Shown one piece after another: positions 1 through 64,000 of a DNA stretch of 64,000 bases. The position numbers and the translations under genes were made by a program. The notes beneath the pieces were generated by a model, which was not told where the DNA came from, made no database searches, and saw only the letters and a program-made list of their open reading frames with translations. Every line of letters begins with the position of its first letter. The stretch's first letter is position 1. This DNA is from Plasmopara viticola (Eukaryota; Oomycota; Peronosporomycetes; Peronosporales; Peronosporaceae), in NCBI GenBank assembly GCA_001695595.3, contig MBPM02000038.1, positions 434,001 to 498,000 of the forward strand, in the 5' to 3' direction.

Positions 1-139
1 TTGCACCTTGGCAAGACGGCTGATAATGATTATCTTGATGTTGCTTCTACATTCGTTGCACACCAGTCGTTTTGTTTGGAGCTACAAATTTTGAGCGATC
101 CACTTGAACTGATCTATCGATAACCATTGCCTGAGACAT
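1..139 (-). pseudogene. Small basic PLV protein, N-terminal part
   Basis: The ATG is at 139 and the frame reads MSQAMVIDRSVQVDRSK before a stop, then runs off the window edge. It is recognisably the same protein as the minus-strand ORF at 50.94-51.20 kb. Both lie head to head with a penton-like gene. The family has no function that I can assign. Lys/Arg richness in the element B copy suggests a nucleic-acid or virion component, which is only a guess. Confidence 0.5.
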
Positions 140-225
140 GTAACTGTCTGCGAAATCTCTTTCGTCGAAGTAAATTTGATTGGGTTGAGTTTTACATACA
201 GAAGTTAATTACGTTATAGATATCA

Positions 226-1010
226 GTGGCTACTCATCTGTTTCGACTCCGATTCTCACAGCCATCGATCATCGTCATCTAAATGGCTTCAAAGCATTGG
301 ACGCAGTCTATTTGAAGATGCCCTGGGATCTTTTACTCGTGGCGAGTAGGCGTCAATACAACAGTTTTGAGATCATGTCACCAACTTCTTTGACGACAGC
401 GACATACACAATTTCGCCCCCTCATGGCACATTCAAAGCTATCGACTTCAACAACTACCTGCAAAATGTGTCCGTCGAAATAAAATTTACTTATACAAAT
501 ATACACCAGAAAAAAGCCTCTTTTATCTCATGCGCTAAGAACACATCAAGTTACGCTATTTCTACGTTGCCAGTTCATACTATTACGGGCTACACTGCTG
601 CACGTGGTTTTTTAGCGATGACTGTTACTGCTTGCACAACAACTCCGCGCGGTAGATTTGTCATTCGGCTTATGCATTGGATTCACTTCAGCTACGGATT
701 TAGCGGCTCAAACATACTAGCGTTTATGCGGAATACTAACTTAGTTCCCGAAATCGATCCACCCGCCGCCATGGGTATCGAGTGTATAATGCAAAAGTGA
801 ATTATAACTAGGTAGTGCACATATTTCCATTTGCTGGGGTGAAGAATGGCGGTCTAACCACAACGGTATGAAGTCAGGAGCTAGCCTATTGCGTAATGAA
901 GGCTTCTAAATCGGAATTGGCAGTATCATTTCTTGGCCAAATCATGAACCTGTTTTTTTTTCATTGAAAACAACGTTCGAATTATATTAATAATATGTCA
1001 ATACGACCAG
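226..1010 (+). pseudogene. Penton/minor-capsid-like PLV protein, copy 1
   Basis: This is homologous along its length to 51303-52109. It shares the N-terminal stretch after GTGGCTA, the NYLQN region, GYTAA, the GLAYC region and the C-terminal IENNV...LII motif. The longest open part is 297-800, with frame breaks on both sides. The family is a structural, probably jelly-roll, protein of Polinton-like elements; that assignment rests on the C-terminal pattern and on its genomic neighbours. Both copies carry GTG where an ATG start would be expected. It is not functional as it stands. Confidence 0.6.
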
Positions 1011-1037
1011 AAGAAGCATTAGTAAACAAACACATTA

Positions 1038-1150
1038 TAAGTCGTATACATACTCAGCAAAGTTCTTGAATATCTTCTGATTGATGGTATCCATCATCTA
1101 GCTCTTTAATTTTGGACATTATTCGTTTGTAGTGATCGATTATTGGTAAG
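1038..1150 (-). pseudogene. Packaging ATPase C-terminal remnant
   Basis: The minus strand aligns by eye with the last 100 bp or so of the ATPase gene at 52.13-52.25 kb. The shared part is the region before the stop, including the SRIHTQ/SNTCSM-like end. The motor domain is absent. It lies between the penton-like copy and the fibre remnant exactly as in element B, which identifies it despite its short length. Confidence 0.45.
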
Positions 1151-1510
1151 AGATATTCAATAGCTCTGACTTTATCTCATCCAATGGCTACCAAACTTAA
1201 ATTGAGATTCAGTTGGAACGCTTTTTGCTATAAATATCATTCGCGATATAAATCGTTAATCACTTAATTTCAGTGAATCTTGTTTAGATTGGACTGGTCT
1301 TGGTTGTGTATCTAGTGTTAATGCCGCTGCTGCTAGTTCTTCAGCAGTAGCTAAACAGCACCAATAATCTATCTGCTTAAGTGTTGCGAGAACTATTAAA
1401 TTCACTGCTCAACTAAACATCATGTCTCTTGGGGTTTTAACGTTGCCTGCTGCACTGTTGGAACCTCTTAAGCATAAAATCTTATCCACGCAGGAACAAC
1501 ACTGTGACAT
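1150..1510 (+). pseudogene. PLV fibre N-terminal remnant
   Basis: Plus-strand sequence corresponds to 52.81-53.18 kb, with the shared phrase around LSSNGY/LIHPMAT, then a GLG...V..VN-A-A repeat-like run matching the GLGYATGVTLGAA motif of the intact copy. Several stops interrupt it. It ends at the junction with the gypsy remnant. Confidence 0.5.
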
Positions 1511-1545
1511 TTTGATGTAAAGTTGCTGCCCTTCACACCATTTCC

Positions 1546-2090
1546 TTAAGCCGTATTGTGGTCTGCGACATTCTCACTTTGTGTGAACACGTAAATGTCG
1601 TCAAAAAAGATTCTCAACACATCCCTTAAGTCTCGAAAGACAATCTGTAAAAGCTGGCCAAACGTACCGGGTCTTCCGCTTAGTCTCATTACAGGGACAA
1701 GATACTCAATTAGATCATCTGGGTTTGAAATTGGCGTAAATGGAATACCTGAATCACAAAATATACGCTGACCGTAGCCCCAAAGTAGGTCCATGCATGA
1801 AAACCAATGACTTACGGACATAGCGTGAACGGTGTCTTCCTTCCGCGGTATCAGCATCGCCGGCAAAATCGTCGTTAGCTTTAGCTGACAATAATAGTTC
1901 ACAACGCGCCAGCTTGCAGGCTTCTTGGTACAAACGTTGATGCCGATAAGACAGACGTACTTGGCCGAAAAATGCCGGCTTGAATCATCTCTTTGGTCCA
2001 TATTCGGACACTCCTGCGTTGTTCAGGACTCTGGCGCCATTGTTTGACAGAAATCGGCTTAGTACCAGGCTTTAGAACTTTTATGTTCAT
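1546..2090 (-). pseudogene. Ty3/gypsy reverse transcriptase fragment
   Basis: Two overlapping frames (2090-1899 and 2001-1546) together show the gypsy RT core. A KPISVKQWRQSPEQRR segment is followed by the K-P-x-WR-VNY.QL block, then WFSCMDLLWGY, a GLSG.PGTF-like block and the catalytic FFDDIYVF, which matches the family's usual Y/F-x-DD box. One frameshift separates the halves. The sequence stops shortly after the DD box. Confidence 0.8.
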
Positions 2091-2599
2091 TTTTTTCAGG
2101 AAATGAGGTGTCTAGCTTAAGAGCTCTGTGCGAGGACTGTGTCCGCAAACTTGCGTTACATTTCATACGCCGAATGCATCTTAAGTGGTTCCCATACTTG
2201 ATTCTTGAGGCGCTCAGCTTCTTCAGAATCATGCGGGTTGACGACAAAGACAGCTCCAATGCCTTTGTCGTGACGCAACATTCTCAAACATAAAAAAGAA
2301 GAAGTAAGCTGCATCTTTCCTTGACGGGCATGGTGACCTTTTGACGATAGTATTAGAAATCTCGAAGTTTTAAATTATGTGGTGCTCCATGTTGGCGCGA
2401 GGAGACATGCCTTGTAGTCCAATTGATATCTGGATTTTGCTCCCGAAGCCACCACATGCCAATCATAACATCTTTATAAATAAAAACAGGCATGATTTGG
2501 AACGTTCTTGATGTTAAGGGGAAACCAGGTATCTGTAAGTTCATGTACAAATTTCATCGGGGGAAGTGAATAACATGGTCGTAACCAAAGTCAACTGGC

Positions 2600-2850
2600 A
2601 TCATCTAACTCTTGATTACTTCGAGCTCAGGTCGCTTCACCAAGTTTTCTGATAAACCATTAAGACTACTTCCAATGTCGATGAAGTCGATGGCGGGTCT
2701 CTCTTGACCAACGTCTTGGAAGCTTGATCTTCTGTTTCGAGGACAGCATACAGTGCATCTATAATATAAGGACTCGTTTCCTTTCTTTTAAAAGAGAAAC
2801 ATTGCGGCGATATGTGTCCAACAACGCCACAATTGTTACATATTGCCGAT
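2600..2850 (-). pseudogene. Gypsy zinc knuckle and protease remnant
   Basis: The minus strand encodes a CNNCGVVGHISPQC zinc knuckle near 2808-2850, the nucleocapsid motif that binds RNA in gag. Further on, near 2620-2700, the phrase FIDIGSSLNGL resembles the D-[ST]-G active site of retroviral-type aspartic proteases, with Thr replaced by Ile. The frame is interrupted. The homologous knuckle in copy 2 at 35.84 kb ends in TGA where the last Cys should be. Confidence 0.55.
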
Positions 2851-2867
2851 TTAGTCCAGTTGTCGCT

Positions 2868-3840
2868 CTAGTGTTTCAGCTGTTTAAAACGCCTTAAGTT
2901 TTGAAGTCGTGACTTGTTCGCACGATAGTCTGATTCTTTAGGCACCATTTTGAACGTCTTGTCCGATATACAACGTGGCCTTCCCAAGTCATGGGCAAAC
3001 TCGATTTTCAAAGCAATTTCAATCGAATTCTGAAGAGAGTTCTCGAAGTCTTTTCTTTCATATTTTTGCGGCTTCTTTCCGTAATCCATTTTGAAAAGAG
3101 TAGCGCTTGCCCAATTTACTGATTTTAATTTTCTTTGGGTAATCGAGTCCTGGAATTTAGAGTCGTACTCGTGACTAGTTTCCCTTTGACTCAGAGAACA
3201 TCCGCTCTCGAAGAGCATGCTCGAAATCCTTTGGCCTGAAGCGTGTACGCAACTGAGTGCCCATGTCGTGTGCACGTTCATACGCTCATGGTCGGTGATA
3301 AAGGCACGGTACCAATTAAGTACGCATCGCCTAAATTATTTGAGATAAGCGTCACAAAGTCTGACAACTCTGTTGTCATTAACTGGCGCTTGTTAGCGGA
3401 GTACTATTCGGATGCAAAGATATACAATTTAATATCTTTGCCAAATCTCTCTTCATATACAGAAGGGCATTTCTTCTGCCCGCCTTATAATGTACAAAAA
3501 AATCAATTAGCCCGTTGCATCTGGGCTTGAATTTGAGCTTGCACCTGGGCTTGGTTTAATGAACCTATTTAAAGCTCTTGCGTTTGCTGAATACGGTGCT
3601 CCAGGTTATCAGTGATGTCGTGATCAAAATATTTGGCACCTAAGTCCTTTAAATCCGGGATACCGGTTCGATTAAGTTGGGCAAGCTCCAGCTGTTCCAC
3701 CTCTGAAAACCCCAAGTCTTTTCGCAGATTGTCGAGCTCCTCATTACGGCATTTAAGAACCCAGTGGTATTATGAACGGGTTTGTGGGTGCACGAATCGT
3801 TTGTTTTCCCATACAACGAAGCCGAATAAAACAGCTCAGT
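2868..3840 (-). pseudogene. Gypsy gag remnant
   Basis: ORF 3281-2868 (137 residues) is basic and matches copy 2 frames at 35.38-35.74 kb (shared MNVHTTWAL / MNVHKTWAL, FEN.LQNSIEIA / LKKAIEVA and TFKMVP). Upstream minus-strand sequence 3530-3740 matches the copy 2 frame at 34.51-34.72 kb (L..LRKDL...VEQL.LAQL). This is a gag polyprotein by position relative to the zinc knuckle and RT. It is broken by stops. Confidence 0.55.
3414..3441. repeat. 10-bp-arm hairpin inside gag copy 1
   Basis: GCAAAGATAT and its exact reverse complement flank an 8-bp loop. The homologous spot of the inverted gypsy copy carries a different and longer hairpin (35166-35236). Confidence 0.6.
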
Positions 3841-4022
3841 AGTGTTGAACTAGATCAAGCAAAGTCAAGTGGGTAATTTATCGGAAAGTTTTTCTCCGTG
3901 TTTCAGAAGCGGGTCAGGGATTTTTCGAAAGGCAAAATCAACCAATTGAAACATCCAAAATGCTTGTACCACACTAGCGTTCACCAACCACTAAACGTTG
4001 AGTTTGTGCAACTCTTTGTGAT

Positions 4023-4292
4023 CTAGTATTTTCCGCTGTATGTCTCGTACCAATAATCACAGAATGACTCGCTTTTCAATATGTAACCACGAGCACCCTT
4101 GCCTTGAACACTTAAGCTTGACACGACATGTGCTCCAACGAAACACAGTCGCGAAGAAAGCTTATTTGAGTCGGTTGTTGGATGAGGCTTTGGGGCAAGC
4201 GGAGCATAGTCAGTGAAGGAGGAGGAGTGTGAGTAGCTCAAAAGCAAAAGGAGAAGTGATGTTAAAAGGAGGAATCTTACGGATTCTTTCAT
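4023..4292 (-). CDS. 89-residue ORF with signal-like N-terminus upstream of gag
   Basis: It starts at an ATG (4292) and runs uninterrupted. Residues 1-25 read as a short charged start, a leucine-rich core and a serine-rich end, as in a secretory signal. The remainder contains YAPLAPKPHPTT and ends SESFCDYWYETYSGKY. The copy at 34.02-34.26 kb keeps YAPLAPKP, VVSSL and the GKGAR motif but is frameshifted. It sits just upstream of gag in both gypsy copies, so it may be a leader ORF of the element or a captured secreted host protein. Function unknown. Confidence 0.4.
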   Translation of the reverse strand: MKESVRFLLLTSLLLLLLSYSHSSSFTDYAPLAPKPHPTTDSNKLSSRLCFVGAHVVSSLSVQGKGARGYILKSESFCDYWYETYSGKY

Positions 4293-4589
4293 GTCTACAG
4301 CCTACTCCATTTACACATCCTAGATTATTTTCCGCGAACAAGGTACTTAATTCTCGACGATTATGGGACATCTGGAACCTCCTTCTGGTCTAAATTGCAC
4401 AATCGCATATTTGTATGGATAGTATTGATGCATATTTATTTTGGGGATCTATAGTTATATGGCGTAATACCCGTTTCCGGCAAATTTACAACGGCTACGT
4501 CACAGTAAGTGGAAGCCTGTATCAACGAAAAGCTACCTAACATTTGATGCGTCGTGCTTCCTAACTAACAAAATGTAGTCACGGACGGG

Positions 4590-4948
4590 TCTATCAGTGA
4601 ACGGTGGCCTCTTTGGACGATGGAGACAATATCGCTACAAGCTAATGCCTTATTCCAAAATTCGATGGCCCTGATACGGTGTTAATGACGACAAAGTGGA
4701 CTTGATCAGATAAAAGTAGCGATGTTAAAGTCGTAATTAACTGCGAAATATACACCATGCCAAAGGTGTACGATGATATTTACTACTTTTCGGTGGACAA
4801 TATCAGTTGCTGGTCAATCAAGAGTCAAAACGAATATATCGGATTCAGTGTTTGTGTTCAAGATCGTGAAAACTTGCTTTCTAAGTCGGAATTCACAGAA
4901 CTATTCTCTGCATCAAATGAGTGTCTCTCATTCAGATCGAATTTATGA
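4590..4948 (+). pseudogene. R2 repeat-family gene, copy at 4.6 kb
   Basis: The open part 4757-4948 carries the family hallmark SCWSIKSQNEYI-FSVCVQDRENLLSKSEF. Related copies are at 60.8-61.33 kb (+) and 33.33-33.76 kb (-). Upstream DNA from 4590 also matches 60.89 kb, through the GDNIAT/GDSIAT region. I do not recognise the protein. Its N-terminal part, best seen at 60.56 kb and 9.75 kb, is hydrophobic. Here the N-terminal half is frameshifted. Confidence 0.5.
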
Positions 4949-6050
4949 CCTTTACGAGCTTCATGATGCCCTTTGTGCCATTGCCGCTTCAGAAGTGGTA
5001 CGCGGCAGCAATTGCTTGCCTCCACATGGCTTCATGTCTTTTTGCAAGTAAGCCATGTAACAAACATGGTTTCATGTCTTTTGCAAGTAAGCTATGTAAT
5101 AAACATGGCTTTATGTCTTTTTGCCAGCAATAATGGGTGAACTCTCCTTTTTTCACTCCAACTAAGTCTGTCCGTAGCTTTTGTTCTCTCGAAAAAAAAT
5201 TCAGTCACCTCTACTGTCACTGCTGACTTCAAAAAGCTAAAGCAATTCTCTACGAGGTCACCTTAACTTGTCTTGGAAATTGAGTGGCTATTGAAACATC
5301 GAAGTTGTCTGCCCATTCAACTCATGAGCATATTCATCTATCATAAAGAAAGCGCAGACTTTTAAGCTTACCGGAAAGGCTGTTGCTCTCAGTTATTTCT
5401 TTAAATTCTCTGAGGACACAAAGATAGTGAGCCCTCAACGTTAATTCTGACAGCCCAGAAATGAGAGTGATACGCCGCGCGCATTGGTTGCCATTGGGTC
5501 CTTAATTATGTTCTTACACGAAATGCAAAGCCTTTGGCTTTTCTTGTGGCCGCTATCGGCGGAGCTACCGGAGCATGTACAGCCTGGACTCTAGAACATA
5601 GACGTAGCAAATTGAGCTCGAGCATCAGCACGTGTTCTATTCGCTTGACAGTAAGGAAGGCAGCCACCTCCTCAGGCCAAAGCAGTCAGCATTTCTTTTG
5701 ATCGTTCGTCCGATACATGCAAGACCTAGTATATATTCTTTGTAATTCAATTTAGCTGCGTGGGCATCTGATAGACTCTTCAAGTGCTACGAGTTGTATG
5801 ACGGGGTCACACAGCACCTTGCAAAGAAGACGAGCTGGAAAATACAATCGACACTAGTCAAGCTTTTGAGGGATTAACGTGTCCTATAGATTGCAGTTCA
5901 AATCGTAATTTGTTTTGTTTGCACAAAGTTCAACACGGGAATTTTTAGGGCTGGAATTCGAAATAAAGCAGTATGCGAATCGGTATTAATACTGGTAGAA
6001 AGCCACGGCGTTTTTTCTACAACTTCATGTAGAGTTCACTCGCATTAAAT
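4930..6050 (+). repeat. D1 direct repeat, copy 1 (about 1.1 kb)
   Basis: The same sequence recurs in the same orientation at 32270-33420. Shared landmarks are the CATGGCTTCATGTCTTT segment, the GAATGAGAGTGA...CGCCGCGCGCATTG segment, the AGCCTTTGGCTT segment, GCTGCGTGGGCATC and the terminal GTAGAAAGCCACGGCGT. No open frame is conserved between the copies, so it looks like non-coding or long-dead DNA. It directly follows R2 here. Confidence 0.7.
5025..5133 (+). repeat. About 41-bp tandem repeat, 2.5 units
   Basis: Units begin TGGCTTCATGTCTTTTTGCA and contain AAGTAAGCCATGTAACAAACA, with small substitutions and a 1-bp length change between units. The homologous place in D1 copy 2 (32.37-32.43 kb) has only about 1.5 units, so the array changed length after duplication. 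Confidence 0.7.
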
Positions 6051-6306
6051 TATGTGTCATGATAAATGTATGACCTTGACAAGCAGCGCCGACGTTACAT
6101 TGTGCAAGCCTCACTTTCCTTCTTTTCCATTCGTCACCAATCTGTTCCTCCCGTGTATTTGATGCATTGTCTATAATTTACGGAATCCAGATGGCACGCT
6201 TAACAAACGTGCATGAAAATGAACAGAGCATGCAGCAAAAAAGCTTTACTTAGAAATAAAGTTTATTGCCGTATATTAGACAGCTTACCTGACGTCGTAA
6301 ATTGTT

Positions 6307-7123
6307 TTATGCCAGCTCCACGTGTTTCTTGTAGGCCTTGACGTAATCTTTCAAATGGTCGATTGCGGCCTCATTCTTGCCGAACACACCCTGTTTGTCC
6401 AGCAGTCGCATGTACAAGAGCGGAGAGACGTCAAAAGCAATCATTTCTTCGGTAGAGCAGCCTGAGTCGACAATCTTGCGCACTCTATACAAAGCCAAAC
6501 GCGCCACGAGCCGCTGGCCCGATGACATGTTTTCTACCGCTTTATTCCACTCGTCCATTCCAGAGACCGGTGGTTTTTGGTCAGGGCCGTCAAATTGTTT
6601 AAAGTACTTTTCCGTGAACTGGTCGTATTCCTCTTGAAACCTGGTTTTTTTATGAGGCGCAGTGTTGGAGTGGCGGAATATAGCATTTTTAACGCTTTTC
6701 ACGTACAACGGGGGTACTCCACCCATAGCCGCGGGGCCAAAGCTTCCTCTGGTTGCTAAGTATAAGTTCCACACCCGCAAGGATGTATATGCCTCCCTAA
6801 GTTTCGCCCAGATGCTCTTTAACCAATTTACCGGAATCAGCTTCGACATTAACTTTATTCGGTACGGCCTTCTCCGATGGCCCTACCTTCCCAATTGACT
6901 CCACAGCAGGATTAAGATTCTGTGTTATACCTCGCTCTTCGGTTGGAATGTGCTTAGGGTCATCCACCGTAAGTATGCGCTTGCCGCTGCTATCTAACTG
7001 TTCGGAACGAGGCAACTTGTCGTCGGATTCCTCGAGCGAGGATGCTTGTGTGCAGGCCGAGAAGGCGACACTGCACGAATAGCCGATCAGGAAAAGAATC
7101 GAGAGAAATGCACAGTGGCGCAT
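6307..7123 (-). pseudogene. Candidate secreted effector of the RxLR/dEER type, frameshifted
   Basis: The first ATG of a credible signal peptide is at 7123; residues 1-23 are hydrophobic and end AFSA. Residues 48-51 (KRIL) occupy the place of an RxLR motif but do not match it exactly, and TEER at 61-64 matches the dEER motif. The first frame stops at 6797. A second frame, open from 6849 to 6307, continues with an alpha-helical C-terminal region rich in W and Y. One small frameshift near 6.80-6.85 kb therefore separates the leader from the body. Oomycete RxLR-type effectors are secreted into host plant cells. A sequencing error could also cause the break. Confidence 0.6.
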
Positions 7124-7446
7124 TGGAAACGTACGGTGTACTGCTCTACTCAACGAATCTTTGAGAATGGCAATCGAGGAGAATCAGACTCTTCAGGATA
7201 GACGTATGCAATCTTTCTATGTCATGCCAGCATATATTGCTGGAATCAATTACGCAGGACCATACTTTTACAGGATCATTTCTACGCAGTGCTCTCCTAC
7301 TGTATAATTATCGCTATACCGGTATTTTGAATATACCGCATTTAGGCCAAAACGCAAAGTCTAGTAATTGCTACAGTTTCTCTCAATATAATAGAAAGAA
7401 GCGTTTCTACCCTATAGCCGTGCTTTTAATGGTGAAAAGGTATAGA
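7124..7446. other. Intergenic, effector upstream region
   Basis: AT-rich DNA with no supported gene. It would hold the promoter of the minus-strand effector. No sharp motif was identified. Confidence 0.4.
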
Positions 7447-7772
7447 GATTTAAGCTACCGGAACACACGCGCTAGGATTAAGCTGTCTCTATCGCGGGAT
7501 GCTGGTAGCAATCCGACCCATTTTGGGACCAAGTTCCGTACCCCTCATTACACTATGGGGCTTTTTCGGTCAGTGGGGCGTCCCCTACCCAACCCTTTTA
7601 TAACTCAATCGGGCGCGATTTGGTAGGGCAGTCACACACTCGGGTGCGATGGCTCGTCCACTTTAGTGACCTATCTCCGGCTGCCTTAATTCGGATCCTA
7701 TGGGTATCGAACCAGGTACCTCCCGGTCCTGGGTCGAACGGCTAACCGCTGGAGCCACAGGACCGGTGGTGG
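7447..7772 (-). mobile_element. tRNA-derived SINE
   Basis: On the minus strand the head contains an RNA polymerase III A box (TGGCTCCAGCGG, plus positions 7746-7757) and a B box (GGTTCGATACCC, 7702-7713) spaced as in a tRNA. A non-tRNA body follows. The unit is flanked by the 11-bp repeat AAAGGTATAGA at 7436-7446 and 7773-7783, consistent with target-site duplication by a LINE-dependent SINE. There is no obvious poly(A) tail. tRNA-derived SINEs are known in Phytophthora; the exact family is not determined. Confidence 0.75.
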
Positions 7773-7783
7773 AAAGGTATAGA

Positions 7784-8769
7784 ACTTTTGATATAATGGG
7801 CACTCGAAAAATTAATAAATCTATATGTCCCAATTAAATGCGTGCGAACCCACAAGGTAGACCACCAAAGTCATATATCTTATTACTTCATGCTATTGAG
7901 CTAACGCTATCGATGAGCTCATTAATACTATTTATTTTCTTGGCCAGTGCGGACACCATTTGAAGCAGAAGAGTCTTACTTTTTGTATAAATACATACCC
8001 CGCTAAAAGTGAAGGCTATTGTGGAATGCGCAAATTCAATAAACCAAAACGACTTGAAATGTTCTGCTTGATCTGCATTGCTAAGAACTGACTAAGCCAC
8101 TGTCTGACCTCTTAAACTAACGCTTAGCATATTATAAATGAACTTATTAGCCCATACACAAATCGAAGGAATTATCGATGATTGTACCCGCCTTTAATGT
8201 GGGAATATCGCCACCACAAATCCAAGATTCCCTTTATCGTGTAAAATCACACGCGCGAACATTACTGTGAATCATTGTAACTTCGCTTTGCCACTCAACT
8301 CTCGCATATGCCAATCAAGGCGCTCGTATGTCGCACATGGCGCTAAATCCGTCCATGCGTTAGTCGCGACCACAACGCTTCGCGTTGGATACAGAAGCTA
8401 AACTTTTAGATTTTCGAGCTGTGCAACCTAAATCTCAAATGTCACAATAAAGACTACACACTACAACCACCAAAACTACTACCTCCGCATGATGCGCAGT
8501 TAAGCACGCCGCATTTGGTGCTATGGTCAGCGCGCAATGTTAATGGCGCTGACTGCAGCACAATTGAATTTTTCTCGTGGGTGCTAGCTGCTCCTTTATC
8601 AATTTGTAGCTCAAATACCTACAAGAAAAATTGTGCGACACTATGTGTCTCGGCTGTTGTGTATGTATAAGTGCCTACAACAGTCTATAAGCTGCGCTGG
8701 ACGGGAAAAAATCCTGTTTGCTCGGGTCTTGCAGTATTTGTGCTTGTCAACGTCGTCATGTGAATCTAA
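7784..8769. other. Non-coding gap before R1
   Basis: No ORF, RNA gene or transposon was recognised. The last 300 bp precede the R1 start codon at 8770 and would contain its promoter. Confidence 0.3.
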
Positions 8770-9237
8770 ATGGCAGTAGTGCCTACGCCAGCAGTGCGTA
8801 GTCAAGCGACCGCCATTTTAAAGCTACGCTTGAACACTAAATTGACTTCAACAGAAAAAGTGAATGCATCTGGGCGACTAAAGCCGCGGGCTTCACGAAG
8901 CTCACAATTTTTCATTTCAATGGTTAACAGTAATTTTAATAGATGCAAGCTACGTGATCGTGCTAAGAAATCATCGCGAGTACCGATGGCAGGTAGGTAC
9001 AGGAAGTACAAACGCAACGTGTTTATAACAAAGAACATTTCACCGCTGTATACACTGTCAGACACGGTGCACACCGCGTTCTGGCCGCAACATTATTCAG
9101 ATTTTAACGTACAGTCCAAGCCACTGCAATTTACTTTTTACGGAGAACCGATTGCAATATGCGCTGAAGCTTGGTTTCGAGCGCATTTGCAGATAACTCC
9201 TGTCATGAGCGACAATGCTGAGATGAAAACACAATGA
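8770..9237 (+). CDS. R1 repeat-family protein, intact copy (155 residues)
   Basis: It opens with ATG at 8770 and has no internal stop. The first 60 residues are basic. The conserved part is PLYTLSDTVHTAFWPQHYSDF, then a KPLQF-F block and L-ITPVMSDNAE. Related but damaged copies lie at 43.50-43.82 kb (-) and 59.76-60.21 kb (+), both at the ends of PLV element B. No known domain was recognised. DNA similarity to the 59.7 kb copy continues past the stop to about 9.39 kb, so the ancestral protein was probably longer and this copy is shortened by a frameshift. Confidence 0.45.
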   Translation: MAVVPTPAVRSQATAILKLRLNTKLTSTEKVNASGRLKPRASRSSQFFISMVNSNFNRCKLRDRAKKSSRVPMAGRYRKYKRNVFITKNISPLYTLSDTVHTAFWPQHYSDFNVQSKPLQFTFYGEPIAICAEAWFRAHLQITPVMSDNAEMKTQ

Positions 9238-9571
9238 CTTTGTTGGTAGTTTATGGCAAGCAAATGACACTAGAGCTTACGGTTTTGTCCAAGCCGGCGA
9301 TGGATACTGATCCACTATGTCGAAAGCTAAGTAGCTGCGAGTATCTGGAAGCGCCCATGACCACTGGCGAAGTCTTCTCTTTTTGACCGATTGCTGTCCT
9401 GATCAGATATGAGCAGATGCATAGCTGTTAAAGCATAAAAAAATATCTTATTGAACATTCGAAAATTAACATAGAAATTACGTGTAAACGTAGTAGTGCC
9501 TATTAAAGGCCTTTTAATCTAGATGTGCTACAATTATGTAGGGATGTTGCGATGCTGTCGCTTTCGATTTA

Positions 9572-9994
9572 ATGCTCCATTGTCGCCACTTGCAAGATAG
9601 ATGGCAAATGTGTGAAGCCCTTTTAGCAGCAAAAATGGGCGGCAACGCTAATCACGAGTTTCGCACAACTCAAGCTTTGACCACAACGATAAAGATTCGG
9701 GCCCAGTCGAAGAGCAACGGCTTTTCACCCTCTGTGCTTGGGGTACTTGTTAAATGATCGTGAGCTCACTCTTTATTGATGTTTGCCTCGTGCTCGTCGT
9801 GAAGCACAACGATAGCATGGATGACCAAAAAGCGGTCAAAGAAATTTATCCCATTTTTGCAGCGGCGTTTGCTTCATCTTTGAGTTGTCACCATTCGTCC
9901 GAGCCACGGAAGAGAATAATGGGTATTTATATAAAGCGCGCAGCGAAGACTAGCCCTCTTTCATTGGACGCAGTAGACACATGAGCATAAGTGG
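9572..9994 (+). pseudogene. R2-family 5' part, cut at the element A junction
   Basis: It matches 60.37-60.76 kb. ORF 9754-9984 starts at ATG with a hydrophobic stretch (SSLFIDVCLVLVV), then FAAAFASSLS and EP-K. The next frame begins MSISGI, as at 60.76 kb, and then diverges abruptly at about 9995, where PLV element A sequence starts. The rest of R2 was not found downstream of element A. The unit may encode a small secreted or membrane protein; function unknown. Confidence 0.45.
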
Positions 9995-10214
9995 GATACA
10001 GTCGTGGAGAATGCTTAGTAAAGTCGGTCGTCGGACAAGGCTTGGAGAAAGTATCGGTTTGGAAGGTGTCAATATTCGCGATGATGATGAAGTAGTATTT
10101 GCTGGCAAGCATTATCGCGTGCTTAGTATTCGAGAGCAGTTGGGTCGTATCTCAGATGATTTGTATGAGAAGTTATGTAATAAAATGATTGTAAATTCAA
10201 ACAATAAAAGCTAA
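9995..10214 (+). CDS. Unknown ORF at the start of element A
   Basis: The open frame 9981-10214 begins in R2 sequence (MSISGI) and continues into element A DNA. Its later part is well-formed, polar and helical: RTRLGESIGLEG, DDDEVVFAGKHY and IREQLGRISDDLYEKL. It reads through a junction, so the start belonging to the viral gene is unknown. Not recognised. Confidence 0.3.
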
Positions 10215-10439
10215 AAAAGCAAAAGTGATCGAGATCTTTGTGCAAAGTACTTTGTTTTCATTGTTGAAGAAAATATTGATGATAACTATATAAGCTCCGC
10301 AAACTGTTAGAGGACATATGGTTTCAAGATTCCGATTAATGGGTTAATTTGGATATGCACTGTATAATGAAAACTCAGAAGAGAAAGATTTAGCTCCGAA
10401 TACTAACTACACCCCAAACCGGATTCCAATAGACTACGA

Positions 10440-11144
10440 ATGGTTCTACCTCTTACAATAAGATTAGAATGAATGGAACTGATACAATGCTTATATGCAG
10501 AATCTTAATACATCTTCTTCTGACAGCACTACTAATGGCAAAGAGTAATGTTTATTGGCAGATTGGAGCAGAAAATTCGGGTCAAACTATTACTAATAAT
10601 TCTTTTGTATATGGAAACGAAGCTTATAGAGCTCTTAATTCATCTGCTGGTCGTCTTGGTATCGACACATCTTCTCTTGCTGAAGCTATGCATGGAACAT
10701 GTGCTCACGGTTCAACAACAGCTGCTCCTTCAAGTATGTTCTATTTGTAGTAATGGACGACTTCTAGTAAGTGGCAAAATTAACAATATTTCATATCGTG
10801 GTAAGAAGGAGAATGTTGAGTCGCTGAATGAGCAATATGCTGATAAATTTGTTAGAACTATTAAACCAAAGAAGTTCAACAATATAAAGACGACCCCGAT
10901 GGATGCCAGTTTAAGTATATTGCACAAGATCTGATCAAAGATGTATATGGAAAGTTAATCATGGTTAAAGTAGATGCTCAATGATGAGAATGGTTTCGTT
11001 AGTGAGGCTGGCAAATAGTATCCGCTCTCAAAGAATCAAATCATCGCTCTTCTTCATTCAGGCTTGAAGATGGCTTTGATTGATATTGACTCCTTGACCA
11101 ATAAGGTGGCGGAAGTAGAAGATACACTCTACAAGCTCAAATAA
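10440..11144 (+). pseudogene. Fibre-like protein with S74-like C-terminus (element A)
   Basis: Open pieces in three frames follow each other: 10469-10750 (NVYWQIGAENSG, Asn/Ser/Thr-rich), 10761-10934, and a tail through 11144 containing YIAQDLIKDVYG, YPLSKNQIIALLHSGL and a coiled-coil end IDSLTNKVAEVEDTLYKL. A conserved I-AQD/E-V block followed by a helical coiled coil is typical of the peptidase S74 intramolecular chaperone that trimerises and cleaves itself off phage and viral fibres. Frameshifts near 10.75 and 10.9 kb break it. The domain call is an inference from this pattern and from the clearer case at 54.4 kb. Confidence 0.45.
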
Positions 11145-11179
11145 AGTCTATAGGAAAAAAAAATCATACTAATATACAT

Positions 11180-11420
11180 ACATCACCGACACAAAAAGGG
11201 GAAAAATATACTGCGCATGTATTCATTCCATCTACAGGATCCGCAAAGACTATAAACTTTGAAAACTCTATATATTAACAATATAAGGACAGAAAGCCTT
11301 TGCAGATATGGAAGCTTTTAGATCATAACGATAAGAAATGGGGACATAGTTATAAAAAACGACATGCCAAAGATACAGGAATCGCAGGCCAGCTAGCTTT
11401 AAGAATTTTTTGGACTTGAA
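11180..11420 (+). pseudogene. Unrecognised ORF remnant in element A
   Basis: After a short intergenic stretch, one plus frame reads a coding-like sequence (GEKYTAHVFIPSTGSAKTI, then an interrupting stop, then KPLQIWKLLDHNDKKWGH and DTGIAGQLALRIFW). It is not a family I can name. Confidence 0.25.
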
Positions 11421-11608
11421 TGGTAAAGATATACAGATAAGCTATAAAATATCTGTATCCAAATCGACAAACCATTTTTAATACATCAGGTTCATTTTAC
11501 TGTTTTTAGGTGAGCCAGAGCAATTCCCAAATATCACAGTAGTCATTTCGCCTTCCTTGATATTGTATGTTGTTGTACTTTGTTTAACCCAATTTTGGAG
11601 GTGTTGGT

Positions 11609-11782
11609 TTATTGTTGTAAACAGCTACCACTGACGAGTACTGTCATCTTTTCGGAGGGGTATGATATAAGATCCTGTGGTTTGCAAATATCAATAACTT
11701 TATCTAATTGGGCATCAAGTATACGTGCTAGCTCGACTAGATCTGTATCAGTAGTAATACCTGATGATTTATTTTCCAACAT
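11609..11782 (-). CDS. 57-residue ORF, element A minus strand
   Basis: ATG at 11782, stop at 11609. It is acidic and helical (DTDLVELARILDAQLDKVIDICKPQ), with no known motif. It is convergent with the fibre gene and divergent from the capsid gene, a spacing seen for small virion ORFs in PLVs. Coding status is uncertain. Confidence 0.3.
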   Translation of the reverse strand: MLENKSSGITTDTDLVELARILDAQLDKVIDICKPQDLISYPSEKMTVLVSGSCLQQ

Positions 11783-11877
11783 GATATTTTCAACGCAGTA
11801 TATATACTACGTTCGTTAGTTGCTTTGAATTCTAATAATAAAGAAAAGATAACAAAAAAGATGTTTAACATAAAGAA

Positions 11878-13184
11878 ATGACGGATTAAAACAACTAGCC
11901 GATCAATTTCTTCACGACCGCACTGTATTTCCCGATCCTGTAGTCTCGATCTCTAATGATTGGCGAGTTATCCACAGCGTCGATAACTCAATATCAGTCG
12001 GGTGTTATTACTATTGATGCTACGAGTCAATTAAATGGCTCTACGGGTTTTGGCAACCTTCGCGGAGCCTATCTTTCTCTCCCCTATGTGTAATCATGAA
12101 AAACATTGGCGCTTCTGCACTCGGAACTCTGGCGTCTGGAATGTTATTGACTCGCCCTCCGTGGAACTAAATCGACCATTGCTGATAATGATTACAAGCT
12201 GTACTGGAATAATCTTTGAGCTATGACAGAGTAGAGCTCTACTGATGTTGTCAAGCGTGAAGCTGATTGATTCTTAGCTGCAAATGATTCGACTTCAGTA
12301 CTTTTGTTCAATCAAGAGGAAATGCAGCTGCTACCACTCGGGGTGATGTTTATCTATATAACACGACCAATGTAGCGTCTACAGTTGTTACTGGCCTTGT
12401 ACCTAATCCTACTGGCACGTCAGCCTCCATTATTAAAAGCTTATACAACAACCCTTTACAAGTTGCTACAAGTACTGATGGTACCACTTTAACTGCAGCG
12501 AATCAAATGGTTGGATGATGATCAGATCTGGCAGTCTTTTCTCCATGGTTCAACAAAGTGGTAAAGGTGGATTTGCTACTAATTCATCAGCCGCTGCTTC
12601 TCGTGGTATTGCTGGAACTTGGTACCACATGTTAAACATTCGTCTCATCAATCTCCATCCAATTTTCAAAGGATAAGGTCTAATTGCTTATCCTCAAATC
12701 AAGATCAAACCTCGTGTTCACCAAAGTTACGTCGATGTTACCACTGGTGCCTTAAATGCTATGGCGCTGGCAAATACTACTTTAACATCTGGTACTACAA
12801 TTCCTGTTATGGTTGCTTCTACTGCAACTGGCAACCCAATTTATGGTGTTCCCAATGCGACACCGGTCTCTCTTCGTGTTGCTTTTGGTCCTCTACAGGA
12901 TTTTTTAACTACTCTTTCAACATCGGGTCAGATTTTCTCATTCACCACAAGTCGTCTATTTATTCGTTTCTCTGATATTGCTAACCCGACGCAGATTGTC
13001 CAGAAATCAAATTAAGGAAGTTAATAATATTGATTGCGACGCTCAATACGTTACTTGAAAAGCTGGTGTTGGTGTAAGCACGACGCAGTAGAATGAAGCT
13101 TTATGCTTTCAGCTATCGGCTTCGCTCACGATCATCAAGTATGTCGCTCTCATTTCTTATGCGGTAACCAGCAGTGGTCGTTTC
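11878..13184 (+). pseudogene. Major capsid protein of element A, first part
   Basis: A possible ATG is at 11878. Coding-like blocks follow in changing frames: QLADQFLHDRTVFPD, GNLRGAYLSLPYV, KNIGASALGTLASGM, GGFATNSSAAASRGIAGTWYH, and a long clean block 12761-13015 (VSLRVAFGPLQDFLTT, TSRLFIRFSDIANP). The order, size and small-residue-rich beta-type composition fit a PLV double-jelly-roll major capsid protein. At least five frame breaks are present. At 13180-13184 (GTTTC) it is interrupted by the copia element; it resumes at 17623. Confidence 0.55.
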
Positions 13185-13331
13185 TGTTAAAATACACCGC
13201 TGAATGCATGTTGAACAGGTGAATGGCTTCACAGTATTTACAAGTACGTTACAGTTAGTAATTACATATGGTAGCCGTTCATTGGTCAAGATAAATATAT
13301 ATTCACTTCGGTTTTTACTTTCTTCTCAACA
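13185..13331 (+). repeat. 5' LTR of copia element
   Basis: A 147-bp LTR with TG...CA ends. It has two extra bases (TA) in a TA-rich run and lacks one T near its start relative to the 3' LTR. The sequence after it (GGATAACAGCC) is the expected place for the primer-binding site; I could not match it to a tRNA. Confidence 0.93.
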
Positions 13332-13373
13332 GGATAACAGCCGCAACAAGCTCAAGCAACGTTCTCGCCCAAT

Positions 13374-16300
13374 ATGAACAAGCGCACCGAAGTCCTCCTA
13401 GGAAGTGGTAAGTATTACCACTGGGAGTTTAACATGAGGATGACCCTGGCGCGGAAGGATCTCCTGGGACACATCATGGCCGTCAAGGAAGAGAAGGACG
13501 TCACGGAGGCGTGGCTGGTTAATGATGCCAAGGCGCTTGGCATCATTGCTCAAGGCATTAAGATCCAGCACCAGACCAAGATTCGGTCGGCTACGCGTGC
13601 TATGGAGGCGTGGGGAACCCTCCGCGATTTCTACAATCGCTCGACTCTTCACAATCCTGTTGTGATGACTCGTCGACTACACGAGTTCAAGATGGAAAGT
13701 GGAACAAGCATGGCAGAGCATCTGGACTCTTTTGACGAGCTAGTAGTGGGACTACAGACTACGGGAGAGCAAATCGATGAGTCACGTCAGCTGGTGGTAC
13801 TTCTCAGCAGTCTACCTTCGGAGTACGACTTGATTTCGTCGATTGAGGAAAATGCAAGGGATATTTCGTTGATAGAAGTCAAGGAGAAGCTGCTCAAAGA
13901 GTCGGAGAAGCTGCAGAGGAAAGAAGCTACAGAGAAAGCGTTTCGCGTAAATGGAAATGGAAATGCTAGAAGATTCAAAGGTGGACGGAACAATGGGCGA
14001 AAGGGTGGTCCTCCACGCAATAACGACGGGTTCAAGGGCAAGTGCTTCAACTGTGACCAATTTGGACACATGAAGCGGAACTGCCCGGCCGGTAAAAGAT
14101 TCAACAGCGACGACACGGTGTTTGCTGTTGGTGAAGGGAAGTCATCAGGATGGCTGATAGACAGTGGAGCAACTTCCCACATGACCCCACACAGGAAGGA
14201 CTTGTTTGATTACAAGGGCCTAGAAGCTAGCATCGAAGTTACGATTGCAGACGGGAAGAAGTTGCTTGTCAAAGGATCCGGCACGGTAAAATTGACTGGT
14301 TTGAACGGAATGAGGATTCGCATGGTTGAAGTTCTGCACATTCCCGGAATCGACAGAAGGTTGCTGTCAGTTGGCAAAATTGGCAGAGCGTGGCATGAGT
14401 GTGGAATTCTCGCGTTCGTCATGTGTCATTAGAAGCAAGCAATTGCGTCGGGCATAAAAGTTGGAAAGTCGTATTTTCTTGACTGTGAGCAAGAAGAAGC
14501 ATGTCTCGTTGAATATACCGGGGCTGACAATCAGTGGAAGCTTCGGCATGCACGCATGGGGCACCTCAGCAAGGATGCGCTGATCAGGACACAGCGATTG
14601 ACTAAAGGTATCCCAATTATCAAGTAAAGTGTGGAAATATTGTGTGCCGGGTGTTTGAAGGGCAAGCAGACGATCACGGTGTTTCCGTCTCGTTTGATGA
14701 CAAAGACGGCACGTGTGTTGGAGCGTGTTCACGCAGATGTCGTGGGGCCAATGCGAACTATCTCGAAGGGTGGTGCCAAATACATTCTCACGTTTGTGGA
14801 TGACGTTTCACGACATGTTGCATTTTTACGGATCAAGAGCAAGAGTGAAGTGGCTGGCAAGTTCAAGGAGTTTCTGACATTATACGAAAACCAGTGGGGT
14901 GCACGACTAAGATGTTTGCGATCCGACAACGGAACCGAGTTCGTAAATAAGAAAATGGCAGGAATATGTAAAGAGAACGGCATTGTACACCAGCGCTCCG
15001 TCCCATACAGCCCGCAGCAGAACGGAGTAGCGGAGCGTATGAACAGGACAATTATGGAGAAAGCCCGCAGCATGTTACACTACAAGAGCGTATCGACGGA
15101 ATGGTGGGCGGAAGCGGTAAATACAGCGGTTTATTTAATTAATCGCTCCAGCAATACGGTCTATCCTGACACCACGCCGTATGAGCTAGTTTTCAAAATG
15201 AAGCCTCGAATGGATCACCTGCGCGTATTTGGTTCGCAAGGCTACGCTCATATTGACGATGTGAAACGGACCAAACTGGAACCCAAGAGCTTCAGGTGTA
15301 TGTTTCTTGGCTATGCAGAGAATGTCAAGGGCTGTCACGTGTTTGACTTGGAGAATGCCAAGATTAAAGTGACCCGCTCTGTAAAGTTGGATGAGCGTGA
15401 GGTGGGCGGCATCTACGACACGCAAGAGCTTAAGCCGGAAACAATTGTTCAAGTAGTTAAGGATGGTGATGAAGACAATGTTCAGCATCAAGTGGATCGA
15501 CAGTCAATTCCGGACGATCCCATGGGAGCTATCGAAGAGACAGTCGAGGATGTCGATATGGAGGATGTAAATCGTACGCCAAGTGCCGTTGTACAGCGGC
15601 TAATGCCTTCTGAGAGCCCTGTACGAAATGGGCTTGAGCTAACGGAGTATCATCAACCTTCCCAAGTGCAACAAGAAAATCGTTTGGTGTTTCGGCCTGA
15701 ATTGGAGCGAACACGAATAAGACGTGAGCCAGTGCTAATGCTAAGAAACGGTTCTGATGGTGGAGAGTCAACAGAAGGCAGTGAGGGCCTACCGACTCCA
15801 AAGCGTGCTAGGATTGACGAAGATGGACTAATTGCGGAAGCCTTTCTTGCCTACGCTGTGAATAATGACGATGATACGGACTCACCGACTACTTATACTC
15901 AAGCAATGGCAAGCGACGATGCAATGAAATGGCGTGAAGCAATGGATGCTGAGCTTCGCTCTCACGAAGAGAATAAAACGTGGACATTGCATCCACGAGG
16001 GAAAATTGAACGCGCAATTGGATCACGATGGGTATTTGCCAAAAAGCGTGATCAGAATAGCGCTATCGTGCGATACAAGGCACGACTAGTCGCGAAAGGT
16101 TTCAAGCAGAAGTATGGCGTTGACTTTTTCGAGACATATTCCCTGGTTGCCAACATGAAATCGATCCGAATAATTCTCGCTGTATATGTTGAATGTGGCT
16201 ATCAAATGGCACAGCTGGACGTCGACACGGCTTTTTTTAATAGCGTGTTGACGGACAACCTTTTTTTTTGAAGTCCCGCTTGGTGTCGACAATGCTCAAG

Positions 16301-17463
16301 GAAACATATGTCAACTAAACAAGGCTATTTACGGACTTAAACAAGCAGCGAGTGCCTGGAACAAGACAATACATCGTGTCTTCGTCAGGAATGGCTTTAA
16401 GAGTTGCGGAGCAGATCAATGTATTTATGTCAAGAGAACTAAAGAAGGTTTTGCTTACGTTGGACTATATGTGGATGACATGATTATCGCAGCAAGAAGC
16501 AGCAAAGAGTTAAATTAAGTAAAGAAGATACTCAACAATTCTTTCAAGATGCAGGGGCTGGGTAAGGCGAAATTTATTTTGGGTATGGAAATTGATCACG
16601 ACAGGTCAGCTGGAATATTGATGATCAAACAGACTCGCTACATCGATGACGTGGTCAAGCGATTCGGTCAACAAGATGCCAAAATTGTTGAAAACCCTTG
16701 CGTATCAGGATTGAAGCTGTCGTCAAAGCAGTCACCCACAACGGAAGAGGGACGGTCGACAATGCGATCAAAGCCTTATCGCTCTTTGATTGGATGCTTG
16801 CTGTACATAACGACATGCACTCGGCCTGATGTTGCTTACGTGGTGACGCAGCTATCACGTTCTCTGGAGAACCCAGGACTACAACATTGGAGCGCAGCAA
16901 TTCGAGTAGTACGGTATCTGAAGACCACGCGTCAAATCGGTATCGTCTACCGAGGAACTGGAAGCGTTACGGTCAAGGCATACTCGGATGCAGATTGGGG
17001 CAGCAACACGGATGACAGACGCTCGGTCTCGGGAATTATGGTCATGATTGCAAGCGCACCAGTAGGTATTTAAGTCGAAGTACCAGCGGACAGTTGCGCT
17101 GAGCTCAGCGGAAGCTGAGTATATGGCTCTCAGTTATGCACACAAGAAGTTCTTTGGATGCGGGCAATACTAAAGGACATGGGTCACGAGCAAGTTGAAG
17201 GCACACAGGTTTGGGAAGACAACCAAGGTGCTATTGCATTGGCCAATAACGCCGGATATTATGGTAGGACGAAGCATGTGGACATCAAGCACCACTTTAT
17301 TCGTGAGAACGTGCAAGAAGGACTGTTGAAGATCAAATATATCGACACGAAGAGTCAGCTTGCAGATATGCTGACGAAGGCAGTTGGGAGTAAGAGGCTT
17401 AAGTATCTGCGCGAAGCCACCGGAATCAAGACCAAGTCAGCAACAAAGGACACACAGCATTAG
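13374..17463 (+). pseudogene. Copia gag-pol polyprotein, broken
   Basis: It starts at ATG 13374. Gag is followed by a CFNCDQFGHMKRNC zinc knuckle (14043-14084), protease DSGATSHM (14160-14183), an integrase HH-CC zinc region (near 14540-14660), a DDE core with HADVVGPM, RSDNGTEF and SPQQNGVAERMNRT (14730-15050), RT with QLDVDTAF (about 16210) and YVDD (16468-16479), and RNase H with SDADWG and EDNQGAIALANN. TAG (14430-14432) and TAA (14625-14627) interrupt pol without changing frame. A frameshift lies at the T-run near 16260, a stop near 16516 and further shifts at 17.06-17.15 kb. This copy cannot make its own enzymes. Confidence 0.92.
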
Positions 17464-17476
17464 CGGTGAGTGGGAG

Positions 17477-17622
17477 TGTTAAAATTACACCGCTGAATGC
17501 ATGTTGAACAGGTGAATGGCTTCACAGTATTTACAAGTACGTTACAGTTAGTAATTACATATGGTAGCCGTTCATTGGTCAAGATAAATATATTCACTTC
17601 GGTTTTTACTTTCTTCTCAACA
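17477..17622 (+). repeat. 3' LTR of copia element
   Basis: A 146-bp copy of the 13185-13331 LTR, followed directly by the target duplicate GTTTC at 17623. Confidence 0.93.
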
Positions 17623-17842
17623 GTTTCAGTGATGAAGTTTTCCAGTCCTTTTGATTCCGCTTCTTGGACGTGTCAGCCTGGCGCTAGTGTTCGTGATTTC
17701 AAGGTTCAAATTGGTAACGATAACATGATCAACACGACCATTATATGATTATGAAAGCTTCTTTGATGAAATCAGTAAGATTGCTGCGATTTGTGCAATC
17801 GCATTTTGCGTACAAAAATTGTCTGGTCAGAATTAATCGTAT
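17623..17842 (+). pseudogene. Major capsid protein of element A, part after copia
   Basis: After the copia 3' LTR the frame reads PFDSASWTCQPGASVRDF, KVQIGNDN and YDYESFFDEI. This is a characteristic block of PLV/Polinton-type capsid proteins, continuing the frame interrupted at 13184. It is lost in stops after about 17.84 kb, so the C-terminal jelly roll is missing. Confidence 0.55.
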
Positions 17843-19807
17843 GCCACCAAAACTGCGTATAAAAGAAACACCGCAACTCTTTTTTAAATTCTAAAGTGGC
17901 ACTGGTAGGATAACGAATCTAGCTGCAGGCAAAGGACGTAAGTAATTTTCTGATCGTGAGACGCTTTTTTTTGTCAGGTTTTGACAAGCAAGAATACGGC
18001 GTTCACCTTGCTGCTCCAACATTGTAAAGGGTCTTAACCTTAATCGTTTTTGGAGAATTTCCACCCCAGAGATCACCAACATGCAAATGCGGCGGAAAAC
18101 CGTCTGGATTTCAGCAATCAAAAAAGTGCTGAAAATGCCGTGAGGTCGACCGATCTTAGTCGTCTGAAAATAATTCTCAAAAATCCTTGCACTCGTGATG
18201 TTACCCAATCGTGTCGCAGAAGTGTGACCCCAAGCAGGTCAAAATGCAAACGTTTTTGGCTTTTGAAGCTATATGACTCAGCTTCGGAGGCTTCTGACAT
18301 TCGCGTAATGTGCTATGATGATTCACTCAGCGATCCTAATCTAAACGGCTTTATATACTCAATTATCCATTTTTGACAAGGCTTAGGTCGACTTTTAACG
18401 CTTGAGACATGTAGATAATGAAGCTATGTTCTGGAATGAGTTTTAAAAAAAATATAATTTGCTGCGCAGCAAGTCTTAGCGGTGATGTTGCAACGAAAGG
18501 AAGTGCAATTGATAAACTGGAAGTCCCAAAGAAGATTTACGACTAGTAAGAATAAAAAAAATATAGTCTTGGCCGGGAGGAGTGTGACGCCATTGCTTGA
18601 AGTCAGTGTATGTTTCACGAGTAAGTGAGACAGTCTTAACGTTCGACATACGCCACGTGATCTTTTGAACATCAATGAAGCGACAGTACTAAGAACTAAA
18701 GCGTCAACTTTATGATCAACGACCACATATTAGTATAAAGTAATATGCCAGAAATAATTGAAGGACATATACTACAAGTGAGATGAACTTCACATTAAAA
18801 AGCTTAAGAGTTATTTATCGTCTTGAAGTACACACTTATACTAGCTCTTATGGTCAGAAAGACACTTGTATTCGCTGTATGTATAGAATGCGAGTCAACG
18901 ACGTGAGTTCACACTATTTGCACTTGCTTCAAACAGCATAGCGCAGTTTCGAATACCGTCGAAGACTGTTGCCTTATTAACACGATGTGGACCCACGTTT
19001 TACTGCTCAGCTAGTATGCAAATAGCTGCGACAATCCCACAACACTGTAAAATATATTGAAATGTCGATAAGCTAATTCTATCGTAGTGACCGTAGGTCA
19101 ACCACCTTATCCAATGTCCGCACTTAAAGCGTCATCGGAGACCGACACAGTGTTTCAAAAAACAATCTGATCTCACAATGTCTAAGTACCGATCGGCAAG
19201 CAACGTATAGAGTAATGCCACCGAACAACGACTCGGTCGCTTATAGAGCACATTAACGCCTCGCGCGTTGATCATACCTTGTGTTGAAAGGGCTAGTCCT
19301 TAGCCTCATGGTCAACTACGACCAAGTTAAGCCAATTCGACGCCACTTTGCTTGTTGATCAAGATTAGAAGCAATCGGACGAAAACTTTAAAGAATAAGA
19401 CTCACCAAAGCTCGTGATTCTGCGACTTGTAACTTTCGGCTATGTTGGTTGAAGTATGCACTACGGTTGCCCGATAAACGCGTTCGCAAGCGTGTGCACC
19501 ACACATCGCGTCCTCATGAGTGGTCAGTGATCTTACTGCCCAATCCGAGCACTTAGTGCCCGTTCGGTGATCGAACGCTTGTGCCTGATACGTTCAAACG
19601 CATAAGCATTAGCCTCGACGATGTGCATGAGAACTAATTTAATCAAAAAGGAATGAATCTTACATTATTTTGAATCCGCGGGTGAGCTAAAAGCTCGCGC
19701 CAGGCGGTGATGCGGTGTCAAGTTGACCTCGCAAATATTGAGAAAAAAGACAAAAGGACAGCTGAACTGGTTGTTATGGCACGGCAAGTGCTACATAAAC
19801 CGTTTGG
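17843..19807. other. Non-coding or unrecognised region
   Basis: Several short antisense pairs of open frames exist at 17.9-18.7 kb (for example 18050-18376 plus and 18424-18726 minus), but none carries a known motif. The 18.9-19.8 kb part has irregular, GC-richer DNA that may be an old LTR, but no ends were found. The LINE inserted at its right edge. Confidence 0.3.
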
Positions 19808-19823
19808 TCTAAGTAGTTAGTCG
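19808..19823. repeat. LINE target-site duplication, left
   Basis: TCTAAGTAGTTAGTCG, identical to 26529-26544. Confidence 0.93.
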
Positions 19824-20442
19824 ATTCCGCAATTTGCCAGCTACCCCACAAGTGGACAGAGACAAGTTCAAGCTTGCTCCTCCGCTTCTCCAGCTGTCAA
19901 GTCGCCCCGCTCCGCTCCCCCCCCGTTCACCGGGTCGTGCCGAGCCTCCACCCCCGCCCCCGCAGTTCGCGTCACTCAGACAGTTAGGCGCCTACAGTTT
20001 ACTGTAGGCTCATCCCTGCTGAGGACAAGAACTAAGTGCGCTAAGTCTTACCGAAAGGTATCGACTGGTTTCGCCAAAACTACATCGTAGTGCGACTCAC
20101 CCACCAGGACGCTAGGCCGTACTGACGTGAGTCAACGAAAAGTTCAATTTCACGTGGAGTGGAAGCGAGCATACTTTGTAGGCTGCACCTTCACTGTGTC
20201 CGGGTATTGAGGTACCTTTCGACTAGTGTTGGCTTAAGTGTCCTTTGATACTAGAGACGCAGTAAGCGCGTCTCCACAGTTTCCTGCGTTCATTCGCAAC
20301 TAGTGGTTAGTACTCCGCAGTACTCTCCAGCTATGATGGGCCCCAACGCGACAAGGCTTGGCGCCAAACATGGCACAACACCGCGCCACGGACCGAACAT
20401 TCGCGCCCTGCTGACGCCGTCTTTGAGAAGGCGGAGGCATCC
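19824..20442 (+). promoter_or_regulatory. LINE 5' UTR, C-rich
   Basis: About 0.6 kb between the target duplicate and ORF1. It includes C-rich runs at 19.88-19.97 kb and no open frame. LINE 5' UTRs usually carry an internal promoter; no specific motif is identified here. Confidence 0.5.
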
Positions 20443-20532
20443 TTGCTGGATCCTGACCGGGACCAACGGGACAAACGCTGCGCCGCCCTGGCTGGCGTCC
20501 CGCAACAAGTATCCCCCGAGCTGCTTCTACCC

Positions 20533-21864
20533 ATGTGGATCCCAGCCCGGGAACTAACAGCCACCTTCTCGGACACCGAGATCATGACCTCGCTGGGTTC
20601 GACTTCACAAAGCGTCACGTGGACCTCGAACCTCGGCAATCTCCGCGACTTCAAGACAGTTCGCAACGCTGGGATCAGCTTCCAGTGTACCGACCGGGAC
20701 CTTTGTGCGAAATTGGGGGGCGAATCTGTGACCATTTGTGGTCGCAAGTTCAAAGTCCAACCGTACTCGAAGTACTCCCATTGGTATTACGTGGATCTAC
20801 AGCGCCTACCCGACGACGCAACGGACGGCGTCATCTACGACTGGTTTGCCAACCAAGGCACGCCCCCGGTGTATATTACACCTGCTCATACCATCGGAGG
20901 TCTCCGCTCCCGCAGCCGACGGGTATATTTCAATCAAAAGTTGCCCCCAGCGTCGGTGATGTTGATCAAGCGCGTTCCGCTTCGCCAAATCCAATTCACT
21001 GGACAAGGTTACACTGTGGTACATCACCGAAACCGTGCCTTCAACAGCATCGTCCCACCTTTCATCAAGGAGCTTCGGGGAAAGGGACGCCAGGATCGTC
21101 AAGCTACGCCTACGCCTACGCCTCCCAGCCCTGACCAAGGCGAAACGGGCAGCATACCGCCCGCTTTCGATGACAAGAGCGACGACAGTGATAGCGATGC
21201 AATGGTCGATGTCTCCTCGTCAGAATGTGAGCCACATAGTGGGGATCAATCTGATGACGAGTATTACCAACGCAGCTCTATGGACGGTCTCGAAGGTGCA
21301 ATCGCAGCCGATCCCAAGTCGATTTGGCCCCACGATAGCACCGCCGTCTTCCCTGTTGGCGTAACTATGGCCACGGATCGTACACCGGACCGCATTAAGC
21401 GGGCAAAGTGCATGGTCTTCGGCCCAATTGCAGATCCAGCGGTAGATCTGCGTTGCCTCCTCCCCTCCCAAACCGAGTACCCGATGGTATCATCGATTAA
21501 CTCGTATGAATGGCTGAGAGATGGTCAGGATGGACCTATTCCTCCGGACCAGAACCTCATTCTGTGGGATAAGTCAACGAACCCACCGCAGTCCGGAGCC
21601 TCCTATGTGGAGCTTTCAGAGACGACGGAAGGGGCCATGAATGCGGCGGTTCGACAGAGCAACGTTGAACAAATGTCACTTCAAGAATTATGCGCAACGA
21701 TTAAAGACTTTTTGGGCTCATTCTGCTCGCAAACCGACCCGGATTTGGTGATCGCGTCAGTACAAGCTCAACCCAGCCTTCACCGGGTCTTGTTCGACAC
21801 CATGGCAACGAGCAACTTTCAGCACCTTTGTGCCAAAGCCTTCGGACATGCCGTCCTCCGTTAA
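20533..21864 (+). CDS. LINE ORF1 protein
   Basis: The frame is open from 20311 to 21864. The first in-frame ATG is at 20533, giving about 443 residues. If homology extends upstream, the true start has been lost. It contains a Thr-Pro repeat (TPTPTPP, coded by a GCCTAC repeat near 21.11 kb) and a strongly acidic Ser/Asp stretch (DDSDSDAMVDVSSSE). No CCHC knuckle is evident. By position it is the nucleic-acid-binding ORF1 product that packages LINE RNA. No internal stop. Confidence 0.75.
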   Translation: MWIPARELTATFSDTEIMTSLGSTSQSVTWTSNLGNLRDFKTVRNAGISFQCTDRDLCAKLGGESVTICGRKFKVQPYSKYSHWYYVDLQRLPDDATDGVIYDWFANQGTPPVYITPAHTIGGLRSRSRRVYFNQKLPPASVMLIKRVPLRQIQFTGQGYTVVHHRNRAFNSIVPPFIKELRGKGRQDRQATPTPTPPSPDQGETGSIPPAFDDKSDDSDSDAMVDVSSSECEPHSGDQSDDEYYQRSSMDGLEGAIAADPKSIWPHDSTAVFPVGVTMATDRTPDRIKRAKCMVFGPIADPAVDLRCLLPSQTEYPMVSSINSYEWLRDGQDGPIPPDQNLILWDKSTNPPQSGASYVELSETTEGAMNAAVRQSNVEQMSLQELCATIKDFLGSFCSQTDPDLVIASVQAQPSLHRVLFDTMATSNFQHLCAKAFGHAVLR

Positions 21865-22279
21865 ATCTCCATGTAATCCTGTACACTGGATGATGAATGC
21901 TGTGTGGTTGAGCGGATGTCCACGCTTTATCCAGATCAGCAGGATCTCGATCTTCAGACCGTTCTGGGAAAGCTGTGTCCAGACCAGGTGCAATTCTGGC
22001 TCAAGCTACGGCTGGCGGAAGCGGATCTGGCTCTGCAAATTATTGCACCCAGTATCTACGCAGACCCGCTTGAGCTGAGCGCGCTCACGGGGAAGGCAGC
22101 ATCGGCACTGCCCCACCCACTCTGGTTACTATGGGACGACACGACCCTTGCCAACTGAATAATGTTGCCCTTAGTGGACCGCATTTTGGCAGGGCCTATC
22201 CCGGTAGACCTTCGCTCCACGATTGAGGTTTTGAGAACCCAGGCTACTTCGGTAGCCCCCTCTAGTTCAACCCACCCCT

Positions 22280-25200
22280 AATGGGAATTGGACTCTGAGA
22301 GGGTTCTCTCTCAACGCGAATGGTTTGAATAACGTAACACAATGTTCCCTGAACTTCTTATCAAACAACATCCACATTGTGGGTTTGCAAGAGACAAAGT
22401 TCACGGGCATCAAAAGCTTTAAACGAGCGAAACATCACTGGAATACGGCTTCACAGCTGAATTCCAGCTTTTGGTCACACGACAACACAGACACCTTTAC
22501 CGGGCACAATGGGGTAGGACTACTGATCACGCCCTCGTGCCCTATCCGCACACTTCATGATGTTACACGCCAGCATGTCTTCTCAATGGAAATATTGCCC
22601 CGAAACTTGCTAGTGCGAGGCACATTGGACTCTGCCGTGACCTACATTCACGTGGTCTACGCTTCGGTCCAGCCAAGCCAGCGGACAGACTTTTTTGCAT
22701 CCCTCCCCCGCACCTTCGAAGAAGACTCTCAACACCTTGTGCTTGGTGATTTGAATACAGTCCTTTCAAGTCAGCTCGACCAAGCAAGGCAAGAGGATCG
22801 AAACCGAGTCCAAGGCCGAGAAGCCTTGTTAGACTGGATGACCACCTTGCACTTGGTGGATGCCTGGCGTCTCCAGCATCCAGACGTTCAAGAATTTACT
22901 AGCCCCAACAGCAGCTCCAGCATCGACTACGTCTTGGTAAGCTCCCGACTTTTTCACTCAGAAACACAAGATATCCATCATGACTTCCGAGGCTTGGCAG
23001 GTCAAGGGGATCACGCTGGAGTTTCATTTCAACTTGGTACTTCCTGCTTCAAGCCCCCTTCTCGGGCCCCATGGAAATGTCCAACTTGGGTCATCCAGCT
23101 CCCGGAGGCACAGGAACATCTGCATCACTCGCTTCATGAGCTCGCAGACTCTTTCCGAAGTCCCAACAGTAGCTCCTACAATCCCGGTTGCCTTCTCGAC
23201 GAACACAAGCGAAGAAAGTCGATCTTTCTAAGGGAACTTTTTCAATCCAAGAAGAACGAGCGCCAGCGGACACTTGAAGACCTCCACCTCAAAGTGAACG
23301 CACTACAACATGCCCAGGCTACCAACTCAGTTGACGACTTCACCGTTCAGCTTACGGCCGCGAGGGCCAAGCATAAGGAAAAACTGGAGGAGCAATCTCA
23401 TTATGCGTCCAAGCAAAAATTTGCCTCGGACCTCAAGCAGACTGAGCATTGCTCCAAGTACTTCTTTCGTCCACCCCAGGTCCTCCACAAGACGCCCATT
23501 CCTGTGGATACGGCCGAAGATCTTGAGCCCACTTGCAAGGCCTTCTCTTCGTATTGGTCTGGCGTGTACTGCTCACCGTCCAAGGAGTTCGGACACGTCA
23601 AGCCTGACTGGAACAGCATCAAGCTCTCCCGGATACTCCAACATACCAAAATTCGATTGGCGCCAAAGGATCAGGCTTATTTGGACAGCCCCTTTACGGC
23701 GAACGAATTCCACTGGACGATATCACATACTTCGGCCGGCAAAACGCCGGGACCCGACGGCCTTTCAGTCGAGTATTACAAGACCAACCCTTCTCTTTGG
23801 AGCCGTGTTTTGGAGGTTGTCTACGCGGCCCAACTCCAACTCGGCCGCATGACTAAATTCCAGCGGCGTGCTCAAGTCTCGTTGTTGTACAAGAAAGGAG
23901 ACCGCAAGGTCCCCAGCAACTATCGACCAATCACGCTCCTGAATGTTGATGCCAAATTGGGACCCAAGATTCTTGCCCACCGCCTGGGCTCGATCCTCAA
24001 CTACCTTCTCCACTCCGACCAATATGGGTTTGTTCCGGGACGGGATATCCGTCACGCGCACTTGCGGTTTCAGGCCTTATCCCAGCTTTTCGGCAAGGAG
24101 GATCACCAGCCGGGGCGGTGTTACTCGACTTCGCCAAGGCCTTCGATAGTGTCGTTTGGGAAGCACTTGACATGGTCTTGAGGCATTTTGGGTTCGGCGA
24201 CACGTTCAGGCGCTGGATCCGGGTCCTTCTCCCAGGAACCCTGGTATCAATCATGTTCAACGGCCGCCCGTTAAGTCCGTTTGAACTGGGCGCGGGGGTT
24301 CGACAGGGAGACCCCCTCTCTCCGGCACTTTTTGTGCTTTTCATTGAGCCTATGTTGAACCTACTAAGGGTGAAGCTACAGGATTATGGTTTGCGTAGTG
24401 GAAGTACAACGCACTCGGTGATCAGTTTCGCCGATGATTGCACCGGACTTCTTTACGACCTCAAGCACACCAAGTTCTTTCTCAGCCAAGTGGAAGACTT
24501 CTGTGCGGCTTCGGGGATGCGGCTCAACAAGGACAAGACAGTGATACTCCCCTTTCACTCTTGGTTAGCTAAAAACGAGCCCTCACGCCAGTCCTTATCC
24601 GAGCTGGGAGTGATCGTGGTTGGAAGCACAGAACGCGCCAAGCTGTTGGGAATACTTTACGGCCCGGCTCTCAGAGACGCTGACCGGCTCCAGCACTTAC
24701 TTACAGAAATGGAAACCAAGTGCTCACTGTGGCTTTACCGGGCACGCACGTTGCGTGGCCAAGTCGTGATCCTACAGCAAATTATTCTGCCAACACTGTG
24801 GTATTCGGCTAGCGTCTGTCACGTTCCCCCAACTGGATTCCAAGACCAGCTTATGAAGCTAATTTCGCGCTTTCTTTGCCGGTTCAAGGCCTCCAACGCT
24901 CTCCCCAGGACTTGGTGGTTTATCCCCTCTCATAAAGGCGGACTGGGTCTCACTCCCATCTCCGACATGATTCAAAGCCTTCAACTGTACATGCTCTGCA
25001 AGGTGATCTTAGCGGGGCGGACTTCCCCAGGAAAGACCATTCCCTCGTGGGCAGCCCCTGTTATTCGTCTTTTCGACCAAGCCGCAGCTCCGTGGGGGAA
25101 GGACTTCGACATACTATTCGCACCCGTGACTACCAGCCCAGACTACGCGGTTTCCCGACGGTCTACCCGCTGGACAGCATTAGGGACTTACTGGCACTTT

Positions 25201-26325
25201 GTGCTATTCACGTGGCACACTCGACTTCGAGCAAAGGCCACTCGTCTCCAAGTCAAGCTCGACAAGCTCACAATGCCGATACTTGACAACGCAGACATCG
25301 CCTACAGCCACCGTGGACGCACACTGGCCGGAACCGCGCGGCCACTCGGGTTGGTTACCCTCCTGGCCAACAACGGTATCCTTCGCTTTGTGGATCTGTG
25401 TTGGATCTGTGAGCGACCGGTGACGGCAGCGAGACTCTCTCAATCTCTCAGCCACCTTGCACCGGAACGGATTACCAGCGTACGCTCTTGTTCCAACGTT
25501 TTGGACAAAGCCGATCGACATCTCAACTCGCCCGCCGAATACCCGATCGGACCGATCCAATCAGTTCAACGCCACGCAGCATTCCACGCATGGGTCTTCG
25601 ACACATATGAGATTGCTGAGCTAAGCGTTGATAGGATACGAACCGCGATATCCAGCTACAAGGTTCCGGACCTGCCGCTTCCTCGCCTCGGAGTGGAAAG
25701 GGGCCCGGCCCAATCGATGTGGAGCCGAGATATCAAGATGGGGAAGCACGTGTTACCCGTCTACTCGGATCTATTTTACAGGCTCCAGCACAACGCGTTA
25801 TACCTCGGCTACCGCCTCCAACATCTACAAGGCGTTCAGTGCTTGTGCCACCACTGCGGTGTGCTTGAAACGGCTCCACATCTCTTTTGGTACTGCGAGT
25901 TTGCAGCCAACACTTAGAATGAATGGCTTGCCACCTTTCAAGCGCTGTTCTAGACGAAACTCGAATGGGAAGCGACACTGTGGTTCAACGTCGAGCCTAC
26001 ACCGTGGGCCAAGTTCCAATACGGCTACAGTCTCTTTGTGATTTTTCACATAGTGCGGGCCGTCATCTTACGCTGCTTATGGATGCACCGGAACGATATT
26101 CGCTTCCACGAGCTCCCAGCCAACCGGATCGACGTTCAAGGAAGAATCAAGGCGGTGGTGGCACTTCATGTTGAGCGCTATTACCAAGATCTTCTGCTCA
26201 AAACGATTAGCCACTCTAGATGTCAACGGCGCCAACTACGGGACTTGATGGACACTATCGGGCTCTTCCAGTCTCAGCCACCAACCGTCCAACCAACGCG
26301 GCCCCCACTGGACCAGCCGCCATGA
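22280..26325 (+). pseudogene. LINE ORF2: endonuclease, reverse transcriptase, zinc domain
   Basis: Coding similarity begins about 22286 (NWTLRGFSLNANG) without an ATG. The APE endonuclease shows LQETKF, GDLNT, SSIDYVLV and GDHAGV, where the last usually reads SDH. RT follows from 23.72 kb with GKTPGPDGL, NYRPITLLN, GFVPGRDIRH, then a 1-base shift in a G-run at about 24.11 kb, then DFAKAFDSV, GVRQGDPLSPALF and the catalytic FADD. A CHHCGVLETAPHLFWYC zinc motif closes the domain. TAG at 25915-25917 and TAG at 25951-25953 interrupt the last stretch, which then stays open to 26325. Target-primed reverse transcription is the known role. Confidence 0.9.
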
Positions 26326-26528
26326 CCAAGAGCTATTACCGATGTGACTTGTCTTGACAAAACGCGGGTATTGAGCTCAACTCAACCAAGCTCCGGACAA
26401 CCATCACAAGTTTCGTCTTCGCGTATTACTTTACTTCGATTTTTTAGCCTGTAAACCTTAGCGATCAAGTTGATAGAAAACGGTAGCTAGGCAATTTGCT
26501 GGATAAAGTGTAATGAAATTTATTTATC

Positions 26529-26544
26529 TAAGTAGTTAGTCGCT
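26529..26544. repeat. LINE target-site duplication, right
   Basis: TCTAAGTAGTTAGTCG, following the T/A-rich 3' end of the LINE. Confidence 0.93.
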
Positions 26545-28387
26545 CGACCTGAGCGCAGGAGGTATTAGGGTTCAGAGTAATAGCATTTAAATAAAAGCAG
26601 CCATAGATAGGGCACTTAAGCGAACAATCAAACACATTAAAGTAGTATGATCGGTCTGCCAGACCACACCCAAAAGTATATAAGATGGACGTCCCACTGA
26701 CCGCAAAAGATCCAGGAGTATGGAAATCAGTCCTAAAAATGGGCCGGGAACCTACTTCCATCCCACGCAAGAGTCAGCTTGGTCCTACCGTGTGCTTTAC
26801 GGTGGCATTGACTGCGATTACAACGCACGGCAGGTGCGCTTCAATTAAAGTCTCTGCTTAGGGCACCGGATTAACTAGACTTCGAGAATCTCGAAGTCAC
26901 AAGAAATTTCAATCTGGCTCGGAAAAAGCTGGAACTTTCTTCGATGAAGTAAGTATTAGGAGTAGTAATCATTTTTGTACATAAAATTAACTTCTTTTTG
27001 ACTAGAGTGTTTCGATCGGATTTATAACCATTATACGCAATACATGGACTCAAATATGCTAACGGTCTAGTATATACTTGTTAGAGAATACTTGGATGTG
27101 GTTCACCGTAAAATAATTCGGGCCAGGCGTCAGCTGATGCTTTTACCTTGTCCAGGTGAATAATATTGCCTCAAAAAATACCCTGAAGTATTGTGTAATC
27201 AAGTAATGCTCACTACCACGAGAGCAATTTGATCTCATTGACGCTTTCGTTGCCGCAAAATCAAAATACGGCACGGTATAGAACTAGATCTTCCTCTTTC
27301 GTCACCAAATTTCTAAGTTTGAGAATCAAATGGAAAGTGTTGACAAACTTATAGTAATAAAAGATGAAACTTTTTATTGGTGCGTGAACAACGCATAATC
27401 GGACGCACTTTGTGCAGTGCATAGATAGCTACTATTGAAACTGAATGAGAGAGTTGAATTGTCCTGCACGACAATTAACCCCTAATGGTAAGCTACCAAA
27501 TTGGAAAATCAATATCAAATGCCTTGTTGATCGTCTACTTACGCAAAAAGTTCACGACTTTTGAAGTGCCCTGAACGATAGAATCACCACTTAAATCAAT
27601 TACCATTCGACGACAGCAATAGAAACACCACCAACGATAGAAACACCACCTAAATCAATTACCATTCGACGACAAGGCATGCCGCTTAGTATTGCTTGAA
27701 AAGCGTGATGCAGCTCTAAAGACAAAAAGCGAATTGCAAAAAAGATGATTGAGGCCATCTGATGAACCTTTATAAGTTCATGAACCCCCAAAACCTTTGT
27801 ACCAACATGTGCGACTGTGTCTTTTGAGGTGAAGGATAAAATGATATGAATTCGTACCCGCTTTCGAAACTCAAACCCTTAGTGCTCTATGCATGTTTTG
27901 AAGCCCGAGATATTTTGCGAGGTGAGTTGTTTTCGCCATCAAATTGAGCAAGCTATACTCTATGCTCACGAATGTGAAGCACTTTGTCCAATGCGTTCGA
28001 ATTTTGAGAGAAAGCACTGTTTTCGCAAATGAGTTTGATTTATTCAAACGTAGCTGTAGCGGTACTGGGGAATACCCAGGTGTATCTACGGACCGAGTGC
28101 AAAGCCTCGCTTTTTTTGAGCTTCTTGCAACGCCAACTAAACCCATATGCGAAATTTGATGTGGTTTTGGAAGCACATGCAAAGCCGCGGTAAGATCGTG
28201 CTGAAATAATGGAATGTTTATATTAAGTGACCTTCGTAACCCCCAAACGAAAAGTAACCTTTACAGGATTCTAGCTATGTGCGAAGCACACGAATATGCT
28301 GCGAGTAAACATGGCTCACATCAGCCTGGGTGGTGCGTATATCGCCTTTTTGCCGAGCTCGTTGTTCAGAGAGTGAGGACTTTACGT
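26545..28387. other. Non-coding region with a short duplication
   Basis: No supported gene. A TATATAAG-like box occurs near 26.68 kb in DNA that flanked the LINE insertion site. A tandem duplication sits at 27573-27674. Open frames such as 27871-28182 (minus) overlap others on the opposite strand and lack motifs. Confidence 0.35.
27573..27674 (+). repeat. Imperfect 59-bp-spaced duplication
   Basis: AACGATAGAA-CACCAC followed by TAAATCAATTACCATTCGAC occurs twice, at 27573 and 27632, with an extra AATAGAAACACCAC between. Confidence 0.7.
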
Positions 28388-28513
28388 ATGGAACGGCGAC
28401 CGTCGTCGATCTCCAGTGGTGGGCAAGCTGCTTATTTCATCGTCGTGGGTATCGTCTCTGTCTTCACTCTCTTTGTAATCTCCAAGGCCGATGAAATGGT
28501 ATATCAAGTCTAG
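28388..28513 (+). CDS. Possible 41-residue single-pass membrane protein or exon
   Basis: ATG at 28388, stop at 28511-28513. A basic start (MERRPSS) leads into one hydrophobic segment (AAYFIVVGIVSVFTLFVI) and a polar end. The frame stays open upstream to 28214, and third positions favour C/G as in host genes. It may be the last exon of a larger gene. No family recognised. Confidence 0.3.
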   Translation: MERRPSSISSGGQAAYFIVVGIVSVFTLFVISKADEMVYQV

Positions 28514-30477
28514 CCTTTACTCCTCTATTTTGTGGTGGACTTCCAATTTGTGATAAGAGCGACTTAAGCCTTGATCAGTTAATCTTAAAATAGGTCTAGC
28601 AAATTTTTAAACTTGACTTAGTTGAAAAGGCTGCTTGACTTACAAGCTCCTATGTAGCCTTCGTGGGTTAAGAACCAGAAAAAGATCGCCAGAGCGCTTA
28701 AAGGGATTTCTTTCTCGGCCCGAATGCATGGGTGGTTTCGGCTCTTCAGGCGAGCAAGAACAGTATGCGAACATTTATTGTCGTGGCGAACTGAAGACTC
28801 CCTCAGAGTATCGCGATCGAAAGGACTTTTGGTAGATAAGCCATTTTCAACTCAAAACCTAGCACATAGTTGCAGTGTTTGGCGTATATACCGTCTTTGG
28901 TGTGGATGCACCCATTGGTGCAAAAGCAATGGTAGCCTCAATCATTGTCACATAACTCGGTCGACAAGCAGATTTCTGCTCTACCTGCAGTCATCGATAT
29001 GACTGAATCATTTCTGTAATAAAGTCAAAAACATGATAAAAGAAGTTCTTTGTTTATATCTATATAGTGCTCGACTGATGGGTCAAACATTGTCTTCTGC
29101 AAGGAAGGCGTGCACGAAGACATGCGTTTTCCTGATGAACGACTCAAACTGTTCCCGGGAAGCATAAGATTTCAATAGATTGAAGTATAAAGACTAATTT
29201 GTTAAGCTGCTTAGAAGCCACACACCCTTTAACCCCTCTACTTTTCATGCAAAATTGATTTCCACTCAGCGCGCGCTTGCGGGCGTTTTCACTGTATCAA
29301 CTTTCCATATATACACTGTATACCACGCAGAATAAAAACAAAATTGATCATACAAACGCTTTCGGTCGTTCGTAATGCCCGCGGAGGCGGCCAATCAAAG
29401 CGCTTGAAGAAAAGATGAAAGATTTTTAGCACTTCGCGTTAAGCAGAGGCCAGAACAATAAAAAGACGCCTACAATATCTGGCGGCAACTAAAATAGCCA
29501 GAAGGTGTTGCTCGCATGTGCCCGTGGCCGGCAAATCCAAAATGAAGGGTGGCTACGTACTTTATACACACTATCACGGCTATCATGTGCCCATTTTTAA
29601 TTGGACGAAAGCTGGCCGCGATCAACAAGCACAAGTGAACTTTGTCTGTTGCGGAAGAAAGCCATAGCCATGACACGATCAATTATATTGGCAGCATTTT
29701 CTGAAGAACGAGCGCTTACTTAGAAGCATGAGCTCTCCTTAAATGCAAGATATATTCAGGGTTGCCACGTTGTGCGTGCTGCAAACTGTCTGGCTTTCGT
29801 ACTGTAAGAAAAATTTAAAATTAAGGGAGCTAAGAAAATAAACTCGAATCTCGATTAGATCTAACAATCATCACAATCGCAAACTATTGACGATGATAAA
29901 GATCGGATGCCGTTTCACAATTGGTTTGGAACCCGGTCGATACAATCGATATGCGATTGTAATAGAATCTTTGGCTAAAACGAAATCCATTCTTTTGATA
30001 TAATTTCCATATCTCAAGCCCCTGTGATTAAATTGGTTAATTTAAGCTGGATGGCTGAACCAGAGTGGGCTTCATTTAATTTATTTCGGTGTGGTCCTAT
30101 CTGTGTGTACTAAATTTGATATCGCAATTTAGGTAGGGATTAGTTTCATTTGGCATCCTTCAAACTAACTTAAAATGCGAAACGGATGGACTTGTCGTCG
30201 CAAAAGCTCTAGAACAATGGTATCTATCGGTACCCGTACCAGTTTGCGCACTGAGCTTATAGTGTGCTGTTTATAAAAACTTCTCAAAGAATTACGACAC
30301 TAATTATTCAGAAGGGATAATGCAAAAAATGTACCTCTTTTCAAATAAATGAAGAAATTATATATTTTAATGGAAAAAATCTACCTTGACACAACTTTCC
30401 CACTAAATTGAAAAAAAGTTACATTCGAATTAAAAAAGTATTGAAAAATAGAAAATAAAAAAATATACTGTACTCAC
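28514..30477. other. Gene-free stretch
   Basis: AT-rich DNA. Frames at 28635-29002 and 29470-29682 have no motif and overlap antisense frames. I see no RNA gene, LTR or terminal inverted repeat. Confidence 0.35.
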
Positions 30478-31320
30478 AAAAGAAAATATACTTTTATGCT
30501 TCTCATCACTGGTGCATCGAAGCTTGTTGTGTCCCACTTGACCACAGCTGCCGAATCGATTACCACTTTTTGGCGCGTCAACTTCTTATGTAGCATGCTG
30601 TGATTCGCGCTTCTTTTTGGCTCGACCTTATATTTTGGACGGATTTGATGGAAGATGCTCACTCTTTGCCAGTTCACTTTTTGTCACAATTGGCTTCACT
30701 TCGAGTGCTTCACCGTAGGCAAGTATTGGTTGACCACATATCCTCGAATAACAATTTTGCTCGTGACAGCTGATTCAAAAACTTGAAGGCTCATATGAAG
30801 TGTCGACTTGGAGCATTCAAATCCTTCACAATCCGCATGTGCAGGTATCACCGGTACCGTTTACCTCAACAGCATACTTCACTGGCTTGTTTGTTCCAAT
30901 TTGAACCGACACAACAAACGATGTGGTTCAACTTGGACATATTTGAGTTATTTCTTCGAAATTTTTAACAATAAAGTGATGCAACTGGCAGCATAAGACG
31001 TAACCACTCCCCATTGTTTGGTCTGTCCAGCAAATTTGAGCCACTTCGTACTGACATAGCGTTCGACTGCCATCGTACAATCTAAGATCGGCAATTCACA
31101 TATGTTTTTCAGCGCGTTCTTCATGGATTCGACGTTGTTGGAAGTAAGCATTCCATATCGTGAGCATGAACTATAGCTTCCCATAGCCAACGTCAGCCAG
31201 CCATTTAACTGCCTCGCGATTTACCTTCATCAGGTCTTCTTCTTTGGCCTCGTACGATTGCATGGTCAGTGCACGTGCTAAGCCCATGCATGTTACTTCG
31301 AAATCTTGTCCTTAAAATTA
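30478..31320 (-). pseudogene. Mutator-like (MULE) transposase, C-terminal remnant
   Basis: Minus-strand frames carry NVESMKNALKNICELPILDC, then MAVERYV-TKWLKFAGQTKQWG and a Val-Asn-Gly-Thr-Gly stretch. A SWIM-type zinc motif (CTCG) follows. The C-terminus has KP-RSANHSMLHKKLT in one frame and a CCHC-like GSCGQVGHNKLRC in another. This order (catalytic tail, SWIM, zinc knuckle) is typical of MULE transposases. Several frameshifts and a missing N-terminal DDE part show it is dead. No terminal inverted repeats found. Confidence 0.65.
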
Positions 31321-32074
31321 GATTAGAATTCTCCATATGGTGACGTATGCGGTAAAATTACTATCTAGAAGTAAAAATTCTCTCTCTATTTTTTATCTTT
31401 TACATGTATATTTTTGCCATTGTTGCAAAAATTATATATTGCTAGGTACTTTTTTCTCTTTTTTCGTTTTGGAGGAGCACTTTTTCTGTTTAATTCGGAG
31501 AAAGGTATATTTTTCCCATTTTCCCTATGTAACAAGGTTAAACAGTCTTTTAGGAGCATTATCTCTCTATCGCACATTCGAGGCGAGTTATACCGACAGA
31601 AAGCATGTTTTCTTGCAAGCCCCCTTTGTATACTTTGTGAACGTCTTTATCTTACGTTAAAGACGATTAAAAGTCTTATGATTTATATCCATCGGTAAAT
31701 TTGTATCTTCAGGATCGACCAATTATACAAGCAGATTTTCTTTATCTTTTCGTACAATTATATTTTAGTGGCTCGTTTAATATTCGCGATGCGTCTTTGT
31801 CAGAGTGATGGCCATTCCTACGAAGTAGTTCCAAAGTCGATCATTTTGCAAAATACCAGAACTGTAAACTAATTATATTGGGCATGCACTTCGAGACCGA
31901 GACGTTGCACGAGAAAAAACGATTGTAGTCGATCGAGGAAGAGTTTAAATACGCGCAAAACAAGCTATTACGCGGTTATCAGCTCAGTATCGACACTTGA
32001 CCGCAATTGTGTGCGGTGACAAGTGGCAGCTTCACACCTTCAGGCCCCAAGGCGCCGCAGCATTTACTTAAAAG
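31321..32074. other. AT-rich gap
   Basis: Frames at 31.34-31.70 kb are low-complexity hydrophobic translations of T-rich DNA. No supported feature. Confidence 0.35.
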
Positions 32075-32266
32075 TTGCACTTAAAACAAGGAGCCTTTGG
32101 CTATCGCGTTAAGGAACAAGCAGAGCTACTCACACGCTACCTCATCGAGCTAGACGGGGTCTTGAGTTATGAAAACGCCGACAATAATAGCGCACGCAAG
32201 GCACTGGTGTTGCTTGCGCAGCAAATACTGCCACAGACCGACCAATCAAGTCTCTGTATCAAGTGA
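32075..32266 (+). pseudogene. BAG-domain-like fragment
   Basis: A 63-residue frame contains AELLTRYLIELDGVLSYENA, then SARKALVLLAQQILPQTD. The spacing of the L-LD block and the R-ALV block is that of the third helix of BAG domains, which bind the Hsp70 ATPase domain. There is no ATG at the start and no neighbouring exon recognised. It is cut off where D1/R2 sequence begins. The assignment rests on pattern only. Confidence 0.35.
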
Positions 32267-32269
32267 GTC

Positions 32270-33420
32270 TCCACCATTTAGAGCAAATTTTATGACTTTT
32301 ATTGGCCTCATGATGTCGTTCGTGCTATTGCCGTTTTAAAAGAGGTATGCGGCAGCTATTGCTTGCCTCGACATGGCTTCCTGCCTCTTTCCAAGTAAGC
32401 CATATAATAAATATGGCTTCATGTCTTTCATGGCAGTTATAATTGCAGTACTCTCCTTTTTATTTCTCTAAATTAGTCTAATCGTAGCTTTTGTTATCTT
32501 AAAAAGATTTTTTGTCACCTCTACTGTCCCTGCTGACCTCTTTCCGAAAAAGCTAAGGCTTGCGCCCACTTTGCTTGTTCGTACTCGACCTCCTCGTCAT
32601 AGACCCTCCACGAATCCATCTTGACTTGTTTGAAAAATTGAGGAGTTTTTTAATGATGGAGATCGTCGGTCCCTTCAACTAACGAGCATATTTCCCCGCA
32701 GACAAAAAAGCGCAGACCTTTAAGCTTACCGAAAAGTCTGTTGCTCTTAATCATTTCTACAAGTTCTCTGAGGACACAAAAACGAGTGCAGCGTTTAGCC
32801 TGACATCCCAGGAATGAGAGTGACACGCCGCGCGCATTGATCGCCATTAAGGAACTCCTTTTAATTTGTTCTTACATGAGGTGCAAAGCCTTTGGCTTCT
32901 CTCCCTTTCAACCAAGGAACTTCTCTTTTCATCAGCTTTGTCCCAAAGGCTATCGGGGGGATACCAGAGCATGTACTGCCTGGACCCTAGAACTTAGACG
33001 TAGCAAGTCGAGCTCATATCAACACGTGTTCCCATCGCTTAGTAGTAGGGAGGGCAGTCACCTCTTTAGGCCTATGCAGTCAGCATTCCTTTCGATTGCT
33101 CGTCCGACAAATGTAAGACCTAGTATCTATTCTTTGGAATTCAATTCAGCTGCGTGGGCATCCGATAGACTTCATGTGCTACGGGGGACACACAACACCT
33201 TGCTTGAAGAAGAAGTGCTGGACGATACAATTGACACTATTCTAGGCATTAAGAGGTTGACGTGTCCTATAAATTGCAGTTCAGATCGTAATTAGTTTTG
33301 TTCGCACAAAGTTCAACATGGTATTTTCTAGGCTAAATTTCGAATACAGCAATGTGCGAATCGGTATTTTTACCGGTAGAAAGCCACGGCGTCTTTTCGT
33401 CACTCAATACTTGTGTAAAA
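32270..33420 (+). repeat. D1 direct repeat, copy 2
   Basis: Colinear with 4930-6050 in the same orientation with many substitutions. The right end, GTAGAAAGCCACGGCGT at about 33379, abuts an R2 copy that runs in the opposite direction, unlike at 4.9 kb where R2 precedes D1 on the same strand. Confidence 0.7.
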
Positions 33421-33760
33421 TCCGACTTAAAAAGCATGATTTTATGATCTTGAATACAAACACTGAACTCGATATCTTCGTCTTGACTCTTGATTGACCG
33501 ACAACTGAAATTGTCCACCGTAAGGTAGTTTATATTATCCAACACATTTGATATGATGATCTCTTCACCATTAAGCACGACACTCACATCGCTTCTTTCA
33601 TCAAACCTAAGTCCACTTTGCCTTCATTAACACCGAAACAAGGCCATCGAACCGTGCAAAAAGGTTAGAAGCTAAGCATTAGCTTGTAGCGATGTTGTTT
33701 CCATCTTCCAATGATGCCATAGCCCCGTTCGTTTGATGTGGCTACATTTTGTCGGATAAA
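33333..33760 (-). pseudogene. R2 repeat-family gene, copy at 33.5 kb
   Basis: ORF 33587-33333 carries NFSCRSIKSQDEDIEFSVCI and a short stretch (EKTPWLSTGKNT) that is D1 sequence read in reverse, so its last 25 or so codons are chimeric. Upstream on minus, 33.59-33.76 kb matches the VLFIRQNVATSNERG region of the 60.8 kb copy with frame breaks. Confidence 0.5.
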
Positions 33761-34787
33761 AAGCACGACGCCTAAAATGACCATCGTTTAAGCATCGAAT
33801 GGTAGCGACAAATCCGCAAAAAACCTAAGCATTGGTACTATCCATAGAAAAAGATTATTGTACAGTTCAGACCAGAAGGAACTTCCAGACATCCCATACT
33901 CATCGAGATTCAAGAAACCTTATTGGCCGTAAAAGACGAATAAAGGATGGTAGCAGTAGATGACTGAGAGCCACCATTTACGCTGTAGCAATGAAAAAAT
34001 TTGTGACAACTCTCCATTGAATATCGCTTCTCAATTTACTTTAGAGCAACTAACAATCCTTCTCCTTCATCGAGTATGCTCCGCTTGCCCCAAAGCCTCG
34101 TCCGACGACCGATCTTAACAAGCTTTCTCCGCGACTGTTTTACATTGTAGCAGATGTCGTGTCAAGCCTAAGAGCTTTGGGCAAGGGGGCTCGTTGCCAC
34201 ATAGTGAAAAGCGAGTGATGCTGTGTTATTGGTACGAGACACACAACGGGAAATACTAGATTACAAAGATTTGTCTTCTTGCACAAACTTATTGTGAAAT
34301 GGTTGGTGACACTTAACATTTGAAAATCCTTCGATTATTTGATTTTACCTTTCGAAGAAATTCTGTTCCGCTTTAAAATTCGAATAATCACTTCCCGATA
34401 GGTTACCCACTTGGCTTTGCTTGATCTATATTCAATACAATCGAGCTGTTTTAATCGGCTTCGTTGTATGGGTTAAAGAACGACTCTTGCACCTGCAAAT
34501 CCTATCCAAAAAACTATTGGGCTCTTAACAAGTCATACTGATGAGCTCGAAAAATTGCGAAAAGATTTGTGGCTATCAACGGTGGAACAGCTGAAGCTTG
34601 CCCAACTTATCGGAAATGTAAACCCGGATTGTAACGACTTAATTGCCAAATATTTAGTACACGACATCACTAAAGCCCTAAAGCACCGTGATCAGCAAAC
34701 GCAAGAGCTTCAAAAGGTTCATTAGACCACTCTTTATCATTTAGACAATTAGCAGTCTCGTTTTGATTTTCGAGGTCTTATAAAGGT

Positions 34788-35738
34788 ATGGTAGACAATG
34801 AGGGCCGAGAAGTTCAGCAGTTATGGCTCAATAAAGAGGCCATATGGCTGAACGCCCAACTGCAAACCCAATACCTCGTCAACAGAACCGGACGAGTGCT
34901 CTCGACAACAACGAAAATTTACGTTCGACGTCGCACTCAGGATCACGAGCACCGATTCCGCAAGATGGGGCAAATCCAGTGGTCAACCAGATTCAACAGC
35001 TCAGGCCAATGCAACTCCTTTTGCAGCAACAGGACAAGACACAATCTATATGTTACAACTACTGTTGTACCTCACTCAGCAACAACACAAGCTCAGATAC
35101 AGGCCCAATTGCAATGTGCTAATGAGCGTTTTGAGTTTCTTGTCGCATCAATAGGCGAGCAAAAAAAAAATGCTTTTCTCGTTTTGAAGGGAAATTTTGC
35201 GAGGATATTTCCCTTCAAATCGAGAAAAGCATTTTTGTGGATTTTCGCAACGGAACAGCACTAAGCTAACAAGCGCCACTTGATGACAACTGAGTCGTCA
35301 GATTTTGTTATGCTTGTCTCAAGTTCTTTTGGCAAATCCATGATAAGCTGGTACCGTGCCTTTATTATGGACTATGAGCGCATGAACGTGCACAAGACAT
35401 GGGCACTGTTTGGAACTCAGTTGCGTACAAGCTTCAGGCCAAAGGATCTCGAGTATGATCTTCGAAATCGGATTTTTTAGCTGAAGCAGGGAAAAACTAT
35501 TCGTAAGTGCGTCTCTTAAATCCAGGACTCGATGTCCCAAAGTAAATTAAAAATCAGTAAATTGGGCAAGCGTTTCTCTTCTCAGGATAGATTAAGGGAA
35601 GAAGACGCAAAGATGATTAAGGGAGGGAGTCCGAGTACTCTCAAGAAGGCCATTGAAGTTGCTTTCAACTTCAAGTTTGACCATGACTTGGAAAGGCCAA
35701 ATCGTAGATCGACTAGGACGTTCAAGATGGTGCCTTAG
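34788..35738 (+). pseudogene. Gypsy gag remnant, copy 2
   Basis: Frames 34788-35264, 35280-35480 and 35532-35738 together cover gag. Gln/Asn-rich sequence comes first, then MISWYRAFIMDYERMNVHKTWALF, then basic TFKMVP at the end. Matches copy 1 at 2868-3281. The hairpin at 35166-35236 interrupts the homology. Confidence 0.5.
35166..35236. repeat. 30-bp-arm hairpin in gag copy 2
   Basis: Left arm 35166-35195 and right arm 35207-35236 are reverse complements with a single mismatch around an 11-bp loop. The left arm aligns with native gag of copy 1; the right arm has no counterpart there. It looks like a small inverted duplication or a foldback insertion. Confidence 0.85.
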
Positions 35739-37149
35739 AGTCAGGCTATCGAGCGAATCATTCACGATGTTAAATCTAAGACGCTTTATATAAGAGGAAG
35801 AACATGAGTGACAACTGGACTAAAGCGAAATTATGTAGTGATTGTGGCGTTGTCGGACACATGTCGCCGCAATGATCCACTACTAAGCGTAAGGAAATAA
35901 ATCATTACATTAAAGGTGCACGATTTGCTGTCTTTTAAGCAGAAGCTCAAGCTTTCAAGACGTTGGTCGAGAGGGACCCGTCATCGGCTTCATCGACAAT
36001 GGATGTAGTCTGAACGGTGTACCTGAAGACTTAATAAAGCGACCTGAGCTCGACATTACCAAAAAATAGATGATGCCAGTCGACCTTGATTATGACCATG
36101 CTGTTGACTTCCTCTGAAAAATAGTGTACATGGACTTGCAGATAACTGGTTGCCTTTACATCAAGAACGTTCCAAGTCATGCCCTCTTCTGAAAATAAAG
36201 ATGTGGTGGCTTCGTGAGCAAAATCCAGATATCAAATCAACACGGAGCACCACGCGGCAATTCGACTGAGATCGCATAATCAACGTCCGTCCAGATGGAC
36301 TGCTGAACAACGCAAGGCGTTAAAAATCAGAGCCGTGAGATTTCCATTACTATTGGCAAAAGGCCACCATGGCCGTCAAGGAATGACGCAGCTTATTTCT
36401 TCTTTTCAATCTTTGAGAATCTAGATCATGACAAAGGCATTGAAGCTGTCTTTGTCGTCAACCCGCATAAATCTAAAAAGGCTGAGCTCTTCAAGAACCA
36501 AGTATGGGAATCACCTAAGATTTAGTCCGGCGTATGAAACGTAACGTGAGCATGCGCACACAGTCCTCGCACAAAGATTCCAAGCGAGACACGTCATTTA
36601 CGGGGGAAAATGCACACAAATCTGCTTAAGCCTGTTACTAAGCTGATTTTTTGTCAAACAATGGCGCCAGAGTCCTGAACAGCGCAGGGCCTTCTAAGAA
36701 TGGACCAACGAGATGGTTCAGGCCGACATTATTCGACCAATTACGCTTGTCTTTTTGGCATCAATGTTTTGCATCAAGAAGCCTATAGGATGGACGTTAC
36801 TGTCAGCTAAATCTAGCGACGATCTTGCCGGCGATGCCGATACCGCGTTAGGAAAAAACCGTTGACGCTATGCCCGAAAATTTTTGGTTTTCGTGCATGG
36901 ACATACTCTCGGGCTTTTGTCAGCTTAACGTTCGTGATTAAGGTATTTCATATACCGCTCTTTCAACCCAAAATGGTCTAACTGAGTATATTTCCAAATT
37001 TATATAGTAACCAAAACATTATATATCATCAACACGACAACGAGACACATATATTGACAATCATGCCTTCAATTATCGAGCCAAAGTCCTTGTTTTTCAA
37101 GATCACGCATCATTGACTTCGACAATCTCGAGACCTTTGCGTTCAATTT

Positions 37150-39318
37150 GCGTGCGATTATCAGAATGTCACTCTTAAATATATTGCCTGTAGAGCGATT
37201 GCTCGAGCCAAAGGCTTTGTCTAGATTAATTGAAAGCTTTCTCTGCCGATTATTGTTGAATTAAGCTGCGATACTCTCTATCGACGGACACACACGACTT
37301 TTTTAAACGCCAATCACAAAACAATGAAAGATACCAAAACAAATATTCTTACCACATCCCTGCGTTTCTTTGATGAGAGAAACCAAGTTTGTCTTTAACA
37401 AATTTCATCGCTTAAGACTGATAAAGCATCATTACTATAAGAAAATTATTATTAAATATGATCGAGCCACACTTCAGATCGCTTTGATTGATTAGATTCA
37501 GGATCATACATATGACGAAACCCACTTTATGTATCAATCAAACGAGAGTCGTTCTTGTGGGCGTCGTATGGGTGATGCGGACGGACATCGTTAGACTCAT
37601 AACTTGCCAAATGTGCGACTACGTCGAAAATGACACTTATTTTGGGACGGGCAACCACTGGCTTGTACTTCGGGCTATAATTGTAAAAGTGGTCGTTTGT
37701 ACATTTGTAATAATTTTCCAGCTGGACTGAACTCAATTGCATCCACTACTTCCTACCCGAAACGAAGCTTTGTTCCATTATTCTATACCACATTGGCTAG
37801 CCGATGTTATCAATTTGCAAAACGATTTCTCGGATCATTTTAATTCACGTGACGCAACGAAGATAAATCATACAGATCAATTTTGTTGCTCTCGCGATTC
37901 AGATCCAGAAGCATATTGTGATCGACGATCGTTTTTAAATTTTTTGATCTAACCTCATTCTGATCGCAATATCTTTAGTGTATTAGTTCAGGCATGGCTT
38001 TTGACACGATGTTAAGGCTTGGGCCCTGGATGTCTGCGACTTCTCGAGATTCCGAGATTTTTGTTTTGCATCTCTCACCCTCATAATGTCTTAATTAGGA
38101 CTCGTCTGGGAATCCGTCATAAAATTCGTACTATAAAACGCTATCTTCATCACTGCTACAATTGTCCGATGATCCACACATCCAAGATTTTCCATGCATA
38201 TAAAAAGATTTGTCTTCCTGGCTGTTGAACATATAATTGGCGCCATCTCGCACTGCTTGAGTCAACACCAAGCCACATTTTGGCCAAACAACTTTGTCTT
38301 CGCTGATATGACCTCATCTTCATTCTCGGAATATTAATCGTCGTCCAAATCATAATTTTTTTATTTGAACTATACTTCTCTTTCTTTACCTCGCTATTTT
38401 GGCCACTGGTGATTCATCCAGTTCTGGAAGTTTAATTACTTTAGCAATGGAAGCGTCGACGGGCTCGAACACCGATGGTATTGGTGAATCAACAACCTCA
38501 GCGACGACTGGGGTATTGATTATTTGTGGTATTTCTTTTACGGTATCACTCTACACGACAGCAAATTCCTTATTCAAAGTAATTACATGCTCGCGGCGTC
38601 ATTCTTTATTGCGAGCAAGCTTCCACTGCTATCTAGAAACAATGTTTCTTGATAGGTCATTAAGGTATTATCTTCGATTGTTGCCCTCCGTGTCATATTC
38701 AAGTGAGTCACCGCTAAGTCACCATGAGTCGCGACTAAGTCACCACTATGGTGTCTGATCAGCATATTTTGCTTTGATGTCTATTCATTTTTTAATCATT
38801 GTGGAACAATCTCTGTTTTACTGAATCACCAGAAGCACCACTTTTATCGATAATCAATCTTTCATAATTACAAGGTATTCTATGATAGAGGACACATACA
38901 TCATATAGAAATGACTATTATGGAAATTACATAACGCGGTGATGTAGTGACTCTTATATCTAAAGTTACAGGTGGCAACGACTTATTTACTTTCTAACAT
39001 TTTTTTTGGAATACCGGCTTTTGTCGATAAAAGCTGATACTAAATTGGATCGTGTATCTACTCCGTTTGAACACTAAACCGAAGCTGGGCATCAAGTTCT
39101 GATCGCTGACGACGTCAAATAGAAAAATGTCCACGTTTTCACTGGTACGTTTTGTGGTGACTCTTGTCCCAAAGGGTTGAATTGTATGTAAGAATGCCTT
39201 TCTCATCCATTCATCGTCCACTCATTGTCCGCTCAAATATTTCGTATAAGAGCAACAAGATTACCTCAAAAGCGATGGAGACATGCAATCTACTTGTGCT
39301 TCATCACAAAACATATCT
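37150..39318 (+). repeat. Outer inverted repeat, left arm
   Basis: It is the reverse complement of about 61812-64000. Landmarks are the AAAGGCTTTGTCTAGATTAAT region (37.2 / 63.93 kb), the open stretch 38019-38228 (63184-62975), the GTGACTTAGC region (38.73 / 62.49 kb), the GACGTCGTCAGCG region (39.11 / 62.2 kb) and AGCAACAAGATTACCTC (39.25 / 61.88 kb). Indels of tens to hundreds of bases separate the arms. Confidence 0.8.
38019..38600 (-). pseudogene. PLV-like ORF remnant in the outer repeat, left
   Basis: The minus strand reads a Pro/Val/Asp-rich segment (PQIINTPVVAEVV, PELDESPVAKIA) followed by an acidic FENEDE-like stretch. The same protein runs on plus at 62671-62853 in the right arm. 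Its style matches the N-terminal lead of the element B primase-helicase (45.83 kb: STPATFEAVDTPELSE, KAPELDES), so it may derive from the same gene of another PLV copy. Opposite-strand frames (38019-38228 and 62975-63184) are also open in both arms. Confidence 0.35.
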
Positions 39319-40193
39319 GGATCCTCTACACGACGAAACGCTTTCATCACGAGCGGTTCTAGTAGCTCCTTCTTTTAATCAGCGGTCTTTGTACTGCGCA
39401 ACCAAGACCTTCACAAAAATCTCGATTTCGTCACGCGAGCTGCCACCGCATAATGCCACTGCGTGTGTGCGTACCTTGTACCGTTGCTAGTCGATCGATT
39501 TTGCTCCGCAGCTCCAGGTATTATGGTGTCAAATGAAAGCTGGTAGCTTAGACCGTCGTAAAACCATGCATCTCGCGAGAGAGCGCCACCCGATTGACCG
39601 AGTCGCAACGAATACTTGCCGTATCCATCGACCTTGTCGAAAGCTAGAGTTTTCTTACTAAATCAAAAGCTAAAGACTGAGCCTCCCCATTTCGGCAGAC
39701 ATTACACGCAAAATCCTGCCGAGAAAAATCGCTGTTATCGCAATGTTGTGTAAGGTCATGTTGAGTAACGCAACATGTACGTAAAGGTTACTGATCGAAC
39801 GTCTAACGAGCAATTGCGACGTCGCTCGCAATGCACTGGAAAGTTCGCAAAGAACTCGATGCGCTCTGTTGTTATCAGCACTGGATGTTTGAGATCTCTA
39901 ATACAAGACGTAATTGCTCGGACCAAATAATGCCTTTGCATTTAGGTTAAATCTACTATGTTGCGTTTTGATCAGCCTCAAGCAAAACGAAATTAAGCAA
40001 CGATTCGACTGGGTGGCAAGTCTTTCACGACACTTGCAATCTGCAACTCTTACTTAATTTAGCAACAGTCGAAGTGCTACTTCTCTATACACTTACATTC
40101 TAACAGCCAATTGTTCAGCTCCAACGATTTAGTCGAAGAAATGACCCCCCAATCTCGACGATAAATGTAAAGAGCGACATCCGCGTTGATGCA
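39319..40193. other. Gap with no clear gene
   Basis: Minus frame 39608-39411 (DAWFYDGLSYQLSFDTIIPG) looks coding-like but is short and unrecognised. The rest has no supported feature. Confidence 0.3.
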
Positions 40194-41828
40194 ATGGCGT
40201 GGGTAGCATGTACCCTGCTCTACATCTTTCGACGGCCACCACTATGTCAAGATGCAATGGTCACACGATTCTTGCATAAGTATCGATTGAACGCGCCTCT
40301 TGTGACGACCACTATGGTGGCCGCACCAATGTCTGGGGCCGAGCGCGAGTTACGGACACTTCTCGATGTCATTGGCAAGAGTGTTCCTCTTTGTCGAGTA
40401 GTGTGTGTGGGAGGCGTGGCAATCGAGCAACATTCAGCGCACAGGGCGTTAAGACCAATCTTTGGGTGTGCTAGGCCAGACATTGCAATCAAAATGTAGC
40501 TTTTGTCGGCCATTTTGCGACCGGTTTTGCCACTTTACAAATGGACAAAGCTCGTCTCTCGGTCGATGATGTCGAAGTATTTGGAATGCATTTTTGAGTT
40601 CGTCAAAATGCCATGAATTCCTTTACTTATTCACCGTCTCGTTCGACAGCTTCCAATAGAGAGTCGTACCTCGGGCGAATGCAAGGAAGCACGGCGCTGA
40701 ATTTGGCGTGTTCCGCTTTTTTACAATGTTCTGATTTTCATTGACATTGTGCTGCTGATATTGCACATGTGGACAAGTGTAGAGCTTTCTCAACGTCTAA
40801 TCCTTTTACCCTTTGAGCGTTCATCTACAAAGCAAAGAATGCGCGAATGGATGGAAGCAGAAACTTCTACGACACAATTTGCATGCTCCCTCGTACACAG
40901 TGCGCCCGTGGCGATATTCTCAGTTTTATCAGGTCTTTTACCGTGGCTTTTGCTTCTTTCTCACACTGCGGTATGGGAACTAAGGATACTTGAAACATCA
41001 CTTTCATTTGCCGAGATCCATACACTCTTATCGGGACTACGGGTGTAAGGCCTCCTTTTGCAAGTGATACAATTTGTATGGGGGATCTTTGTTCTTAACG
41101 AGCGTACATGGTCGCAACGCGTACGTCCATTTCCAGTAGCGAACTCGTAGCTGTTGTCCTTATCGCAGGCTACCTGCTTCGTCATCGTACGCTTTCGATT
41201 TTACCTACAAACTGCTGCGTTTCCAGGACGTTGGTCAGTAATGCGTTTGAAGATAGAGTATTTTTGCAACTAACGCGTTTGTACAACTTCGATATGTGGA
41301 TGATCTACATGTTTTCAATCGAACTATTGTGCCTCGCCCTACTCATCACAAGCATGGGCTTTGTCAATCGATACCTTTATTTTGACTATCATCGCCGAAA
41401 AGGGAAGCAAGCGAATACTGACTGCTGTTGTTGGCGTTGATAAAAGTAAACACCCGGAGTCTTTTTCATCTCAGGCTCCAAGTCGGATGGTCTTTTCATC
41501 CGCTCAGGCTTCAATGGCAGGGTACAAACGCCTGCCACTCGAAGAACTCCTTGATCTCCTAATTCGATCGAAACACATTGTTTGAAGTGGTGCGACAACC
41601 GTTATGTAGGAGAAAACTGTTGGTGACGAGCAATATCTTTGTACAGTGTCTAGCGCATGGCGTGTTGCTTGACAGTGATCGAATTTGAGCACTCGTCAGG
41701 GTTTTTATCGTGTTTTGCCGATGTACGAGCTCGTTGATGCAAATGTCGATCGACCAAGCAAAGAATCGCTGGGTGAAGAGACGAATGGATCTCCTAAGCG
41801 ACGGAGGTATACAGTTGATCTAGAGTAG
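40194..41828 (+). pseudogene. Host-type multi-pass membrane protein, decayed or with unrecognised introns
   Basis: Successive plus frames follow the same theme. 40194-40499 is open; 40749-41048 has two hydrophobic segments (VLLILHMWTSVEL; VAIFSVLSGLLPWLLLLSHTAVW); 41108-41440 has MWMIYMFSIELLCLALLITSMGF; 41361-41585 ends with a Ser-rich tail. Then 41.70-41.83 kb has VDRPSKESLGEET. The pieces abut with stops between, so this was one gene of about 500 residues. Family not recognised. It lies only in the left arm of the palindrome. Confidence 0.4.
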
Positions 41829-42857
41829 AGTATTGCCTGTATGCATACCAATATATCGTGAAACGAATATTTTGTTGCAGATTGAACTGACCTGATGGAT
41901 ATCGACACCAAGAAGCAAAGTACTTTTGATCCGATAGAAGATCGAGAAAGTAACCGTTGCTCACTAGTGTGTTCTACTTTCTAAACACTGCGATTGATCC
42001 AGTGGTTTGGGTAAATGGGGTAATGGCCAAAAGTGTCACGATCAGACGTGCAACAGGCTCGGCGCACAGAAGTACGTAATTGACGATAAAGACGACTCAA
42101 CTTGAACCGATCTATGTATTGTGCAAAAAATCTTCCTGAAGAAGGCGACAGTGTCTTGTTTGGGAGATACGGCAAAGCACCAATCGAGGTAGCAGACGAC
42201 AAAAATGGAGACGATGGGTTGGATGAGCTGCGGTAGAACATTATTGTCGGTTTTTGAATAAATGACGTTGCTACATGACGAACGCGACCGAAAGCTCAAC
42301 TATAAATCATTCTATCATTTTCTGACTGATTGTTGATTGAAGAACACGACGGTAAGTTGAATATCCGCCAGAAACAAGAATGCAAGGGTACATGAGTATG
42401 AGGCACGATCAACAATAGATCGACGATATGCAATGGCATTATTGCGTCGAAGCTCGAGTGCTTCGAGAGGTGAACAGTGATTGATGAAGACTAGAGTCGG
42501 ATGAAGGCTCTTTGGATTTAAGCAAAGCGCTATACTTAGAGCACCGCAGATGACGCGATGATTAAAGAATAAAGTATCATGACGAATGCTCAAGATAGTT
42601 GCGGAAAATAGGGATCATAATTTTTCATGAACTTAAACTTCTAAGCTCCAATTTATGTTACGAAATAACATGAACAAATTGAATCAGTGCTTGGCTGAAA
42701 CGAATCTTGGGCACGCTATTATGTCACTTAGTCATCCATGGACGTTGCAGCTGCACATTCGACAACACTGACTGACGCTAAAGCTCCAGCGCTCTGATGG
42801 CAACGCAAGCGCAATCAAGACAATCATTACAATCACTTCAAAAGCATTGACACTGGA
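41829..42857. other. Gap before the PHAX-like gene
   Basis: Short frames on both strands without motifs. The 42.7-42.86 kb part would contain the promoter of the PHAX-like gene. Confidence 0.3.
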
Positions 42858-43448
42858 ATGTCGACGTCTCGTAGTGACAAGCCAAAACGTCGACGCCACA
42901 ATTTTAAGCAGCCGATGACCAAAGACATGCCGCGTGTTTTGTCTGAATTGCTAAATGAGCCAAAGGTGGCACTTTTGCACCGCGTGGTAAGGAATATTGG
43001 GCCTAAATTGGCGTGGCGATTGTTGCGTGAAACGCTGCGGCTTGAGAAGGATGTTGGAAAGAGTGTGAACGCCGTGGCCCGCGGCAAACCCGAGCTTTTC
43101 TTTGTGGTAGACGAGGTTTCACACGAATACAAACCGCGGCGCCGTACGCCTGGAGATGTGTTTCTTGCGCTACTCAAGAAAAAGGTGCCGAAAGAAGTGT
43201 ATCGAACGATCTACGAGATGGAGGACAAGAAGAAAAAGGACGCTAAGAAGCGTGCTCGCAATCGCCAGCGACAGAGGATGGACCATACCTTGGCCAAGTT
43301 GGGCTTTGATGACCTAACACTTGCCTCAGATAATGGAAACCTTGTGGCTGACACAGCAATGATAGCCAAGGACGGTGAAGTAGCATGGGGTAGTGGTGGC
43401 AGAGCAAATGGTGATCGGCTGAGAAGCGGGGCAATGATAAAATTTTAA
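42858..43448 (+). CDS. PHAX RNA-binding-domain protein
   Basis: An intact 196-residue ORF with ATG at 42858. The core (residues about 25-115) contains LNEPKVALLHRVVRNIGPKL, LLRETLRLEKDVG and RRRTPGDVFLALLKKKV, the signature of the PHAX RNA-binding domain, which in other eukaryotes helps export capped small nuclear RNAs. A Lys/Arg-rich helix (KKKKDAKKRARNRQRQRM) follows. It is shorter than animal PHAX, consistent with a domain-only protist version. It is the only clearly intact host housekeeping-type gene in the window. PLV repeat sequence starts 130 bp downstream on the opposite strand. Confidence 0.75.
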   Translation: MSTSRSDKPKRRRHNFKQPMTKDMPRVLSELLNEPKVALLHRVVRNIGPKLAWRLLRETLRLEKDVGKSVNAVARGKPELFFVVDEVSHEYKPRRRTPGDVFLALLKKKVPKEVYRTIYEMEDKKKKDAKKRARNRQRQRMDHTLAKLGFDDLTLASDNGNLVADTAMIAKDGEVAWGSGGRANGDRLRSGAMIKF

Positions 43449-43496
43449 GAGCTTGTGGCTGCACTTGCAAATTGAGAGGCCAAGGCGAAGCTTGCA

Positions 43497-43817
43497 TTAG
43501 CATAATTTTAAGATATTCAAAAACCTTCCCCAAGGCTCGAAACTGAAGCTCGAGAAGCAAATTTTATATAGAATTTGTGACACCTCAGCGTTCTCACTCA
43601 TGACTGGAGTCATCTGCAATCGCGCTCGAAGCCAATCTTCAGCGCACATTGCGAACGAATCTTCGTAAAACATAAATTGCAGTGGCTTGCATTGTACGTC
43701 AAACTCTGAGTAACGCTGCGGCCAGAACGCTGTGTGCACCGTGTCTGCCAGTGTATACAGCGGTGGAATGTTTTGTATCATCAACCACGTTGCGTTTGTA
43801 CCAGTGGCCATCGGCAC
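43497..43817 (-). pseudogene. R1 repeat-family gene, left arm copy
   Basis: The frame carries PPLYTLADTVHTAFWPQRYSEF, then CKPLQFMFY and RARLQMTPVMSENAEV. The family similarity stops at 43581; the last 26 codons are unrelated flanking sequence. So the copy lacks its C-terminal third. Confidence 0.6.
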
Positions 43818-44081
43818 CTACGATGATTTCCTAGACCAATCACTTTGCTTGCACCTGTTGGAGATACTACCCTACATCGAAATGAAGTCTATGTGAGCAA
43901 TTTGACTACTGCGGTCTTAAGTCGCCTAAATCCATTCACTCTTTCTGTTGAAGTCAATTTAGTGTTCAAGCGCATATTGTATCATATACACTCCAGATTA
44001 TTGGACTACTGAACACTACTGTACATCATCGCTGTCTCTAAGGGTGTCTAAGGGTACTCTCGATGCTCTTAGATACGAAGA

Positions 44082-44104
44082 AGAGCGGACGATGAGCGGA
44101 CGAA
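44082..44104 (-). repeat. GTCCGCTCATC 11-bp tandem repeat, left
   Basis: On the minus strand GTCCGCTCATC is followed by GTCCGCTC. The right arm (59463-59491) has one more unit, and a degenerate version occurs at 39.20-39.235 kb. Confidence 0.7.
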
Positions 44105-44152
44105 AGGCATTCTTGCATATGGAATCAGACAAATATTTATCGTGCGAAGATT

Positions 44153-44698
44153 CTATTCTCTTCTATTGCTTCGTGATCTTCTTATGCATCCACAAATCAG
44201 GCTAAATCTGTATCCATACTGCTTTAGAATCACATGGACGAGAGCGATAATGACGCCTAGAATCGAGCAACTTAGAGCAACCAGTAAATACGAATCTAGT
44301 TCTCCTTTTTTGCTTTCGTGGGCGATAGTGAATTCGAACCTAGCAATCGCCACAGGCTGGAGAACGACTTCGAAGCTGTCCAAAAAAAATTAGTCATCAA
44401 CATGTTTCAAAAGGGAAACTAAAGAACTATATGCAGTACCTAATTCAAACCACGCGTTGCTTGCTTCGCGTGCATTCTTCATCAACTCGTTCGCATCCAT
44501 CAATTGCTGGTTCGCATCCCTCAGTTGCTGTTCTAATTGAAGCAAAGTACAGTCTAATGGGTTGTAATTGGGATGTCGAAATTTCCACTGATCAATATGA
44601 TTCTGTGCATCGTCTACATATCTCCCTGCTTCGTTATATCGACGCAGACACGCTTGTAGTCTTTCCTTATCAGTAGCTATGCGGTATTGATCGGCCAT
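44153..44698 (-). pseudogene. Spliced coiled-coil/membrane protein, left copy
   Basis: Exon 1 runs from ATG 44698 to 44440 and exon 2 from 44375 to 44153, with a predicted 64-bp intron (44439-44376: GTACTG...CTAAT...ACAG). It matches the intact right copy at 58843-59410. The first part is helical (LLQLEQQLRDANQQLMDANELM). The second has two hydrophobic segments. A single-base deletion just after the acceptor (TTCGAAG versus TTTTGAAG) puts exon 2 out of frame, so this copy is broken. Confidence 0.65.
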
Positions 44699-44712
44699 TG
44701 CTTTTCGCTGCT

Positions 44713-44909
44713 ATGTCTTCTGGCGGAAAGTTCGACAATGAATTAGAATTTGAACGCCATGGAAAACCGGTTTTGTACCGGCTTCTGCCGGATTCTGTCA
44801 CAGTGGCTCTAGATGCGAATACTGCGTGAGTATTTTTAATAAAACTCACAGATATTTACCAGAAAAAACATACCACGAGAAGGGCCGTCGTTTATGCAAC
44901 ATCTATTGA
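44713..44909 (+). pseudogene. Cys-rich small protein, left copy
   Basis: Starts MSSGGKFDNELEFERHG and ends with the conserved CEYCVSIFNKTHRYLP...LCNIY block, but these are in different frames because of a deletion of about 10 bases near 44.79 kb relative to the intact right copy (58828-58622). Its ATG is 14 bp from that of the divergent membrane gene. Confidence 0.55.
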
Positions 44910-44921
44910 ATTTGTGAGTAT

Positions 44922-45290
44922 TGTATTGTATTGTATTGTATTGTATTGTATTGTATTGTATTGTATTACGTTTTCGCGTTGCCAAGGTATGCACGTGCTA
45001 GGCTCAGTCTGGCTAGTCCACGGCATAGAGTGGTGTCCGCATACGTCGAGTCTCGTTCGGCGGGCAGTGCAGCCAGCACCGAGGTCGTGAGGGTCTTCCA
45101 TTATTTTGTGTAGCTCTGACTTGGTGAGAGCGCAGGTGGCGCTCTGGTGCTGGAGACCGTCGCGTCGAGGGTGAGAGGGTGAGACTCGTTAGAGACCTGC
45201 AGATGCCCGAGAGCACCTGCCCGAAGCGCGCGAGCATTTAGCCCCCGCGCTTGGAAGGAGGGCGTCACCCCAACCTTTTCCGTAAGAATG
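44922..45290 (-). mobile_element. SINE-like insertion with (TTGTA)n tail
   Basis: A 369-bp GC-rich block is present only in the left arm. It is flanked by the 9-bp repeat TGTGAGTAT at 44913-44921 and 45291-45299, and the right arm has a single uninterrupted site. On its minus strand it ends in about nine TACAA units (plus 44922-44966), a tail typical of some retroposons. No convincing A or B box was seen and it is unlike the SINE at 7.4 kb. It codes for nothing convincing. Confidence 0.8.
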
Positions 45291-45379
45291 TGTGAGTATG
45301 TGAGTATTTGCAATGGTCTTTTTTAGGCCCTCCATACATTTTGCTTTTTTTTCTACTACCCCTCCTAGTTCATATCTCA

Positions 45380-45435
45380 TATAGTAAATTTATCTGAATA
45401 CTCACATACTCACATACTCACAAATATTTACTATA
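45380..45435. repeat. Hairpin with three ATACTCAC repeats, left
   Basis: TATAGTAAAT (45380-45389) and ATTTACTATA (45426-45435) are perfect inverted arms around three tandem 8-bp units (45398-45421). The right arm has the same hairpin with four units. Confidence 0.8.
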
Positions 45436-45828
45436 GATATAAAGTTACTATATCAGCTATTGACATGCTCTAAGCGAAAGCTTTGTGCGTATTTTGCTTT
45501 TACTCACACTTTCGTCTAAAAACTATCTCCTATTGATATTAGATAAACCAAATTTTGTCTCGTTTATTGTTCTCTTGTGAGTCAAGACTTTTATGGACAT
45601 CCGCGACACATCGAACATGAAGCGTTTGCTAATGCGACTTACGCTGGAGCGTTCCAGACTGCGACATCATAAAAAATGGTGATCTTAAGCGAAGAATATA
45701 TAAGATATAAAAAAGCATATGCTTAATAATATAACAAATATGGGACTTTACCAAGAGCAACGGAGAATAGTGCAAGCTTGCACGAAACAAAGATAGATGC
45801 GGCAAACACCAGATAATTGCGGATGATA

Positions 45829-48091
45829 TACCTTCTCAAGTAAGCACTCCAGCTACTTTTGAAGCTGTTGATACACCAGAGTTATCGGAGGTTAAGTCCG
45901 TCGAGGTCTCGAATGTCGAAGAAAGCAAAGCTCCAGAATTGGATGAGTCGAATGTCGCACCGGCGATCGCGGACAGTGTGTGATATAAGGAGAAACACAG
46001 TTCAAATTGGGAAGAATTAAATAATTGGATTGATGAGGATGAGAATAATTTCTTCTTTAAATATTACGTTGAACCGCAACAATTCATTCAGTACAAGGTA
46101 AAAGATGAATTGAAGCAACACCCACTTGGCATTTCCGCTACGATAGACACCTTCGAAGAATACATGCTTGATAATGATGAAATTTACGCATCTAAGAAAC
46201 TGAATCATGATGCTTACTCATGTGGATATCGATACTGCCTCTACATCCAGCAGGGCGACAAAACATTGTTTCATTTCTATTGTTAATCGAGGCAAATGAT
46301 GGAGAATATTCGAATCGACTTGTCTGAGATTGATGTTGTCAAACATTCCCTTGACAAAAAGAAGAATGACAGACAATCGTTTCGTCTCTGTTCGGTACTT
46401 CCAAAGTCTTAGTTCCATATGGCGACGAAAACGCATGTTGATATTCATGAAATGGCAAGAACATATCTGCGTATTGAAATCAAAATTTTCACATTTGGAG
46501 ATGAACTTAGCAATCGTTGAGTTCCGGATCCACCATTTGAAGGGCTAACCATTAAAAGGAACTTACTAAACTACACTGAAGCAAATTGTGAGCGGACACA
46601 ACCATGAAGAATACAAGGAATGGAAAGCCAAGTACGAACGACAAGAAGTAAAAGGAAAAAAAGACGACAAAGCCAAAGAAAAGAAAACGCCTTTGGATAT
46701 TCTTTCAAAAAAGCTGATTGATCTCGTCAAAGACAAATATAAGCGAGAGTTTCAATCTGGTGCCATTCATGAGAAGATGCTTCCGTATCACTGTGTTCGT
46801 ATAAACGATGATCCCGCTACGTTTCTATTTTAGTCTTTGCAACTGAACTTCTGTTTCATATGTGCAAATCCCAAGATCACTAGCAACTACTTTACTTCAT
46901 CAAAAACATCATCAATCCTAACTTTGAGTTCATCAACCTTGACTACAACTACATTGGATTCAAGAATGTTATCTACGATCTGTCTAATGCCACGTTTATT
47001 CCGACCGCTGATATCGAAGAGAATATCCAAGTTCGAACATATATTGACTCGAAATTAGAGATTGACAATGACTAGGCTCCTCTACTTGATCAGTACTTGA
47101 AATTTTAGTTCGATGCTGAGACTTTCAAGTTAATCTTTTTCAAGATTGGTCGCCTGATGGATAAGCCAAATGATGAATTTGATTTTGTGGTATTCCGATT
47201 TGGTGAAGGCGGACCAGGCGAATCACTTATAATGAATCTAGTGAAGTATTCAATTCCTCACGATCAGTTTTTTTTTACTCAATTCTCATCAAGAGCACTT
47301 CGGATTGTCTGATTATGCTAAGAACTTTTTTTAAGCTATAATGATATGAATAATCTTGCTAAGACTCTACCAAAGGCTGATTTCTTGAGCATGGGAACGC
47401 GTGGTTTACTTCAATGACCTATAAAAGGAAAAGGTTCGATTTCAGTCCATGACTGGGATATTCCAACTATCATCAATAGCAGCAAACTACCAAACTCCAA
47501 AGATGAATCCGGCGAAGTAGTCCGTCGTGTCATGGTTGCTATTTTTGAGAAAATCAATCTTTGAAGAAAGTAGGAAGGCCAATCTTGAGAATGAGATCAA
47601 AACGAGGCATTTGGCGTCTTTCTACACCGCTGCCGATCAACCTATCTGAGCTTTTGTTCCAAAGACAAGAACAAAGGAGTGGAGACGTTCTGCCCGATAT
47701 CGTTCGTTGAGAATTGCAACCTTCTTCAAATGACTACGAACAACACTTAAGAATTCATCTCCTAGAAGTGCAAATACCAAAAGGGTGCTTCTATCTCTGT
47801 TCCTTTTTTTAACAAAGCTTTGAAAGCGTATATCAAGAAAAATCATGAGATGAAACAAAAACCAAGGATTCAATCAATATCTCGAATATTGTTCTTGTTG
47901 ATAATAGATGTGTAGAGAATAAATTAAACATCTGTAAGAGTTGTCGGAAGGAACACAAAAAAGGATGCTGCGATAAGTACGACCGCCTTATTCGATCAAA
48001 ATCTCATGCTATTCAAAATATTACGTTCTCATATGGGATTTCTGATGATGATCAGTCACATGCGCGAAGGAAAAGAAAACGATTGAGTTAA
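45829..48091 (+). pseudogene. PLV primase-helicase (AEP-like plus D5/SF3)
   Basis: An acidic Pro-rich lead (45.83-45.98 kb) is followed after a TGA by EELNNWIDEDENNFF. Then HVDIDTA (46.22 kb) and RQSFRL...FGDEL suggest an archaeo-eukaryotic primase core. The D5 helicase part spans 46588-48091: LDILSKKLIDLVKD, APLLDQYLKF, a P-loop reading GEGGPGES (47202-47225) where family members have a Lys before Ser, then GTRGLLQ, IKGKGSISVHDWDIPTIINS and NICKSCRKEHKKGCC, a zinc-binding end. At least six stops or frameshifts. The enzyme primes and unwinds viral DNA. Confidence 0.75.
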
Positions 48092-48099
48092 TATCACAC

Positions 48100-48624
48100 C
48101 TACTGGGTTGATTGAGCTTCCATCCATCTAATATTCTTTTGAGATTTGAAGTGATATGTTATGCCTCTATAGTGATAATGACTACCGCATTCACAGGAAA
48201 GCTTCGCGACAAGTCTCTCCTTGTTGAGTTCATTGTATGTCTTGTTTCTCTCATTCACCACTTCTTTGTTGGCTTCCAAGCATTTCTTTGTATTTACTTT
48301 TTGCTTTTGCTCTTTCAGCAGCCCAAATGGAGGTACCTTATTCCCACAACTTTTCTTGAATTTGTTGATCCATAACGTTTTATAAGCGCGCAGCTGATTT
48401 CTATCAGCAACCTCATACTGCTTGATCAACATAATTTTGAACTCATACGGACCATACTTTCGAAAGTATGGATAAGTTGCAATTTCAACGGATAGTTTCC
48501 CGTAATACCAACGCTTAAAATAAAACCGATGCCCACTCATACGATGCTTGAGTTGATTAAACGTGCTACCAACGTATCAAATTTCGCTTTGACTTCAAAC
48601 GATTTTATAAACCGAATCGATCAT
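48100..48624 (-). pseudogene. GIY-YIG endonuclease with C-terminal zinc finger
   Basis: ATG at 48624. The frame reads through two TGA codons before YVGSTFNQLKHRMSGH, the second half of the GIY-YIG motif with its Arg helix. It then has YFRKYGPYEFKIMLIKQYE and NQLR, ending with CECGSHYHYRGITYHFKSQKNI, a C2H2-like finger common in viral members. From 48540 down it is uninterrupted. Both TGA codons could be CGA (Arg) that suffered C-to-T change. It is expected to nick DNA for integration or repair. Confidence 0.75.
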
Positions 48625-48668
48625 GCCTGACTATTGTTATACTATATTTTAATAAATATCAAACATAT

Positions 48669-49133
48669 CTAAAGTAATCCAAGTCGAAAACCTCCACGAC
48701 GAGTCATAGGAGCTGCTATTCCAACTCCTGTGAATTGTCGCACACCCTTTCGAATTTCGTGACTGAAACCACCATTTTCTGGGCCAGTGAGATCGGCAAT
48801 CTTGTCGAGTGCGGTTCCAACAGTTGATATTCGGTAACCATTGAGGAATCCACCAATGCTCTTAGAAGTAGATTTGATTCCATTCCACAAACTTCCCCAG
48901 AACCCACTACCACTAAGTCCTGGTTGATTAGAACGTAAAGCTTTTCCGTGATACATATGTAGTGTTGTCATTTTGCCCACTTCGTATGCCTTCACCAACT
49001 TCTTGTAGATTTCAGGATGGAAATAATGTGTGTGGCCTCTGTTCAATTGAGCATGACTCAAGCTAACGGAATTGCCATGTAGAACTTTAACAGCGTGCGC
49101 ATGACTCAAATCGACGGCAAATTCCTTGTACAT
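48669..49133 (-). CDS. PLV virion-type small protein (intact, 154 residues)
   Basis: ATG at 49133, no internal stop. The N-terminus has AVKVLHGNSVSLSHAQL, then HYFHPEIYKKLVKAYEVGK. The middle is Gly-rich and amphipathic (SGSGFWGSLWNGIKSTSKS), followed by a basic tail ending GGFRLGLL. Proteins of this plan (a short KL..G..VxLS..QL start and an amphipathic Gly/Trp helix) recur next to capsid genes in Polinton-like elements and are thought to be minor core or membrane-active components. Assignment is by pattern. It is one of the few intact genes in the core. Confidence 0.5.
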   Translation of the reverse strand: MYKEFAVDLSHAHAVKVLHGNSVSLSHAQLNRGHTHYFHPEIYKKLVKAYEVGKMTTLHMYHGKALRSNQPGLSGSGFWGSLWNGIKSTSKSIGGFLNGYRISTVGTALDKIADLTGPENGGFSHEIRKGVRQFTGVGIAAPMTRRGGFRLGLL

Positions 49134-49245
49134 CTAAATTGAAAATCTGGATTACTTATGTACAAAGCTAGAGAGAAAAATGTCGAATTTTAATAAATCT
49201 AAAAACGCAGTCTGGATGAAATTAAAATAATATTACTCGTGATAT

Positions 49246-50503
49246 CAGAAGGGAAAGCGAGTATGATAATTTGTCAGACACTACGGTAAATCTATACATT
49301 AGACAACTGATCAAGCTTTAAAAGCTTAAAAAGGCCGGCGTTGCGAAACAGCAATAGTCCCCAAATGAGTCCAGCTCCAATATCCAGTATCTAAAGAAAT
49401 ACGACGATGCTTCGTTTCAAAAGACGTTTGAAGTTCGGAAGTCGAGTTTCATTGCACTTCTGATGAGCATCTATAGAAGTAAAGAGAGTATCAAACTAAC
49501 AATGAACGCCATATGTAAAATGGTCAAGAACAGATTTCGTGATGCATTCGGATATTACAATGCAATTCGAAAGGAACTTAGTAAGCAAAACAAAGCTGCA
49601 AAGCTGGACAACGAGCTAACACCAGAGGAAGGGAAGAAGTATATCAGCTATGAAGAGCTGATGTTCGTCCTGGGTAAAGCTGCAAAGGTACTCAACGAAA
49701 CGTATGGTAAAGTCTTTATGTCTCGAGCCGAGTTTGAGTAGCTAGCAAAAGCAAAGAGAACTGATTACTTAAAGCTTGTGTTTGATTACATCACGCTGTG
49801 GTTGAACGTGCATTATCCACTTCGTTTGGTATGACCGAGCGTTCTTCTCAATTCGAAAGAAGGTGCGAATTACCTCCAAGGTAACACACTGCACTTAAAC
49901 GATTTCAAGAATGTTCGTCTTATAGGACCACAAACGATTCAATTGGATAATACATCGATGACCTTGATTAGAGTCGTATCTCGAGTTCTTGACTAATACA
50001 GTTGGAGAGCATTCTACTAAACTACTATGGCGGATTTTCAATCGACAGCCAGGTGAGTATGGTTATACCAACTCAAGCAATAGCTTTAGTCAGGTTACAT
50101 CAAAGCTCTTCGTGAGGTACAATGGAAAGTTAATGTCAATGAATACGATCAGACACATTGCTGAGTCTCATTTGATTTAATCGCCAACATATGCGTAACT
50201 CACCAATCGAAAAACGATCTACATGCCAAACTACTCCACAGCACCATGGCCGCTAATACGAGCTATAACGAGATTGCAAACCGAGCGAATGCTGCCGAAG
50301 TATCGTTTGAACCTGGCGATTCATACGATCACGCACTTAAGCCTCCTGCAGGTCCCGACACACCTCCTTCTACAAATTCCACCGCAAAGCCCACGGCAAT
50401 GCCCGTAAGCAGACCTAAAGACCGGCGAAAGAGCATATTCCGTGGTGCCTTTACACCTACTGGTAGTGACAAGACGCATAAGATCAACATTTTTGAGAAA
50501 TAA
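49246..50503 (+). pseudogene. Tyrosine recombinase
   Basis: The N-terminal core-binding region is EYDNLSDTTVNLYIRQLIKL (49.26 kb), then KKYDDASFQKTF. The catalytic domain starts in 49463-49741 and continues in other frames: LHLNDFKNVRLIGPQT, GKLMSMNTIRHIAESHL with the Arg-His box (about 50149-50157), and LLHSTMAANTSYNEIANR with the nucleophile Tyr at 50264-50266. A Pro/Ser-rich tail ends at 50503. Stops at 49.32, 49.35 and 49.74 kb and two frameshifts break it. Such recombinases integrate PLV genomes without a transposase. Confidence 0.7.
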
Positions 50504-50531
50504 TGTTACTATTATAACATACAAAGCGATC

Positions 50532-50930
50532 ATGGAGCAAAGACAAAAGAGATCATATCGCAAAGCTGGTCCATTCCATGTGGAATTCCATGGACTTCAA
50601 GCCTGTTTAAGTAGTGACAAATCCAGCGTATATATCAAAGCAATGCTGGTATCTCATGCATTTGTAAATCTCTGGCGAATGATCGAAGAGGATGAAAGCT
50701 TTGACAAGGCTTTGTTTGACCATCTCGACGAGCATGAGCGGGACTATATGAAATACTGCTTGAATAGATGCAAAATTTCTTCACGAGGGTTTGAAAGTGC
50801 GTATAACCAACTTCTCAATGGATTAGTAAAACGCTTGAAGATGCTATAAGGCGCGAAGAATATTGGTAATGACTATCCATTGATAGAAACGGAAATGAAG
50901 TCGATTTTTAATAAATTATATGAAAAAAAT
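50532..50930 (+). pseudogene. Small helical PLV protein
   Basis: ATG at 50532. 105 residues read KAGPFHVEFHGLQACLSS, then LDEHERDYMKYCLNRCKISSRGF and NQLLNGLVKRLKML before TAA at 50849. A shifted frame continues GAKNIGNDYPLIETEMKSIF. The R-L-K-L-L..GA-N-IGNDNP-like C-terminal phrase recurs in short ORFs of Polinton-like elements. Function unknown. Confidence 0.5.
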
Positions 50931-50939
50931 GTATTTTCA

Positions 50940-51200
50940 GTATCATACCACAGCCAATTTTAGCGTCTAATGAAGCTTTAGATCTCTTAGACTAGCGTTT
51001 GAAGTTAAGCAGCTTTGAAGCTCCAATGTATTTTGGTGCCGTCTTCTTTTTTTATTCCTTCGCCATGTGGCTGACGTTAACGTTTTGGAGCTGATTGATA
51101 GTGTTTCAATATTCGTCGAACCGTAGTCGTTTCTGAATGGCGCAACAGGTTTCGAGTGATCCACCTTGCCTGATCCATCGATCTCCATTGCCTAAGGCAT
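50940..51200 (-). pseudogene. Small basic PLV protein, element B copy
   Basis: The start by homology to 1-139 is ATG 51200, with TAG at codon 3. From 51188 the frame reads MEIDGSGKVDHSKPVAPF, and after a shift NVSHMAKE, KKKTAPKYIGASKLLNFKR. Divergent from the penton-like gene, with a TATATAAAAG box between (about 51.25 kb). Confidence 0.4.
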
Positions 51201-51244
51201 TAATTGTCGTCGAATTTTCTTTCGACAATTTTTTTTTCTGTTGG

Positions 51245-51270
51245 ATTATATATAAAAGTAGATAAAATGA
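51245..51270 (+). promoter_or_regulatory. Putative TATA box of the penton-like gene
   Basis: TATATATAAAAG lies about 50 bp upstream of the coding start at 51303, in the short space between divergent genes. Seen once; not tested against other PLV promoters. Confidence 0.35.
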
Positions 51271-51302
51271 GCTTTCCAATTCTGTTACATTTATACAATT
51301 AA

Positions 51303-52109
51303 GTGGCTAATCATCAGTTCCGATATCGATTCCCGCAGCCTATCGACTTTAGTCAGTATAAAATTGCATTAGGATCAATATCCATCTACTATTCGTGGCG
51401 AGCAATTACTGCTCAGCGTCAAAACAATAGCTTCACGATCATATGGCCAACTGCTTCTACTACGACGACATACACGATTACGCTCCCTGATGGCACATGC
51501 TCGGCAAGCGACATCAACAACTACCCCCAATATTGGTCAAACAATCTCTTTTTGATCAGCAATACGACAGGAACACACTACTGTTTCAATTCATGCGCTG
51601 AGAACCCATCGAGTAATGACCTGCGGTTTAGTATGCAATCAGTCAGGAATATCGCTTGATACACTGCTGCTAGCGGATTTCCAACGATGCCAGCTACTGC
51701 ATACACGCCTCAGCTCTAAGTAGGTAACTTTGCCTTCGGGTCTATCGTTGGATTCAGCCCAGCTACGTATCCTGCCGCTCAAACAAGTGTTTATGCAGTC
51801 AATAACAACTTAGTGCCTCAGGTACATCCGACAGCTGCTGTCGTGATCACTTATTCAGATCTTCACAATCCAATCGCGAATAATAATCAAGTGCTGCACA
51901 CATTAACTTCTGCTGGGGTTGAGTATGAGGGGCTCATAACCATCTCACAGGGACAAGGATTAGCCTACTGCCCAATGCAGGGTACTAATTCGGAACTGAC
52001 CTTGTCATTTCTAGATCAGAACATGATCCCGCTTGGTATTATTGATAACAACGTATGTATTCGTTTGTTGATTAGACCAAAAAAAGGTAGTAGTGAACAA
52101 TTTCACTGA
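51303..52109 (+). pseudogene. Penton/minor-capsid-like protein, element B
   Basis: One frame runs the whole length with only two stops, TGA 51657-51659 and TAA 51717-51719. N-terminal: RYRFPQPIDFSQYKIALGS, SIYYSWRAI, NNSFTI, then TLPDGTCSASDINNY. C-terminal: NSELTLSFLDQNMIPLGI then IDNNVCIRLLIRP. This pattern is widespread in Polinton-related loci of animals, fungi and protists and fits a beta-rich virion protein, probably penton or minor capsid. The first codon is GTG, as in copy 1. Confidence 0.7.
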
Positions 52110-52128
52110 CGTTTACTAACTTCTACTT

Positions 52129-52755
52129 TTACAAGTCGAATACATGCTCAATGACATTGCGATATACTTTTCTATCAGTGATATCCATCAGCATCATCTT
52201 CTCTGACGTAGTGCGTTTGTAGAGTTCAATGAATGTTTTGATCGGAATATCAGTGGTGAAGTCGCGACAGATAATACCAAGGTCTCGTTGAATAAAATTA
52301 CGACCAAGAATTACGTACTGAGAGTTAATTTGGATGGTTTTTGGGATTCCAAAATAGCTTTGCAAAATATAGATCATCGACCAGGACTGCTTACGTCCTC
52401 GGATAAAACTCTGGGAAGTTTGAGCTTGAGTTTTCTTTGGTTTTAAAACGAGGTCATCAAAGATAATCAATTTGCTCGTTTTAGGGTCGTATTTGCTTAT
52501 TGCTCGGGCCATTTCTTCTTTGATCTCCTGGACATTGTCGATATTTTCTTTGAGATGATCATACAGTGTCTCGTTGTGCATGTTACAATCTTCGTGAAGC
52601 CTTTGCTTAGAAGTGCAATTATAAATGAAACGGTAAATGACTTCCCTGATCCACTGGGGGGGCACGCACATTCTAAAGGGCAGCTCAAAGTGAACATTCT
52701 TGGGGAACCGCTTTGGCTTTGACTTCGGGATACACTCATAAAAGTTTTGCATCAT
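52129..52755 (-). pseudogene. FtsK/HerA-type genome-packaging ATPase
   Basis: Frame 52755-52129 gives the N-terminus, the Walker B block SKLIIFDDLVL (about 52.45-52.47 kb) and the C-terminal helical region. The Walker A motif PPSGSGKS is in the -1 relative frame (52739-52497), reached through a run of seven G at 52656-52662, and the frame must change back about 50 bp later. A32-like ATPases of this kind pump DNA into PLV and NCLDV capsids. The two opposite shifts suggest compensating errors, either mutational or from sequencing of the G-run. Confidence 0.8.
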
Positions 52756-52773
52756 ATAGTATAGTGATCGAAA

Positions 52774-54749
52774 ATGTCTCTGCCTCCAACAATCAATTCT
52801 CCTCTATTCAATAGCTCTTACTTTAGCTCATCCGATGGCTACGTTACTTTAGCTACAGGAGATCAAAGATATTTGAGACTTGGCGAAGTAGGAACGCTCT
52901 CTGCTTTTAATGTGATTGGCAATATGAATTGCGGCTCACTGACGATCAACGGATCAAGTTTGGATCTGTCCGGCCTTGGTTATGCTACTGGAGTTACTCT
53001 CGGTGCCGCCAATGCAAGCAAAGCGCTTGTTCCTGATCCAAGCAGCAATATTAGCGGTATTAATAATCTATCAGCTGCAAGCATTACCGGAACAATTCAA
53101 ACAGCTGCTCAGCCAAACATTTCGTCGATTGGAAGTTCGGCAACTCATACAGTCAATGCTTTACAAAACGCTAAGTTAGCAAATTCTGTAATAGTCAAGG
53201 CCAATGCAAGCACGTGGGGAAATTAAGTTGCAAACGGAACAGTTCGATGCGGACTTGCAACTAATGGTTGGAGTGGAACACAGTCGAATCAGAATACTGT
53301 TATCGCAACTAACAACACGGCCAGAATTACTATCTCGTCAAGTGGGAATATTACCGTTGCTGATACCATTTCTGGATTACAATTAAATCTAGGTTCAACT
53401 GGAATGGGTCTACATATGCCAGACTTAACATTTAAAGGAACTACATTCCCCGATACCTACTACACTGGCATTACTCTAGGTTCAGGTTCAGCTTCAAAGG
53501 CACTGGTATTAAATTCAACGTTAGATTTGTCTGGGGTCAATAATATTTCAATTTGTGGGGCCTTTATAGCTTCTACATCAATGGCATCACCAACCTTAAC
53601 GGTTGATACGATCAATACGTCCGCTGTCCTCAACATCAACTACACGAATTTGAATTAAATGGAGCGGCATTGACATCAACTGCTGCTAAACTCGATTACA
53701 ATGATGTCATCACATTGGGAACGTTTCAATCGTCTAAGACAATGACACTGGATAGTTCGGGTGTCGGGCTAATGCCTCTAGAACGTCGAATACTATATCT
53801 TTGCGTTTCTATGGCGGAACTACAAATTGTGAGACTATGAACATTTGTAGAGCATCTGATACAAATGGATTGGTCATTGCATCGAGAACAACATCAGGAT
53901 CAAACAACAAAACGTATCTGGTGTTAAATTCAATATCAACCGACAATCCGAGTGAATTTGTCGGGGGCGTTTCAGCTACAAGTGAAGATTTATTCAATAT
54001 CAATTGGAATGACAAGCCATCCGTCGGTTCCACGTCTCAAACGCATAGATTTTGTTTCAATGTTGAAGATACATAACCGTACAAGAGTGGTTTCCCTCAT
54101 ATATACATCCTTGCTACCTCAGCGGATGCTTTTTGTATGAATCTTTCCGGATCGTCGCCTACATCAACAAGTGGTTGTCTTCACCTTGTTTCTGATGCTG
54201 TTAATAATATAATATTTATAACCAATACGCCATACACTAGTTCATTTGGGACTGCTTCTCTCACATTCTAAAAATGTTTATATCAAAGCATCTAACGCAC
54301 TCAATGACGGAACTGCCAACTATGGTATGGGCAAATCGTGGTGGCGGGCCTTTTACTCTAACAAACATCTCAGCTTCTTCTGGTGGTAATATTTACATTC
54401 AAGCTGGTATATGGGCTACGTCTGATCGTCGATAGAAAGTGGATATTTAGGAAATCGATTTACCATTTGAGCGTTATAAGGATCTTGAACCGGTTAATTA
54501 TAGCTATAAGAATGAAGCTGAAAAAAGAGTTGGTTTGATAGCTCAAGATGTTATGCGTGTTTGCTCAGAAGCAATTACGATGATCGAAAATCAAAATTTT
54601 AAAGATGAAGAGGAAAACTTACCGGAGGGAGTTCAATTATGCTTTGATTACAATGCTATAACGATATTATTAATATCATTAAAAAGCTAATTGATCATGT
54701 CGAAAAACTGGAATCGACTATAAAAGAAATAGTGCATTTAGTTCAATAA
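52774..54749 (+). pseudogene. Fibre protein with peptidase S74-like C-terminus, element B
   Basis: ATG at 52774. N-terminal virion-anchor region, then repeats of the type INNLSAASITGTIQTAAQPN and GLGYATGVTLGAANASKAL (repeated near 53.47 kb as GITLGSGSASKAL), as in trimeric fibres. The C-terminal 110 residues read TSDRR, then EIDLPFERYKDLEPVNYSY, RVGLIAQDVM and a final coiled coil (KLIDHVEKLESTIKEIV). This is the intramolecular chaperone that trimerises fibres and cleaves itself off. Stops or shifts near 53.22, 53.66, 54.08 and 54.43 kb. Likely binds the host cell surface. Confidence 0.75.
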
Positions 54750-55752
54750 AGATTCCGTCGAGCAAGCCTTTTAATTCAGCTTTGTATTGACCCATTGCAA
54801 CTTGAGACATTCGTCGATTTGTTGGAGGACTGGAAGCATCATTTTTAAAGTATTGTTTTTCTCTCCGAAAATTCACAGGGTCTTGAAACGCTCTTCCAAC
54901 ATCTTTATGCAGTTGTTTTCCGAATAGACTGTCGTATTTATCGATCGTTTTGGTATATACTCTTTTTGTGCCAGGATTTAGTGCAGGCAATCTCCATTTT
55001 TCTTTCATCTCTTCGTCATCACTACTCTCCGCATCATCCGAGTCTTGAAAGAGGTGTCGAGTAATCAAGGGTTCCTCCTCAGCTCGTTTAGCAGCTTCTT
55101 TTGTTGCTCGTTTGTATGGGGGAGTTGCAGTTCGTTTTCGTTTCGGAAGTTTCTTCGATTCTTCCATGACTTTGTCAGCAAACTTACTAGCCACTTCTTG
55201 GCGTCTCCGGTCTCGTCGGAATTCTCTTTGTTTGTTAAGATAATTTCGAATATGGTCATCTACCACCCGTCTCAAAGTTTTTTCCCCTTAATGTATGCTC
55301 GCGCATTGATAGCCTTTTGGGCAGCGTCATTTACTCCTCTGTAGAAATCGTCGGATAAATCTTCAGGTGCAGTGGGCTCTTCCATACTAATATCTGCGTC
55401 AGCTGATTACAAAACGTACGTATGCTTCTTTTTACTCGCTTTTGGAATTTCATGTGCTTCGCCTTTGATGATTTCTGGAGGCCCTTTGGGACCTTTGAGC
55501 AGTTTCTTCGTGATTTGATCATAGTCGTACTCACGATTCTTAGTCATCACCTGCTGAAACAAATTCGCAAGTGAACCAGCACATGCATCATCCAACGACT
55601 CAATTTAAATGAGTGCCTTAAGCTTCTTGACTTGGACAAAATCACTCTTCGCCATTGTATTGTAATAGCGATCATATGCCTTTTGCTTGGTCTGATTATC
55701 GGAGAAAAAGCCCTCATGATTAATTTTGATTAGACCACATATAGTGAACATG
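54718..55752 (-). pseudogene. Unknown basic PLV protein (about 340 residues)
   Basis: Start ATG 55752 (MFTICGLIKINHEGFFSDNQ). One frame continues through TAA at about 55.61 kb into DDACAGSLANLFQQVMTKN and then EEPTAPEDLSDDFYRGVNDAAQ, and shifts frame at an A-run near 55.28 kb. The C-terminal 185 residues are Lys/Arg/Glu-rich with a coiled-coil look. It lies between capsid and fibre genes and overlaps the fibre 3' end by about 30 bp, a position suggesting a virion scaffold or DNA-binding role. Not recognised. Confidence 0.45.
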
Positions 55753-55777
55753 ATTAAGAAAATGTGGTTGAATAGAA

Positions 55778-57413
55778 TTACATTATGAAGTTGTCAAGAT
55801 CAGCCTTGGACTGATCCTTGCGATACCGTGCCCATAGCCGTAACAACACTTGCAACGGCTTCACGCAATACGTGGTAATACATCGTGAGAGCGTAGTTGC
55901 AGTTGGAGGTACCAGACACGATAATACTCTTACTGACACCACCTTCACTTGGAAGGCGACGACCAATATCAACCGCTACAAATCGACACAGTGATTTCCA
56001 TTGACGCTGAGATAGCAAAGCAGCTGAGGTAACATCATCAAGATCACCGTCACAGCCTGACTTTGACATATCTTGTGAGAACAAGTCATAACCGAAACTG
56101 ACAGGATTTTTCCAGATAGGGACGTTTCCAACGGTGATCTGCGGAATTTTCAATGCTTGAAAATGGACTTATCGTCGTTGAGACCGTCGAGAACGGACTA
56201 CGGAATGGATTGATCGCATCTGATATGGTAGCAGCTGCCGTTGGATTGGTAATAACAGGTTGCATGATCAAACGTTTTGGATTAGCAATGCCATTGCTGA
56301 CCGTCCAAGTGAAGAATGCGCCTGAAGCAACAGCGAATTTATTTGTGATTCGTTCGAAGTAGCGGAAGGTTTTCTTCTAAGCAAATGCATGGTCAGCGCT
56401 TGGATCAGGCGAGTATGTAGGAACCAAGAGACGCGAAAACGATTGCGATGGAGTGATGCCGGTACCAGTAGTTGAAGTACCATTGACATCGGCCGTGATC
56501 GTAAGAGTGACCGAAGACGCTGGTAGAGCAAAATCACCGGCCATAACAGTTGTCGTTACACCACTGGTCAAATTTCAAAGGACTGGACAAGTGTTTCCAA
56601 AATTCATATTATTGTTCAAGCTAGCAATAGTAGCAGGCGCGACAACGCCAGCAGTACCTGTTGAAGCCAAAGTAGTAGATGAACTGGTGCAATTGACGTA
56701 TATGAAACCGCGCGTATTTTTTGCATTGGGCATTTCTTGAAGTAGTCACGAATATGCCGCAGTTTGATGCAAGCCAGATAATGCGCGACGTAAAATGGCG
56801 AACCAGTAGCCACGGCGCCAGCAGGAGCAACGTAAACTTGAGGTTTCGACACGGCTTGAATGTTTGCACTACCTTTTATAACATCGAATGCAAGTTTCGA
56901 ACTCTGTTGGTCAAGAGCGGTAAAGAGCGATCGTTCAGCAGCTCCCCGGTTCGAGTAGGTGTTAGCCAATCCAAACTCACCGATGCTGTTTGTAGCTGCC
57001 ATAAAGGACGAAGTGGCCGAATTATCAAGTGATTGCGCTGCTCCGCTTGACCCTTGACTCATCGGCGTGGCAAATTATTCTAATAATAAACTGCTAGTTG
57101 GTCCATGCTTGACATGCGTGTTGTAATCCGTTTCAGTCAGAGCCTTGAAGGTGGTATTCACATTCTCATGAACCTAATTCGTTTGCACAGTAGTTTCGTC
57201 AATAACAACCTGAACACTGTCAATGAGTCGCGATGCTCCAGACTTATGTACCAATTGATTAATAGTACAGGCAGCAGTCGAAGTGACAGAACCAGCACCG
57301 CCATTACGAATTTGAAGCTTGACAAGCAACTCGATGACAGCTTCTTCCCAATTCACAAACACGGCTTGAGACGAGATGGAAGAAAGATTGATTAAATTGA
57401 AATTATCCGGCAT
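55778..57413 (-). pseudogene. Major capsid protein, element B
   Basis: ATG at 57413. Blocks in order: NLINLSSISSQAVFVNWEEA, GASRLIDSVQVVIDETTVQ, then after a shift SFMAATNSIGEFGLANTYSN with ALDQQSSKLAF, then TRGFIYVNCTSSS-like sequence, SVTLTITADVNG, SQSFSRLLVPTYS, GNVPIWKNPVSFGY, and finally RRLPSEGGVSKSIIVSGTSN and NYALTMYYHVLREAV. About 500 residues, the usual length of PLV double-jelly-roll capsid proteins, with late Tyr-rich strands. At least five frameshifts. It differs from the element A capsid. Confidence 0.65.
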
Positions 57414-57498
57414 ATTGACCGGTGTTAGATGTAAAATCCTGAACTTAGGTCCGTTTCTTATCCTTAAAGAGCGTCTCAGCTGGAGCAGGATCAACGGA

Positions 57499-57591
57499 AT
57501 GCTCGAAACAGAAATATCGGAAGCAGAATTATGTGATTATATTGATGACGATTATATAATACTTGCCAAAAAAATAAAGCACCATATGTGA
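57499..57591 (+). pseudogene. Short ORF before the protease
   Basis: MLETEISEAELCDYIDDDYI and a basic end, 30 residues; acidic and unlike flanking frames. It may be the N-terminus of the protease frame after a shift, or a separate remnant. Confidence 0.25.
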
Positions 57592-57595
57592 AAAA

Positions 57596-57964
57596 ATATT
57601 TATTAAATTGGCTAGAACGACGGATGATCAACTCATGCAACTAGCCAATTTCCTTGGCGGCAAAGTAGATCAAATTGATTTCAAGCAGCAATTAAATAGA
57701 AACAAGGATTACTGTATTCTTAAAATGGGAACGCCTCAGATCGGCGGGACGCATTGGTCAGCAGTTTAAAGCAAACATAAGACTTACTTTGACCCCCTCG
57801 GCTTGCCAAGACCACGTGATACACCAAAGTTTTATTCCTATCGCGAAGTTGATATTCAGGACCCTCGATTTGGCCACTGTGGGCAGTACTGCGTCCTGGG
57901 GCTTTACCATCTACAGCACAATAAAGGAAATGAATTCTATGAGCTCTTCAAAGGCCAGCAATAA
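57596..57964 (+). pseudogene. Adenain/Ulp1-like cysteine protease
   Basis: A single frame has TTDDQLMQLANFLGGKVD, then GTHWSA (catalytic His codon 57752-57754), one TAA (57767-57769), KTYFDPLGLPRP with the Asp, and FGHCGQYCVLGLYHLQH with the catalytic Cys. This His-Asp-Cys order is that of adenovirus-type maturation proteases found in nearly all Polintons and PLVs. The single TAA three codons after the His block is the only break. About 120 residues remain, short for the family, so the start may be lost. Confidence 0.8.
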
Positions 57965-57997
57965 TACAAACTTACTTTGTTCTAATATACACAAGCA

Positions 57998-58213
57998 ATG
58001 AATGTTGTATATATTGAAACGCACGAGCCAGAGCCGATTTGCATTAATGAAAACTACTACGCATGGCCAACTCCCAAATCAAAGCCAGAAGTCATAGTTG
58101 AGTCAAAACTTACTTTGGATAACTTAAATCGCATCACCAAGAACACTTCTCCAGCCAAGGTTTATATAGTGGAAGTACCATCCCTTGCCCAGTTGCGCGC
58201 TAAGTATCAGTGA
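57998..58213 (+). CDS. 71-residue ORF at the right end of the core
   Basis: ATG at 57998 (MNVVYIETHEPEPICINEN), uninterrupted to TGA at 58213, ending AKVYIVEVPSLAQLRAKYQ. It follows the protease by 33 bp. Not recognised. Intact, unlike most neighbours. Confidence 0.4.
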   Translation: MNVVYIETHEPEPICINENYYAWPTPKSKPEVIVESKLTLDNLNRITKNTSPAKVYIVEVPSLAQLRAKYQ

Positions 58214-58465
58214 ATTTTATCATCTTTTTTATGATGTCGCACTCTGAAACGCCCCAGTGGAAGTCGCAATAGCAAACGGTTCATGTTCGATGTGTCGCGG
58301 ATGTCCATAAAAGTCTTGACTCACAAGAGAACAATAAACAAGACAAGGTTTTGTTCATCTAATATCAATAGGAGATAGTTTTTAGACGAAAGTGTGAGTA
58401 AAAGCAAAATACGCACAAAGCTTTCGCTTAGAGCATGTCAATAGCTGATATAGTAACTTTATATC

Positions 58466-58529
58466 TATAGTAAATATTTGTGAGTATGTGAGTATGCGAG
58501 TATGTGAGTATTCAGATAAATTTACTATA
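58466..58529. repeat. Hairpin with four GTGAGTAT repeats, right
   Basis: TATAGTAAAT (58466-58475) and ATTTACTATA (58520-58529) flank four 8-bp units (58480-58511; the third reads GCGAGTAT). Tandem short units inside a palindrome resemble iteron-type origin or terminator structures; no function is proven. Confidence 0.75.
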
Positions 58530-58621
58530 TGGAATATGAACTACGAGGGGTAGTAGAAAAAAAAGCAAAATGTATGGAGGGCCTAAAAACGACCATTAAA
58601 AATACTCACATACTCACAAAT

Positions 58622-58828
58622 TCAATAGATGTGGCATAAACGACGGCCCTTCTCGTGCAATGTTTTTTCTGGTAAATATCTGTGAGTTTTATTAAAAATA
58701 CTCACGCAGTATTCGCATCTAGAGTCACTGTGCAATGTCAAGATAGAATCCGGCAGAAACCGGTACAAAGCCGATTTTCCATGGCGTTCAAATTCTAATG
58801 CATTGTTGAATTTTCCGCCAGGAGACAT
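58622..58828 (-). CDS. Cys-rich small protein, right (intact) copy
   Basis: ATG at 58828, 68 residues. An N-terminal MSPGGKFNNALEFERHG is followed by a central CEYCVSIFNKTHRYLP and an end with a third conserved Cys (RRLCHIY). CxxC with a downstream His and Cys suggests zinc binding. The gene is divergent from the coiled-coil/membrane gene, with the two start codons 14 bp apart. The copy in the left arm is frameshifted but keeps the Cys/His block. Family not recognised. Confidence 0.5.
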   Translation of the reverse strand: MSPGGKFNNALEFERHGKSALYRFLPDSILTLHSDSRCEYCVSIFNKTHRYLPEKTLHEKGRRLCHIY

Positions 58829-58842
58829 AGCAGCGAAAAGCA

Positions 58843-59410
58843 ATGGCCGATCAATATCACATAGCTACTGATGAGAAAAGACTACAAGCGTGTCTGCGTC
58901 GATATGACAAAGCAGGGAGAGATGTAGACGATGCGCGGAATTATGTTGATCAGTGGAAACTTCGACATCCCAATTACAACCCATTAGACCGTGCTTTGCT
59001 TCAATTAGAGCAGCGACTGAGGGATTCGAACCAGCAATTGAAGGATTCGAACCAGCAATTGATGGATGCAACCGAGTTGTTGAAGGATGCACGCGAAGCA
59101 AGCAACGTGTGGTTGGATTCAGGTACTGCATATAGTTCTTTAGTTTCCCTTTTGATACATGTTGATGTCTAATTTCTTTAGGACAGCTTTTGAAGTCATT
59201 CTCCAGCTTGTGGCGATTGCTGGGTTCGGATTCACCATCGCCCTCGAAAGCAAAAAAGGAGAGCTAGACTCGTATTTACTGGTTGCTCTACGTTGCTCAA
59301 TTTTAGGCGTCGTTATCGCTCTCGTCCATGTGATTCTCAAGCAGTATGGATACAGATTTAGCCTGATTGGTGGATGCATAAGAAGATTACGAAGCAATAG
59401 ACGAGATTAG
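58843..59410 (+). CDS. Coiled-coil, two-pass membrane protein with predicted intron
   Basis: Exon 1 is 58843-59122: a polar start with YHIATDEKRLQACLRR and a coiled coil with a repeated LRDSNQQLKDSNQQL unit. Exon 2 is 59187-59410: two hydrophobic segments (VILQLVAIAGFGFTIALES and LLVALRCSILGVVIALVHVIL) and a basic tail. The 64-bp intron 59123-59186 has GTACTG, a CTAAT branch site at 59169-59173 and ACAG. Splicing joins the two open frames in phase, giving about 167 residues. Function unknown; a membrane-anchored helical rod is suggested. Confidence 0.6.
59123..59186 (+). other. Predicted 64-bp spliceosomal intron
   Basis: GT...AG with a CTAAT branch site 13 bp before the acceptor, a usual layout for oomycete introns. 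The same length and signals occur at 44439-44376 in the left arm. Confidence 0.6.
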
Positions 59411-59462
59411 AATCTTCGCACGATAAATATTTGTCTGATTCCTTATGCAAGAATGCCTCTCT

Positions 59463-59491
59463 TCCGCTCATTGTCCGCTCATCGTCCGCTC
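59463..59491 (+). repeat. GTCCGCTCATC 11-bp tandem repeat, right
   Basis: Two and a half units (TCCGCTCATT, GTCCGCTCATC, GTCCGCTC). The left arm has one unit fewer. A related motif follows the same AAGAATGCCT word at 39.2 kb. Confidence 0.7.
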
Positions 59492-59755
59492 TTCTTCGCA
59501 TCTAAAAGCATCGAGAGTACCCTTAGACACCCTCAGAGACAGCGGTGATGTACAGTAGTGTACAGTTGTACAATAATCTGAAGTGTATACGATACAATAT
59601 GCGCTCGAACACTTAATTGACTTCGATAGAAAGAGTGAATGGATTTGGGCGACTATGACCGCAGTAGTTAAGATGCTCACATAGACTTCATTTCGATGTA
59701 AGGAAGTATCTCCAACAGATGCAAGCGAAGTGATTGTGCTAAGAAATCATCGTAG

Positions 59756-60210
59756 GTGCCGATGGCCACTGGTACAAACGCAACTTGGTTGATGATACAA
59801 AACCTTCCACCGCTGTATACACTGGCAGACACGGTGCACACCGCGTTCTGGCCGCAGTATTACTCAGAGTTTGATGTACAATGCAAGCCACTGCAATTTA
59901 TGATTTATGCTATCACGCGCAGAGGAGACAGAGCCATGACAAAAAAACGATGGTTCACGAAGAACCGTTCGCATTGTGCGCTGAAGATTGGCTTCGAGCG
60001 CGATTGCAGATGACTCCAGTCATGAGCGATAACGCTGAGGTGAAAGCCACTGATTCTGTGCTGACAATTCGCGGCAAGCAATCGACAGTAGAGCTTGCGG
60101 TTTTGTCAGAATTCGAGCCGGCGGTGGATACTGATCCACCAATTCAAAAGCTTAATAGCTGCGAGTATCTGGAAGCGCCCATGACCACGTGCGATGTCTG
60201 CTCCTTTTGA
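59756..60210 (+). pseudogene. R1 repeat-family gene, right copy
   Basis: 59756-59940 carries PPLYTLADTVHTAFWPQYYSEF and CKPLQFM. An insertion of about 50 bp absent from both other copies then breaks the frame, which resumes at 59950 with FALCAEDWLRARLQMTPVMS and continues to 60210 with a C-terminal third lost elsewhere (VLTIRGKQSTVELAVLSEFE, LEAPMTTCDVCSF). This is the only copy that preserves the C-terminal part. Confidence 0.5.
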
Positions 60211-60562
60211 CCGATGCGCTGCCGTGGTCCAAAATGCATAGCTGTATAAGCGCAATAAACAATCTTTGTGAACGTTTGAAAATTAAAGTAAGAAATACGT
60301 GCTAACGTAGTAGTGACTATTAAAGGCCTTTCGTTCCCGATGTGCTACAGTTAGTTGGGATGCTGCGATGCTGTCGCTTTCGTTATAGTGCTCCATTGTT
60401 GCCACTTGCAAAATGGATGGCAAAGGTGCAGAGCCCATTAAACAACCAAAGCGGGCGGCAACGCTGAGTTTCACTCAACTCAAGCTATGACCACAATGAT
60501 GACGATTCGAATCTAGTCAAAGAGCAACGGCTTTCACCCTCCGTGCTTGGGCTCCTTGTTTA

Positions 60563-61330
60563 GTGACCGTGGGCTTTGTCGTCTTTGGTGTTTTCCTAGT
60601 GCCCGCGGTAAATGATAATGATTCCACTTTCGTAGCGGCTTTTGCTTCATCTTCGAGTAGTCAGTATTTAAACGAGCCTCAGAAGAAATTGACTGAATGG
60701 TTTGATGAAGCGCGCAACGTAGACCAGCTGTCTATTAATGAAGGCAGTAGTAACATGAGCATAAGTGGAATTCTGTACCCACGAAAAGATTACGATTCGT
60801 CGCTACCGTTTGATGCTATAATGATGGTCTTTTCAGGCGCCGTGCTACCTATCCGACAGAATGTAGCCATGTCAAACGGACGAGGCTGCCAATGGACCGT
60901 GGTCTCTTTGGAAGATGGAGACAGTATCGCTACAAATGGATGCTTAGCTACTAACCAAATTTTACCATTCGATGGCCTCGAATCAGTGTTAATGACGGCA
61001 AAGTGGACTTGATCGGATGAAAGAAGCGAGGTAAATGTCTTGTTAAATTGTGAAGAGTATACCATATCAAAAGTGTTGGACGACTCGAACAACTTTAAGG
61101 TGGAAAATGCCAGCTGCTGGTCAATAAAGAGTCAAGACGAAGACGTCGAGTTCAGTGTTTGTGTTCCAGATCGTGAAAACCTGCTTCCCAAGTCGGCTAT
61201 TAAGGAACTATTTTTTGCCTCACGTGAGTGTCCACCATTAACATCTACCTCCATGACTTCAATGAGCCTTATGATGCCTTTTGTGCCATTGCCGCTCCAG
61301 AAGTGGTACGCCAGCAACCCGGGCAGCTAA
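60563..61330 (+). pseudogene. R2 repeat-family gene, most complete copy
   Basis: 60563-61012 opens at GTG (the 9754 copy has ATG here). A hydrophobic N-terminus (VGFVVFGVFLVPAVND) suggests a signal or anchor, then SSSS, EP-KKLTEWFDEARNVDQLS, MSISGILYPRKDYDSSLPF and GAVLPIRQNVA. After TGA at 61012 the homologous frame 61040-61330 holds NASCWSIKSQDEDVEFSVCV and RENLLPKSAIKELF. Conserved in four places in the window. Not recognised; possibly a secreted protein. Confidence 0.5.
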
Positions 61331-61465
61331 TGCTCGGCTTTATTTCCTTTCCTTAGTATTAAACCAAAGTTCTACTCTCATTTCATGCTCATTTATTACA
61401 TTACCAGAGGTATTAATAGTCCAAGACAGAAGTAGTATTATGACCCTTTTCATATACGATCAAGC

Positions 61466-61812
61466 ATGTCAAGCGCCTCTTCGTCTCGCCCAAAATTTCT
61501 CTGCATCGACGTCGTGGTGCGCGAGTACCCACAAGTAGAGGCTCTTGATCACGTCATCATTCAATTAAAGGCTTTTTGGACGTGTCAAAGGTCTTGTCCG
61601 TTGCTGTGGCTGCCCGTCGGACTCGCAGTCTTTACATTTGTTAGAACATGCTGCAGCTCGTGAAAAGATAAAGCTTTTGCACTGGTCTTTCGACTTAAAA
61701 CGGAGTTATAAACAATTTCAGTTTGAAACAGCTCTGAGCACTGCGGCAGCACGAGGGCACTACGCGGGTGTGAAATGGTTACGGGCCAAGTATTACCCAA
61801 AAGGAAAGTGAG
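61466..61812 (+). pseudogene. Ankyrin-repeat protein fragment
   Basis: The frame starts MSSASSSRPKFLCIDVVVRE, and a later frame reads LLHWSFDLKRSYKQFQFETA then AAARGHYAGVKWLRA, the AA..GH..VVKWL core of oomycete ankyrin repeats. It ends abruptly at the boundary of the outer inverted repeat near 61812, so the gene was cut there. Confidence 0.5.
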
Positions 61813-64000
61813 AAGATCCATAAATGTTTTATGATGAAGTACAAATAGATTACATGTCTTCATCTTTTTTGAGGTAATCTTGTTGCTCTTATATTTAATT
61901 TTTGAGGCGTCAGATACATTGCCTGCATTCGTCTATCGCCAGCGCTGCGGGTTCATCAGTTCAAGATCTACACGGTGGATGATTCAGCAAACTCGCTTCC
62001 GCGTATGGAGCCGATTTCTATCGTCAATTCGACGAATGTGACTTTCCATTTGCGCCGTTTGTTGGGCCTCGTAGTACAAGCTCCGATTTCCAAGGCTCCA
62101 CTCAGCCCGATATGGTCATCAACTTGTTTCTGCTCATTGAGAAGCTTTTTCAGTCCTACCAGTGAAGTCGTGGACATTTTTCTATTTGACGTCGTCAGCG
62201 AATGCCCCAGTATTTATCGACAAAAACCAGTATTCTTAAAAAATTGATCGCAGTGCAACTCTCGATTTAAGAGTCGCTACGTCACCGCGTTATGTAACTC
62301 CCATAACAGACAATACTAAATGATGTATGTGTCCTCTATCATAGTATACCTTGTTATTTTAATAGATTGATTATCGATAGAAGTGGTGCCTCTGGTGACT
62401 CAGAAAAACAGAGATTGTTCCACAATTACTAAAAATGAATAGACATCAAAGCAAAATAGGCTGATCAGACATTATAGTGGTGACTTAGCGATGACTCACT
62501 TGAAACTGACGCGGAGGGCAACACTAGAACGATAAAACCTCAATGAGACTTTTAGAAACATTGTTTCTAGGGAGCAGTGTAAGCTTGCTCGCAATAACGA
62601 ATGATGCGGCAAGCATGCAATTACTATAAATACGGATTTTGTTGTCAAGTAGAGCGATATTGTAGACGAGATGCCACAAAAAATTAATACCCCAATTGTC
62701 GCTGAGGTTGTTTATACACCAGTACCATCGGTGTTCGAGCCCGTCAAGGCTTTGAATGCCAAAGTAATTAAACCTTCAGAAATGGATGAATTACCGGTGG
62801 CGAAAATAGCGCGGAAAATAAAAAGGAGTATAAATCAAATAATATCTATATGATTTTGACGACGATTAACATTTCGAGAATGAAGATGAGGGCATTCCAG
62901 CGAAGACAAAGTTGTGTGGCCAAAATGTGGCTTGGTGTTGACTCAAGTAGTGCGAGGTGGCGCCAATTATATGTTCAACAGCCAGGAAGACAAATCTTTT
63001 TACATGCATGACTTATCATTGATGTATGTATCCCCGGACAATTATAGCAGTGATGAAGAAAGCGTTTTATAGTACGAATCGTAAGACGTATTCCCAGACG
63101 AGTCCTTCTTGGGACATTATGAGGGTGAGAGACGCAAAATAAAAACCTTGGGATCTCGAGAAGTCGCAGACATCCAGGGCCCAAGCCTTAACGTCAAGTA
63201 AAAAGCCAAGCCTGAACTAATACACTAGAGAGATTGCCGATCAGAATGAGATTGAATTAATAAATTTTATGAAACGATCGTCGATCAAAATATGATTCGG
63301 GATCTAGATCGCGAGAGCAACAAGATTAATTTGTATGATTCATCTTCGCTGCGTCACGTGAATATAAATGATTCGAGAAATCCTTGTGCGAATTGATAAC
63401 AACGGCTTGCCAATGTGGTATAAAATAATGGAACAAAGCTTCGTTTCGGGTATGGAGCAGTCCAACTGGGTAAGTATTACAAACGTACAGATGACCATGT
63501 TTACAATTATAGCCCGAAGTACAAGTCAGAAGTTGCCCATCCCAAAATGGGTGTCTTTTTCGACGTAGTCGCACATTTGGGTTCGACGCCCACAAGAACG
63601 ACCCTCGTTTGATTGATATATTTAGTGGGTTCCGTCATATATATGATCCTGAATCTAATCAATCAAGAGCGATCTGACGTGTGGCCCGATCATATTTAAT
63701 ATTAATTCTCTGGTAGTAATAATGCTGTTTTTCAGTCTTTAGTGATGAAACTACTGTTGGAGACAAATTGGTTCCTCTCATCAAAGAGATGCAGGGATGT
63801 GGTAAGAATATTTGTTTTGATATCTTTCATCGTTCTGTGATTGGCCTCAAAAAAGTCGTGTGTGTCCGTCGATGGAGAGTATCACAGCTTAATTTAACAA
63901 CATTCGGCAGAGCAAGCTATCAATTAATCTAGACAAAGCCTTTGGCTCGAGCAATCGCTCTACAGGCAATTAATTTAAGAGTTACATTACTGATATCGCA
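61812..64000 (-). repeat. Outer inverted repeat, right arm
   Basis: Reverse complement of about 37150-39318. The arm runs off the end of the window, so the palindrome is larger than seen. By analogy with the left arm, gypsy sequence is expected just beyond 64 kb. Confidence 0.8.
62671..62853 (+). pseudogene. PLV-like ORF remnant in the outer repeat, right
   Basis: A 60-residue frame with ATG (MPQKINTPIVAEVVYTPVPS ... EMDELPVAKIARKIKRS), followed after a frame change by an acidic ENEDEG stretch and, further on near 63.45 kb, YKRTDDHVYNYSPKYKSEV. The left-arm minus frames at 38.6-37.5 kb match throughout. Compare the primase-helicase lead at 45.83 kb. Confidence 0.35.

What the first reader, a model, noticed from the sequence alone, without database searches (positions are those of the whole stretch)
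43581..60042. Nearly complete endogenous Polinton-like virus in an oomycete genome
Capsid, penton-like, packaging ATPase, protease, fibre, primase-helicase, GIY-YIG nuclease and tyrosine recombinase all lie in 12.5 kb between inverted repeats. The replication set (primase-helicase plus recombinase, no polymerase B) marks it as a PLV, not a Polinton. Motifs are seen in the sequence; the family assignments follow from known PLV gene sets. The exact virus lineage is probably new, which is inference.
Basis: partly seen in the sequence, partly recalled or inferred. Interest (0 to 1): 0.88.

Follow-up and report, generated by a model that had tools for sequence, protein, structure and literature searches.

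The report
Decayed Polinton-like virus in downy mildew
The genome of the grapevine downy mildew carries a broken copy of a small DNA virus, one of dozens of related copies in that genome, of a virus group already known to invade water-mould genomes; it is an ordinary member, with some unusual details at its ends.

Summary
The window lies in Plasmopara viticola. The element is an endogenous Polinton-like virus of the Gossevirus (GKS1) group, already published from many oomycete genomes. It has remnants of a double-jelly-roll capsid, A32-type ATPase, adenain-like protease, S74-type fibre, GIY-YIG nuclease and (weakly supported) primase-helicase; no polymerase B was found on this contig. The recombinase and penton calls rest on position and recalled motif only. 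The true ends, marked by a terminal motif shared with other copies, are about 44,021 and 59,553 (15.5 kb); the outer 440-490 bases on each side are host DNA in inverted duplicate. The arms of its terminal repeat differ by K2P 0.07. At least 66 places in the genome have a capsid match. A copy 74 kb upstream is 98.9% identical inside the element, while identity falls to 90% and less outward in the flanks, so host recombination, not the virus, most likely made it. More interesting than the element itself: related copies share the virion block but differ in helicase and terminal-repeat modules, and in two of them both terminal repeats carry a nuclease-like gene.

The parts
44021..59553 (.). endogenous Polinton-like virus, decayed, true extent about 15.5 kb
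   Evidence: terminal motif at 44024-44056 (+) and 59518-59550 (-), shared with ends of other copies
44021..45676 (+). left terminal inverted repeat (viral part)
58225..59553 (-). right terminal inverted repeat (viral part)
44949..45286 (+). dispersed repeat of about 335 bases inserted in the left terminal repeat; absent from the right arm
   Evidence: 88-93% identical copies in the fetched stretches of C61, C13, C66, C21, C14
43581..44020 (.). host flank, inverted duplicate of 59554-60042, outside the virus
59554..60042 (.). host flank, inverted duplicate of 43581-44020; the host unit continues to about 61807
45704..48000 (+). primase-helicase remnants in several frames; D5_N just under cut-off at 46884-47072
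   Evidence: D5_N E 0.0011, 19.6 bits, cut-off 22.4; related DNA on 8 other contigs
48100..48576 (-). GIY-YIG nuclease remnant
   Evidence: 70% (C3) and 73% (C14) identical to frames of other copies; the C3 frame hits PF01541, E 4.8e-7, the C14 frame does not; nor does the window piece
48669..49133 (-). 154-aa open frame, possible minor virion protein (assignment recalled, no profile hit)
49358..50503 (+). probable tyrosine recombinase, broken
   Evidence: conserved in other copies; motif recalled; no integrase hit in Pfam or PHROGs
50409..50849 (+). conserved open frame of unknown function
51303..52109 (+). probable penton/minor capsid protein, two pieces
   Evidence: position and conservation in other copies; no profile support for the window pieces or the C13 homologue
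52129..52755 (-). packaging ATPase, broken into two frames
   Evidence: homologous frame of C13 hits Pox_A32, E 1.4e-6; window piece phrog_2666 terminase, E 6.7e-5
52768..54690 (+). fibre-like protein with C-terminal chaperone, several pieces
   Evidence: Peptidase_S74 E 1.7e-7 at 54451-54687
54718..55287 (-). conserved 189-aa open frame, function unknown
55334..55793 (-). two conserved short open frames
55800..57536 (-). major capsid protein, broken into pieces in several frames
   Evidence: best match of each of four pieces 82-90% to the oomycete capsid family; fold of the family is double jelly roll
57578..57964 (+). adenain-like cysteine protease, interrupted
   Evidence: 71-75% identical to the C13 frame, which hits Peptidase_C5, E 6.9e-5
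57986..58213 (+). conserved short open frame next to the right terminal repeat
58831..59172 (+). orphan open frame in the right terminal repeat (second copy 44390-44710 minus strand)
   Evidence: no relatives found

Best explanation
A dead endogenous Polinton-like virus of the Gossevirus (GKS1) group in Plasmopara viticola. The ancestral virus built a double-jelly-roll particle, packaged its DNA with an A32/FtsK-type ATPase, matured the capsid with an adenain-like protease, copied itself with a primase-helicase and was inserted by its own integrase, most likely the tyrosine recombinase (functions inferred from homology). It was inserted at the edge of a repeated host unit on scaffold C38. After insertion its genes decayed. 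Host recombination then did the rest: an inverted duplicate of the right host flank now lies on the left side, and a whole copy, 98.9% identical, sits 74 kb upstream as part of a duplicated, probably gene-converted host region. Shown: gene content (helicase, recombinase and penton weakly), ends, breaks, copy number as a lower bound, divergence pattern. Inferred: which integrase acted, order and mechanism of the host rearrangements.
Against: Recombinase and penton have no profile support, and the window helicase is weak (D5_N below cut-off). Some stops may be assembly errors, as PMC10120064 warns for such elements; the two near-identical copies share breaks, but short-read polishing could also spread errors between them. 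No clean target-site duplication was established. 26 of the 42 motif places are unpaired, and the fetched copies C3 and C21 have no motif hit at 3 mismatches. One of the six host-unit loci taken as comparison (C38:368.8-371.6 kb) holds another Polinton-like remnant about 1 kb from the junction.
Confidence: 0.9

Rival explanations
1. A Polinton/Maverick transposon with protein-primed polymerase B and a retroviral-type integrase that lost those genes.
For: Oomycete elements of the Gossevirus group with polymerase B and rve integrase are in print (PMC7805220); in this genome two contigs have a polymerase B match about 9 kb from a capsid match (C205, C33).
Against: No polymerase B match on C38 among 40 in the genome; the place is filled by a helicase module that recurs on other contigs; the one rve hit seen in the window belongs to a Copia-type element at 14.6-16.3 kb.
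Confidence: 0.04
2. A virophage (Maveriviricetes) proper, dependent on a giant virus.
For: Capsid fold nearest Sputnik and mavirus by Foldseek; gene set overlaps virophages, as published for Gosseviruses.
Confidence: 0.03
3. The element is kept by the host as a defence against giant viruses or for a nuclease, rather than being plain debris.
For: Endogenous virophages mitigate giant virus infection in Cafeteria (title and start of abstract in the listing); some relatives carry a nuclease-like gene family with many open copies in the host genome.
Against: Every large gene of this copy is broken; its arms drift apart.
Confidence: 0.04
4. The reader's ends 43581 and 60042 are the real viral ends, and the outer 440-490 bases are viral.
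For: The inverted repeat runs to these points, and divergence of outer and inner parts is equal (K2P 0.076 and 0.070).
Against: Other copies end at the shared motif; the outer part occurs on C38 and C4 without this virus beside it.
Confidence: 0.08

Closest known systems
Gossevirus (GKS1) group Polinton-like viruses in oomycetes (Bellas and Sommaruga 2021, PMC7805220; Bellas et al. 2023, PMC10120064)
   Same: host group, size, terminal inverted repeats, capsid fold class, cysteine protease, endonuclease, helicase-primase plus tyrosine recombinase in part of the elements
   Different: copy with broken genes; host-flank inverted duplication; a text search of the two main texts found no 'Plasmopara'
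Phytophthora water mold MELD virus (deposited name, P0038)
   Same: capsid homologue, 61% identical to the P. viticola C66 capsid
   Different: other host genus; only its capsid was compared
Sputnik and mavirus virophages
   Same: capsid fold, overlapping gene kinds
   Different: no sequence-level capsid match seen
Polinton/Maverick
   Same: capsid, ATPase, protease, terminal repeats
   Different: no polymerase B on the contig; no retroviral integrase seen in the element

Membership tests
Polinton-like virus, Gossevirus group | Gossevirus-type double-jelly-roll major capsid protein | tested here: met
   oomycete capsid family, fold; the group name rests on the papers' statement that oomycete capsids are of this group; no published Gossevirus sequence was aligned by name
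Polinton-like virus, Gossevirus group | A32/FtsK-type packaging ATPase | tested here: met
   homologous frame of the C13 copy; window piece, terminase profile
Polinton-like virus, Gossevirus group | cysteine protease in many members | tested here: met
   C13 copy; window pieces 71-75% identical to it
Polinton-like virus, Gossevirus group | primase-helicase | tested here: inconclusive
   window D5_N just under cut-off; copies C13 and C61 clear, DUF5906
Polinton-like virus, Gossevirus group | tyrosine recombinase (or rve integrase) | tested here: inconclusive
   conserved frame with recalled motif, no integrase profile hit
Polinton-like virus, Gossevirus group | penton/minor capsid protein | tested here: inconclusive
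   no relevant hit
Polinton-like virus, Gossevirus group | terminal inverted repeats, about 14-40 kb | tested here: met
Polinton/Maverick | protein-primed DNA polymerase B | tested here: not met
   40 matches in the genome, none on C38
Polinton/Maverick | retroviral-type integrase inside the element | not tested
   no dedicated rve scan; none of the element's pieces scanned against Pfam hit rve
Virophage (Maveriviricetes) | virophage-type capsid by sequence | tested here: inconclusive

The most novel reading that the evidence does not exclude
Oomycete Gosseviruses are built as a fixed virion block with exchangeable ends: the block from the GIY-YIG gene to the protease stays, while the helicase and the terminal repeats are swapped between lineages as modules. 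In several lineages the terminal repeat carries a PD-(D/E)XK-like nuclease gene, hence two copies per virus, drawn from a family that also expanded in the host genome. A terminal repeat can moreover be lengthened with host DNA, as at this locus, which would let a virus pick up host genes in duplicate. (That replication and capsid genes of PLVs have separate histories is already reported for cryptophyte PLVs, PMC12220804; the terminal-repeat part is what would be new. I lowered the interest from 0.5 to 0.4 for that reason.)
Probability: 0.3. Interest if true: 0.4.

Novelty: new member of a known kind. Interest (0 to 1): 0.28.

Why it matters
As a single element it adds one decayed copy to a published group. 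The genome around it is more useful: a contiguous long-read assembly with dozens of copies of different age lets one read integration, decay and host-driven copying apart, and see that helicase and terminal-repeat modules change while the virion block stays. The nuclease-like gene in both terminal repeats of some relatives is a lead on what these viruses carry and on gene flow between them and downy mildews.

Tried and rejected

Considered and rejected: that the near-identity of the two C38 copies shows recent viral transposition. The flanks are duplicated too, with identity falling outward, so host duplication or gene conversion is simpler. That the 335-base extra piece in the left arm is viral: it is a dispersed repeat. 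That the orphan terminal-repeat frame is an effector: no evidence at all. A target-site duplication: most ends share a palindromic GTAC that cannot be told from a duplication (read by eye).

Limits: only 8 copies in all (window, C38 upstream, C61, C13, C66, C21, C14, C3) were read beyond the capsid gene, of at least 66 places with a capsid match; one search scored 80 of 402 candidates and one search scored 40 of 121, so counts are lower bounds, and some places are short fragments. Ka/Ks pools pieces; the ATPase pieces overlap in two frames and inflate the distances; the C38-upstream value (0.80) is dominated by them and was not used. Arm divergences are not dated, for want of a rate. The pairing of ends used 41 pasted positions out of the 99 capsid rows; the one empty pair (C5) stays empty against all 99 rows as printed.
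Full report
WHERE IT IS. The window is G000:C38:434001-498000 of a genome of 92,937,831 bases in 358 contigs; C38 is 706,521 bases long. The published Plasmopara viticola assembly has 92.94 Mb, 358 scaffolds in the text (passages of PMC6660063), 359 scaffolds and an N50 of 706.5 kb in the abstract (listing with start of abstract).

WHAT IS THERE. The inverted repeats at 43581-45676 and 58225-60042 are real, 89-97% complementary in nine blocks. Profile evidence: fibre chaperone Peptidase_S74, E 1.7e-7, in the window itself; ATPase: Pox_A32, E 1.4e-6, in the homologous frame of copy C13, and a terminase profile, E 6.7e-5, with the window piece; helicase: DUF5906, E 1.9e-17, in copy C13 and 2.5e-15 in copy C61, but only D5_N at E 0.0011, under its cut-off, in the window; GIY-YIG, E 4.8e-7, in copy C3 but not in copy C14 or in the window piece; Peptidase_C5, the adenovirus protease, E 6.9e-5, in copy C13. 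The recombinase frames gave no integrase hit in Pfam or PHROGs and the penton frames no relevant hit. Those two names rest on gene order, conservation among copies and, for the recombinase, a catalytic motif that I recall.

THE TRUE ENDS. Five other copies (C61, C13, C66, C14, C3) have inverted repeats of their own that enclose 16.2-16.9 kb; in C21 none was found. Their ends share a conserved stretch of some 70-100 bases. Its core was found at 42 places in the genome with up to 3 mismatches, against 0 for the reversed control. Sixteen of the 42 form eight inward-facing pairs 10.6-17.0 kb apart, and 7 of the 8 pairs enclose a capsid match; 26 are unpaired. In the window the core lies at 44,024-44,056 and 59,518-59,550, so the virus is 15.5 kb long. 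Outside it, 43581-44020 and 59554-60042 are inverted duplicates of each other and belong to a host unit (59602 to about 61807) with 23 matches, 19 of them on C38. Six other copies of this unit (five fetched, one in the window at 8827) continue past the junction with sequence shared among themselves and not with the virus end; one of the six (C38:368.8-371.6 kb) has another Polinton-like remnant about 1 kb further on, with capsid and protease matches at 68-70%. These loci stand for the site without this insertion. A simple insertion would leave different host sequence on each side; here the same host sequence lies on both sides in inverted orientation. The divergence of the two host flanks (K2P 0.076 in the window, 0.070 upstream) equals that of the viral arms (0.070 and 0.082). 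The simplest reading, inferred, is one event that copied terminal repeat and flank together, for instance repair of a broken left end from the right end through the inverted repeats. Insertion in the middle of an older host palindrome with later gene conversion is the alternative; the upstream copy does lie in a larger inverted arrangement (further arms 69-93% identical).

A SECOND COPY MADE BY THE HOST. C38:403982-419516 is the same element. Over 44,021-59,553 it is identical at 15,338 of 15,505 compared bases, 98.92%, with 64 gap columns. In 500-base bins the stretch 43.5-59.0 kb has 96.0-99.8%; to the left 39.0-43.5 kb has 92-98%, 36.5-39.0 kb 91-94% and 32.0-36.5 kb mostly 82-90% (one bin of only 47 bases 100%); to the right, from 59.0 kb, identity falls from 95 to 90%, so the drop begins inside the right terminal repeat. 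The host flanks are therefore older duplicates, and the element was most likely copied between them later by host recombination or gene conversion. Both copies have the same capsid break points (residues 48-273 and 268-459 of the query), and the window has one more stop.

DEAD, BUT FROM A LIVE LINEAGE. Against six other copies the pooled Ka/Ks is 0.58 (C61), 0.36 (C13), 0.26 (C66), 0.49 (C21), 0.27 (C14), 0.22 (C3): the lineages were under purifying selection, as working viruses, before they decayed. Repeat-arm divergence ranges from 0.013 (C13) and 0.019 (C14) over 0.040 (C66) to 0.070-0.072 (C3, C61), so insertions are of different age. PMC10120064 warns that stops in such elements can be assembly errors; 7% divergence between the arms is hard to explain by a few such errors, but single breaks could be.

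HOW MANY. The capsid search printed 99 matches that fall into 66 places on 36 contigs with a 3-kb rule; only 80 of 402 candidates were scored. PMC10120064 gives up to 299 capsid copies in one oomycete genome. Polymerase B of the protein-primed type has 40 matches in this genome, none on C38; two contigs (C205, C33) have one about 9 kb from a capsid match, so Polinton-type elements with this capsid may coexist, as in PMC7805220.

MODULES. DNA similarity between the window and other copies covers most of 48.1-58.2 kb in C61, C13, C66, C14 and C3, and part of it, rearranged, in C21, plus a short piece near 45.7-46.0 in five of the six (not C66), but not the helicase region; of the terminal repeats only the end stretch and short pieces match. 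The window-type helicase has relatives on C30, C75, C1, C76, C110, C31, C58 and C2, the C13-type on others. Terminal repeats differ too: in C14 and C61 both arms carry a gene of a family with 61 homologues, the named ones oomycete, some titled 'Restriction endonuclease domain' by UniRef, and 109 matches in this genome, many open and clustered on C10. Its conserved pattern looks to me like a PD-(D/E)XK nuclease of the Uma2 kind (recalled; no profile hit). The window's own terminal repeat has instead an orphan frame without relatives.

IN PRINT. Oomycete Gosseviruses, including five with helicase-primase and tyrosine recombinase, are described in PMC7805220 (passages) and PMC10120064 (passages). 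PMC12220804 (passages) reports for cryptophyte PLVs that polymerase and capsid trees disagree, so exchange of replication genes is not new in itself. For a nuclease gene in terminal repeats of oomycete PLVs I made one search (5 papers with 3 of 4 terms); the passages seen in two of them mention endonucleases but none placed in a terminal repeat; the other three were not opened for this. A search for Plasmopara viticola together with Polinton found no paper, and text searches of PMC7805220 and PMC10120064 found no 'Plasmopara'; their supplements could not be read, and the second covers 245 oomycete genomes, so this genome may be in its tables. Verdict: a new, decayed member of a known kind.

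Noticed in passing
window 37038-38970 and 61906-64000: Two stretches, inverted to each other (83%), that match the terminal repeats and helicase region of other Polinton-like copies (C61, C14, C3); remnants of further elements on both sides of the main one.
   Followed up: partly
window 35-976: Remnant similar (63.5%) to the penton region 51095-52054 of the main element; a further Polinton-like fragment at the window's left edge.
   Followed up: no
L029:4251-5144 (C14) and L015:4524-5348 (C61): Terminal repeats of two other copies carry a gene of an oomycete family some of whose members UniRef titles 'Restriction endonuclease domain'; present in both arms, and 109 matches in the genome with a cluster of open copies on C10.
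   Followed up: partly
L020:6696-7295 and L018:4560-5135 (C13): Both terminal repeats of copy C13 carry another open frame (192-200 aa) without a relevant Pfam hit; a third kind of terminal-repeat cargo.
   Followed up: no
window 42798-43448: Host gene fragment with a PHAX RNA-binding domain (E 2.4e-13) directly left of the element; it is part of a repeated, partly inverted host region on C38.
   Followed up: partly
window 13338-17073: Copia-type LTR retrotransposon (gag, integrase, reverse transcriptase).
   Followed up: no
window 20311-25917: LINE-like element with endonuclease and reverse transcriptase in a stretch of higher GC (52-56%).
   Followed up: no
C205 and C33 of G000: Protein-primed polymerase B matches about 9 kb from a Gossevirus-type capsid match; possible Polinton-type elements in the same genome.
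   Followed up: no
window 44949-45286: Dispersed repeat of about 335 bases, found at 88-93% identity in or near five other Polinton-like copies and near a host unit on C4 (94%); perhaps a small transposon. Its frequency elsewhere in the genome was not measured.
   Followed up: no
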